A stretch of 40,157 nucleotides of DNA from Phycisphaerae bacterium. Lineage in GTDB: Bacteria > Planctomycetota > Phycisphaerae > Sedimentisphaerales > SM23-30. The DNA lies in contig JAEIOG010000043.1 of assembly GCA_016342495.1 (NCBI GenBank), positions 1 through 40,157 on the forward strand, given 5' to 3'. The notes under the pieces are model-generated. The model did no database searches. It saw only the letters and a list, made by a program, of their open reading frames with translations, and was not told where the DNA came from. Both the position numbers and the translations under genes were made by a program. This document shows positions 1 to 40,157 of this stretch, piece after piece; the first letter of the stretch is position 1; the number at the start of each line of letters is the position of its first letter.

Positions 1-76
1 TCCATTGCCCAGATTATAAACGAAAAGCTGGAATTATTCACTTGTAAAAAGAACTAATTATTTATGCAACAGGCTC
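1..76. repeat. Left copy of 76-bp terminal inverted repeat
   Basis: Bases 1-76 are the exact reverse complement of 40082-40157; the match stops at base 77. Read outward from the unique sequence, both copies begin GAGCCTGTTGCATAA, which resembles an insertion-sequence end, though I cannot assign a family. The length is close to a common assembly k-mer overlap, so the contig probably breaks here at a dispersed repeat. The last codons and the stop of the nuclease gene lie inside it. Confidence 0.9.
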
Positions 77-911
77 TCCAGTTGTTAATATCTGTTGCTC
101 GTATGCTTTCAATTTTGTCTTCGATTATATCAGGCAATTTCTCAAGGAAATTGATGCCAGTCAATTTTTCGATTTCATCAACCGAAACTATATGGCTATC
201 GGGTTTTTCGTTTCTGGCCGAGCTTTGTGAGTAAATAAAAGCTATCACTTTTACCCGGTCATCATTATAGGCCGCAAGAATCTTATAAAAACCATCGGGG
301 ATTTCGATATTGGTTATGACTTGTGTTTTATTGCTCATCACAAAAGTTTTATCATTATCGAAAATTGGTCCGGTAAAAACCCAAACTTTTTTATAAAGGC
401 TTACAAACTCACTGCTAACCATTTCTTCGAGCTTTTTCCAGCAGCCCTGGTTCAAGTCTGGTTTTTGCGGGCAGATATTAGACATGTAAAAAGTTTTTAA
501 TTGAGCGTCTTTGCCATAGCCAGCCATTATTCCGTAACTTGGAGCCATATGTCCCCGGTCAAAGCCTGAATTGGTATAGTCGTTGTGGCTGACCTTTGCT
601 TCTGTTTCTTTGTCAATCTTGAATTTGACCTTGGGGCGCGTGCCATCATATTTTTTTTCGATGGCACAATAAGTCACCCAAAGCGGATTCTTTTTCCCTT
701 CAGAATAACCTATTTGAAAAGCCCCCTTGTCTAAAACCTTGACATCGCTATTTGCAGGCAAACCAAAGCCCGTAAAACTGACAATTGGTTTGGTAGTAAC
801 GATGACAGGTTGTTCGACCTTGGCGGCAGGTTCTAAACATCCAATCCCGACAATTATCAAAATGACCGTCAGTACAATTGCTGGCCCATACTTTTTAATA
901 AATCCATTCAT
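54..911 (-). CDS. DNA/RNA non-specific endonuclease (NUC family), probable lipoprotein
   Basis: This is a Mg2+-dependent, sugar-non-specific nuclease of the Serratia nuclease (NUC/Endonuclease_NS) family, probably exported and membrane-anchored. Residues 1-25 form a basic start, a hydrophobic stretch and a Cys (GIGC, an imperfect lipobox). The hallmark DRGH motif is at 118-121, with His121 the expected general base. Asn154 and Glu162 have the 8-residue spacing seen for the metal-binding Asn and catalytic-site Glu of Serratia nuclease. The family fold continues to about residue 265 (LTGINFLEKLPD). The final residues (RACCINN) are encoded by the terminal repeat, so the natural C-terminus has probably been replaced. 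Function likely survives, because the motifs and domain are complete. It is the last of a series of minus-strand genes, 31 bp from its upstream neighbour. Likely roles are nutrient scavenging or degradation of extracellular DNA. Confidence 0.9.
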   Translation of the reverse strand: MNGFIKKYGPAIVLTVILIIVGIGCLEPAAKVEQPVIVTTKPIVSFTGFGLPANSDVKVLDKGAFQIGYSEGKKNPLWVTYCAIEKKYDGTRPKVKFKIDKETEAKVSHNDYTNSGFDRGHMAPSYGIMAGYGKDAQLKTFYMSNICPQKPDLNQGCWKKLEEMVSSEFVSLYKKVWVFTGPIFDNDKTFVMSNKTQVITNIEIPDGFYKILAAYNDDRVKVIAFIYSQSSARNEKPDSHIVSVDEIEKLTGINFLEKLPDIIEDKIESIRATDINNWRACCINN

Positions 912-942
912 TTTATGGCTCCAAATTTCGTGATATCAAATT

Positions 943-1416
943 TTACTTATTTGTCTGTATTGGTAATAACCATTCTTTTTCAATAAGCAGAGATTGGAAA
1001 TCATTATTATTATGGGTAGTCACTTTTCCCCAAATCACTTTTTCGTCGTCAATTTCGTTAATCTCTTCAGGCATAATAACCCAGTTTTTTGCCAGTCCCT
1101 GGTCTTGAAGTTTAGATATGGTTTTTTCGCTATTTGGCCGATAGCCATCAAATGCAAAATTTATTCGTATGCCATTTAATTCCAGGATAAAAAATGTATC
1201 TCTTATGGAAACAGCTTTCCAAGTAGAATTTTCTATAGCTGTATCAACTTGTGCTTTCAATTCTTGAATCTCATTCCAATACCTATCATGTGCATCAGAA
1301 TAACCCTGTGTTCTGCCAGTCTCACTTCCAAATTTAAAACTAAAATAACATGCCGTTAAAAAAAATAATGTAACAATTGTTACAATGATTTGCGTTTTAT
1401 TTGATTGTTTTTTCAT
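943..1416 (-). CDS. Small lipoprotein of unknown function
   Basis: I recognise no family. The frame is open from an ATG at 1431, but the ATG at 1416 is the better start: it has a GAGAG Shine-Dalgarno-like sequence about 6 nt upstream and leaves a compact signal peptide (MKKQSNKTQ, a hydrophobic core, then LTAC). LTAC is a textbook lipobox, with the modified Cys at residue 23, giving a 157-residue precursor. The mature part begins with a short, probably helical region and continues as a mixed alpha/beta domain of about 90 residues. It has no Cys after the lipid anchor. It lies between the nuclease and the TPR gene with short gaps (31 bp and 23 bp), so the three could be co-transcribed. Role unknown. 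Confidence 0.7.
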   Translation of the reverse strand: MKKQSNKTQIIVTIVTLFFLTACYFSFKFGSETGRTQGYSDAHDRYWNEIQELKAQVDTAIENSTWKAVSIRDTFFILELNGIRINFAFDGYRPNSEKTISKLQDQGLAKNWVIMPEEINEIDDEKVIWGKVTTHNNNDFQSLLIEKEWLLPIQTNK

Positions 1417-1454
1417 AAAAAACTCTCTCATTTTAGCAGGGAGGATACCCTTAA

Positions 1455-2870
1455 TTATTTCTTTTGCTGTTGGCGATAATCTTTTTTGTCTTCAAATCCT
1501 GCCAACCTTTGCAAATATTCTTTTTTGCGTTTGTCATCTGTGCAAATTCTGATAGTTTCTTTTTGGCATATTATTGCCTGGTCAAAATTGCCGTTGGCTG
1601 CCCAGGCTACCGCCAGCGTATCAAGATTCATTTCTTGTTTATTTAGTGCTACAGATTTTTTCGCAAGAATTAATGCTTCTGTTGGCTTATACAATTTTTT
1701 GTCTTCACTTGTCGTATATATCCATGCCAATTCATTATAAGGCTCAAAAGACTTTGGCTTGAGCTTGATAGCTTTTTTAAGAAATTTAATTGCCTTGGGA
1801 TACTTATTCATTCGAGACAGGAGATTGCCTTTAGCATAACACAAATTCCAATCTGTTGGTTTTTGCTTAAGAGCTTTGCTGTATACCTCTAAGGCTTTTT
1901 CCGTTTTTCCGCTTCGGTCATAAATGCAGCCGAGCATATAATAAAAGCGAGCATTCTCAGGTTCAAACTCTAACGCTTTTTTACAGTCGACTAAAGCTTT
2001 ATCGTATTGCTCCTTATAAATATAACTCCATCCACGATTATGATAAGCGTTGGCATATTCCGGATTAATTTGAATTGCCGTGTTGGCATCTTTAATTGCA
2101 TCGTCATATAAGCCTTCATGCAATTTCATCAGACTAAGATTGCTGTATGCGTAAAATTGATCTTCATTTATCTCAATCGCTTTGTTATAGTCAGCGACCG
2201 CTTTTTTATTATCCTTTTTCATATAATAAGCTAATCCCCGATTATTATAAGTCATATCGTTGTCGTCATCCAGTTCGATGGCTTTGTCATAATCGGCTAA
2301 AGCTTTTTCCAGCTTATTAGTTTGATAATATCCCCAGCCGCGATTGTTATATGCATGTGCATTTTTACCATCAAGTGCTATTGCCTTATCGCAGTCTGCG
2401 ATTACCTTATCAAATTGATCTTTATCCAGATAGACCAAGCCACGATTAATGTAAAAAATAGCGTTCTTGTCATCCAACTCAACGGCCTTGTTGTAGTCAG
2501 ACAAAGCTTTTTTATGTTGACCAATAAAATAATAACACATTCCACGATTATTATATATATAGGCATCAGTGGTTTTGATTTTCAGTAAATTATTTAAATC
2601 TTCCAGTGCTTCCTGATACATTTCTTTATATAAATATACCCCAGCCCGATATTCCAGGCCATGCTTATTGTCAGGATCAAGTTTTAGTAATTTATTGAAA
2701 GATTCCAATGCTTTGTCATATTTCTGTTCCTGGCATTGCACATAGCCATCGGCCAGTAAAAGATTAACTTTTTCTTGGGTAACCTTGTCGACGTCGGTTG
2801 CCCCAAGCCCTCCGGCCAGAAATAATAAAACCATAGCGGTCAAAATAATTTTAGAATTCATAAATAACAT
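1455..2870 (-). CDS. Secreted or periplasmic TPR-repeat protein
   Basis: The protein is almost entirely tetratricopeptide repeats: about twelve 34-residue units can be read from roughly residue 37 to 455, many with the consensus pattern YNNRG...Y...G...KA..DY.KAIELD. TPR solenoids bind proteins or peptides and usually act as scaffolds; no catalytic domain is present. The frame opens at 2924, but the ATG at 2870 has a good GAGG about 5 nt upstream and places a signal peptide (MLFMNSKII, hydrophobic core, GLGA) at the N-terminus. It is therefore exported, with a signal peptidase I site near GLGA and no lipobox. The C-terminus is Lys/Gln-rich. The eleventh unit has a 5-residue insertion (near EDKKLYKPTEA), a variant I have seen in planctomycete TPR proteins. 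Partner unknown; the flanking genes are two lipoproteins and a TfoX-like protein. Confidence 0.85.
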   Translation of the reverse strand: MLFMNSKIILTAMVLLFLAGGLGATDVDKVTQEKVNLLLADGYVQCQEQKYDKALESFNKLLKLDPDNKHGLEYRAGVYLYKEMYQEALEDLNNLLKIKTTDAYIYNNRGMCYYFIGQHKKALSDYNKAVELDDKNAIFYINRGLVYLDKDQFDKVIADCDKAIALDGKNAHAYNNRGWGYYQTNKLEKALADYDKAIELDDDNDMTYNNRGLAYYMKKDNKKAVADYNKAIEINEDQFYAYSNLSLMKLHEGLYDDAIKDANTAIQINPEYANAYHNRGWSYIYKEQYDKALVDCKKALEFEPENARFYYMLGCIYDRSGKTEKALEVYSKALKQKPTDWNLCYAKGNLLSRMNKYPKAIKFLKKAIKLKPKSFEPYNELAWIYTTSEDKKLYKPTEALILAKKSVALNKQEMNLDTLAVAWAANGNFDQAIICQKETIRICTDDKRKKEYLQRLAGFEDKKDYRQQQKK

Positions 2871-2937
2871 AAAAACCTCAGGAAAAATAAACAGAGTCAC
2901 TGCTGATGAAAATCCATCGAGCAACGATGCTGATTAT

Positions 2938-3270
2938 CTATTTGCTTTTCTTTTTTGTTTTAGGTTTAGGTTTGGGTAGAGCTTTTTCTGTAATTGAAAT
3001 CAGCTCGGATAGCCATTGGCGGTCATCTATTTTATCTTGAATCAGCAGCGATGGCTTTGCCCCGGGATAAGCTGGTGCTTCAATAAATTCACCAATATAT
3101 TGTTTGCCAGCATCTGTCGCTTTTACAAATAATTGATTGTCACATATCAGGGCAACAACTTTACCTTTTGAATATAGAGCATATTCGCCAAACATTTTGC
3201 GAAACGTAATTTCACATTCAGCATCTATTTGCTCGCTAATAAATTCCACATAATCTAAATCAGATGCCAT
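2938..3270 (-). CDS. TfoX/Sxy N-terminal-domain protein
   Basis: A 110-residue cytoplasmic protein matching the TfoX N-terminal domain: a helix (DYVEFISEQID), then RKMFGEYALY, GKVVALICDNQLFVKAT and a Pro-rich AYPGAKP loop. The RKMFGEY segment is the recognisable core. In gamma-proteobacteria full-length TfoX (Sxy) activates competence genes with CRP, but proteins carrying only the N-terminal domain are common in other bacteria and their role is unknown, so competence should not be assumed. The frame opens at 3321, but the ATG at 3270 has GGAG 8 nt upstream and starts at the usual MASDLDYVEF. The last 12 residues are a Lys/Pro tail. A palindromic element (3321-3355) lies 50-85 bp upstream. Confidence 0.85.
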   Translation of the reverse strand: MASDLDYVEFISEQIDAECEITFRKMFGEYALYSKGKVVALICDNQLFVKATDAGKQYIGEFIEAPAYPGAKPSLLIQDKIDDRQWLSELISITEKALPKPKPKTKKKSK

Positions 3271-3320
3271 CGTCAATACTCCATAAAATAATTTTAAATT
3301 AACTTTTGTCTTTGCAGTCA

Positions 3321-3355
3321 AGTCTGATGGGATCTGCCCATACTGATAAAAAAAC
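3321..3355 (-). repeat. Two-hairpin intergenic element, partial copy 1
   Basis: Read on the minus strand this is a poly-T stretch, ATCAGTATGGGCAGATCCC, then ATCAGAC, matching the second half of the element found repeatedly between 6.3 and 15.9 kb. The hairpin is at 3327-3341 (stem ATGGG/CCCAT). As in the other copies, it points the same way as the next gene and lies a short distance (56 bp) upstream of its start codon. Confidence 0.75.
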
Positions 3356-3369
3356 TATCGCAAGTTTGA

Positions 3370-4503
3370 CTATTGAATGAGAAATGGAAAACCTTCTCTG
3401 ATAATATCCAAAGGAGTCTGACCATTTTTATCTTTAATAGTTAAATCAGCTCCGCCTTCAACTAAATCTCGAAGATTACACATTTTCCCATGGATAGCTG
3501 CAATATGTGCAGGAGTTCTGCTTTCCTTATTCTTAATATTCACTTTTGCTCCACGCTGTATTAAACTGGAAACGAATTCGTACCCTTCTGTCTGAGCCGC
3601 AAAATGCAATAATGTTTGACCACTTTCTTCGATCACGACATTAACATCTTGTGTTTTTTTCAACAGTTCTTTATTTAGCCTATACATGCTTCCAATTTGG
3701 GACATGTGATTCGAAAACCCATACGAAACAGTATAAAAATCAAATAAAGGAATACGGCCAAAAGAATCTTTTGCATTCGCATCAGCTCCTTTAGACAACA
3801 AATATAAAACTAAGGGTTCATTACGCCTAAGTGCCGCATCATGCAAAGGAGTAGCTCCATTGCAATCTACAGCCTCAATGTCTGCACCATATTCAAGTAG
3901 AACATTTGCTATTTGAGAATTCTTGGCATTATGCAATAGGGTTCCCAAAGAACCTTGGACCATATCTTTTGCATTGGGATCTATGCCATTTTTCATAAAA
4001 AACCTGTATATTTCAGGATCGCTAATTTCCCAGAGCATGCAAGGATCTTCTTTAAACTCATTTTTAGTGTTGCTATCGTACAATGCTGCAACAATGTCTA
4101 AACTCCCAGATTTAATAGCTAAATCTATAGGAGAAATTACTGGCTCATCATCTAAATTTCCAACAGCATCAATAAGTATTTTAGCTATTTTTACTCTTTT
4201 CAGTCGACAAGCATAATGCAATGGATAATCTTGACTTTCTTCCATGAATTTTGACTTTAGATCAATTTTAGCATCAATCAATTTTTGCATTAAGGTCTGC
4301 CAATCATTATCGATGGCCTTCTTGACTAATCTGGCTTGCTCAGATCGATCTAATGTATTGACATCTCCTAATTGCTCAAGAAATATTGTTTCCTCTTGAT
4401 GGGCTTTATAGGTAGCATTGTTTTGTATATTTTCAATATCATGACAACCTGTGCAGAATAAAAAACATAAAAGAGTCACATATGTATTTGTCGCGAAATT
4501 CAT
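3370..4503 (-). CDS. Ankyrin-repeat lipoprotein
   Basis: A 377-residue lipoprotein with ankyrin repeats. The signal peptide ends in CTGC, a usable lipobox. The frame opens at 4515, but the ATG at 4503 has GGAG 6 nt upstream and is preferred. Ankyrin units run from about residue 60 to the C-terminus: DYPLHYACRLKRVKIAKILID, then less regular units, then clear ones containing GATPLHDAALRRNEPLVLYL, GQTLLHFAAQ, RTPAHIAAIHGK and GQTPLDIIREG. The segment GADIEAVD / GADANAKD / GAKVNIKN / GADLTIKD marks the repeat junctions. The repeats form a protein-binding scaffold. Ankyrin proteins are often associated with eukaryotes, but they are also widespread in free-living bacteria, so nothing about host association follows. 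The gene has its own upstream intergenic region of 373 bp to the right. Confidence 0.85.
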   Translation of the reverse strand: MNFATNTYVTLLCFLFCTGCHDIENIQNNATYKAHQEETIFLEQLGDVNTLDRSEQARLVKKAIDNDWQTLMQKLIDAKIDLKSKFMEESQDYPLHYACRLKRVKIAKILIDAVGNLDDEPVISPIDLAIKSGSLDIVAALYDSNTKNEFKEDPCMLWEISDPEIYRFFMKNGIDPNAKDMVQGSLGTLLHNAKNSQIANVLLEYGADIEAVDCNGATPLHDAALRRNEPLVLYLLSKGADANAKDSFGRIPLFDFYTVSYGFSNHMSQIGSMYRLNKELLKKTQDVNVVIEESGQTLLHFAAQTEGYEFVSSLIQRGAKVNIKNKESRTPAHIAAIHGKMCNLRDLVEGGADLTIKDKNGQTPLDIIREGFPFLIQ

Positions 4504-4823
4504 ACTTATCTCCATATTAATACTGCCTAAATCTGTCGCATACTTATTTGCTTGTTTATTTTACCGAGCATTTTGTGTGTTTCGTGGTTTTGTGTCTATA
4601 TAGTAATTAATTCAACTAAACCTATTCTAACAATCTACTATTTTATTCCAATAATATTATGATTTTATCTGGGCAATCTGAAAAATCTGTGGAAAAATTT
4701 TGCATTTTTTATGACATTTCATGCATTTATTGTCGATTCTGCGCCTTTTCGCGTCTTGGCTATTTTAACATTTTGTGTCTTTCGGTAAAAAGTAAAGTTT
4801 GCTTTAATGGTAGGTCGGCCCAT
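4504..4823. other. Intergenic region with no convincing gene
   Basis: The stretch between the ankyrin gene and the terminator of the ABC permease is AT-rich. It must hold the promoter of the ankyrin gene, but I could not place -35 and -10 boxes with normal spacing. A 65-codon plus-strand frame at 4659-4856 runs through the terminator hairpin and has low-complexity composition; I do not regard it as a gene. Confidence 0.5.
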
Positions 4824-4854
4824 AAAAAAAGGCCAAAGCGACGTGCTTTGACCT
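4824..4854 (-). terminator. Intrinsic terminator of the ABC permease gene
   Basis: On the minus strand the sequence is AGGTCAAAGC, a 5-nt loop, GCTTTGGCCT, then a run of seven T. The 10-bp stem (4830-4839 with 4845-4854) has a single imperfect pair. It begins 22 bp after the stop codon of the gene at 4877-5854. Confidence 0.85.
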
Positions 4855-4876
4855 GATGATTTTATTAAAATTTATC

Positions 4877-5854
4877 TTATCCCAGTTCCCGTTTTCTAAA
4901 TAAGGCCACCGCAATTGTCAGGACCGCGGCTATGTAACATGCGGCATAACTGCCGGAAGCTATGAGGTATTTCATTGGGACTGGCTGGTCGGTATATAAT
5001 GGTTCGCTAACGACAAAAATACTGGTTGAAGGGACAATCGCCATCGCTATCCATGCGAAGTAAGCCTTTATGCCACCGTCACTTATAATAGGTCCGAGCT
5101 TATATTGTATCATCGCCCCCAGTACAAAAGCTATCGAACATACTGTCATTGTCATAACCAGATTGAACCGAATTGCACAAGCTACTGCAAGGGCAACTAA
5201 AATGATAGAACTTATCCATACCAGTAGTCCCGGGATAATCAGATCCCAGGGGAGATGATTTTCGGCGGCATTGAATTTCCATTTTGAGTCGAGCATTGTC
5301 AAAATTATCATTACCAAGGTGGCTGAAATAGTTGCTAAAATAGTAGCTGCCGAGCTGAATCTCCAATTATATAAGTAGTTTCCTAATAAGGAGATAACGA
5401 TAGAAATGCCAATGGCTATACTGCCTAAGGTTACTACAACAGTATCAACTTCATGTGAAGCTGTCTGCATAACCCCGATACGGCACATCATCATCAAAGT
5501 CAGGAAAAGGAAATACAGTCCCAGGGTAACTGCTACTGAGATTCCCAGGAATTTGCCGATAACAAAGTTAGTGCGGCTAACTGTCTTAGTGACAACAGTT
5601 AACACGGTTTTTTTCTCGATTTCGTCGCTGACAACATTGGCCGAGGCAAAGACCGCCAGGAACAGGCCAGCAACCATTAAAGTTGATAAACCTATGTCTT
5701 TCAAGAGGTTATCGTCATCTGACATAGTAAACATCGAAAGTGATGGCGTGAAAATTAATAGTAGCAAAGCCGTAGCTATCACGACCCCATAAACTGGTTG
5801 GCGGATAGTTTCGGTGAAAGTGTTGCTAATAATAGCAAATAAACTTTTAAACAT
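4877..5854 (-). CDS. ABC-2 type transporter permease
   Basis: A 325-residue membrane protein with about 8-9 hydrophobic segments (near residues 24-40, 58-78, 104-125, 140-160, 170-190, 206-255, 262-282 and 296-318). The cytoplasmic stretch NVVSDEIEKKTVLTVVTKTV followed by SRTNFVIGKFLG at about 74-105 is the conserved amphipathic coupling region of ABC-2 permeases (compare IKRKEIFTISTKPVSR in the permease at 14462). This identifies it as the transmembrane half of an ABC exporter; the substrate is unknown. No ATPase gene adjoins it. The only ABC ATPase in the window is at 13049-14215, so the two may pair in trans. Translation starts at an ATG with GGAG 9 nt upstream. It is divergent from the SPFH cluster across a 550-bp gap and ends at an intrinsic terminator, so it is probably transcribed alone. 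Confidence 0.85.
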   Translation of the reverse strand: MFKSLFAIISNTFTETIRQPVYGVVIATALLLLIFTPSLSMFTMSDDDNLLKDIGLSTLMVAGLFLAVFASANVVSDEIEKKTVLTVVTKTVSRTNFVIGKFLGISVAVTLGLYFLFLTLMMMCRIGVMQTASHEVDTVVVTLGSIAIGISIVISLLGNYLYNWRFSSAATILATISATLVMIILTMLDSKWKFNAAENHLPWDLIIPGLLVWISSIILVALAVACAIRFNLVMTMTVCSIAFVLGAMIQYKLGPIISDGGIKAYFAWIAMAIVPSTSIFVVSEPLYTDQPVPMKYLIASGSYAACYIAAVLTIAVALFRKRELG

Positions 5855-6404
5855 TATTCGAACTCCGGGTTGTAAGTGACGTAAAAGACTATAATTGTAT
5901 TATCTGCATGGGGCAGAAAAGTTAATGGCTCAGCATTGAACTTATCTGTTTTACCTTATAAATGTCTTTCTTACAATGGTTTACAGTTAATTCTGGATTT
6001 TGCCAGTGAGCTGATTTCCCCAGCGAGAAAATAACAGCCCTAAAAGGTGTACATAGATAGTATCGGTTTTTCAACAAAAATTCCGAAAAATAAAAAGTAT
6101 AAAACAAAACTGTATTTGCAATATGACGAACAATCCGTTAAATTATTCGTCCTTATCAGAACGATGCGTGGATGGTCATCGTAGCAATTTCTGGCTGAGT
6201 CAGATCCCAGTTTAAATCCTCTTTGAGGTTCTCCTAGATACGTAAATAATAATAAACGGTTCATTTTATTAAGTGAAAAGTTATTGAATGTAGGCAAAAG
6301 GCACCAGGCAGAAGGCAAAAATGATTCATGGTGGGCGTGGCCCATCGGACCTGCTAGTGTTACAGAGTTTTGAATATTGAAATTTATATAATAAAGGTGA
6401 GTGT
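5855..6404. other. 550-bp divergent intergenic region
   Basis: This separates the minus-strand ABC permease from the plus-strand SPFH cluster and should contain both promoters, but I could not assign boxes with confidence. A TATAAT at about 6388 lies too close to the start codon to be a normal -10. Near its right end is one copy of the palindromic element (6328-6351), preceded by a GGCAAAAGGCACCAGGCAG purine-rich stretch. Two short minus-strand frames here (5922-6107 and 6040-6417) read through the repeat and are not credible genes. Confidence 0.5.
6328..6351 (+). repeat. Two-hairpin intergenic element, partial copy 2
   Basis: Only the second half is present, ending CCCATCGGACC. The hairpin (6331-6345) has stem GTGGGC/GCCCAT; the first pair is a G-T wobble where most other copies have A-T, so pairing is kept. 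It lies 59 bp upstream of the first SPFH gene, in the same orientation. Confidence 0.75.
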
Positions 6405-8357
6405 ATGAAGTTGTCACCGCGTCGTGCAGAAGTATTAAGCATTATCGCATTAGTATTACAAGTAATTTTTTCATTGCTGGCATTATTTGTCGGTAGTGAA
6501 GAGGGTATTCGTAGTAGGTCTATTCAATTTGAAGGTTGGCATCTACTGGGCGGTTCGGTTATCTGGCTGGCTTTGGCTATTCAGTTTCGTCAGAGGCGGC
6601 TAGCTGACGAAGAGAAATTTGATATAGAACAATATCAAAAGCTCAAGCAGGAAGGCAAAGATACCTCGGTATTTGAAGGCAAGTCTGACACAGGTGGAAT
6701 GTATCTGGCTCAGAGTCGTTTGGCCTGGGTAGAGAAATTTATTTTACCTGGATTCAGTATTCTGTTGGCGGTTTATTTGCTGGTAATGGGTGTATTGAGC
6801 TATAGGAATATTGATGAAAAAAGCATTGCTTTGGTTGCAGGTAAAGAAATTGAAGTAATGTCATACCTGATAGGCTTTGGCTTATTAGGTTTTTTGTTCA
6901 GTCAATATGCGATGGGCATGAGTCGACAGAGTATCTGGCGGCCATTGCGGGCCGGTGGTAGTTATCTATTAGGAAACGCGGCGGTATGTGCGGGGTTGGT
7001 TGGTTCGGTATTCAATTCAAGATATGAATATGTCATGGAATGTGTAGTTTCATGTTTGATGGTAGTATTGGGTATTGAAATACTGGTATCATTGATGCTG
7101 GACGCGTTTCGTCCCCGAATTAAAGGTCAATATAATCGGGCGGCTTTTGAATCTCGTATTTTGGGTATGATAAGTGATCCGGGCGATTTGTTGAAAAATG
7201 CCGGTCAGGCTTTAGATTATCAGTTTGGTTTTAAGGTTTCCGATACGTGGTTTTATAAATTATTAAGTAAAGCGGTGCTACCATTATTGTTTGTGCAGTT
7301 GCTGGTTCTTTATTTATTGACTTGTTTTGCGGTAGTGCCAGCGGGTTATAGCGGAGTTTTGGAACGGTGTGGGGTGCCACAGAATTTAGATAGTCCTTGT
7401 GATGCTGGCATGCATTTGAAGCTGCCGTGGCCAATAGATAAGATGGTGAACTATCCAACGGGTAAGGTTAGAAGTTTCGATATAGGTTTTGAACGCAGAG
7501 ATGCGATTATTGACCCGGCGACAGGTTTGGAACTGGCGGATATGACGCCGGTATTGTGGACTCAAGAACACTGGAAAGAAGAATATCCATTTTATGTTGC
7601 GGCATCAAAAGATGTTCGTAACAAAAAAGAGGGCAAGGTTGGCGAAGGTATACGTAATATTTTCGATATGCTGGTAGTGGGTTTGACAGTTCAATATCGC
7701 ATAAGTGATTTGGAGCAGTATGCCTATAGCAATGAAGTAGATTCTTTGAGTTTTTCTGATCCAGATAAAGCTTTGGAGTTGATTTGTAATCAGCAGGCGG
7801 TGAAATATTGTGCCAATGGCGAATTACAGAATTTATTGGGTCAGGGTCGATTTGATACGACAGTTGAACTTCATGAAATGATTCAGACAGAAGTTGATCA
7901 GAAGAAGTTGGGTTTGGAAGTTGTTTCGGTGACATTAGAATCGGTTCATCCACCACTGGCGGTAGCGCCGGCATTTCAAAAGGTTTTGGTATCGCAGCAG
8001 GAGAAGCAGGGAATAATCCTTACGGCTCGCGGTCAGGCCAAGTCGCTGATTGATCAGGCGAAATCTCAAAGTGAAGTTATTGTAGCTCAAGCTGAGGCGT
8101 ACCGGATACGTACCGGCAGGTTGGCTAAGGCTCAGGCGGAAAGATTTGCAGCCCAGCAGAAAGCATATAAAGCTGCCGGCGATGTGTATTGTATGCGAGA
8201 ATATTTGTCGGTATTGGATAGGCGATTGCCAGAGATGCGAAAATATTTAATGTTGGTCGATGTTGATGTTGATCGTTTGTATGAATTGAACCTGGAAGAA
8301 AGTATCAGACCTGATTTGTTTAGTGAAGCGTTGGGTTTGGGCGGGGATGAGAAGTAG
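6405..8357 (+). CDS. SPFH/band 7 protein with polytopic N-terminal membrane domain
   Basis: A 650-residue fusion. The first 290 residues are a membrane domain with about six hydrophobic segments (near 12-30, 44-62, 112-132, 150-170, 186-205 and 212-235). A further segment at about 290-312 leads into a typical SPFH domain: VPAGYSGVLERCG, GMHLKLPWPIDKMVNYPTGKVRSFDIGF, a beta-rich core up to about 540, then an Ala/Gln/Lys-rich coiled coil (about 545-610; QAKSLIDQAKSQSEVIVAQAEAY-like). The SPFH half is HflK-like. Ordinary HflK/HflC have one N-terminal transmembrane helix, so the extra membrane domain is unusual. SPFH proteins form large ring or cage assemblies on the membrane and regulate FtsH protease or organise lipid domains; which applies here is unknown. 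A good ribosome site (AAGGTGA) precedes the ATG. It is the first gene of the SPFH-ATPase-ABC series. Confidence 0.88.
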   Translation: MKLSPRRAEVLSIIALVLQVIFSLLALFVGSEEGIRSRSIQFEGWHLLGGSVIWLALAIQFRQRRLADEEKFDIEQYQKLKQEGKDTSVFEGKSDTGGMYLAQSRLAWVEKFILPGFSILLAVYLLVMGVLSYRNIDEKSIALVAGKEIEVMSYLIGFGLLGFLFSQYAMGMSRQSIWRPLRAGGSYLLGNAAVCAGLVGSVFNSRYEYVMECVVSCLMVVLGIEILVSLMLDAFRPRIKGQYNRAAFESRILGMISDPGDLLKNAGQALDYQFGFKVSDTWFYKLLSKAVLPLLFVQLLVLYLLTCFAVVPAGYSGVLERCGVPQNLDSPCDAGMHLKLPWPIDKMVNYPTGKVRSFDIGFERRDAIIDPATGLELADMTPVLWTQEHWKEEYPFYVAASKDVRNKKEGKVGEGIRNIFDMLVVGLTVQYRISDLEQYAYSNEVDSLSFSDPDKALELICNQQAVKYCANGELQNLLGQGRFDTTVELHEMIQTEVDQKKLGLEVVSVTLESVHPPLAVAPAFQKVLVSQQEKQGIILTARGQAKSLIDQAKSQSEVIVAQAEAYRIRTGRLAKAQAERFAAQQKAYKAAGDVYCMREYLSVLDRRLPEMRKYLMLVDVDVDRLYELNLEESIRPDLFSEALGLGGDEK

Positions 8358-8360
8358 GGA

Positions 8361-8455
8361 TGAGTTTGCAGTTAACAGTTAAAAGTTAACAGTGAAAAGT
8401 TGAGGTGTCGCGTTGCGACGGTTGTTTTATCAGCATGGGCAGAGCCCATCGGACC
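8361..8455 (+). repeat. Two-hairpin intergenic element, copy 3 (with a repeat B fragment)
   Basis: The gap between the first two SPFH genes starts with a fragment of the second repeat family (AACAGTGAAAAGTTG, about 8388-8402). It then has the full two-hairpin element at 8404-8455: GTCGC-GTT-GCGAC followed by ATGGGC-AGA-GCCCAT (8435-8449) and CGGACC. The element ends 15 bp before the GTG start of the next gene. Confidence 0.85.
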
Positions 8456-8470
8456 ATATTGGAGTTTGAA

Positions 8471-9388
8471 GTGAAAAAGCAGTTTGTATTAGTAGTCGGT
8501 TTTGCGATAGTATTGGGTTTGCTGAGCTATAGCATGTTTTTTGCGGTGCGTACCAGCGAGCAGGCATTGGTAGTGAGCTTTGGCAAGGTGGTAGCCCAGG
8601 TGGAAGAGCCGGGTTTGAAATTTATATGGCCATGGCAAAAGCCGGTGAAATTTGATATGCGGGTGCGAAGTCTGGCTCAGGAATTGAAAGAAACAGCGAC
8701 AAAAGACCAGGCTAATCTGGTTGGTTCGTTCTTTTTGAACTGGAAGATAGTCGATGTGAAGAAATTCTATGATACGATGGGGATGTCAAGTTCAGATCAG
8801 AGGATACTGGAAGCAGAAAACCGGATGAGAAGCCAATGGCTAAGTGCGGCAAGTAATGAGATCACCAAATATCATTTTGAGGAATTGTTTAATACCGATA
8901 TCGACAAGTTTAAATTGCAAGACCTGGAAACGGGTATGCTGGACTTATTAAAAGCATCGGCAGCAAATGACGACTATGGTATTGAAGTTGTTGGCTTTGG
9001 TTTTCATAAGCTGGGGGTTTCAAAAGAAGTTACTGCTGGAGTATTTAGCCGTATGACAGCAGACCGTCAGGCCGAAAGTACCAAGCTACTGGAAGAAGGC
9101 AAGACAATTGGGGAAAATATTGTTAATAAGGCCAAAGCTCAGGCAGAAGCGATTATTTCTGAGGCTTATGCTAAGGAGATGGAAATTCGGGCCGAAGGTG
9201 ATGCCGCAGCTGCAGAATATTCGGTGGCGTTTATGGCTAACCCTGAACTTGCGAAGTTTTTACGTAAAATAGAAACCTTGAAGAAGACTTTAGCCAATAG
9301 AACGACATTGGTATTGGATGCAGATTCACCGATATATAAGTTGTTGAATGAGCGACCTGAGGTTAAGGATTTTGTGCCGGAGAAGTAA
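8471..9388 (+). CDS. SPFH/band 7 protein, HflC-like
   Basis: A 305-residue membrane-anchored SPFH protein. One N-terminal transmembrane helix (about 5-27) is followed by RTSEQALVVSFGKVVAQVEE, PGLKFIWPWQKPVKFDMRVR, an SPFH core to about 200, and an Ala/Glu-rich coiled coil (about 205-260). The length and single helix match HflC, the partner of HflK in the complex around FtsH. The frame is open from 8405, but those 22 codons translate the palindromic repeat. The GTG at 8471 has GGAG 7 nt upstream and starts VKKQFVLVVGF, so I take it as the start. It is followed after 72 bp by a third SPFH gene. HflC-like is a family-level call only; no protease gene is in the window. Confidence 0.87.
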   Translation: MKKQFVLVVGFAIVLGLLSYSMFFAVRTSEQALVVSFGKVVAQVEEPGLKFIWPWQKPVKFDMRVRSLAQELKETATKDQANLVGSFFLNWKIVDVKKFYDTMGMSSSDQRILEAENRMRSQWLSAASNEITKYHFEELFNTDIDKFKLQDLETGMLDLLKASAANDDYGIEVVGFGFHKLGVSKEVTAGVFSRMTADRQAESTKLLEEGKTIGENIVNKAKAQAEAIISEAYAKEMEIRAEGDAAAAEYSVAFMANPELAKFLRKIETLKKTLANRTTLVLDADSPIYKLLNERPEVKDFVPEK

Positions 9389-9404
9389 AGAAGGTTAAGA
9401 GTTT

Positions 9405-9455
9405 GGTGTCGCATGGCGACGAGGTTTTTATCGGTATGGGCATAGCCCATCGGAG
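9405..9455 (+). repeat. Two-hairpin intergenic element, copy 4
   Basis: Full copy between the second and third SPFH genes: GTCGC-ATG-GCGAC, a T-rich linker, then ATGGGC-ATA-GCCCAT (9436-9450). The second hairpin ends only 10 nt before the ATG at 9461, so it overlaps or abuts the ribosome site (GGAG within CATCGGAGC). Confidence 0.85.
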
Positions 9456-9460
9456 CTAGA

Positions 9461-10753
9461 ATGATTGGCGTAAAGCCAGGAGATAATCGTAAAATGGCAC
9501 ATGATCATAAAAATGAAAGCTGTAGTTGTGGGGATGACCACGGCAGAGATCCTTTGCTGGATGTGGAACTGGATTCCGGTCAAGAGGCATTGGAACGGGC
9601 ATTAAAGCAGAGTTTTGTACTGCTGAAATTTGTAATGATATTATTGATAGGTTTGTTCATCTGGAGCGGGATGTTTGAAGTCCAGACCAGCGAAAGAGCG
9701 GTGAAGCTTCGTTTTGGTGAAATAGTTGGTACCAGAGATAAAGCCGTGCTGGGCCCGGGCTGGCATTGGAGCTGGCCATACCCAGTGGAAGAAATTATTA
9801 AGTTCCCGATGGCCGGCAATAAAAAGCCAATTAAGGTTGATTCATTCTGGTATTATGAAGATGAAGCGACCAAGTCGGATCTGGAACAGAATCAGCGGAT
9901 ACCGCCAGAATTACAGATTGTGCGGGAAGGCTATAGCATAACAGCAGCCGGCGAGGTTGACCCTGATATTGCGATACTGGAAGATAATGCCAGTAGCGGT
10001 CGTGATTGCAGTCTGGTGCATACCAAATGGGAAATCAATTATATGATTCGCAAAGATGCATCTCGTCCCAATGAAAGCTATTTGAAATTATTTGAGAAGG
10101 CCTGGGATGGAACAGATGCAGGCTGGGGAAATGTTAAGGCATTACTGAGAACGGCCCTGGAAGATGCTGTAATAAGGGTAAGTGCCAGGCATGATATAGA
10201 CTGGATGCTAGAGGGTAATCAGGCGATTTTGGAAAGTGAAGTGGCAAGCGCGTTTCAGAGTCGGGTAAGAGATTTGGATATTGGGATAGAGGCCGAGTTG
10301 GTATTGCCAAAGATATTGCGGCCCCGTCAGGTCAAAAGAGCTTATGATGAAGCGACGCGTGCCCATAATGAAGCCGATAAGTTGAAGACTCAGGCCTACA
10401 CTATGGAATCTCAGATATTGACCGCTGCCCGTAGTCAAAAAGAAATTGTTATCGCTAATGCCCAGACCTATAGGAAATTAATTGTGGAGGCTACCAAGTC
10501 TGAAGCACAATATATGACCAGGTTTTTAAAGCAGATCGAAGATACTACCAGTGAGTCGGTAGATAAAGCAAAAGAGCCGGATCGATGGAAACAGGAATAT
10601 GCCAAACTGTTAGATATTAACCTGGATATTTTGTATCAGCAGATGCTAAGAGATGTCGCGGGAAGGGCCGACGAGGTGTTCTTAAATGGCAAAGCCAGCC
10701 AGATAAGGGTTCAGCTTAATCGGGATCCGAATATTAAGAAGAAGAAACAGTAA
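9461..10753 (+). CDS. SPFH/band 7 protein, HflK-like, with His/Cys-rich N-terminus
   Basis: A 430-residue protein. The N-terminal cytoplasmic part holds a cluster of possible metal ligands within 14 residues: His14, His16, Cys21, Cys23 and His27 (HDH...CSC...H). One transmembrane helix follows at about 52-74 and then the SPFH domain: MFEVQTSERAVKLRFGEIVG, GPGWHWSWPYPVEEIIKFP, core to about 310, coiled coil to about 370. HflK proteins normally carry a Gly-rich cytoplasmic N-terminus, so the His/Cys cluster stands out, especially because the next gene is a heavy-metal ATPase. Two starts are possible: ATG 9461 (GGAG 5 nt away) or ATG 9494 (AGGAG about 11 nt away). Both keep the cluster. The tail is Lys-rich. 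Confidence 0.86.
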   Translation: MIGVKPGDNRKMAHDHKNESCSCGDDHGRDPLLDVELDSGQEALERALKQSFVLLKFVMILLIGLFIWSGMFEVQTSERAVKLRFGEIVGTRDKAVLGPGWHWSWPYPVEEIIKFPMAGNKKPIKVDSFWYYEDEATKSDLEQNQRIPPELQIVREGYSITAAGEVDPDIAILEDNASSGRDCSLVHTKWEINYMIRKDASRPNESYLKLFEKAWDGTDAGWGNVKALLRTALEDAVIRVSARHDIDWMLEGNQAILESEVASAFQSRVRDLDIGIEAELVLPKILRPRQVKRAYDEATRAHNEADKLKTQAYTMESQILTAARSQKEIVIANAQTYRKLIVEATKSEAQYMTRFLKQIEDTTSESVDKAKEPDRWKQEYAKLLDINLDILYQQMLRDVAGRADEVFLNGKASQIRVQLNRDPNIKKKKQ

Positions 10754-10755
10754 AT

Positions 10756-10906
10756 TGTTCAAACTGACCGAAAGTCAGCTTGTAAGTTAAAAACTAACAG
10801 TGAAAAGTGAAAAGTTGCGGTATTTACCTGCGGTAAATGCTAAATAAAAAAAGCACTCAAGTATTAACTGAAATTTTATAAAAGATAGACAGTTGGCTTG
10901 AGTTAG
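10756..10906 (+). repeat. Intergenic repeat B, copy 1
   Basis: This begins 3 bp after the stop of the third SPFH gene. It shares most of its first 105 bp with 14221-14330: CAAACTGAC-loop-GTCAG half-palindrome, AGTTAAAAACTAACAGTG, then GCGGTATTTACC-TGC-GGTAAATGC (a 7-bp stem) and AAGCACTCAAGT. The remainder of the gap to 10933 shows nothing else besides the ribosome site AGGA. Confidence 0.85.
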
Positions 10907-10933
10907 GAATAAATTAATAATATAGGATAAGTT

Positions 10934-12859
10934 ATGGCAGGACATTCAGGACATAATCTGACAGCGGTGGAAGCTGGCGATACGACTCAAATGAAAAAAG
11001 TGAGTATGTCGCTGTTGGCGACGCTATTGGGCGGGGCGCTGATAATAAACAGTATGCTGGCGCGGAATTTTTTCACAAGTGTTTTCACCGAAGATCATGC
11101 GGAGATAATGGCAATGATCGGGGCGATTCTTTTGGGGTTGCCGGTATGTGTAAACGCATTGAAATGTTTTCTGGCAGGCCATAACCATATGGATGAGCTG
11201 GTGGCACTGGCAATTATTGCGGCATTTGCCGTTGGCGATTATGAAGTAGCCGGTGCGGTAGCATTTTTTATGCTACTGGCGGAACTGGTAGAAACCAGAA
11301 CAGCATTGGGTGCCCGGGCATCAATTGAATCGTTGATAAGGATCACGCCAACGCGGGCATTTTTATTGGCTGGCGATGGCAGTGAAACAGAAATTGAAGC
11401 ATCGCAGTTACAGGCAGGACAAATCGTAAGAGTGCGGCCTGGTGATAATGTGCCAGCAGATGGTATCGTGGTTTCAGGTCAGTCGACAATTGATCAGGCG
11501 AATATTACCGGTGAATCGGTGCCGGTGGATAAAAATTCTGGTGATGTTGTATTTGCCGGGACGACCAATATGACTGGTATGCTGGATATCAAAGTTGAAA
11601 CCGCAGGAACAGATACGACTTTAGGTAAGGTGCAGAATTTAATTTTGCAGGCTGAAGCGACTAAGGTGCCGATGATGCGAATTGTGGATAAGTATATTAA
11701 ATGGTATACGCCGGTGATATTGATGGTTGCTGGTTTGATTTTTGTATTGACTCAACAGGCCGAGAACGCAATTTCGGTTTTGATTATCGCCTGTCCTTGT
11801 GCGATTATATTAGCGACGCCAACAGCGATGGTGGCAGCATTAAGTTGTGCGGCTCGATTGGGGCTGCTGATTAAGAATGTAGGTGAATTAGAAGTAGCGG
11901 CGAAATTGACGGCGATGGTTTTTGATAAAACCGGAACGCTGACAACCGGGCAGTTGGCGGTAACTAAGTTGACCCCGGCAGCTGGGATTGACCCGACTGA
12001 TATGTTGACAAAAGCTTCGACGCTGGAACAATATAGTAAGCATCCGGCAGCGAAAGCGATCAATGCGGTAGCAGCTAAGGCGAATCTGACAATGGGGACC
12101 GCTGATAATTTTGAAGAAGTACCCGGTAAAGGGGTAAGCGGGTTAGTTGATGGTGTTAAGGTTCTGGTTGGTCGTGATACATGGCTGGGGGAACTGGGTG
12201 TGGATATGAGTGCTTTGCAGGCTGAAGGTATGGAAGCACCAGAAGGTGTGAGTCTTTTGTTTGTGGCCAGCGAAGGTAAATGTATCGGCTGGGTTGGAAT
12301 GGAAGACCGGACCCGAAGTGAAGCACGCCAGGCGATTGATGATCTGCATGAATTAGGAATAAAAAGACTGGTTATGGTTACCGGTGATAGATTAGCGGTG
12401 GCACATCGGGTGGCAGCGGAAATGGGATGCAGCGAAGTGAAAGCTGAATGTCTGCCCCAGGAGAAACTGCATTTGGTAAATCAATTGCAGAGTCAGGGCC
12501 ATCTGGTAGCGGTTGTCGGTGATGGCGTGAATGATGCGCCGGCGTTGGCCGCTGGAGACCTGGGTATTGCGATGGGTGCGGCAGGTTCTGATGTGGCGAT
12601 TACCAGTGCATCGGTTGCATTGATGAATAATGAACTGAATCGGTTGCCATTTATGATTAAATTGAGCAGACTGACCCGTGCGGTTATTTTGCAGAATTTG
12701 TGTTTTGGCGTTGGATTTATTATTGTTGGTATAATCTTGAGTGGAAAAGGGATGATACCAACGTTGATGGCAGCGATATTGCATCTGGTAAGTTCTTTTG
12801 TGATTGTTTTTAATAGTGCAAGACTCGTTCGATACGGCGAAGAACTTCATCACCACTAG
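10934..12859 (+). CDS. P1B-type heavy-metal-transporting ATPase
   Basis: A 641-residue ATP-driven metal exporter of the inner membrane. All catalytic motifs are intact: TGES (about 192), ACPCAIILATP in a membrane helix (about 286), the phosphorylated DKTGTLT (Asp about 331), the P1B-specific SKHPA (about 370), MVTGD (about 481) and GDGVNDAPA (about 529). The CPC motif fits Cu+ or Zn2+/Cd2+ pumps. There is no N-terminal HMA metal-binding domain; instead there are His residues at the N-terminus (HSGHN), an AGHNHMDE loop and a C-terminal HHH. The last helix region reads ILHLVSS...VFNSARL, mixing a His with SS, so the metal cannot be assigned to the Cu or the Zn group by motif. AGGA stands 6 nt before the ATG. 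It sits between the SPFH trio and the ABC exporter. Confidence 0.93.
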   Translation: MAGHSGHNLTAVEAGDTTQMKKVSMSLLATLLGGALIINSMLARNFFTSVFTEDHAEIMAMIGAILLGLPVCVNALKCFLAGHNHMDELVALAIIAAFAVGDYEVAGAVAFFMLLAELVETRTALGARASIESLIRITPTRAFLLAGDGSETEIEASQLQAGQIVRVRPGDNVPADGIVVSGQSTIDQANITGESVPVDKNSGDVVFAGTTNMTGMLDIKVETAGTDTTLGKVQNLILQAEATKVPMMRIVDKYIKWYTPVILMVAGLIFVLTQQAENAISVLIIACPCAIILATPTAMVAALSCAARLGLLIKNVGELEVAAKLTAMVFDKTGTLTTGQLAVTKLTPAAGIDPTDMLTKASTLEQYSKHPAAKAINAVAAKANLTMGTADNFEEVPGKGVSGLVDGVKVLVGRDTWLGELGVDMSALQAEGMEAPEGVSLLFVASEGKCIGWVGMEDRTRSEARQAIDDLHELGIKRLVMVTGDRLAVAHRVAAEMGCSEVKAECLPQEKLHLVNQLQSQGHLVAVVGDGVNDAPALAAGDLGIAMGAAGSDVAITSASVALMNNELNRLPFMIKLSRLTRAVILQNLCFGVGFIIVGIILSGKGMIPTLMAAILHLVSSFVIVFNSARLVRYGEELHHH

Positions 12860-12863
12860 GCAG

Positions 12864-12900
12864 GCAGCTTGAAGCTGCACACCACTTTTGTTGCGGTGGG
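12864..12900 (+). repeat. Short hairpin repeat D, copy 1
   Basis: Directly after the ATPase stop codon is GCAGCTT-G-AAGCTGC (12864-12878) followed by CACCACTTTTGTTGCGGTG. A related sequence (ACAAGCTGGAAGCTT, then CCTACTTTTGG) is at 40030-40057. There is no T tract, so it is not a standard intrinsic terminator. Confidence 0.55.
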
Positions 12901-12989
12901 CGTGTTTTTCGCTTCCGTTGGTCGCTTGGGCCGTCAGCTTTGAGTGTGCGGTTGTGGCAATTGTTGGATTGGTTTTAATAATTTAATTT

Positions 12990-13036
12990 GGTGTCGCTTG
13001 GCGACGGATTTTTATTGGCTTGGGCATAGCCCATCC
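12990..13036 (+). repeat. Two-hairpin intergenic element, copy 5
   Basis: Full copy before the ABC ATPase gene: GTCGC-TTG-GCGAC, T-rich linker, then TGGGC-ATA-GCCCA (13021-13033). It ends 12 bp before the ATG at 13049; the element lacks the final CGGACC seen in most copies. Confidence 0.85.
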
Positions 13037-13048
13037 TTATGGTGAAAT

Positions 13049-14215
13049 ATGACAACTGAAAATTTGGCGATATATACGCAGGGGTTGACTAAGAAGTTTC
13101 GTGATTTTTGGGGACGTAACAAGGTTACGGCGGTCGAAGGGCTGGATCTTGAAGTGAGCCAGGGCGAAGTTTTTGGTTTGCTGGGGCCCAATGGTTCGGG
13201 CAAAAGTACAACGATTAAGGTTTTGCTGGGGTTGCTGACGGCGACTAATGGTTATGCCAAGGTATTGGGCCATGATCCTGGTGATGTTGCGACTAATGCG
13301 CGGATTGGTTATCTGCCAGAAGAGTCATATTTGTATCCGTTTTTGAATGCTCGTGAAACGCTGGATTTTTATGGCAGGTTGTTCGGGTTGGCCGGCGATG
13401 TTCGCAAACAGCGTATAGAAAGTTTATTGGAGATGGTAGGGCTGGCAAGTGTGTCGCGTCGGCCTATCGGGGAATTTTCCAAAGGTATGCAAAGACGTAT
13501 CGGGCTGGCTCAGGCATTGATAAATGACCCAGAGCTGTTGATCTTAGATGAGCCAACCAGTGGTTTGGATCCGATTGGTACTAAGCAGATTAAGGATTTG
13601 ATTGCAGAATTGGGCCAACGGGGTAAGACGGTGTTGCTTTGCAGTCATCTGCTGGCTGATGTTGAAAGTGTCTGTGACCGGGTGTGTATTTTGTATGGTG
13701 GGAAGAAACGTGATCAGGGGCATGTCTCTGAGGTGTTGGCCCAGACTGATAAAACGCAATTGCAGCTGCCAAGACTGAGTGGAAAAGTATTAGAAGAAAT
13801 TAAAGCGGTAGTTAATAAACATTATGGCGATTGTGAATTCCAGGTGAGTAATCCGCATGTAAGTCTGGAAGAATATTTTCTGGAGATTGTCCGAAAAGCC
13901 CAGGAAGAGCAAATTGCTACTTCGGGAGCGACAATGGGTGGCCAAGTCAGTGGATTTTTGGGTCAGGTTGAACGCGATAAAGGGCAAAACATTATTGGTG
14001 ATTTGCTGACAGGAAAAGAGATTCCGGTTCAGGTGAAACAGGATGTTGAAGCCGAGACGGTGCGGGTTGAGGCTCAGCAGGTTCGTGAAGATGTTTTAGG
14101 TAAGCTGGTTGAGACTGATAAGATAGAAGTTAAACCTAAAAAGGTTGATAAGAAAGAAGATGTTGCCGAGAAGAAGACGGATAAGTCGGTGATTGATGAT
14201 CTGCTTGGTGGTTAA
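13049..14215 (+). CDS. ABC transporter ATP-binding protein (ABC-2 exporter type)
   Basis: A 388-residue cytoplasmic ATPase of the DRA/CcmA-like group that powers ABC-2 exporters. Walker A GPNGSGKST is at 46-54, YLPEES (Q-loop region) at about 89, the signature FSKGMQ at 143-148, Walker B LLILDEPTSGLDP at 163-175, and the switch His at 200 (CSHLLADVES). The nucleotide-binding domain ends near 225. A long C-terminal extension follows, with a Lys/Glu/Val-rich charged last 80 residues ending DDLLGG; most relatives end near 310. The permease gene at 14462 is the obvious partner, and the orphan permease at 4877 is a second candidate. The substrate is unknown. The gap to the permease (246 bp) contains repeats B and A. 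Confidence 0.93.
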   Translation: MTTENLAIYTQGLTKKFRDFWGRNKVTAVEGLDLEVSQGEVFGLLGPNGSGKSTTIKVLLGLLTATNGYAKVLGHDPGDVATNARIGYLPEESYLYPFLNARETLDFYGRLFGLAGDVRKQRIESLLEMVGLASVSRRPIGEFSKGMQRRIGLAQALINDPELLILDEPTSGLDPIGTKQIKDLIAELGQRGKTVLLCSHLLADVESVCDRVCILYGGKKRDQGHVSEVLAQTDKTQLQLPRLSGKVLEEIKAVVNKHYGDCEFQVSNPHVSLEEYFLEIVRKAQEEQIATSGATMGGQVSGFLGQVERDKGQNIIGDLLTGKEIPVQVKQDVEAETVRVEAQQVREDVLGKLVETDKIEVKPKKVDKKEDVAEKKTDKSVIDDLLGG

Positions 14216-14220
14216 TAATT

Positions 14221-14376
14221 TACTCAAACTGACCGCTAGTCAGTTTGAAAGTTAAAAACTAACAGTGAAAAGTGAAAAGTTGCGGTATTTACCTACGGTA
14301 AATGCTATTTTATAAAAGCACTCAAGTTATTACTGAAAATTTATTTACAGATAATTTTCGGTTAGTTTGGGTTAAT
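14221..14376 (+). repeat. Intergenic repeat B, copy 2
   Basis: This starts 5 bp after the ABC ATPase stop. The 9-bp inverted repeat CAAACTGAC-CGCTA-GTCAGTTTG (14224-14246) is perfect here, whereas copy 1 is imperfect. The second hairpin ATTTACC-TAC-GGTAAAT has a perfect 7-bp stem in both copies, with the middle loop base changed. The 3' part (AAGCACTCAAGTTATTACTG) is also shared. Confidence 0.85.
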
Positions 14377-14382
14377 AATTTA

Positions 14383-14432
14383 GGTGTTGTTTTGCGACGG
14401 ATTTTTATCGGCATGGGCATAGCCCATCGGAC
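14383..14432 (+). repeat. Two-hairpin intergenic element, copy 6
   Basis: Full copy: GTTGT-TTT-GCGAC, where two changes from GTCGC still pair through G-T wobbles, then ATTTTTATCGGC, then ATGGGC-ATA-GCCCAT (14413-14427) and CGGACC. It lies 30 bp before the permease start. Confidence 0.85.
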
Positions 14433-14461
14433 CAAAAGTTATTTTGATATAAAGGTATGAG

Positions 14462-15877
14462 ATGAAAGTAATTTGGGCGATAGCCAGGGCTTTGCTTTTA
14501 GAGATATGGCGAATGCGGGCATTGATGATCTTTGTTGGGCTGGTAGTTTCGGTCTATACATTGGGCTTTGGTGCATGGGTATATGTTTCTGAAGATCGAA
14601 TGGATAATAAGGTTCAGACTTTTTTGAGCTACAGCCTGAGCATAATGTCGGTGCTGGGGACGTTCCTGGTGATATTCCTGTCGGCGTTGACGATATGTCG
14701 GGATATTAAGCGGAAAGAGATATTTACAATTTCTACCAAGCCGGTCAGTCGGCATTGTTACTTGCTGGGTAAGCTGGCTGGGATGGCGGTGTTTTATTTG
14801 ATATTTGTGGCAGTGAATGGGATTTTGATTTATGGCATAGCCAACCATGCTCGTAATGTGGAAGTAAGTGCTGATGAAGCGAAGGTATTAAAGCATATAG
14901 TTTTTGCAGCGCGGGAATCTGCTAAGCCTGATCTTGGCAGCGAGGAAGAACTGAAAGATTTTGTTAAGGACGATGTCGAGGCTAAGATAAAAGCCCAGAT
15001 AGCGGAATCGCCTGAAAGATATCAACAAAACCCAAATCTTGAGAATCTGCTTCGGGGAAAGATGATGGCGGAAGCGGTTCAGCATGAACGCAATAAAAGA
15101 AGCACTGTCGGTCCGGGCGGCTCGAAGATATGGTATTTTAAGGGTGTGAATTCGATAGATAGAGAAAATGATCTGCTTTATGTTCGATTCAAGCAGGAGG
15201 TCAGTTTAGTGCCATCGGATGAGAGATTGAGTAATATCTGGTATTATGGTGCTCGGGATTTGGCTACCAGTGGTTATGATGGTCGTTATAATAATGATGG
15301 CAGGCGTGAGACTATTCGGGCAGTGCATGAATTTCCGGTAGAAGCTAAGATGGCTTCGGAAGAAGGTGATTTTTATATCAGCTATGTAAATGATCCGCGA
15401 GCAAATGAAGGGGCGTCGGTGGCGTTTCAGGCTGACAGAGCTGATAAAGCTGGTTTGGAAGTGCTGTATGTAGTTGGCTCGTTTGAACAGAATTTCATCC
15501 GGACTTTGTTATTGATATTTATGAGAGGTTTTTTCCTTTCGATATTAGGTATAGCGTTGGGGGCGTGGCTGAGTTTTCCGGTGGCGGTTTTGGCGTTGTT
15601 AATGGTTTATCTGCTGGGGGTATCCAGTGAATTTATCAATAGTGCGATGAAGTGGGAAGGTGGAGATTTTCAGACCAAGGTTTCAAAAGTGATAATGAAT
15701 ATATTCCCACACTTAGCGGCTTATGATCCGGTACCTATGATTGAAAAAGGTTTGCTGGTTCAGGGGACAATGATAGGTGAATGTGCATTTTATATGCTTT
15801 TGATTAAGGGCGGAGTTGTGGCATTGTTGGGCTATGTGGTCTTTAGACTGAGAGAATTGGCAAGAGTAATAGTTTGA
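14462..15877 (+). CDS. ABC-2 type transporter permease with large soluble insert
   Basis: A 471-residue membrane protein and probable partner of the upstream ATPase. Two N-terminal hydrophobic segments (about 20-42 and 60-82) are followed by the coupling motif ICRDIKRKEIFTISTKPVSR (about 83-102) and a third helix (about 108-128). A hydrophilic domain of about 215 residues (130-345) comes next, rich in charged helices and then beta strands, and probably faces the periplasm. Three or four hydrophobic segments (about 355-460) complete the protein. The insert between helices 3 and 4 is large for an ABC-2 permease and may bind a partner such as the product of the next gene. AAAGG lies a few bases before the ATG. 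The substrate is unknown. Confidence 0.88.
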   Translation: MKVIWAIARALLLEIWRMRALMIFVGLVVSVYTLGFGAWVYVSEDRMDNKVQTFLSYSLSIMSVLGTFLVIFLSALTICRDIKRKEIFTISTKPVSRHCYLLGKLAGMAVFYLIFVAVNGILIYGIANHARNVEVSADEAKVLKHIVFAARESAKPDLGSEEELKDFVKDDVEAKIKAQIAESPERYQQNPNLENLLRGKMMAEAVQHERNKRSTVGPGGSKIWYFKGVNSIDRENDLLYVRFKQEVSLVPSDERLSNIWYYGARDLATSGYDGRYNNDGRRETIRAVHEFPVEAKMASEEGDFYISYVNDPRANEGASVAFQADRADKAGLEVLYVVGSFEQNFIRTLLLIFMRGFFLSILGIALGAWLSFPVAVLALLMVYLLGVSSEFINSAMKWEGGDFQTKVSKVIMNIFPHLAAYDPVPMIEKGLLVQGTMIGECAFYMLLIKGGVVALLGYVVFRLRELARVIV

Positions 15878-15889
15878 TTGAGTTAAAAG

Positions 15890-15919
15890 TTTATCAGCAT
15901 GGGCATAGCCCATCGGACC
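15890..15919 (+). repeat. Two-hairpin intergenic element, partial copy 7
   Basis: Second half only: TTTATCAGC, then ATGGGC-ATA-GCCCAT (15899-15913), CGGACC. It fills half of the 61-bp gap between the permease and the 620-residue protein. Confidence 0.85.
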
Positions 15920-15938
15920 GGAAATAGAGAGTATAGAT

Positions 15939-17801
15939 ATGCGAAAAGGGCCATGGGTCACGATAATATTGGTTTTACTGGCATTTTGTTTTATGGCAGG
16001 AGCTGTATTGCAGTTGTCAGGCGTAAATAAAATGCGCAAAGATTATGCGCTGGAGCAGGTCGATCCTTTTGCTGACGAGAAGCTGGCATCGGAATTTCAG
16101 GTGCCAACGGCGGCTTTGTTTACATTTCGGGCTTTGGCGGTGGATTATCTCTGGATACGGGCGGAGAATCTCAAAGAGAATGGTCAGTTTTTTGATGCCA
16201 ACCATCTGGCGCGAATGATATGTGTATTGCAGCCCCATCTGGCAGAGGTATGGGATTTCCAGGCCTGGAATATGGCATATAATATTTCGGTGGAAATGCC
16301 CACTCCGGGTGAGAGATGGCTTTGGGTTATGCACGGGGTTGAATTGTTGCGGGATCAGGGTATACCGAAGAATCCTAAAAAGATAAAATTATATCACACG
16401 CTTGCTAATACGTTTTTTCATAAGATGGGTGGGATAACTGATGATGATCATCGATTTTATAAATGGCAGCTGGCAAAAGAGTTGGGGCCATTGCTGAATA
16501 AAATTTATAGTGACACCAATGATGGCGGGGATAAAAAAGATATAGAGATGATGGCTAAGATGCCAGAGGATTTGTCAGAGCTATTGAAAGATGAGGCGAT
16601 AGCCAAACTGGTTGACAGGATAAAAGAGATAGCGGGCGGATTTGAAAATGATGATGAGATGATTCTGGCGATAATAGATCGGGACAGAATAAAAAATGAA
16701 GAAGCACGATCCGGCATAAATTCTTTGATTGAGCAGAATAAATACGAGCAGAGCATGATAGATCTGGATCTATTTGTTCGAGCATATCAGCTAAGGAATA
16801 AATGGAAGTTAGAGCCAGCGGAGATGGTTAAAGTAAATGAGCAATATGGTCCAAGAGATTTGTTGGAAGACAATGTTTTTCATAGTCTGGATTGGCGTTT
16901 GCCCTGGACACAAGGATTGTATTGGGCTAAGCAAGGGTTGGCAAAAGTGGAAGATATGAATGTCCATGATGCTCAGAATTTGAATCGAATGGTTTATCAT
17001 TGTTTGCAGGATTTGTATAAATATGGCAAGATGACGATATATTTAAGTCGTGAACAGGAACTATTGATGGCAGAGCGTGAGAAAGGTCAGGAGATTCTAG
17101 CTCATCAGAGTGTGGAATATCTGCCAGTGTTTAATAGCCAGGACTTACGTATGCTTGATGTCGCTTATAAGGAAAGTGCAAATATTGTTGCGTCATTGGA
17201 ATCTGAAGGATATAAGGTTCCCGGAGGTGTGGATTCATTTATATCTAATCTGGTGAGGAATGGTGTTTTCACTTTGTATTTGCAAGGTCGAGAGCTGGAA
17301 GCCAGACGGAAATATAATGCTTTTGCGAAGGATAATCCTGGTAATGAGGCATTCCAGCAGCCAATTGAGACCTTTGTGGTTAAGGCGATGAAAGAAGAGA
17401 TTGAAAGTATTACGCCACAATACGCGACGGTTGCGGTGTTGAGTAATCTTACCAATGCATATAAGAGTCTGGTATTTGATGAAGAAGATAATGCGGCCCG
17501 GCTGGTGTATCTGGCTGAGGAGATTTTTAAGAAGTATAAAAAGGAATTTCCTGATGCTGATGATTTTACCCAGCGAACGACGCTACCTTATATGTCGGCG
17601 TTAAAAGCTATGGCAGCGGCGCAGGTTTTTGATGATCCACAGATAATCGGCAACCCTGGACTTGGCGATAAGCTGATGGCGCGGATAAATTTGGAAGAAC
17701 ATGGCGAATGGCTGTTTGATCAATTAAAGCCCGTATGGGACGCAAAGAAGCAGAAGATACAGGCAGAACGAGCCAAACGTAAAGCCCAGCAGGACAAATA
17801 A
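15939..17801 (+). CDS. Membrane-anchored helical protein of unknown function, exporter-associated
   Basis: A 620-residue protein with one N-terminal hydrophobic segment (about 8-28) and an otherwise soluble, alpha-helical body. The early segment FRALAVDYLWIRAENLKENG, then ARMICVLQPHLAEVWDFQAW and NMAYNISVEMPTPGERW resembles degenerate TPR helices. I recall similar uncharacterised planctomycete proteins encoded next to ABC-2 exporters, but I cannot confirm this without a search. The C-terminus is Lys/Gln/Arg-rich. It follows the permease by 61 bp and is the last gene of the series, so it may be an accessory subunit on the outer face of the membrane. The stop is followed by a 53-bp gap to a convergent lipoprotein gene, with no clear terminator. 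Confidence 0.78.
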   Translation: MRKGPWVTIILVLLAFCFMAGAVLQLSGVNKMRKDYALEQVDPFADEKLASEFQVPTAALFTFRALAVDYLWIRAENLKENGQFFDANHLARMICVLQPHLAEVWDFQAWNMAYNISVEMPTPGERWLWVMHGVELLRDQGIPKNPKKIKLYHTLANTFFHKMGGITDDDHRFYKWQLAKELGPLLNKIYSDTNDGGDKKDIEMMAKMPEDLSELLKDEAIAKLVDRIKEIAGGFENDDEMILAIIDRDRIKNEEARSGINSLIEQNKYEQSMIDLDLFVRAYQLRNKWKLEPAEMVKVNEQYGPRDLLEDNVFHSLDWRLPWTQGLYWAKQGLAKVEDMNVHDAQNLNRMVYHCLQDLYKYGKMTIYLSREQELLMAEREKGQEILAHQSVEYLPVFNSQDLRMLDVAYKESANIVASLESEGYKVPGGVDSFISNLVRNGVFTLYLQGRELEARRKYNAFAKDNPGNEAFQQPIETFVVKAMKEEIESITPQYATVAVLSNLTNAYKSLVFDEEDNAARLVYLAEEIFKKYKKEFPDADDFTQRTTLPYMSALKAMAAAQVFDDPQIIGNPGLGDKLMARINLEEHGEWLFDQLKPVWDAKKQKIQAERAKRKAQQDK

Positions 17802-17854
17802 TGGTTTTGGTTGGCTAATATGAGATTTTATTGTGGGCTGTGAGGAATTACCAG

Positions 17855-18286
17855 CTATTTAACCTCAATATATTTATATGATTTAGCCCTTACAGAACCG
17901 CCGCCTTCTGGAAGGATACCAAATTTTACTCCCCCCATGGTTTTTGGTCCCACCAAAACATACGCTTTTTTATTAGGTTCGCATTCAAATTCCATTGAAG
18001 CTTCGGCAGTCCCAAGAAAGGCCTGTCGTGGGTATTTTACTGTTAAGACATGCGAGCCGCTGTCTAACTGGATATTTGTGTAACTGCCGCTGGTCAATAC
18101 CACATAATCCTGATGATCTATGCCAATGGTATAAGGCAAAGCGGCACCCATGCTGGTTTTTTCCCTGAGAACATAAAATTCTCCAGCCGTTGCTGGATTT
18201 TCGACTCTGGGAGGTCTCCCCACCTGTCCCTGTTTGCATCCGGTTAATGAAACGAAAATCACAAGTAGCCATATTACTCTAGTCAT
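17855..18286 (-). CDS. Small lipoprotein, DUF2846-like
   Basis: A 143-residue lipoprotein: hydrophobic signal ending in LTGC (Cys17), then a Pro-rich linker and a beta-rich domain. The order EFYVLREKTSMG, then a short strand-turn-strand, LTSGSYTNIQLDSGSHVLTV, and a Gly-rich end resembles the DUF2846 family of bacterial lipoproteins, whose function is unknown; this is a by-eye match. AAAGGA is about 7 nt before the ATG. It is the most downstream of four lipoprotein genes on this strand (17855-19788) and converges on the SPFH-ABC series. Confidence 0.75.
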   Translation of the reverse strand: MTRVIWLLVIFVSLTGCKQGQVGRPPRVENPATAGEFYVLREKTSMGAALPYTIGIDHQDYVVLTSGSYTNIQLDSGSHVLTVKYPRQAFLGTAEASMEFECEPNKKAYVLVGPKTMGGVKFGILPEGGGSVRAKSYKYIEVK

Positions 18287-18329
18287 TTTATTATCCTTTC
18301 AAATTGGAATATCCGTTATACCGCAAATA

Positions 18330-18965
18330 TTACTCAAACATTAACAGAGAGACTTCTTTGCCGGCCTTTTCAATAACTTCCTTAAAATCTTTTTCAAAAA
18401 CAATTTTATCATCATAGTCTGCCAGTGTTCGATTGGTGTTATTAACCATTGTCTTCTTTTCATGCCAGATTGATTTACCGTTGGAGTCAGTCATTTCAAT
18501 AATTAAACTGACAAATGGTAGAATTATATAAGAATCTTCAGCTTTTGTCGTAGCACCCCAGGCAATAATGGTAATTTCAAGCAAACCATCATATCTACCG
18601 CCATTTATATCAGCGATTTTAACTTCATTAAAATGTTTTGTTTCTTTCAGGTTTTTAATTAAGACATCGGCAAAGGCCTGGTCGGCTATAAGTAAAAAAT
18701 CCTTTGGTTTTAATTGTTCTGTGATTTTTCGATCTTTAGCACTCCTAACCATCGAATCGATGGCCGGAGGGACAAAAATTTCCTTTTTCATTGCGTCTCT
18801 ATACAAAAAGTTTGGTTTGCCTTTAACCGCCACAGCTAAATTTTTCATTGCGTCAAGTTGATTTTTATCAGGTATTACAAATTGGGGTTTATAACAACCG
18901 CTACCCATAGCTATAAATATAAGCAAAATACTGATACATATTATTTTTCTTTTCATATTAATCAC
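18330..18965 (-). CDS. Lipoprotein of unknown function
   Basis: I do not recognise the family. The precursor is 211 residues with a lipobox-like GSGC at about residue 24. The body is mixed alpha/beta, with a possible central beta sheet (GLLEITIIAWG, SYIILPFVSLIIEMTD) and a helical C-terminus. The frame starts at a GTG (18965) that has AGGAG 4 nt upstream. An in-frame ATG at 18956 also fits the signal peptide but is 13 nt from the AGGAG, so the GTG is slightly preferred. The gap to the downstream lipoprotein gene is 43 bp, so the two may share a transcript. Confidence 0.72.
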   Translation of the reverse strand: MINMKRKIICISILLIFIAMGSGCYKPQFVIPDKNQLDAMKNLAVAVKGKPNFLYRDAMKKEIFVPPAIDSMVRSAKDRKITEQLKPKDFLLIADQAFADVLIKNLKETKHFNEVKIADINGGRYDGLLEITIIAWGATTKAEDSYIILPFVSLIIEMTDSNGKSIWHEKKTMVNNTNRTLADYDDKIVFEKDFKEVIEKAGKEVSLLMFE

Positions 18966-18997
18966 AAATCTCCTATGTCAATAAATAAATATGAATC

Positions 18998-19036
18998 AAA
19001 AAAATCTTGGCTTAAATTACTAATATCTAAGCCAAG
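18998..19036 (-). terminator. Intrinsic terminator of lipoprotein gene 19069-19401
   Basis: On the minus strand: CTTGGCTTA, a 13-nt loop, TAAGCCAAG, then A and a run of seven T. The 9-bp stem (19006-19014 with 19028-19036) is perfect. It starts 32 bp after the stop codon and separates the two upstream lipoprotein genes from the two downstream ones. Confidence 0.85.
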
Positions 19037-19068
19037 GTGGTAAGCTTACTATAAGGGGTCCAATATTT

Positions 19069-19401
19069 TTAATTTATCGGTACTTTTACAACCGATCCTT
19101 TCACTTCAACGCATGAACAAAATGGATAACCATAGACTTGGTAAACAACTGCATCTAACATTAGATTACCATTTGCTTTACTAATTGCGCGATCTGTAGC
19201 ATCTTCGTAGTTAAAAAACCATCCTAAAAAAAACACTTTTCTGGCACTGACTTCAACTTTATCTAATTTTGTTAAATCAACATTTTCGCATTTTATTGGC
19301 TTAGTTGAAATCGCTGTAAAATCATATATCCTCGCCTTCACGCAACCGCTACTGACTATGGCCATTATCGACATCAATATTATTATAATAGTTTTTTTCA
19401 T
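19069..19401 (-). CDS. Small lipoprotein, paralogue of 19438-19788
   Basis: A 110-residue lipoprotein with signal peptide MKKTIIIIL...VSSGC (Cys20). The mature part starts YDFTAISTKPI, corresponding to GDFTVLTTKNI in the neighbouring gene. It then shares an acidic/hydrophobic middle and the pattern ...A...A.. GN.(M/I)L..A...Q...YPF / ...NGNADILTNARLTQTAFYIPY. The two are therefore diverged tandem duplicates of one lipoprotein family, about 110 residues long, whose function I do not know. AAAGGAAAT precedes the ATG. It lies 36 bp downstream of its paralogue and ends at an intrinsic terminator, making a two-gene operon. Confidence 0.75.
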   Translation of the reverse strand: MKKTIIIILMSIMAIVSSGCVKARIYDFTAISTKPIKCENVDLTKLDKVEVSARKVFFLGWFFNYEDATDRAISKANGNLMLDAVVYQVYGYPFCSCVEVKGSVVKVPIN

Positions 19402-19437
19402 TGCTATTTCCTTTATTTATATATCATTTTAACTAAT

Positions 19438-19788
19438 CTAAAATTTAACTGCAGTCCCAGTTGTCTTTAAATCACATATTCCATAGATATAAGGAATATA
19501 GAAAGCTGTCTGTGTCAATCGTGCATTTGTTAATATATCGGCATTGCCATTTTTCAACGCATCATCAATAGATTCCTCAAAATGTAAATAAGGTTTGGTT
19601 GAGAAAAAGATAATAATGTGATTTGTATCATGCCCTTCGGTACACAAACCGCTCTTCCCTGAATCACAAGTGAAATTATTCAATGGAATATTTTTGGTAG
19701 TTAAGACTGTAAAATCGCCGCGATTACACCCACCTAAAAGAAAACAACCACATAGTAGTGCCGGCAATAAAAATACTCTTGTTTTCAT
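19438..19788 (-). CDS. Small lipoprotein, paralogue of 19069-19401
   Basis: A 116-residue lipoprotein. The frame is open from 19839, but the ATG at 19788 has a perfect AAGGAGAT ribosome site and begins a signal peptide ending LLGGC (Cys21). The mature start GDFTVLTTKNI matches DFTAISTKPI of the neighbour. The middle (HIIIFFSTKPYLHFEESIDDALKNG) gives a helix rich in Asp/Glu, then NADILTNARLTQTAFYIPYI. It has Cys residues near 59 and 66, and another near the C-terminus, that could form disulphides. It is the first gene of a two-gene operon with a likely promoter at about 19802-19842. Confidence 0.75.
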   Translation of the reverse strand: MKTRVFLLPALLCGCFLLGGCNRGDFTVLTTKNIPLNNFTCDSGKSGLCTEGHDTNHIIIFFSTKPYLHFEESIDDALKNGNADILTNARLTQTAFYIPYIYGICDLKTTGTAVKF

Positions 19789-19801
19789 AGCATCTCCTTG
19801 A

Positions 19802-19842
19802 ATTAAAAGATATAACGATTTATCTTGACAAAAAGTCAAGAT
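19802..19842 (-). promoter_or_regulatory. Probable promoter and inverted repeat upstream of lipoprotein pair
   Basis: On the minus strand a TTGACT (-35 like) is followed after about 18-19 bp by TTATATC (weak -10), about 25 bp upstream of the ribosome site. The -35 lies inside an 8-bp inverted repeat, ATCTTGAC-AAAAA-GTCAAGAT (19822-19842), which could be an operator. This is a motif reading only. Confidence 0.4.
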
Positions 19843-19967
19843 TAACTACGCTTAAATACTGATAAAATGCAAAAGCAAGATGTAAAGCGAATGTGCAAAA
19901 ATACTTTAGGCACCCTAATGTATATAGGCAAATATTATTTTGAATTTTTTCTAAAAAATTTATAACC

Positions 19968-21440
19968 ATGGCAAACACCGTTACAATAATAGACTGTTAT
20001 ACTGATGAGCCGGCTGGGTTGGGGGTGCCGCCTTATCTGGGGGTGCATCCGCGTTATGTGGCAGGGTCTTTTGATGATGTGCCTAACTATTTGACTATTG
20101 ACGATTTACGGCTGGCTAACTGGAATGGGAGAATTGATGACAATACATTTGACCCGCTGGGTTATAAGACTCGTAAAAACATCGTAAATCGCACCCGCAG
20201 TATTGATGAAATAAATCACATTCTTGAAAATACTGAACAAATAATTATCATTGCGGGTATTCAGACACCCGGAAAGTATATGTCGGCGGTGCCGGGGACG
20301 TTGGCTGAGGTTAAGAATCTGCTTAAAGGCCATCGCTATTATCGCTGTCTTGCCGGGCCGGCGGCTATTTGTGGGACTCAACTTCAGGGAGGCCAAGCCG
20401 CCGAAACTGCTGCCGAAACTGATTATGATGAGTTCTGGCCCAAACTTTTCGATGATTATGATGAATTGCAGGACTATGCTATTGATGGCGCTGACATTTT
20501 CAAACAAATCCCACAAAAACGCACAATTGAAATTGAAACAGGGCGAGGCTGCAGCCGTGAGGTTGGCTGTTCATTTTGTACTGAGCCTATGAAAAGCGTT
20601 CAGCAATGGCGTAACACTTCCGATATTATAGCTGAAATAAAACGTTTTAAGGAATTGGGGGCCAACTGGTTTCGTCTGGGTAAACAGGCTTGCATTTTCT
20701 CTTATCAGGGTGGCTGTGAAACCGAAATTGAAAATCTCCTAAAGGGTATTGCCGAGATTAACCCGGAGCTTTTGCATATCGACAATGTCAATCCGATGAT
20801 GGTGAATGAGGAACGCACCAGACTTTTCGTGAAATATTTGACCGCAGGGTCTACCGCTGCGATGGGGATTGAATCTTTTGACCCTTATGTTTGTGAAACT
20901 AATAATCTCAATACCACGCCTGATTCGGCGATGGATGCTATTAAGCTTATCAATCGGATTGGCGGTGTTCGCGGCGACAATGGCAACTTTGCATTGTTGC
21001 CGGGTATTAATCTGTTGCTGGGGTTGGAAAATGAAACTGCTGAAACTCTGGAAATGAATTATAATGCATTGAAACGAATTTATGATGATGGGCTGATGAT
21101 CCGCCGTATCAATATCCGCCAGGTTGTCCCGTTTCCTGGTACCAAACTTTTTCTGGAAGCCGGGACACGCTTTCTCCGAAAAAACCGCAAACATTATGAT
21201 TACTGGACCAAAAAAATCAGAAATGAAATCGATGGGCCGATGCTTGAGCGTCTTTACCCAGCCGGCACTATCCTGCGGGGGCTATATTCTGAAGTTCATG
21301 ATGACCAGGTAACCTATCTGCGTCAGCCGGGCTCCTATCCCATTATTGTAGCGGTTAATAAATATTTACCGTTGAACCAATGTTTTGATATAGAGGTAAG
21401 GAGCCATCATCTTCGTCATCTTGAAGGGGGAGTGGTCTAG
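19968..21440 (+). CDS. B12-binding-like radical SAM protein
   Basis: A 490-residue enzyme. The first 170 residues look like a cobalamin-binding-type alpha/beta domain (QIIIIAGIQTPGKY, YYRCLAGPAAICG) without an obvious DxHxxG motif. The radical SAM part starts at IEIETGRGC; its likely [4Fe-4S] ligands are Cys195, Cys201 and Cys204, spaced CX5CX2C rather than the usual CX3CX2C. The following region has the expected TIM-barrel pattern (FRLGKQACIF, IDNVNP, AAMGIESFDP, NLLLGLENETAETLEMN, RRINIRQVVPFPGT). The family resembles uncharacterised archaeal and bacterial radical SAM proteins; the substrate is unknown. The ATG has no clear Shine-Dalgarno sequence. It is divergent from the lipoprotein pair and converges on dnaA. 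Confidence 0.85.
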   Translation: MANTVTIIDCYTDEPAGLGVPPYLGVHPRYVAGSFDDVPNYLTIDDLRLANWNGRIDDNTFDPLGYKTRKNIVNRTRSIDEINHILENTEQIIIIAGIQTPGKYMSAVPGTLAEVKNLLKGHRYYRCLAGPAAICGTQLQGGQAAETAAETDYDEFWPKLFDDYDELQDYAIDGADIFKQIPQKRTIEIETGRGCSREVGCSFCTEPMKSVQQWRNTSDIIAEIKRFKELGANWFRLGKQACIFSYQGGCETEIENLLKGIAEINPELLHIDNVNPMMVNEERTRLFVKYLTAGSTAAMGIESFDPYVCETNNLNTTPDSAMDAIKLINRIGGVRGDNGNFALLPGINLLLGLENETAETLEMNYNALKRIYDDGLMIRRINIRQVVPFPGTKLFLEAGTRFLRKNRKHYDYWTKKIRNEIDGPMLERLYPAGTILRGLYSEVHDDQVTYLRQPGSYPIIVAVNKYLPLNQCFDIEVRSHHLRHLEGGVV

Positions 21441-21592
21441 AAGTGTGTTTATTGCTACGCAGGTGGGATTCTACCGTTCTGGATAGAAATTGAGAGTTAG
21501 CGGGTCGCTACCGCTCGCCGCTGTTTTGTTGGCAGTATTGCGTCAGGGCCGGGCACAATCATTTAGATGCGTAAGTGCTGAGTTGCTTTGAA

Positions 21593-23035
21593 TTATCGTT
21601 TATTGGTAAAGGAAGCTTCCAGTTTTTCCAATAGTTCGATGATACCCATTTGTCGTTTGCCGGTTGAACTTTGCCAGCTGACTGGCTCATCGGCGTTGGC
21701 TAACATGGCTTTGACTTTCTTACAGGCTAAAATCGCGGTTGCATGGTTTTTGTTGCCCATGAATCTGCCGATTTCAGGATATGACATTGAAGTATGTTTA
21801 CGGGCCAGATACATCGACAGCGAACGGGCCAGGCTAATAGTTCTGGTCTTTCGTGAGGAATGCAAATCTGCCGGGGTAATGCCAAAGAATGTAGCGGTGA
21901 TTGTTTCAATATCTGAGACATGCACCACCGGTCCGCTTTTGACGATATGGTCAGCTAAGGCCTGATTGGCCACATTCAAATCGATTGGCACCCGCATAAG
22001 CTGGGTAAAAGCCAACACTTTCAGCAAGGCCCCTTCAAGCTCACGGACATTGGCACGCACATTATCAGCGATATATTCAATGACCACGTCAGGGACATGT
22101 TTTTCCATCTTCGCTGCCCGCTGCCGTAATATGCCACAGCGTGTTAATAAATCAGGGGCATCAATTTTAACTACCATGCCTGAAATGAATCGGTTAATCA
22201 AACTTTCAGACAGTTGACCAATCATCTTGGGGTGAGCATCTGAAGCTAATACTACCTGCTTATTAGCGGCATCAATAGCGTTGAAGGTATGTAAAAATTC
22301 TTCCTGGGTAGCTTTTTTGCTGGCCAGAAAATGTACATCATCAATTACCAGTAGATCAACCTGACGAAAACGATGGCGGAACAAATCAAGTTTACCGCTT
22401 TTTAAGGCCATCACAAATCGATTAGTGAATTCTTCACCGCTGACATACAAAACCCGTGTTTGGGGGTTGTTGGCGATGGTGGCATTGCAAATGCCTTGTA
22501 AAAGATGGGTTTTGCCCAGACCACAGCCACCATGGATAAACAAAGGATTAAAATGACTTCCGGGTTGGGCGACAACCATCTTTGCGGCATTAAAAGCCAA
22601 CTGATTTGATGTTCCTACAACAAATTCTTCCAGCTTCATACGCAGTTTGACAGGATTCTTTTCCTGGCGACGTACACGTTTACCGGTGGGGTTGATGGTC
22701 TGGCTGACACTGGCGGCCTGATTATCAAGTTGTCGGCTTCTCTGCTTACCTGAAAGTTCCGGATCAACCACAAAAGTAATATCCATATGCCTGACCGAAA
22801 CTTCATTTATGGCTTCGTTGATCTGGGAGAGATATTTTTTTTCGATCCAGTTACCGGTGAACTGATTTGGAACACCAATTTTGAGATAATTATCTTCGAT
22901 TATCATCTTGGTAGTGTTCTTGAACCACATTTTATAGCAGTTCTGTCCGACTTTATCAGCAATGCTGTCGGTTATATTATCTAATAATTCAACACAATTT
23001 GTTTCCAAATCAACCTCGTTGGCTAAGGCCGCCAT
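21593..23035 (-). CDS. dnaA: Chromosomal replication initiator protein DnaA
   Basis: The AAA+ ATPase that binds DnaA boxes at oriC and opens the duplex. It has 480 residues and the full four-domain layout: domain I (about 15-85), a linker (about 90-130), the AAA+ domain with Walker A GGCGLGKT (169-176), Walker B LLVIDD (228-233) and NRF (about 281-283, the Arg-finger region), and domain IV with the DNA-binding signature SYPEIGRFMGNKNHATAI (about 418-435). In most DnaA proteins this motif reads GRDHTTV; here it is NKNHATA. No strong ribosome site precedes the ATG. Its upstream side (23036-23566) carries the DnaA-box cluster. No dnaN or other replication gene adjoins it, which is a less common origin layout. 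Confidence 0.97.
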   Translation of the reverse strand: MAALANEVDLETNCVELLDNITDSIADKVGQNCYKMWFKNTTKMIIEDNYLKIGVPNQFTGNWIEKKYLSQINEAINEVSVRHMDITFVVDPELSGKQRSRQLDNQAASVSQTINPTGKRVRRQEKNPVKLRMKLEEFVVGTSNQLAFNAAKMVVAQPGSHFNPLFIHGGCGLGKTHLLQGICNATIANNPQTRVLYVSGEEFTNRFVMALKSGKLDLFRHRFRQVDLLVIDDVHFLASKKATQEEFLHTFNAIDAANKQVVLASDAHPKMIGQLSESLINRFISGMVVKIDAPDLLTRCGILRQRAAKMEKHVPDVVIEYIADNVRANVRELEGALLKVLAFTQLMRVPIDLNVANQALADHIVKSGPVVHVSDIETITATFFGITPADLHSSRKTRTISLARSLSMYLARKHTSMSYPEIGRFMGNKNHATAILACKKVKAMLANADEPVSWQSSTGKRQMGIIELLEKLEASFTNKR

Positions 23036-23566
23036 AGCGGCAATCGTACATTTATCACAAATACACCAACAATGCTGTTGAGATTTATGATATTATTAAA
23101 ACTCGATCTGATCTAACGCGGTTAATACCAATACCCACGCATAGAACTGGCGATGCCTATCCCTGGCTGAAATGTGACCATCCTTGGCCATAAATAAATT
23201 GCATTAAATTTTATAGTTTTAATGCGTTGTTTCTTTCGCGAAACTTATTAATATGATAATTGCTTCTGGTTTAGAATCAACCCTAAATAATGCTTTTCTT
23301 TTCCACAATGCTAATGTCTTTTGTTATCAACAACTTATGATAAAAAAAAACAACATATCAACTTCTTATCCACAACCTAAATGCCATTGTGGAAAACTTG
23401 TGAATTACTGTTGCGGCAACCTGTTAGTTCTTAGAAATTCACAACCAAACACAATATATAGTTTATAAATAAAACCTGATACCACCCATTGCACAAAACC
23501 ATAAAAAAATGCCGCGTAAGCGACACTTTCATTTTTATTCTGAATTATAAAGTGCAAATGATGGAT
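23036..23566. other. Putative chromosomal replication origin (oriC)
   Basis: This 531-bp non-coding, AT-rich stretch upstream of dnaA holds a tight cluster of DnaA boxes: TTTTCCACA (23299-23307), TTATCAACA (23324-23332), a perfect TTATCCACA (23366-23374), TGTGGAAAA (23388-23396, opposite strand) and TGTGAATTA (23399-23407, opposite strand, one mismatch). Very AT-rich segments flank it (about 23191-23225 and 23449-23475) and could be the unwinding element. A plus-strand frame at 23253-23468 runs through the boxes and is not a gene. The region ends with the terminator of the GNAT gene. Confidence 0.85.
23503..23525 (-). terminator. Intrinsic terminator of the GNAT gene
   Basis: On the minus strand: TGTCGC-TTAC-GCGGCA, a 6-bp stem with one G-T pair, then seven T. 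It lies about 42 bp after the stop codon of the gene at 23567-24478, so transcription ends before the DnaA boxes. Confidence 0.75.
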
Positions 23567-24478
23567 TTAATCGGCAGTGCAATAATAAACAATCGCTCTT
23601 TCAAACAATTCTTTAAATCCCATACCAACATAAAGTTTATCTGCCGGTATGTTTCTTTTATCAACGGCCAAGGTAATATAACAACCCAGCCGGTTAGCGG
23701 TTAGCAGCGCCTCCAACAATATTGCTTTGCCAAATCCACGTCCCCGCCATGATCTTTCCAGGCCCATATATGTCAGCTCAACCGTATGGCCATCTTTCAA
23801 AATCGACAATAATAATACGCCGACCGGCTGGCCTTGATAATATGCCAAACGCCAAAGTTCAGGAACAAATTCTCCTGCTGCCTTGTGGCTTTCCAGCGTC
23901 TGGTCCATATCCCGATACTTGGACAATTCCGGGCAATCAGCACTATCGACATAAGTTGCTTTCATAACCTGTTTAAAAAGCTGGTCATTATCTTCAGTGT
24001 AGCTAACCCACTGGACTTGCGGTACATCGACTTTTGGCAGTTCTGTATCATTCATATAATACAAATACTTCAAATTTGTAAGATATTTAAATCCGCAGCG
24101 TAATGCAATATCACGCCGGGCTTTATCATCGGTTTCCAGGTATATCTGCAGAAAATTAGATCCTCTATGCTCAGCCCAGCGGCGTAGCTGTCTTAATGCT
24201 CGTACCGCTTTAATCTGCTGGGCAGAATCTAATTTACCTGGATTTGAACTAAAGACCGTCGCGCTGCCACCAGCATTGGCCAGGTAGCAACAGCTGTAAA
24301 TCACTTTTGCATCTTCAGTTACGACAAACTGCCGTGTCAGATCATAATTTTCCCGTTTAGCAAGTTGCTTAAAAGAGTCAACCTGCTGGCGCACTGTTTG
24401 GCTCGAATTGGGGTCGTTAAACAACAACTCCAAAGCACTTTCCAGCTCATTTTCTTTTACTTTTCTGACTTCAACCAT
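23567..24478 (-). CDS. GNAT-family N-acetyltransferase with two GNAT-like halves
   Basis: A 303-residue cytoplasmic protein. The C-terminal half (about 160-303) has the acetyl-CoA-binding motif A of GNAT enzymes, WRGRGFGKAILLEAL (about 240-254), preceded by the strand VELTYMGL and followed by the typical KLYVGMGFKELF. The N-terminal half (about 1-150) has the same order of elements but no RGxGxG, ending ARRDIALRCGFKYLT, so it looks like a degenerate second GNAT domain, as in mycothiol synthase and similar two-domain enzymes. The substrate is unknown. GAGGAAAATAG gives a good ribosome site before the ATG, and a TATAAT (24524-24529, minus strand) lies upstream. It is separated from dnaA by the putative origin. 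Confidence 0.85.
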   Translation of the reverse strand: MVEVRKVKENELESALELLFNDPNSSQTVRQQVDSFKQLAKRENYDLTRQFVVTEDAKVIYSCCYLANAGGSATVFSSNPGKLDSAQQIKAVRALRQLRRWAEHRGSNFLQIYLETDDKARRDIALRCGFKYLTNLKYLYYMNDTELPKVDVPQVQWVSYTEDNDQLFKQVMKATYVDSADCPELSKYRDMDQTLESHKAAGEFVPELWRLAYYQGQPVGVLLLSILKDGHTVELTYMGLERSWRGRGFGKAILLEALLTANRLGCYITLAVDKRNIPADKLYVGMGFKELFERAIVYYCTAD

Positions 24479-24784
24479 CTATTTTCCTCAATAAAAAAAG
24501 ACAAGCCTTAACAGCTCACCATTATTATATCGTCATTTCCAATTTTTTACATAAAAAACCTAGATATCCCCAACAATGGTGAGTGAGATTTTTGAGTGGC
24601 AGGGTGAAAATATAAGAATTGGACAGGGATTTTGATGGAATTGAGTGGATAAATGCGGGTTTGGCTGGGCTGCGGAACAAAAAACCGTGAATATCTACAA
24701 ATATGCACGATTCTTTGTTCCTTGTCAGCCAAAAACATCTTCTGCTCTCAGCTCAAAAGCAATTATTAGAGATACCTTTAATTT
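24479..24784. other. 306-bp intergenic region with promoter of the GNAT gene and a long imperfect hairpin
   Basis: Near its left end a minus-strand TATAAT (24524-24529) is a good -10 for the GNAT gene; the -35 is weak. The middle contains a long imperfect inverted repeat at 24662-24731 (listed separately). Short frames on both strands across it read the same peptide pattern because of that symmetry and are not genes. Confidence 0.55.
24662..24731. repeat. Imperfect inverted repeat (arms about 31-33 nt)
   Basis: The left arm starts TGGCTG and contains GGAACAAAAAACCGTGAATAT. The right arm, read on the other strand, starts TGGCTG and contains GGAACAAAGAATCGTGCATAT. The arms meet around the 6-nt centre CTACAA and differ at a few positions with a short bulge. 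It lies about 55 bp past the stop codon of the giant gene and could act as a processing or termination structure, but no T tract follows. Confidence 0.6.
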
Positions 24785-27700
24785 TTATTTAGGTTTTTTT
24801 GATGATTTCTTTTCATTATTATCATCGTCATTAGGGTTATTTCTCATTAGCCACCATAATAAAGGTATACGACTTAGTTTTGATTTTGAGATATTTTGCT
24901 GTTCGGTATTGTCAGCGATTAATTGTTCCTGGTGGATTTCAAGGTTTGTATCATCATCGGTAGATTTTTCAAAATCCCATTGTAATGTATTATCTTCAAA
25001 ACTGTTTTCAAAGCCAGCAGTGATCTGTTCTTGTGGTAAGGATATTTGTTGTGGCAACGGGATTTCATTGGATTCTTGCAGTTCTACTGGTTCAAACAGG
25101 CGATCAAATTCCTGCTTGAGTGGATTGGATTCGATACTGGTATCTGAGGCATTGTCAAGGTTTTGATCTTCAAAATTGTTGTCGTGCTGGTCGTCATTAA
25201 ACTTGATTGTGTTATCAGTTTTTCCTGAATCATTGGAGATTATGTTTTGATCGTTATCTGAATCAAATTTGAAAACGACGGTGGTGTCAGTACCGTCCTC
25301 GATGCTGCTGGGGTCTTCTGGTTTGGCGGTGATGTTAACGATGATATTATCAACGGTTGTTGTCTGGCCATCAGAAACATGGAGTTCGAAAGCAGCCTGT
25401 GAGTCAGAGGAGACATCAGGGGCGATAAATTCCAGTGTAGCGGCATTGGGGTTTTCGAGATCGACATGTGGGCCACCAGTTTGTACCCAGGTATAAGTAA
25501 GTGAGTCGCCATCGATGTCGTTGGCGGTACCGTTTAGTATAACTTTTTGACCTTCTTCAATGGTGATGTCAATGCCGGCGCTGGCGGTAGGGGCGTCATT
25601 TACTGCATCAACATTGATATAAGCAGTCGCAGTATCTTTGGCACCATTTTCATCAACGATGGTATAGGTGAAGGAATCGGAGCCATTGAAATTATCATTA
25701 GGGGTGTAAGTGAAGGTGCCATCGTTGTTGAAGACAACCTGTCCATTTTCAGGTTGAGAAAAGCTGTCAATTTTCAAATGATCTTTGTCGGCATCAGAAT
25801 CATTAGTTAAAATATTAGAGATAATAACGGGAGTGTCTTCGCTGGTTTGGACGATGTCATCTGCTGCAACAGGTGCGTCATTAACTGATTTGACTGTTAT
25901 GTCAATGGTAGCGGTGTCAAATCCGCCATTACCATCACTGATAGTGTAGGTGAAGGAGTCAGTGCCATTGAAGTTATCTGTTGGTTTATAGGTGAATTGC
26001 CCATTGTCGTTGTAAGTAACTCTGCCGTGTCTGGGCTGGGTGAAGTTGTCAACAGTGAGATTGTCGCCATCGATATCTGAAGCGTTGGTTATTACATTAC
26101 CACTGCGAGCTACATTATCTTCGGTGGCAGTTATTACCTCATCATTGGCGACAGGGGCATCATTTACGGCATTTACATTGATGCTGATTGACGCGGTATT
26201 AAATCCGCCATTGCCATCGCTGATGGTATAGGTGAAAGAGTCATCGCCATTGAAGTTGTCATTGGGCGTGTATGTGAAGCTGCCATCGCCATTGAAGGTC
26301 ACCTGTCCATTTTCTGGTTGGGTGAAGCTGTCGATAGTGATTGTGTCGCCATCAAGGTCGGTATCGTTGTTCAGGACATTTGCAATTGTTACGGCATTGT
26401 CTTCGGATGTGGTTATCTGGTCATCGATTGCTTCGGGGGCATCATTGGAAGAATTTACATTAATGTTAATGGTAGCGGTGTCGGTGCCGCCATTGCCATC
26501 AGAGATGGTATAGGAGAAGCTGGTATTTCCATTGAAGTTTGTTTCTGGCAGATAGGTAAAAGTTCCATCATTATTATAAACCACTATGCCATTTTCCGGT
26601 TGAGTCCAGCCTGAGACTGTCAGGGTGTCGCCATCAAGGTCGAAATCATTTTCCAGGACATTGTCGGTAGTGACTTCGGTATCTTCAGTGGTTGCTATGG
26701 ATTCGCCGCTGGCAAAAGGTGCGTCATTGACTGATTCGACATCAATTGTAACTGTGGCGGTGCTTGTTTGTCCATTTTCGTCGGTGATGGTGTAGGTGAA
26801 AGAGTCAGTGCCATTGTAATTGTCATCGGGACTGTAGGTGAAAGTGCCATCATTATTAACGATTGCGGTGCCATGGTCAGGCTGGGTGAAACTATCGACA
26901 GTAATGGTTTCCCCATCAAGGGTAATGTCATTGTTTATTAGATTAGCATTGATGGCATTATCTTCGCTGGTGGTAAAATGGTCATCTGTCGCTGATATCG
27001 CATCATCGGCAGCAGATATTGAAATATTGACCGTGGCGGAGGTGCTGCCGCCATTGCCGTCAGAGACGGTATAGGTGAAACTGTCATTGCCATTATAGTT
27101 GGCGTCGGGGTTGTAGGTGAAGGTGCCATCATCATTGAAGGTCAGGCTGCCATGGTCGGGTTGGGTGAATTCATTGACAGTTAAAGTGTCCCCATCGATA
27201 TCGGTGTCGTTGGCTAGTACATTGCCGGTGGTGAAAGCGGTATCTTCGTCGGTGGAGAAATTGTCATCAGTGGCAACTGGGCCATCATTGACTTCATTGA
27301 TAGTAATGTTGGCGGTAGCAATAACATTATTGCCATTGCCATCAGAGACGGTATAGGTAAAGCTGTCGTTGCCATTATAGTTGGCATCAGGTGTATAGCT
27401 GAAGGTGCCATCATCATTGCTGATGAGGGTACCGTGTTCTGGTTGGGTGAAGCTTGTTATGTCAAGTGCGTCGCCATCATTGTCAAAGTCATTATCTAAA
27501 AGATTGTCTATGACCAGGGTTGAATCTTCGCTGGTGGATAAAGAGTCGTTGTTTGCAACGGGGGCATCCTCCTCGGTTGCGATAGATATATTGACGGTTC
27601 CGGTTTTGGTTCCGCCATTACCATCTGTGACTGTGTAAGTAAAACTGTCGTCGCCATTATGGTTAGCGTCGGGGGTATAGGTGAAAGTGCCATCGTTATT

Positions 27701-30700
27701 ATATGAAACGGTTCCATTTTCAGGTTGGGTGAATTCGGAGACAGATAGAGTGTCGTCATCGGCGTCGGTGTCGTTGGCTAGTACATTATCGGTTGTGATA
27801 GAAGTGTCTTCAGTGGTATTGAAGTTGTCCTGAGCGATGACGGGGGCATCATTGATGGAGCCGACGTTGATATTGACGGTTCCGGTGGTGATGCCACCAT
27901 TGCCATCATTTACAGTATAAGTAAAGGAATCAGCACCGTTATAGTTATCATTAGGGATGTAGTTGAAAGTGCCATCGTCATTATATGTTATTGAGCCATG
28001 GGCAGGTTGAGTGAATGAATCTATCGTCAGCGTGTCACCTTCGACATCGCTATCGTTTATGAGTAAATTGCCGGTTGTCAGTGGTGTATCTTCATTGGTG
28101 ACAATAGTATCATTGCCAATATCTGGAGCGTCGTTGACGGCGTTGACGGTTAGATTGATGGTGGCTGTGTCGGTAAGACCATTGCCGTCGGTTATGGTAT
28201 AGGTGAAGCTGTCAGTGCCGTTATAGTTGGCATTGGGGGTATAGGTGAAAGTGCCATCGTTATTGTATGAAACGGTTCCATTTTCAGGTTGGGTGAATTC
28301 AGAGACAGATATGGTATCGCCATCGGCGTCGGTGTCGTTGGCTAGTATATTATCGGTTGTGATAGGAGTGTCTTCAGTGGTATTGAAGTTATCCTGTCCG
28401 ATGACGGGGGCGTCATTGATGGAGCCGACATTGATATTGACGGTTCCGGTAGTGATGCCACCATTGCCGTCGCTAACTGTATAAGTATATGAATCGGCAC
28501 CATGATAATTTTCCTCAGGGGTATAGGTGAAAGTGCCGTTGTCATTGTATGTTATCGAGCCATGGGTTGGCTGGGTGAAAGAATCTATCATTAAGGTATC
28601 ACCTTCGATGTCACTGTCGTTTGCCAGTAAATTGCCTGATGTTACCGGAGTGTCTTCATCTGTAGATAGAATGTCATTGCCAATATCTGGAGCGTCATTG
28701 ACGGCGATGACGGTCAGATTGAAGGTAGCGGTGTCAGTAAGGCCGTCGGCGTCGGTTATGGTATAGGTAAAGCTGTCGGGGCCATTGTAGTTGGCATCGG
28801 GAGTATAGTTAAAGGTGCCATTGTCGTTTAATGTTACTGTTCCATGTTCGGGTTGATCGAATTGGGAAATTGAGATGGTGTCGCCATCGAGGTCGGTGTC
28901 GTTAGCCAGAGGATTGAGTGTGACGGTGGTGTCTTCAGTTACGCTTTGGGTATCATTAAATGCTTCGGGTGCATCATTTACGGCACTAACGCCGATGGTT
29001 ACGGTTTCGGTTGTGGTTGCGCCATGTATGTCGCTCATGGTATAAGTGAAACTGTCATTGCCATTGAAGTTGGCATCGGGGTTATAGGTGAAAGTGCCAT
29101 CATCATTATATGAGACGGTACCATGTGCCGGTTGGGTAAAGCCTTCAAAGGTCATAGTTTCATTTTCGACTTCATAATCATTGTCAAAAACAGACCCAGT
29201 GATAAGCGAGGTGTCTTCGGTGGTGAAATAGGTGTCCTGGCCAACTCTTGGCGCATCATTTACGGGGTTGACAGTAATGCTTATTGTGGTGCTGTCATAG
29301 CCACCATTACCATCGGTGACGACATAGGTAAAACTGTCATCGCCATAATAGTCGGCATCGGGGGTGTAGTCGAAAGTGCCGTCGCCATTATAGGTTACTG
29401 TGCCGTGATCGGGCTGTTGGAAGCTATCCACAAATAATGGTTCGATGTCAACATCAGTGTCATTGGCAAGAACATTATCAGTTGTGGTGGTGGTATCTTC
29501 TGTGACTACAAAAGAATCGTCGTCAGCGATTGGTGCGTCGTTGGCAGGAGTGACATTAACCCTGATGGTGGCGGTGCTGGTTATGCCTTCGGCGTCTATG
29601 ACGGTATAGGTGAAACTATCTGCGCCATTGTAGTCGGCATCGGGCTGATAATTAAAAGTGCCATCATCATTATATGATACTGTGCCGTTGCTGGCCTGAG
29701 TGAAGCTGTCTACGGTTAGCACATCGCCATCGACATCAATATCATTGGTTAGCACATTACCGGTAGTTAGTGGGGTATCTTCAGAGGTAGTAAAAGTGTT
29801 ATTGATTGCGATAGGAGCATCATTGACAGGTGTGATATTGAGTGTCATAGTTCCGGTCACATTGCCGCCCTGGCCATCAATTACGGTATATTCAAAAGTT
29901 TCTGTTCCATTATAGTTGAGTTCAGGGACATAATCGAAGGTGCCATCACCGTTATAAGTTACTGAGCCATGTTCTGGTTGGGTGAACCAAGGTATCATTA
30001 TAGAGTTGCCATCAATATCGGAATCATTAGCTAAGACACTAATTGTTGTAACTGCGGTGTCTTCATCGATAGTCATGGCGTCATCTATGACATCTGGTGC
30101 ATCGTTAACGGCGGCGACATTGAATTTGATCCATGCGGTTGATTCCAGACCACCATCATCGATGATAGTATAATTGATTATTTCGTGGCCATTGAAGTTG
30201 GCGTCAGGGACATAGGTGAAAGTTCCATCGCCATTATAGGTTACGGTGCCATTATCGGGTTGGGTGAAATTATCTATTGATACAGTTTCGATGTCAACAT
30301 TTTCAAAGAAGCTAAAGACATTTTCTGTGGTGACATTGTTGTCTTCGTCACCATAATAGGTCAGGTTTTCGGCTTTTAGTTCATCATTGATTGAGTTGAC
30401 GGTGATGTTGATGGTTGCGGTGTCAGTGCCGCCCTGGCCGTCAATGATGGTGTAGGTGAAACTGTCGGTTCCATTATAATCTCGATAAGGATTATAGTTG
30501 AAAGTTCCATCGCCATTATAGGTTACTGTACCATGGCTGGCATCGGAGAAGTCATAAACAAGGATATTATCGCCATCAACATCAAAATCATTAGTTAGGA
30601 CATTTTCGGTGGTAAGGATCATATCTTCATCGACGGTAGCGGTATTGTCCTGGGCATCCGGTGCATCATTGACACTGGCTACGCTGACATTTACTTGTAC

Positions 30701-33700
30701 GGTATCAGTAAGGCCAAGTTCGTCGCTGATGGTGTAAGTAAAGGTATCGGTTCCGTTGAAGTTGGTGTCGGGCGTATAGGTGAAGGTTCCATCGCCATTA
30801 TCGGTAACGGTGCCATGGGTGGCCTGGGTGAAGCTGTCGAGAGTGATGGAGTCGCCATCAATGTCGGAATCGTTGGCAGTTAAAACGCCGGTAGTTATGC
30901 TATTGTCTTCGGTGGTGGAGTATGAATCGTTATGTCCTGTCGGGGCATCGTTTACGGCATTTATATTAAGTGAAACGGTGCCAGTGTCACTTCCGCCTTC
31001 GCCATCATATATTGTATAGGTGAAACTGTCGGTTCCATTGTAATTAGCATCGGGAGTATAGGTGAAGGTTCCATCATCATTGTAATCGACGCTACCATGA
31101 GCGGGCTGGGTGAAATCATAGACGAAAAGAGCGTTTTCGTTGCCAGCAGTCTGGTCGTTGGCCAGGACATTAGTGGTGGTTATGCTGGTGTCTTCATCAA
31201 GAGTAAATGTGTCATTAATTGCTTCGGTGCCATCTTCGACGGGATTTACATTGATATTAATTGTGGCGGTGTCGGTTAGGCCGTTGTCATCAGTGATGGT
31301 GTAAGTGAAGGAGTCAGTGCCGTTGTAGTCGGCATTGGGTGTGTAGTTAAACGTTCCATCATCATTGTATGTGACTGTGCCATTGGCAGGCTGAGTGAAT
31401 GAATCGACAGTGATGGTGTCGCCATCGAGGTCGGTGTCGTTGGTCAGGACATTGCCTGTAGTAAGTGGAGTGTCTTCATTAGTGGAATAGTTGTCATTGA
31501 CGGCATCAGGAGCATGGGTGTCAGTGTCAACGAAAATGCTGATAGTAGCGGTATCGGTTTGGCCATTGCCATCGGTGATGGTGTAGGTGAAGGTGTCGGT
31601 ACCGTTGTAGTCGGCATTTGGTGAATAATCGAACGTTCCATCGTCATTATAGGTAACGGTGCCGTTGGCGGGCTGAGTAAATGAATCGACGGCGATGGTG
31701 TCGCCATCGAGGTCTGTGTCGTTGGCCAGGACATTGCCTGTAGTAACTGGAGTATCTTCAATTGTAGAGTAGCTGTCATTGACAGCATCGGGGGCATGGG
31801 TGGCGGTGTCAACGGATATGTTGACAGTGGCGGTGTCGATAACATTGTTATCATCTGAAATTGTATAGGTGAAGCTGTCGGTGCCGCTGAAGCCATCATT
31901 AGGTGTATAGGTGAAAGTTCCGTCATCATTATAGGTGAGCGTGCCATTCCCAGGTTGGGTGTAGCTATCAATTGTTAATCCTTCTCCCGGGGCATCAATG
32001 TCATTACTTAAGACATTGGAAGTGGTGATAGCGGTATTATGATCGGTAGAGAAAGAATCGTTAATCGCATCGGTTGGAGGTATTTCGGGGTCACCGGGGT
32101 CGGTATTTCCAACGGTGACGCTAATGGTTGCGGTGTCGGTTCCGCCATTGCTATCGGTTATGGTGTAAGTGAAAGTGTCATTTCCAGTATAGTCAGCATC
32201 TGGGGTGTAGTTAAACGTTCCATCACCATTGTTGACTACGGTTCCGTGAGTTGGTTGAGTGAAACTGTTGATGGTTAAGGTGTCACCATCGATGTCAGAG
32301 TCGTTATTGAGAATATTAGTGGTAGTTAATGTTTCATTGATATCTGTCGTAAAAGAATCGTTTTCCGCATCGGGGTTGTCATTTATTGCATTGATATTGA
32401 TGATGATAGATTCGGTTTGGGTCGCTCCCCGGCCATCACTGATGGTATAGGTGAAGCTATCGGAGCCATTGAAGTTATCGTCAGGGGTGTAATTGAAGGT
32501 GCCATCCCCATTTGATGTTACTGTGCCGTGTTCGGGTTGGCTATACCATGCTATGCCTAAGGTATTACCTTCGACATCATAGTCATTATCTAAAACATTA
32601 CCGGTTACTAATGGAGTATCTTCGTCGGTAGTATAAGTATCGCTTACAGTTATTGCCGCATCATTTACCGAGCTAATGTTTATGTTTACTGTTGCGGTGT
32701 CAAAGCCACCATTGCCATCAGAAACTGTATAGGTAAAGCTGTCGGAACCATTGTAGTTGGCGTCGGGAGTATAATTAAACGTCCCATCATTATTATATGT
32801 AAGTGTACCATGGCTTACCTGGGTGTAGTTGTCAATAGTCAAGGTGTCGCCATCAACATCGACATCGTTTGCCAGCAGGTTGCCGGTGGTAATGGTGCTG
32901 TCTTCAGCAATTGAGAGGGAATCATTTACTACTACTGGGGCATCATTGACGGCTGTGATATCTAGATTTATTGTAACGGTTTCTTCTGCACCATTACCAT
33001 CAATAATGGTGTAGGTGAAGCTGTCTGTGCCATTGTGGTTGGCATCTGGGGAGTATGTGAAAGTTCCATCGCCATTATAAGTGACACTGCCATTGTTGGG
33101 CTGGGTGAAAGTGGAGATGTGCAGGGTGTCGCCATCGATATCCGAATCATTTGCCAGCACATTGGTGGTGGTTACTGATGTGTCTTCACTGGTGGTGTAG
33201 CTATCTGTCAGGCCTTGAGGGGCGTCGTTGACGGCTTCAACATTGAAGTGAATTCTAGCAGAGTCAGTTCCACCATTGTTGTCGCTGATAGTGTATACAA
33301 AACTGTCAGGACCATTGTAGTTGGCATCCGGGGTGTAATTGAAAGTGCCATCGCCATTATATGTAACGGTTCCATGTTCTGGTTGCTGGAAACTGTCTAC
33401 AATCAGGGTGTCACCATCAATATCAGAATCGTTATTTAAGACATTGCCGGTGGTACTGGTGGTGTCTTCCACAGCGGAATAGATATTGTATTTGGCTTTC
33501 GGGTCATCATTTACAGAATTAATTACAATTTCAACGGTAGCAGTAGAGGTTCCGCCGAGGCCATCATCAATTGTATAGGTAAAGCTGTCGGTGCCATTGT
33601 AGTTAGCTTCGGGAGTATAGGTAAAACTGCCATCGCCATTATAGAATATGTTACCATGGCTTGGATTTGTCACGCCATTGACGAAGAAACTGTCGCCGTC

Positions 33701-36700
33701 GACATCGATGTCATTACTCATAAGGTTGCCGGTTGTCACGGAGCTGTCTTCATCGACAGTGATTGTATCATTACCTGGTGTTGGGGCGTCGTTGATGGCA
33801 TTGATATTTATATTGATAGTAGCGGTGTCAGTACCGCCATTGCCATCAGAGACGGTATAGGTGAAACTGTCTGCGCCATTGTAATTGGCATCGGGTAAAT
33901 ATGTAAAGGTGCCATCGTCATTATAGACTACGGTTCCATTTTCAGGTTGAGTGAAGTCTTCGACACTTAAGGTATCGCCATCGATATCAGTGTCATTTGC
34001 CAGGACATTGTGGGTTGTGATTTCGGTATCTTCATTGGTAGTGATAGAGTCGGTGTTGGAGATGGGAGCATCATTAACAGCGTTTACAGTTATTTCAATG
34101 GTGGCGGTGCTGGTTTGACCATTACCATCAGTGATGGTATAAGTAAAGCTGTCAGAACCATTGTAGTTAGCAGCAGGTGTATAGTTGAAAGTTCCATCGT
34201 CATTATAAGTGACGGAACCATGGGATGGTTGTTGGTAGCTTTCTACGGTTAAAACATCGCCATCAATATCGGTATCATTTGTTATTACATTTTCTGTGGT
34301 TACTGAGCTGTCTTCATCGACAGTTGCTGTGTTGTCATTGGCAATTGGGGCATCATTAACAGCGTTGACAGCTATATTTATCGTGGCGGTATCGGTTTGG
34401 CCATTACCATCGGTGATGGTATAGGTGAAGCTGTCGGGGCCGTTGTAGTTGGCATCGGGGGTGTAGTCGAAAGTTCCATCATCATTATAGGTGACTGTGC
34501 CATGGGTGGGCTGAGTGAAGCTGTCGATAGCTACAATATCACCATCTATATCATTGTCATTGGTCAGGACGTTGGCGGTTGTGATCGTGGTGTCTTCATT
34601 AGTGGTTATAATATCGTCCAGGGCGACGGGTGCATCATTAGTTGCGTTGACAGTAATGTCTATTGTCGCAGTGTCAGTTCCGCCATTGCCATCTGCAACG
34701 GTGTAGGTGAAGCTATCGGGCCCATTGTAGTTAGCGTCGGGGGTGTAATTGAAAGTTCCATCATCATTATAGGTAACAGAACCATGGTTTGGCTGGGTGA
34801 AACTGTCAACAGTGAGAGTATCGCCATTAAGGTCGAAATCATTGGCCAGGACATTACCTGTTACAACCGTGGTATCTTCATCGGTAGAAAAAGCATCCCC
34901 AGTAGCCTCAGGAGGCTCGTTGACTATTACATTAATGGTCACGGTGTCAGTTCCGCCATTGCCATCGGTTATAGTGTAGGTGAAACTGTCATTGCCAGTG
35001 AAATTTTCATTAGGGGTGTAGTTGAAAGTTCCATCGTCATTATAGGTTACGGTTCCATTGCTGGCTTGTGTGAAGCTATCCAGACTGATTGTGTCACCTT
35101 CAATGTCGGTGTCATTAGCCAGGACGTTTTCGCTGGTAATTACAGTGTTTTCATCTGTAACAATTAAATCGTTGCCGCCATCTGGGGCATCATTAACTGC
35201 ATTAACGGTAATGTTAATGGTCGCGGTATCGGTTTCGCCATTGCCATCGGTGATGGTATAGGTGAAACTGTCTGCGCCATTGTAGTTGGCATCTGGGGTG
35301 TAGTTGAAAGTTCCATTATCATTATAGGTTACGGTGCCGTGAGTGGCCTGGGTGAAACTATCGACGGTGAGGGTGTCGCCATCGGGGTCGGTATCGTTGG
35401 TTAGGACGTTGGCGGTTGTTAGTGTTGTATCTTCATTGGTTGTGAAGTCGTTGTTGATTGCATCGGGTGTGTCGTTTATGCTGTCGACGGTGATATTAAT
35501 TGTAGCGGTGTCGGTACCGCCATTGCCATCGGTTATGGTATAGGTGAAACTGTCTGCGCCATTGTAGTTGGCATCTGGGGTGTAGTTGAAAGTTCCATCA
35601 TTATTATAGGTTACGGTGCCGTGAGTGGCCTGGGTGAAACTGTCGACGGCGAGGGTGTCGCCATCGGGGTCGGTATCGTTGGTTAGGACGTTGGCGGTTG
35701 TTAGTGTTGTGTCTTCATTGGTTGTGAAGTCATTGTTGATTGCATCGGGTGTGTCGTTTATGCTGTCGACGGTGATATTAATTGTAGCGGTGTCGGTACC
35801 GCCATTGCCATCGGTTATGGTATAGGTGAAACTGTCTGCGCCATTGTAGTTGGCATCGGGGGTGTAGTTGAAAGTTCCATCATCATTATAGGTTACGGTG
35901 CCGTGGGTGGCTTGGGTGAAACTGTCGACGGTGAGGGTGTCGCCATCGGGGTCGGAATCGTTGGTTAAGACATTACCGGTAGTAATAGCAGTATCTTCAT
36001 TGGTTGTGAAGTCGTTATTAATTGCATCTGGTGCATCATTTGTTGTATTGACTGTTATGTTAATCGTTGCGGTATCGGTTTCGCCATTGCCATCGGTTAT
36101 AGTATAAGTGAAGCTGTCAGCGCCGTTATAGTTGGCATCGGGGGTGTAATCGAAAGTTCCATCATCATTATAGGTTACAGTTCCGTGGGTCCCCTGGGTG
36201 AAACTATCGACGGTGAGGGTATCGCCATCGGGGTCGGTATCGTTGGTTAGGACGTTGGCGGTTGTTAGTGTTGTATCTTCATTGGTCGTGAAATCGTTGT
36301 TGATGGCATCTGGTGCGTCGTTTATGCTGTCGACGGTGATGTTGATTGTTGCGGTATCGGTACCGCCATTGCCATCGGTGACGGTATATGTGAAACTGTC
36401 TGCGCCATTGTAGTTGGCATCTGGGGTGTAGTTGAAAGTTCCATTATCATTATAGGTTACAGTGCCGTGAGTGGCCTGGGTGAAACTATCGACGGTGAGG
36501 GTATCGCCATCAGGGTCGGTATCGTTGGTTAGGACATTACCGGTGGTGATCGCAGTATCTTCATTGGTTGTGAAGTCGTTGTTGGCAGCATCTGGTGCAT
36601 CATTTGTTGTATTGACGGTTATGTTAATCGTTGCGGTATCGGTACCGCCATTGCCATCGGTGACGGTATATGTAAAGCTGTCGGCACCATTGTAGTTGGC

Positions 36701-38017
36701 ATCGGGGGTGTAGTCGAAAGTTCCATCGTCATTATAGGTTACGGTTCCGTGGCTTCCCTGGGTGAAGCTGTCGACGGTGAGAGTATCGCCATCGGGATCG
36801 GTATCGTTGGTTAAGACGTTACCGGTGGTGATCGCAGTGTCTTCATTGGTTGTAAAGGTATTGTTGATTGCATCGGGAGTGTCGTTTACACTGTCGACGG
36901 TGATATTAATTGTAGCGGTATCGGTTCCGCCATTGCCATCTGAAACTGTATAAGTGAAGCTGTCGGCGCCGTTGTAGTTGGCATCGGGGGTGTAGTCGAA
37001 AGTTCCATCGTCATTATAGGTTACGGTGCCGTGGGTCCCCTGGGTGAAACTGTCGACGGCGAGGGTGTCGCCATCAGGGTCGGAGTCATTGGTTAGGACG
37101 TTAGCAGTTGTGATAGAGGTGTCTTCATTGGTAGTGAAGTCGTTGTTGATTGCATCGGGTGTGTCGTTTATGCTGTCGACGGTTATGTTGATCGTCGCTG
37201 TGTCAGTACCGCCATTGCCATCGGTGATGGTATAGGTGAAGCTGTCTTCGCCGTTGTAGTTGGCATCTGGGGTGTAGTTGAAAGTTCCATCATCATTATA
37301 GGTTACAGTTCCGTGGGTGGCTTGAGTGAAACTATCGACGGTTAGGGTATCGCCATCAGGGTCGGTATCGTTGGTTAGGACGTTGGCGGTTGTGATAGCA
37401 GTGTCTTCATTAGTAGTGAAGGTATCATTTTCTGCGGTTGGCAAATTATTGAATATTACATTTTCAACTTCAGAATAATTGATGGTGAATGATTCGTCAT
37501 TGCCCATATCCACTGTAATTGTGCTGCCATCATCAGTTATCTGGTCATTATTATATTCAGAAAGGTCGATAGTGTCACTTTGGTCGCCACCAACTACTGT
37601 GATAACATCTCCGTCATTAGCCCCGGTAAACTGAAAAGTATCATCACCAGCACCGCCATCCATATAGTCATTGCCGCCACCACTAATGAGGATGTCGTCA
37701 TGTTTTTCTCCAAATAAGGCGTCGTCGCCAGATCCGCCATCAATTATATCTTTACCATCATCACCGAATAAGGCATCGTCACCGGCATTGCCGAATAGCT
37801 GGTCATCACCTCTGCGGCCATCGGCAAAATTATTTGCGGAATCACCAAAGAAGATATCGTCATCATTGGTAGAATGATCAATTTCATCTAAAGTATCAGC
37901 ATCAACCCAGGTGGCCGATAACATTATTTTGGGTTCCAGAGCTTCAATATTCGAATCAAAAATATTTTGTTTTTTGATCTGATTTAATTTATTCTTTTGT
38001 TTTGATTTTTTTCTCAT
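24785..38017 (-). CDS. Giant LEPR-XLL-type surface protein with RTX-like and 42 cadherin-like repeats
   Basis: A 4410-residue protein, probably exported to or beyond the cell surface as an adhesin or matrix protein. (i) Residues 1-35: basic start, then EALEPKIMLSA, matching the LEPR-XLL N-terminal signature seen in planctomycete giant proteins (Arg replaced by Lys). (ii) About 56-130: GGxGxD nonapeptide repeats (RTX, calcium-binding), here N-terminal rather than C-terminal. (iii) About 194-4140: by my count 42 repeats of about 94 residues, each with NEDT...TNVL.ND.D.DGDTL...FTQP.HGTV.YN.DGTF.YTP.ANYNG.DSFTYT, a calcium-binding cadherin-like/tandem-95 fold. (iv) About 4140-4235: an Ig/PKD- or REJ-like domain (EEGQKVILNGTANDIDGDSL). 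(v) A 170-residue acidic tail with a short WW-containing hydrophobic patch and a basic end. AAGGG stands 5 nt before the ATG. Gene and peptide are Asn/Asp/Thr-rich. Assembly across the repeats may be inexact. Confidence 0.93.
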   Translation of the reverse strand: MRKKSKQKNKLNQIKKQNIFDSNIEALEPKIMLSATWVDADTLDEIDHSTNDDDIFFGDSANNFADGRRGDDQLFGNAGDDALFGDDGKDIIDGGSGDDALFGEKHDDILISGGGNDYMDGGAGDDTFQFTGANDGDVITVVGGDQSDTIDLSEYNNDQITDDGSTITVDMGNDESFTINYSEVENVIFNNLPTAENDTFTTNEDTAITTANVLTNDTDPDGDTLTVDSFTQATHGTVTYNDDGTFNYTPDANYNGEDSFTYTITDGNGGTDTATINITVDSINDTPDAINNDFTTNEDTSITTANVLTNDSDPDGDTLAVDSFTQGTHGTVTYNDDGTFDYTPDANYNGADSFTYTVSDGNGGTDTATINITVDSVNDTPDAINNTFTTNEDTAITTGNVLTNDTDPDGDTLTVDSFTQGSHGTVTYNDDGTFDYTPDANYNGADSFTYTVTDGNGGTDTATINITVNTTNDAPDAANNDFTTNEDTAITTGNVLTNDTDPDGDTLTVDSFTQATHGTVTYNDNGTFNYTPDANYNGADSFTYTVTDGNGGTDTATINITVDSINDAPDAINNDFTTNEDTTLTTANVLTNDTDPDGDTLTVDSFTQGTHGTVTYNDDGTFDYTPDANYNGADSFTYTITDGNGETDTATINITVNTTNDAPDAINNDFTTNEDTAITTGNVLTNDSDPDGDTLTVDSFTQATHGTVTYNDDGTFNYTPDANYNGADSFTYTITDGNGGTDTATINITVDSINDTPDAINNDFTTNEDTTLTTANVLTNDTDPDGDTLAVDSFTQATHGTVTYNNDGTFNYTPDANYNGADSFTYTITDGNGGTDTATINITVDSINDTPDAINNDFTTNEDTTLTTANVLTNDTDPDGDTLTVDSFTQATHGTVTYNDNGTFNYTPDANYNGADSFTYTITDGNGETDTATINITVNAVNDAPDGGNDLIVTDENTVITSENVLANDTDIEGDTISLDSFTQASNGTVTYNDDGTFNYTPNENFTGNDSFTYTITDGNGGTDTVTINVIVNEPPEATGDAFSTDEDTTVVTGNVLANDFDLNGDTLTVDSFTQPNHGSVTYNDDGTFNYTPDANYNGPDSFTYTVADGNGGTDTATIDITVNATNDAPVALDDIITTNEDTTITTANVLTNDNDIDGDIVAIDSFTQPTHGTVTYNDDGTFDYTPDANYNGPDSFTYTITDGNGQTDTATINIAVNAVNDAPIANDNTATVDEDSSVTTENVITNDTDIDGDVLTVESYQQPSHGSVTYNDDGTFNYTPAANYNGSDSFTYTITDGNGQTSTATIEITVNAVNDAPISNTDSITTNEDTEITTHNVLANDTDIDGDTLSVEDFTQPENGTVVYNDDGTFTYLPDANYNGADSFTYTVSDGNGGTDTATINININAINDAPTPGNDTITVDEDSSVTTGNLMSNDIDVDGDSFFVNGVTNPSHGNIFYNGDGSFTYTPEANYNGTDSFTYTIDDGLGGTSTATVEIVINSVNDDPKAKYNIYSAVEDTTSTTGNVLNNDSDIDGDTLIVDSFQQPEHGTVTYNGDGTFNYTPDANYNGPDSFVYTISDNNGGTDSARIHFNVEAVNDAPQGLTDSYTTSEDTSVTTTNVLANDSDIDGDTLHISTFTQPNNGSVTYNGDGTFTYSPDANHNGTDSFTYTIIDGNGAEETVTINLDITAVNDAPVVVNDSLSIAEDSTITTGNLLANDVDVDGDTLTIDNYTQVSHGTLTYNNDGTFNYTPDANYNGSDSFTYTVSDGNGGFDTATVNINISSVNDAAITVSDTYTTDEDTPLVTGNVLDNDYDVEGNTLGIAWYSQPEHGTVTSNGDGTFNYTPDDNFNGSDSFTYTISDGRGATQTESIIININAINDNPDAENDSFTTDINETLTTTNILNNDSDIDGDTLTINSFTQPTHGTVVNNGDGTFNYTPDADYTGNDTFTYTITDSNGGTDTATISVTVGNTDPGDPEIPPTDAINDSFSTDHNTAITTSNVLSNDIDAPGEGLTIDSYTQPGNGTLTYNDDGTFTYTPNDGFSGTDSFTYTISDDNNVIDTATVNISVDTATHAPDAVNDSYSTIEDTPVTTGNVLANDTDLDGDTIAVDSFTQPANGTVTYNDDGTFDYSPNADYNGTDTFTYTITDGNGQTDTATISIFVDTDTHAPDAVNDNYSTNEDTPLTTGNVLTNDTDLDGDTITVDSFTQPANGTVTYNDDGTFNYTPNADYNGTDSFTYTITDDNGLTDTATININVNPVEDGTEAINDTFTLDEDTSITTTNVLANDQTAGNENALFVYDFTQPAHGSVDYNDDGTFTYTPDANYNGTDSFTYTIYDGEGGSDTGTVSLNINAVNDAPTGHNDSYSTTEDNSITTGVLTANDSDIDGDSITLDSFTQATHGTVTDNGDGTFTYTPDTNFNGTDTFTYTISDELGLTDTVQVNVSVASVNDAPDAQDNTATVDEDMILTTENVLTNDFDVDGDNILVYDFSDASHGTVTYNGDGTFNYNPYRDYNGTDSFTYTIIDGQGGTDTATINITVNSINDELKAENLTYYGDEDNNVTTENVFSFFENVDIETVSIDNFTQPDNGTVTYNGDGTFTYVPDANFNGHEIINYTIIDDGGLESTAWIKFNVAAVNDAPDVIDDAMTIDEDTAVTTISVLANDSDIDGNSIMIPWFTQPEHGSVTYNGDGTFDYVPELNYNGTETFEYTVIDGQGGNVTGTMTLNITPVNDAPIAINNTFTTSEDTPLTTGNVLTNDIDVDGDVLTVDSFTQASNGTVSYNDDGTFNYQPDADYNGADSFTYTVIDAEGITSTATIRVNVTPANDAPIADDDSFVVTEDTTTTTDNVLANDTDVDIEPLFVDSFQQPDHGTVTYNGDGTFDYTPDADYYGDDSFTYVVTDGNGGYDSTTISITVNPVNDAPRVGQDTYFTTEDTSLITGSVFDNDYEVENETMTFEGFTQPAHGTVSYNDDGTFTYNPDANFNGNDSFTYTMSDIHGATTTETVTIGVSAVNDAPEAFNDTQSVTEDTTVTLNPLANDTDLDGDTISISQFDQPEHGTVTLNDNGTFNYTPDANYNGPDSFTYTITDADGLTDTATFNLTVIAVNDAPDIGNDILSTDEDTPVTSGNLLANDSDIEGDTLMIDSFTQPTHGSITYNDNGTFTYTPEENYHGADSYTYTVSDGNGGITTGTVNINVGSINDAPVIGQDNFNTTEDTPITTDNILANDTDADGDTISVSEFTQPENGTVSYNNDGTFTYTPNANYNGTDSFTYTITDGNGLTDTATINLTVNAVNDAPDIGNDTIVTNEDTPLTTGNLLINDSDVEGDTLTIDSFTQPAHGSITYNDDGTFNYIPNDNYNGADSFTYTVNDGNGGITTGTVNINVGSINDAPVIAQDNFNTTEDTSITTDNVLANDTDADDDTLSVSEFTQPENGTVSYNNDGTFTYTPDANHNGDDSFTYTVTDGNGGTKTGTVNISIATEEDAPVANNDSLSTSEDSTLVIDNLLDNDFDNDGDALDITSFTQPEHGTLISNDDGTFSYTPDANYNGNDSFTYTVSDGNGNNVIATANITINEVNDGPVATDDNFSTDEDTAFTTGNVLANDTDIDGDTLTVNEFTQPDHGSLTFNDDGTFTYNPDANYNGNDSFTYTVSDGNGGSTSATVNISISAADDAISATDDHFTTSEDNAINANLINNDITLDGETITVDSFTQPDHGTAIVNNDGTFTYSPDDNYNGTDSFTYTITDENGQTSTATVTIDVESVNDAPFASGESIATTEDTEVTTDNVLENDFDLDGDTLTVSGWTQPENGIVVYNNDGTFTYLPETNFNGNTSFSYTISDGNGGTDTATININVNSSNDAPEAIDDQITTSEDNAVTIANVLNNDTDLDGDTITIDSFTQPENGQVTFNGDGSFTYTPNDNFNGDDSFTYTISDGNGGFNTASISINVNAVNDAPVANDEVITATEDNVARSGNVITNASDIDGDNLTVDNFTQPRHGRVTYNDNGQFTYKPTDNFNGTDSFTYTISDGNGGFDTATIDITVKSVNDAPVAADDIVQTSEDTPVIISNILTNDSDADKDHLKIDSFSQPENGQVVFNNDGTFTYTPNDNFNGSDSFTYTIVDENGAKDTATAYINVDAVNDAPTASAGIDITIEEGQKVILNGTANDIDGDSLTYTWVQTGGPHVDLENPNAATLEFIAPDVSSDSQAAFELHVSDGQTTTVDNIIVNITAKPEDPSSIEDGTDTTVVFKFDSDNDQNIISNDSGKTDNTIKFNDDQHDNNFEDQNLDNASDTSIESNPLKQEFDRLFEPVELQESNEIPLPQQISLPQEQITAGFENSFEDNTLQWDFEKSTDDDTNLEIHQEQLIADNTEQQNISKSKLSRIPLLWWLMRNNPNDDDNNEKKSSKKPK
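35190..37440 (-). repeat. Nearly identical 282-bp coding tandem repeats (about 8 units)
   Basis: This block encodes repeats 1-8 of the giant protein. The DNA units are highly alike: 35299-35580 and 35581-35862 differ, by my reading, at only about six or seven of 282 positions. The remaining repeats of the gene are clearly more diverged. Tandem identity of this kind points to recent duplication or gene conversion and is a place where read assembly may have merged or dropped units. Confidence 0.85.
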
Positions 38018-38466
38018 ATGACCCTTGGCTTTCTTACGAGTAATGCTCTCCGAGAAAAGATATATATTTATTCAAATAAAAACTGACCTATTCACTATTA
38101 ATAATAACAGTAAATAACTTGCGAAAGTTTTGGACAAAAACTAACTGTATTGCTGGTATATCATGTTATAGTATCGGAGGATTACTGGCGTGATTTTGGT
38201 ATTATATCCTGGATTTGTATAAAATATCAGGATTTGATTCGTATCGATTGGATTAATCCATATAATCAATAAATATTAACATTTTTTCCGTTGGTAAATT
38301 TGTTTTGGCCGGGAAAAGTGATATTGAAATGTAGATAGGTAATGCGGGTAGGCAATAAAGAAGTTTAGATTAACTTAGGTGGGATGAATAATTGGGCACA
38401 CCAGTTGGAGATAGATATCTCATTGAGGTGAGTCGGAATGATTGAAAAAATCTATTATTGGGATAT
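38018..38466. other. 449-bp AT-rich region upstream of the giant gene
   Basis: No gene is visible. It should hold the promoter of the giant gene: a minus-strand TATAAT occurs at 38201-38206, which would leave a 5' leader of about 180 nt, but the matching -35 is weak. A 14-bp palindrome (GAGATAGATATCTC, 38408-38421) lies near the end of proA. A plus-strand frame that begins at 38438 is antisense to proA and is not a gene. Confidence 0.45.
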
Positions 38467-39738
38467 TTATAGTTTTTTATGCTTAAAATTTCGTTTATTT
38501 GTACCGCTGTACATCGCTGCGGTTTGGCCATTACCGGTTAGTTTCCATTTATATGTAGTCAGGCCATCGAGTCCGACTGGGCCGCGGGCGTGGATTTTGC
38601 CGGTACTTACGCCAACTTCGGCTCCCAGTCCAAAGCGGAAGCCATCGGCGAACCGGGTTGAACAATTCCAGAAAACATCAGCAGAATCTACCAATTGCAT
38701 GAATTTGTCGGCAGTAGCCTGTTCGCTAGTGATAATCGCGTCGGTATGGCCGGAACCATATTGATTGATATGGGCAATAGCTTCCTCGAGCGAATCGACA
38801 ACCTTAATCGATAAAATCAGTTCATTATATTCGGTCTTCCAATCCAGGTCTTCTGCTTTATTGCAGCTGATTATTTCACAAACTTTGCTATCACCACGAA
38901 GTTCGACATTGGCCTGGCTAAGTTTTGCCGCTAAATCAGGGAGAATATCAGCAGCGATATCACGATGGATCAGTAATGTTTCCATCGCATTACAGACCGC
39001 TGGATATTGACATTTAGAATCAAAGGCGACATCGATAGCCATCGCTTTATCGGCGGTCTTGTCGATAAATACATGGCAAATGCCATCGGCATGGCCCATC
39101 ACTGGAATATTGGTATTATTAATGATATATTTAACAAATTGATTTGATCCTCGCGGGATAATTAAATCGATATACCCTTGCATACCTAACATCGCGGCAA
39201 CCTGGGTTCGATCTTCGATTAGTCCCAGCCAACCGGCAGGTACGCCGGCATTGATGGCGGCTTTGCTGATAATGTCAGCTAAGATACGATTGGTATTGAT
39301 TGCTTCGGAGCCACCTTTGAGTAGAATCGCATTAGAGCTTTTTAGAGCCAAAGCTGAGATTTGAACTAAAGCATCGGGGCGAGATTCAAAAATGATCCCC
39401 AAAACTCCAATAGGGCATTTTACCTGGTTGAGAATAAAGCCATCGTCCAGTTCAGTTTTTGAAATTGAAGCACCGATTGGGTCATCAAGGGCGATTAGAG
39501 ATTCGATGCCATCGATGACTTCTTTGATTTTGGCTTCGTCAAATTTCAAACGTTTATAAAGGACATCGCTGATATTATCCTGCCTGGCTTGAGCCAGATC
39601 AAGCTGGTTAGCTTCGATTATCCTGGTGGCATTGGCATTTATCGCAACGGCTATGGCTTTAAGGGCCGTATTTTTCTGATCGCTGGTCAACATGGCCATC
39701 GCCACGGACGCATTGCGAGCATCAATTGCTATCTGCAT
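38467..39738 (-). CDS. proA: Gamma-glutamyl phosphate reductase (proline biosynthesis)
   Basis: ProA reduces gamma-glutamyl phosphate with NADPH to glutamate semialdehyde, the second step of proline synthesis, in the cytoplasm. The 423-residue length is typical. Recognisable blocks: CPIGVLGIIFESRPDALVQI (108-127), LLKGGSEA, DLIIPRGSNQFV (191-202), the catalytic Cys at 249 in SKCQYPAVCNAMETLL, and the C-terminal STGKIHARGPVGLDGLTTYK. CAGGAGA lies about 8 nt before the ATG. A good sigma70-type promoter is upstream. The partner gene proB is not in the window; in many bacteria the two are adjacent, so the pathway is split here or continues outside the window. Confidence 0.96.
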   Translation of the reverse strand: MQIAIDARNASVAMAMLTSDQKNTALKAIAVAINANATRIIEANQLDLAQARQDNISDVLYKRLKFDEAKIKEVIDGIESLIALDDPIGASISKTELDDGFILNQVKCPIGVLGIIFESRPDALVQISALALKSSNAILLKGGSEAINTNRILADIISKAAINAGVPAGWLGLIEDRTQVAAMLGMQGYIDLIIPRGSNQFVKYIINNTNIPVMGHADGICHVFIDKTADKAMAIDVAFDSKCQYPAVCNAMETLLIHRDIAADILPDLAAKLSQANVELRGDSKVCEIISCNKAEDLDWKTEYNELILSIKVVDSLEEAIAHINQYGSGHTDAIITSEQATADKFMQLVDSADVFWNCSTRFADGFRFGLGAEVGVSTGKIHARGPVGLDGLTTYKWKLTGNGQTAAMYSGTNKRNFKHKKL

Positions 39739-39766
39739 AGTGTGTCTCCTGTAAAAATATCAACGC

Positions 39767-39795
39767 AGGATAGCATTTAAGCTCTCTAGCGTCAA
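39767..39795 (-). promoter_or_regulatory. Probable sigma70-type promoter of proA
   Basis: On the minus strand TTGACG (39790-39795) and TATCCT (39767-39772) are separated by exactly 17 bp, about 29 bp upstream of the start codon of proA. Both boxes are close to consensus (5/6 and 4/6). This leaves a leader of about 20-25 nt that includes the AGGAG ribosome site. Confidence 0.7.
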
Positions 39796-39857
39796 TATTT
39801 TCCTATTTTTTTGTACCATTGACAGCAAAACAGTAAATAATATAGGTAATAGAATAC

Positions 39858-39905
39858 TCAAACTGCCCGATAGTCAGTTTGAAAGTTAAAAACTAAAAGG
39901 TAAAA
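39858..39905 (+). repeat. Intergenic repeat B, partial copy 3
   Basis: TCAAACTG-CCCGATA-GTCAGTTTGAAAGTTAAAAACTAA matches the first 40-45 bp of the repeats at 10756 and 14221, without the ATTTACC hairpin. It is followed directly by the dRS3-like inverted repeat. Confidence 0.8.
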
Positions 39906-39908
39906 ATG

Positions 39909-39990
39909 TCATTCCCGCGCAGGCGGGGATCCAGTAATGTAATCCCTTTTTTTGGGCAAAGAAGATGGATTCCCGCCTGCGCGGGAATGA
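39909..39990. repeat. dRS3-like inverted repeat with 25-bp arms
   Basis: The left arm (39909-39933) and right arm (39966-39990) are inverted copies with one mismatched pair, separated by 32 bp. The right arm contains ATTCCCGCCTGCGCGGGAAT, which fits ATTCCC-N8-GGGAAT, the consensus of the dispersed dRS3 repeat described in Neisseria; the left arm differs at one base. Similar GC-rich palindromes occur in many phyla, so this does not indicate a neisserial origin. Confidence 0.8.
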
Positions 39991-40027
39991 TAAGAATCGA
40001 TTTCATGCGTTAGCCTGGCGCACTATG

Positions 40028-40062
40028 GGGACAAGCTGGAAGCTTATCCTACTTTTGGCTAA
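40028..40062 (+). repeat. Short hairpin repeat D, copy 2
   Basis: ACAAGCT-GGA-AGCTT followed by ATCCTACTTTTGG resembles the sequence after the P-type ATPase gene at 12864-12900 (AGCTTGAAGCT, then CCACTTTTG). It lies about 20 bp inside the right terminal repeat. Confidence 0.45.
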
Positions 40063-40081
40063 AATATTACGAAAATATACT

Positions 40082-40157
40082 GAGCCTGTTGCATAAATAA
40101 TTAGTTCTTTTTACAAGTGAATAATTCCAGCTTTTCGTTTATAATCTGGGCAATGGA
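40082..40157. repeat. Right copy of 76-bp terminal inverted repeat
   Basis: Exact reverse complement of bases 1-76. The unique sequence changes to GAGCCTGTTGCATAA at 40082, which would be the outer end of the repeat; its remainder lies outside the window. No transposase reading frame is visible within 76 bp. Confidence 0.9.

Follow-up and report, generated by a model that had tools for sequence, protein, structure and literature searches.

Up to eight genes, encoding three SPFH proteins, a P1B-type ATPase, an ABC-2 exporter and a TPR-like protein, form a conserved set in many bacteria of the planctomycete-verrucomicrobia group. The set consists of two modules, the SPFH trio with the P-type ATPase (A-B-C-D) and the ABC exporter with the TPR protein (E-F-G with H), as each of them was found alone in some lineages. 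The products may, with a probability of about one half, form one inner-membrane system in which an HflKC-like periplasmic dome organises a divalent-metal pump and is coupled to a NosFY-like exporter. The genes are located as follows in the window, i.e. the whole stretch of 40,157 nucleotides that was analysed.

4877..5854, minus strand: H, ABC-2 permease, the second of the exporter, divergent from A
6405..8357, plus strand: A (SPFH1), 650 amino acids; predicted six-helix CDF (YiiP/ZnT) fold at residues 2-240, followed by a seventh TM helix, an SPFH domain of the HflK type and a coiled coil
8471..9388, plus strand: B (SPFH2), HflC-like; ORF from 8405, with GTG 8471 as the likely start
9461..10753, plus strand: C (SPFH3), HflK-like; N-terminal tail with His and Cys (HDHKNESCSCGDDHG)
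10934..12859, plus strand: D, P1B-type ATPase of a separate clade; CPC in TM6, HLVSS in TM8
13049..14215, plus strand: E, ABC ATPase of the ABCA/NosF type according to PDB matches
14462..15877, plus strand: F, ABC-2 permease; hydropathy places a large domain between its helices, at about residues 125-360
15939..17801, plus strand: G, one N-terminal TM helix and a TPR-like all-helical solenoid, probably periplasmic

Conservation and arrangement of the genes

The seven same-strand ORFs of the initial annotation (three SPFH proteins, a P-type ATPase, an ABC ATPase, an ABC-2 permease and a helical protein) were all present at these positions, but its list omitted the eighth gene, the divergent permease H. 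The SPFH gene B was also present, although its start is most likely GTG 8471 rather than 8405; the region ahead of it (8404-8453) is one copy of an intergenic repeat. Band_7 matched A, B and C with E values of 2.4e-13, 4.7e-22 and 5.5e-13, respectively.

The guess that other planctomycetes possess related sets was borne out by neighbourhood analysis, which also revealed them in a second phylum, the Verrucomicrobiota. A matches occurred in 155 of 392 planctomycete genomes, and the 100 planctomycete loci comprised the strong A matches and a choice of weaker ones; some genomes entered twice, from two collections. The order counts rest on 94 of 101 loci, the sequence of the other 7 being too short, and on 15 of 19 verrucomicrobial loci, the remaining 4 containing no A. 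A, B and C were consecutive in 91 of 94 planctomycete and in all 15 verrucomicrobial loci; A occurred without B-C at two loci (L085 and L087), and at L039 it is accompanied by B alone. Among the loci with at least 10.5 kb of downstream sequence (79 planctomycete, 10 verrucomicrobial), D adjoined A-B-C, either down- or upstream, in 51 and 10, respectively, and E-F-G followed in 56 and 4, with a partial E-F-G in 4 and 3 further loci. In 56 of the 94 planctomycete loci H was situated upstream of A, at a distance of up to 4.5 kb. This order recurred although the A proteins share only about 20-44% identity with that of the window; a chance neighbourhood was therefore ruled out by an order kept in two phyla. 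Two genomes in which A-B-C-E-F-G has no D beside it, G352 and G034, were tested, and each encodes a D-clade ATPase at another place.

The two modules might be independent systems that share a neighbourhood in some lineages, a reading considered rather unlikely. It agrees with the presence of A-B-C-D without E-F-G in 14 of the 79 planctomycete loci of sufficient length, and with the separation of E-F-G from A in the genomes of L195, L200, L210, L213 and L215. H-E-F-G was found in G015, G148 and G332, which have no A among the matches listed, and H adjoined E-F-G at L233, L234 and L235, whose genomes have no A among these matches. However, the linkage recurs in two phyla, and unlinked modules still co-occur: seven of eight genomes with ABC/TPR loci lacking A have A elsewhere, and the eighth is a draft of 1.1 Mb. 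Among the matches listed, A and full-length G were both present in 69 of 392 planctomycete genomes (A only in 6, G only in 14) and in 85 of 240 verrucomicrobial genomes (A only in 10, G only in 2), so that A accompanies full-length G in 85 of 87 verrucomicrobial genomes. The limits for these counts were a best A match of at least about 124 bits in Planctomycetota and at least 280 in Verrucomicrobiota, and at least 246 for G, with full-length matches at least 298. Two of the 14 planctomycetes with G only (G235 and G290) have a lower-scoring A, and four of the six with A only (G032, G075, G134 and G156) a lower-scoring G. Verrucomicrobial genomes with a divergent G had no A in 32 of 39 cases, among those listed. 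The initial annotation had joined the SPFH trio, the ATPase and the ABC genes in one series, and the outcome on their independence was mixed, as the modules are separate in some lineages but mostly co-occur.

Other recurrent neighbours were set aside: when the 3603 ORFs flanking the set were clustered, those in the 25 largest families listed were lineage-wide neighbours. The largest was a helicase-like ORF present at 46 loci, and only one of these 25 families touched any locus with A-B-C-D alone. An Rfam scan of 14 sources (the window and 13 loci) yielded three tRNAs, one Acido-Lenti-1 RNA and one c-di-AMP riboswitch, and no metal riboswitch was seen in them. The c-di-AMP riboswitch, at L052, is located 0.3 kb upstream of D, yet on the opposite strand. 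A promoter scan gave 34 sites versus 29.6 expected. Terminator-like sites numbered 19 versus 11.8 expected, and some of them are copies of the intergenic repeat found at 8404-8453.

SPFH proteins and the CDF-like domain of A

The best NCBIfam scores were 100.6 for A (hflK), 123.9 for B (hflC, TIGR01932) and 59.7 for C (hflK), all below the curated cut-offs of 159.4 for hflK and 134.4 for hflC. Compared with PDB, a profile built from 39 relatives for B matched HflC with 213 bits, and one built from 35 relatives for C matched HflK with 194.6 bits. Features shared with HflK/HflC-FtsH of E. coli are the SPFH domains of all three proteins, the HflC-like B and the HflK-like C, and the single N-terminal TM helix of B and C, with SPFH domains predicted to be periplasmic. 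The set differs in that HflK and HflC are a two-protein pair, whereas three SPFH genes are present here, one of them (A) with a CDF-like domain, and in that the set contains no ftsH but a P1B pump and an ABC exporter instead.

B and C could nevertheless be the HflC and HflK of this group, acting with FtsH in membrane-protein quality control, with A as an extra subunit and the pumps as neighbours of long standing or degradation clients. Their closest relatives are indeed HflC and HflK, only four SPFH matches other than A, B and C were present in the same genome, and an FtsH peptidase match was obtained in all 11 genomes tested (that of G392 being short and partial). FtsH is distant, however: it is encoded on a different contig (C66) in the genome of the window, at least 0.3 Mb from the set in the single-contig genomes G127, G287, G352, G381 and G048, and about 27-37 kb from it in G034. 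Together with the scores below the curated cut-offs, and with a conserved third subunit and an adjacent D that quality control leaves unaccounted for, this makes that explanation rather unlikely.

According to its AlphaFold model (pLDDT 87.4, pTM 0.64), the N-terminal six-helix domain of A adopts the cation diffusion facilitator (CDF) fold, a finding that is new here. In VIA-align the model matched YiiP (8f6k_B) with Z 19.8 and an rmsd of 2.9 over 197 residues; ZnT1, 3, 7, 8 and 10 were also among the matches, and HflK (7vhq_E) was aligned with Z 16.2 and an rmsd of 14.6 over 267 residues. For the whole set of A proteins, profile comparison with hhalign gave 90.1% over 193 columns covering all six helices, versus 0.3% for the reversed control and 0.3-0.5% for five other cluster families. 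The A domains of A-B-C-D-only loci reached 1.2% when compared alone (9 rows only) and were linked to CDF only via other A proteins (99.3%). Cation_efflux was absent among the best 25 of 48 Pfam families listed for the domain. Unlike YiiP and the ZnT proteins, with which residues 2-240 share the predicted six-helix transmembrane fold and, in the whole-set comparison, profile similarity, A has no conserved Asp or His at the positions aligned with the CDF ligands of helices 2 and 5, and its six helices are followed by a seventh and the SPFH domain. H46 occurred in 17 of 64 A proteins, and E225 was the sole invariant residue of the domain.

The P1B-type ATPase and the ABC exporter

D scored 545 bits with TIGR01525 for heavy-metal P-type ATPases (cut-off 346) and was the only P1B match of its genome at E values up to 1e-40. 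It belongs to a separate P1B clade in a tree of 29 of the 35 P1B matches. The CPC, DKTGT and HP motifs are shared with ZntA, CopA and CoaT, and no HMA motif was found in D with the pattern used. SPC in TM6 is assigned to the P1B-4 ATPases (Co2+/Zn2+/Fe2+); it occurred at none of the 130 D loci. D contains QNLCFGVGFII and HLVSS, versus YN in TM7 and MXXSS in TM8 of the P1B-1 (Cu+) class, and it has neither the Lys in TM7 nor, with HLVSS in TM8, the DXG of the P1B-2 (Zn2+/Cd2+) class; its TM7 and TM8 residues therefore differ from those that PMC4932525 gives for the Cu class and from those for the Zn class. A P1B-4 pump with a functional His is mentioned in the excerpt of PMC10654040.

The C-P-C/His site of D was intact at 99 of 130 loci and altered at 31 (CPG, CPT, CPS, VPA, LPC and others), while DKTGT and HP were retained in all 50 D-clade rows tallied. 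HxH or HH tails on B, C or D accompanied 79 of the 99 intact sites versus 3 of the 31 altered ones, and the Fisher tests of this association take no account of kinship. For these counts 130 of 132 D rows with a readable site were kept, start sites were assigned mechanically, and a missing C or B was scored as no tail (of the 99 loci with an intact site, 6 have no C). On a tree of 128 D proteins, identical ones having been dropped, the altered sites fell into 11 clades, 8 of them without any tail.

As the site is altered at 31 of 130 loci while the catalytic motifs are kept, the general substrate may be something other than metal. The proteins could descend from metal transporters and no longer handle metal, the CDF-like part of A being structural and D moving another substrate or driving a mechanical step. 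The loss of the CDF ligands from A is consistent with this, and the altered D (VPA) of G034 is still retained elsewhere in the genome. This is the least probable of the alternatives. Since most sites are intact and the His tails accompany them, metal looks like the commonest and probably the ancestral state. The CDF-like fold of A, the P1B site of D and the His tails speak for a metal role, and the altered ligands in several lineages speak against it.

E matched ABCA7 with 230.8 bits, summed over two stretches, and NosF with 179.6 bits in one stretch. A profile built from 31 relatives for F matched NosY (E 1.1e-7); F alone was below the Pfam cut-off, and ABC2_membrane_2 was detected at E values up to 0.01 in 23 of the 31 relatives. 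The same family was detected in 29 of 30 relatives of H, whose profile matched only SecE in PDB (E 0.12-0.17). G of the window matched no Pfam family; among its relatives TPR_14 was found at E values up to 0.1 in 15 of 55, and Pfam gave nothing else. The AlphaFold model of G (pLDDT 87.8) was most similar to Tom71 in Foldseek (E 4e-4, low TM-score) and to TPR proteins and 14-3-3 in VIA (best Z 11.6), without a clear single PDB relative in either. The matches of E and F to NosF and NosY show homology only at family level. The exporter differs from NosDFY in its two permeases F and H, in the match of E to ABCA lipid transporters at least as good as that to NosF, and in its G, which is TPR-like and all-helical, whereas NosD is a beta-helix.

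Proposed system and its meaning

From these data we infer a single inner-membrane system comprising the products of all genes of the set. B and C would build, together with A, a dome like that of HflKC on the periplasmic side of the membrane, A being a third SPFH subunit anchored through its CDF-derived six-helix domain. The dome would hold or surround D. The His-rich tails of C and D may gather divalent metal on the cytosolic side, where no HMA domain of D was seen, and D would pump it into or under the dome. E, F and H would form a NosFY-like ABC-2 machine, which G, as a periplasmic TPR partner, may couple to the dome or to a client. Control of metal and ABC export by the SPFH proteins, as the initial annotation suggested, may be part of this. 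Assemblies of HflK/C around FtsH, described in PMC12048511, are a precedent for the dome. Stomatin with aquaporin-1 (PDB 9zd2, by its entry title) is one for the binding of a membrane transport protein by an SPFH protein, but it concerns a single human SPFH protein and no pump genes.

More speculatively, the three-subunit dome, one subunit of which contains a zinc-transporter-derived domain, could be a periplasmic nanocompartment that the pump fills and the ABC machine uses. A dedicated P1B class, fed by the dome's own His-rich tails, would load it with divalent metal, and the ABC machine with its TPR arm might use the compartment in loading an envelope client or in releasing it; the machine would have been kept and the metal lost in several lineages.

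The set had been taken as possibly undescribed, and no paper on it was found in the literature searched, nor any on SPFH proteins in Phycisphaerae. Searches combining SPFH with cation diffusion facilitators returned transporter surveys only, as judged by titles and the beginnings of abstracts, and no title listed for HflK, P-type ATPases, Planctomycetes and ABC transporters concerns the gene set. According to a 2025 paper, every known SPFH complex is built either from a single SPFH protein or from two that form heterodimers (PMC12624060). A conserved SPFH trio together with a pump would add a third kind to these and would allow roles of SPFH domes other than housing FtsH to be tested. Bacteria with unusual envelopes can be approached anew through each of three features: the joining of CDF and SPFH domains in A, a P1B clade whose metal site has changed repeatedly, and the ABC/TPR machine, which is conserved yet uncharacterised in planctomycetes and related bacteria.

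Gene content and gene order

The window is part of contig C212 of a draft genome of 5.4 Mb, for which the genome search gave planctomycetes as relatives. The set consists of the following genes, A to G lying on the same strand:

A, 6405-8357, same strand as B to G: SPFH protein (Band_7)
B, 8405-9388 as open reading frame, same strand as A and C to G: SPFH protein (Band_7)
C, 9461-10753, same strand as A, B and D to G: SPFH protein (Band_7)
D, 10934-12859, same strand as A to C and E to G: heavy-metal P-type ATPase
E, 13049-14215, same strand as A to D, F and G: ABC ATPase
F, 14462-15877, same strand as A to E and G: ABC-2 permease
G, 15939-17801, same strand as A to F: TPR-like protein, no family
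H, 4877-5854, divergent: second ABC-2 permease, belonging to the set

A short hairpin repeat with the core GGGCATAGCCCATCGG occurs in gaps between the set genes (6317-6351, 8404-8453, 9405-9454, 12964-13035, 14382-14431 and 15868-15917), and the whole genome contains 78 matches with up to two mismatches versus 1 for the reversed control. Because the repeat at 8404-8453 also occurs in other gaps, 8471 is a more likely start of B than 8405. Two copies of a 129-base repeat, 88% identical, directly follow C (10751-10879) and E (14216-14344). Four small consecutive ORFs adjoin the set on the minus strand (17855-19839); they appeared lipoprotein-like by eye, and one weakly matches DUF2846. The minus strand also carries a 4410-residue ORF (24785-38017) with many similar repeats, Ig-like or cadherin-like by eye.

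Protein A was matched in 155 of 392 genomes of the phylum (E 1e-10 or better). Eight profile families were placed on 100 planctomycete loci, and 94 of the 101 loci, including the window, had enough sequence for order counts. Among these families B was next after A in 92 of the 94 loci, B and then C followed A in 91 (exceptions: L039, L085 and L087), and H was upstream of A in 56. For 79 loci the sequence extended 10.5 kb or more downstream; D was adjacent in 51 of these, E-F-G followed in 56 and part of E-F-G in 4. The frequent layouts were H|ABCDEFG (21, H in either direction), H|ABCEFG (19), ABCD alone (14) and D-H|ABCEFG (9).

In a second phylum, the verrucomicrobial group of genome G392 (record titled Kiritimatiellaeota), A was present in 15 of 19 loci fetched, and B then C came next in all 15. 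The 10 loci with enough sequence had D in 10, E-F-G in 4 and part of E-F-G in 3. G had at least 579 relatives, and the titles of the best 80 included Sedimentisphaerales, Phycisphaerae, Lentisphaeria, Victivallis, Kiritimatiellaeota, Verrucomicrobia and Candidatus Brocadiaceae. Locus L208, titled as Lentisphaeria, and locus L192, titled as Victivallis, carried A to G in order.

Two modules and their co-occurrence

The set is made up of two modules, A-B-C-D and E-F-G with H. A-B-C-D occurs by itself in some planctomycetes (e.g., loci L097, L098, L100 and L104), and in the genomes behind L195, L200, L210, L213 and L215 E-F-G lies away from A, with H-A-B-C-D located elsewhere. Of ten genomes searched for A, two carry it in the locus; the other eight loci have the ABC/TPR genes without A, which was found elsewhere in 7 of the 8 genomes, the eighth being a 1.1-Mb draft. 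True exceptions were G015, G148 and G332 (families f22 and f70), with H-E-F-G present and no A match in the genome.

A and full-length G occurred together in 69 of the 392 genomes, A only in 6 and G only in 14; the corresponding numbers for 240 genomes of the second phylum were 85, 10 and 2, and Fisher values for this co-occurrence ignore the relatedness of the genomes. A divergent type of G was present in 7 of the 10 "A only" genomes of the second phylum, and 32 of 39 listed genomes with this type were without A. A shorter relative, matched in the N-terminal part of G only (ORFs of about 270-450 residues), was found in many other planctomycetes (e.g., G049, G122, G217 and G378). One contig (L242) carried two A-B-C-D sets in opposite directions with E-F-G between them.

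Protein A and the ATPase D

The AlphaFold model of A (64 sequences) had a pLDDT of 87.4 and a pTM of 0.64. Foldseek ranked HflK first and ZnT7 41st (E 5.6e-3). With the same candidates, VIA-align ranked the cation diffusion facilitator (CDF) YiiP at the top, matching model residues 2-240 (197 aligned residues, rmsd 2.9, Z 19.8), with ZnT1, 3, 7, 8 and 10 next. In helical bundles a Z under about 13 may reflect no more than a common arrangement; both the Z of 19.8 obtained with this predicted model and the concordance of numerous CDF entries go beyond that. HflK aligned to residues 290-618 (Z 16.2).

In an independent test, a profile built from the A N-terminus (61 rows) aligned with one built from CDF proteins of related genomes (14 sequences) at 90.1% over 193 columns; the controls gave 0.3% (CDF reversed) and 0.3-0.5% (H, F, D, C and G). 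N-termini from loci with A-B-C-D only (9 rows) scored 1.2% against CDF directly and 99.3% against other A proteins. No conserved Asp or His was found at the CDF ligand positions of A; E225 was invariant (64/64). On these results, the modelled N-terminal domain has a CDF fold and is probably of CDF descent, a transporter role being putative.

D is the only P1B match in its source genome at E 1e-40 or better. In a tree of 67 P1B ATPases (29 whole-genome matches from 11 genomes and 38 from loci; midpoint root, split read from the topology) the set-linked D proteins grouped together, and the pumps of Cu, Zn, CPH and TPC type encoded in these genomes lay outside that group. D lacks the Cu or Zn signature as defined in PMC4932525, and no HMA motif was found with the pattern used. 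Where the set was without D, a D-clade member was present elsewhere in both genomes checked (G352 and G034). The G034 protein (C2:1220934-1222589, locus L287) has VPA in TM6 and QILPV in TM8, the phosphorylation motif being retained and the metal ligands gone. DKTGT and HP were retained in all 50 D-clade rows tallied.

CPC in TM6 was present in 99 of 130 loci and the TM8 His in 119, both together in 99. Histidine tails (HxH or HH) on B, C or D occurred in 79 of the 99 loci with an intact site versus 3 of the 31 with an altered one. A tree built from 128 D proteins, several nodes of which are weakly supported, divided the altered state into 11 clades (10 parsimony changes); 8 of the 11 were without any tail, and the tails themselves changed 26 times. 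Our reading of these sequences is that a divalent metal would be the past and mostly the present substrate of D, and that in several lineages the site may have been altered jointly with the absence of tails. A c-di-AMP riboswitch (L052:17561-17722) 0.3 kb upstream of D is on the opposite strand and thus probably serves the divergent neighbour.

Proposed function of the set

E matches ABCA transporters and NosF, F matches NosY (E 1.1e-7), and H matches Pfam ABC-2 families only. G has a single N-terminal TM helix followed by a TPR-like solenoid. From the HflKC precedent and the N-terminal charges, we infer that G and the SPFH domains would be periplasmic.

FtsH is surrounded by HflK/C assemblies (PMC12048511), and the SPFH complexes known to date are built from a single kind of subunit or from two (PMC12624060). 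In the proposed mechanism A, B and C would form a dome that holds D, the His tails would supply D from the cytosolic side, and E-F-H-G would act as an energy-driven partner. An FtsH match was present elsewhere in 11 of 11 genomes, so the set may share a role in quality control.

The component families are already known. A literature search found no description of the set, of a CDF-SPFH join or of an SPFH trio, and neither "ATPase" nor "ABC transporter" appears in the main text of PMC2636767, which surveys SPFH operons in prokaryotes. We file the set as a variant of SPFH membrane-dome systems; candidate purposes are supplying an envelope client with metal, detoxification and envelope building.
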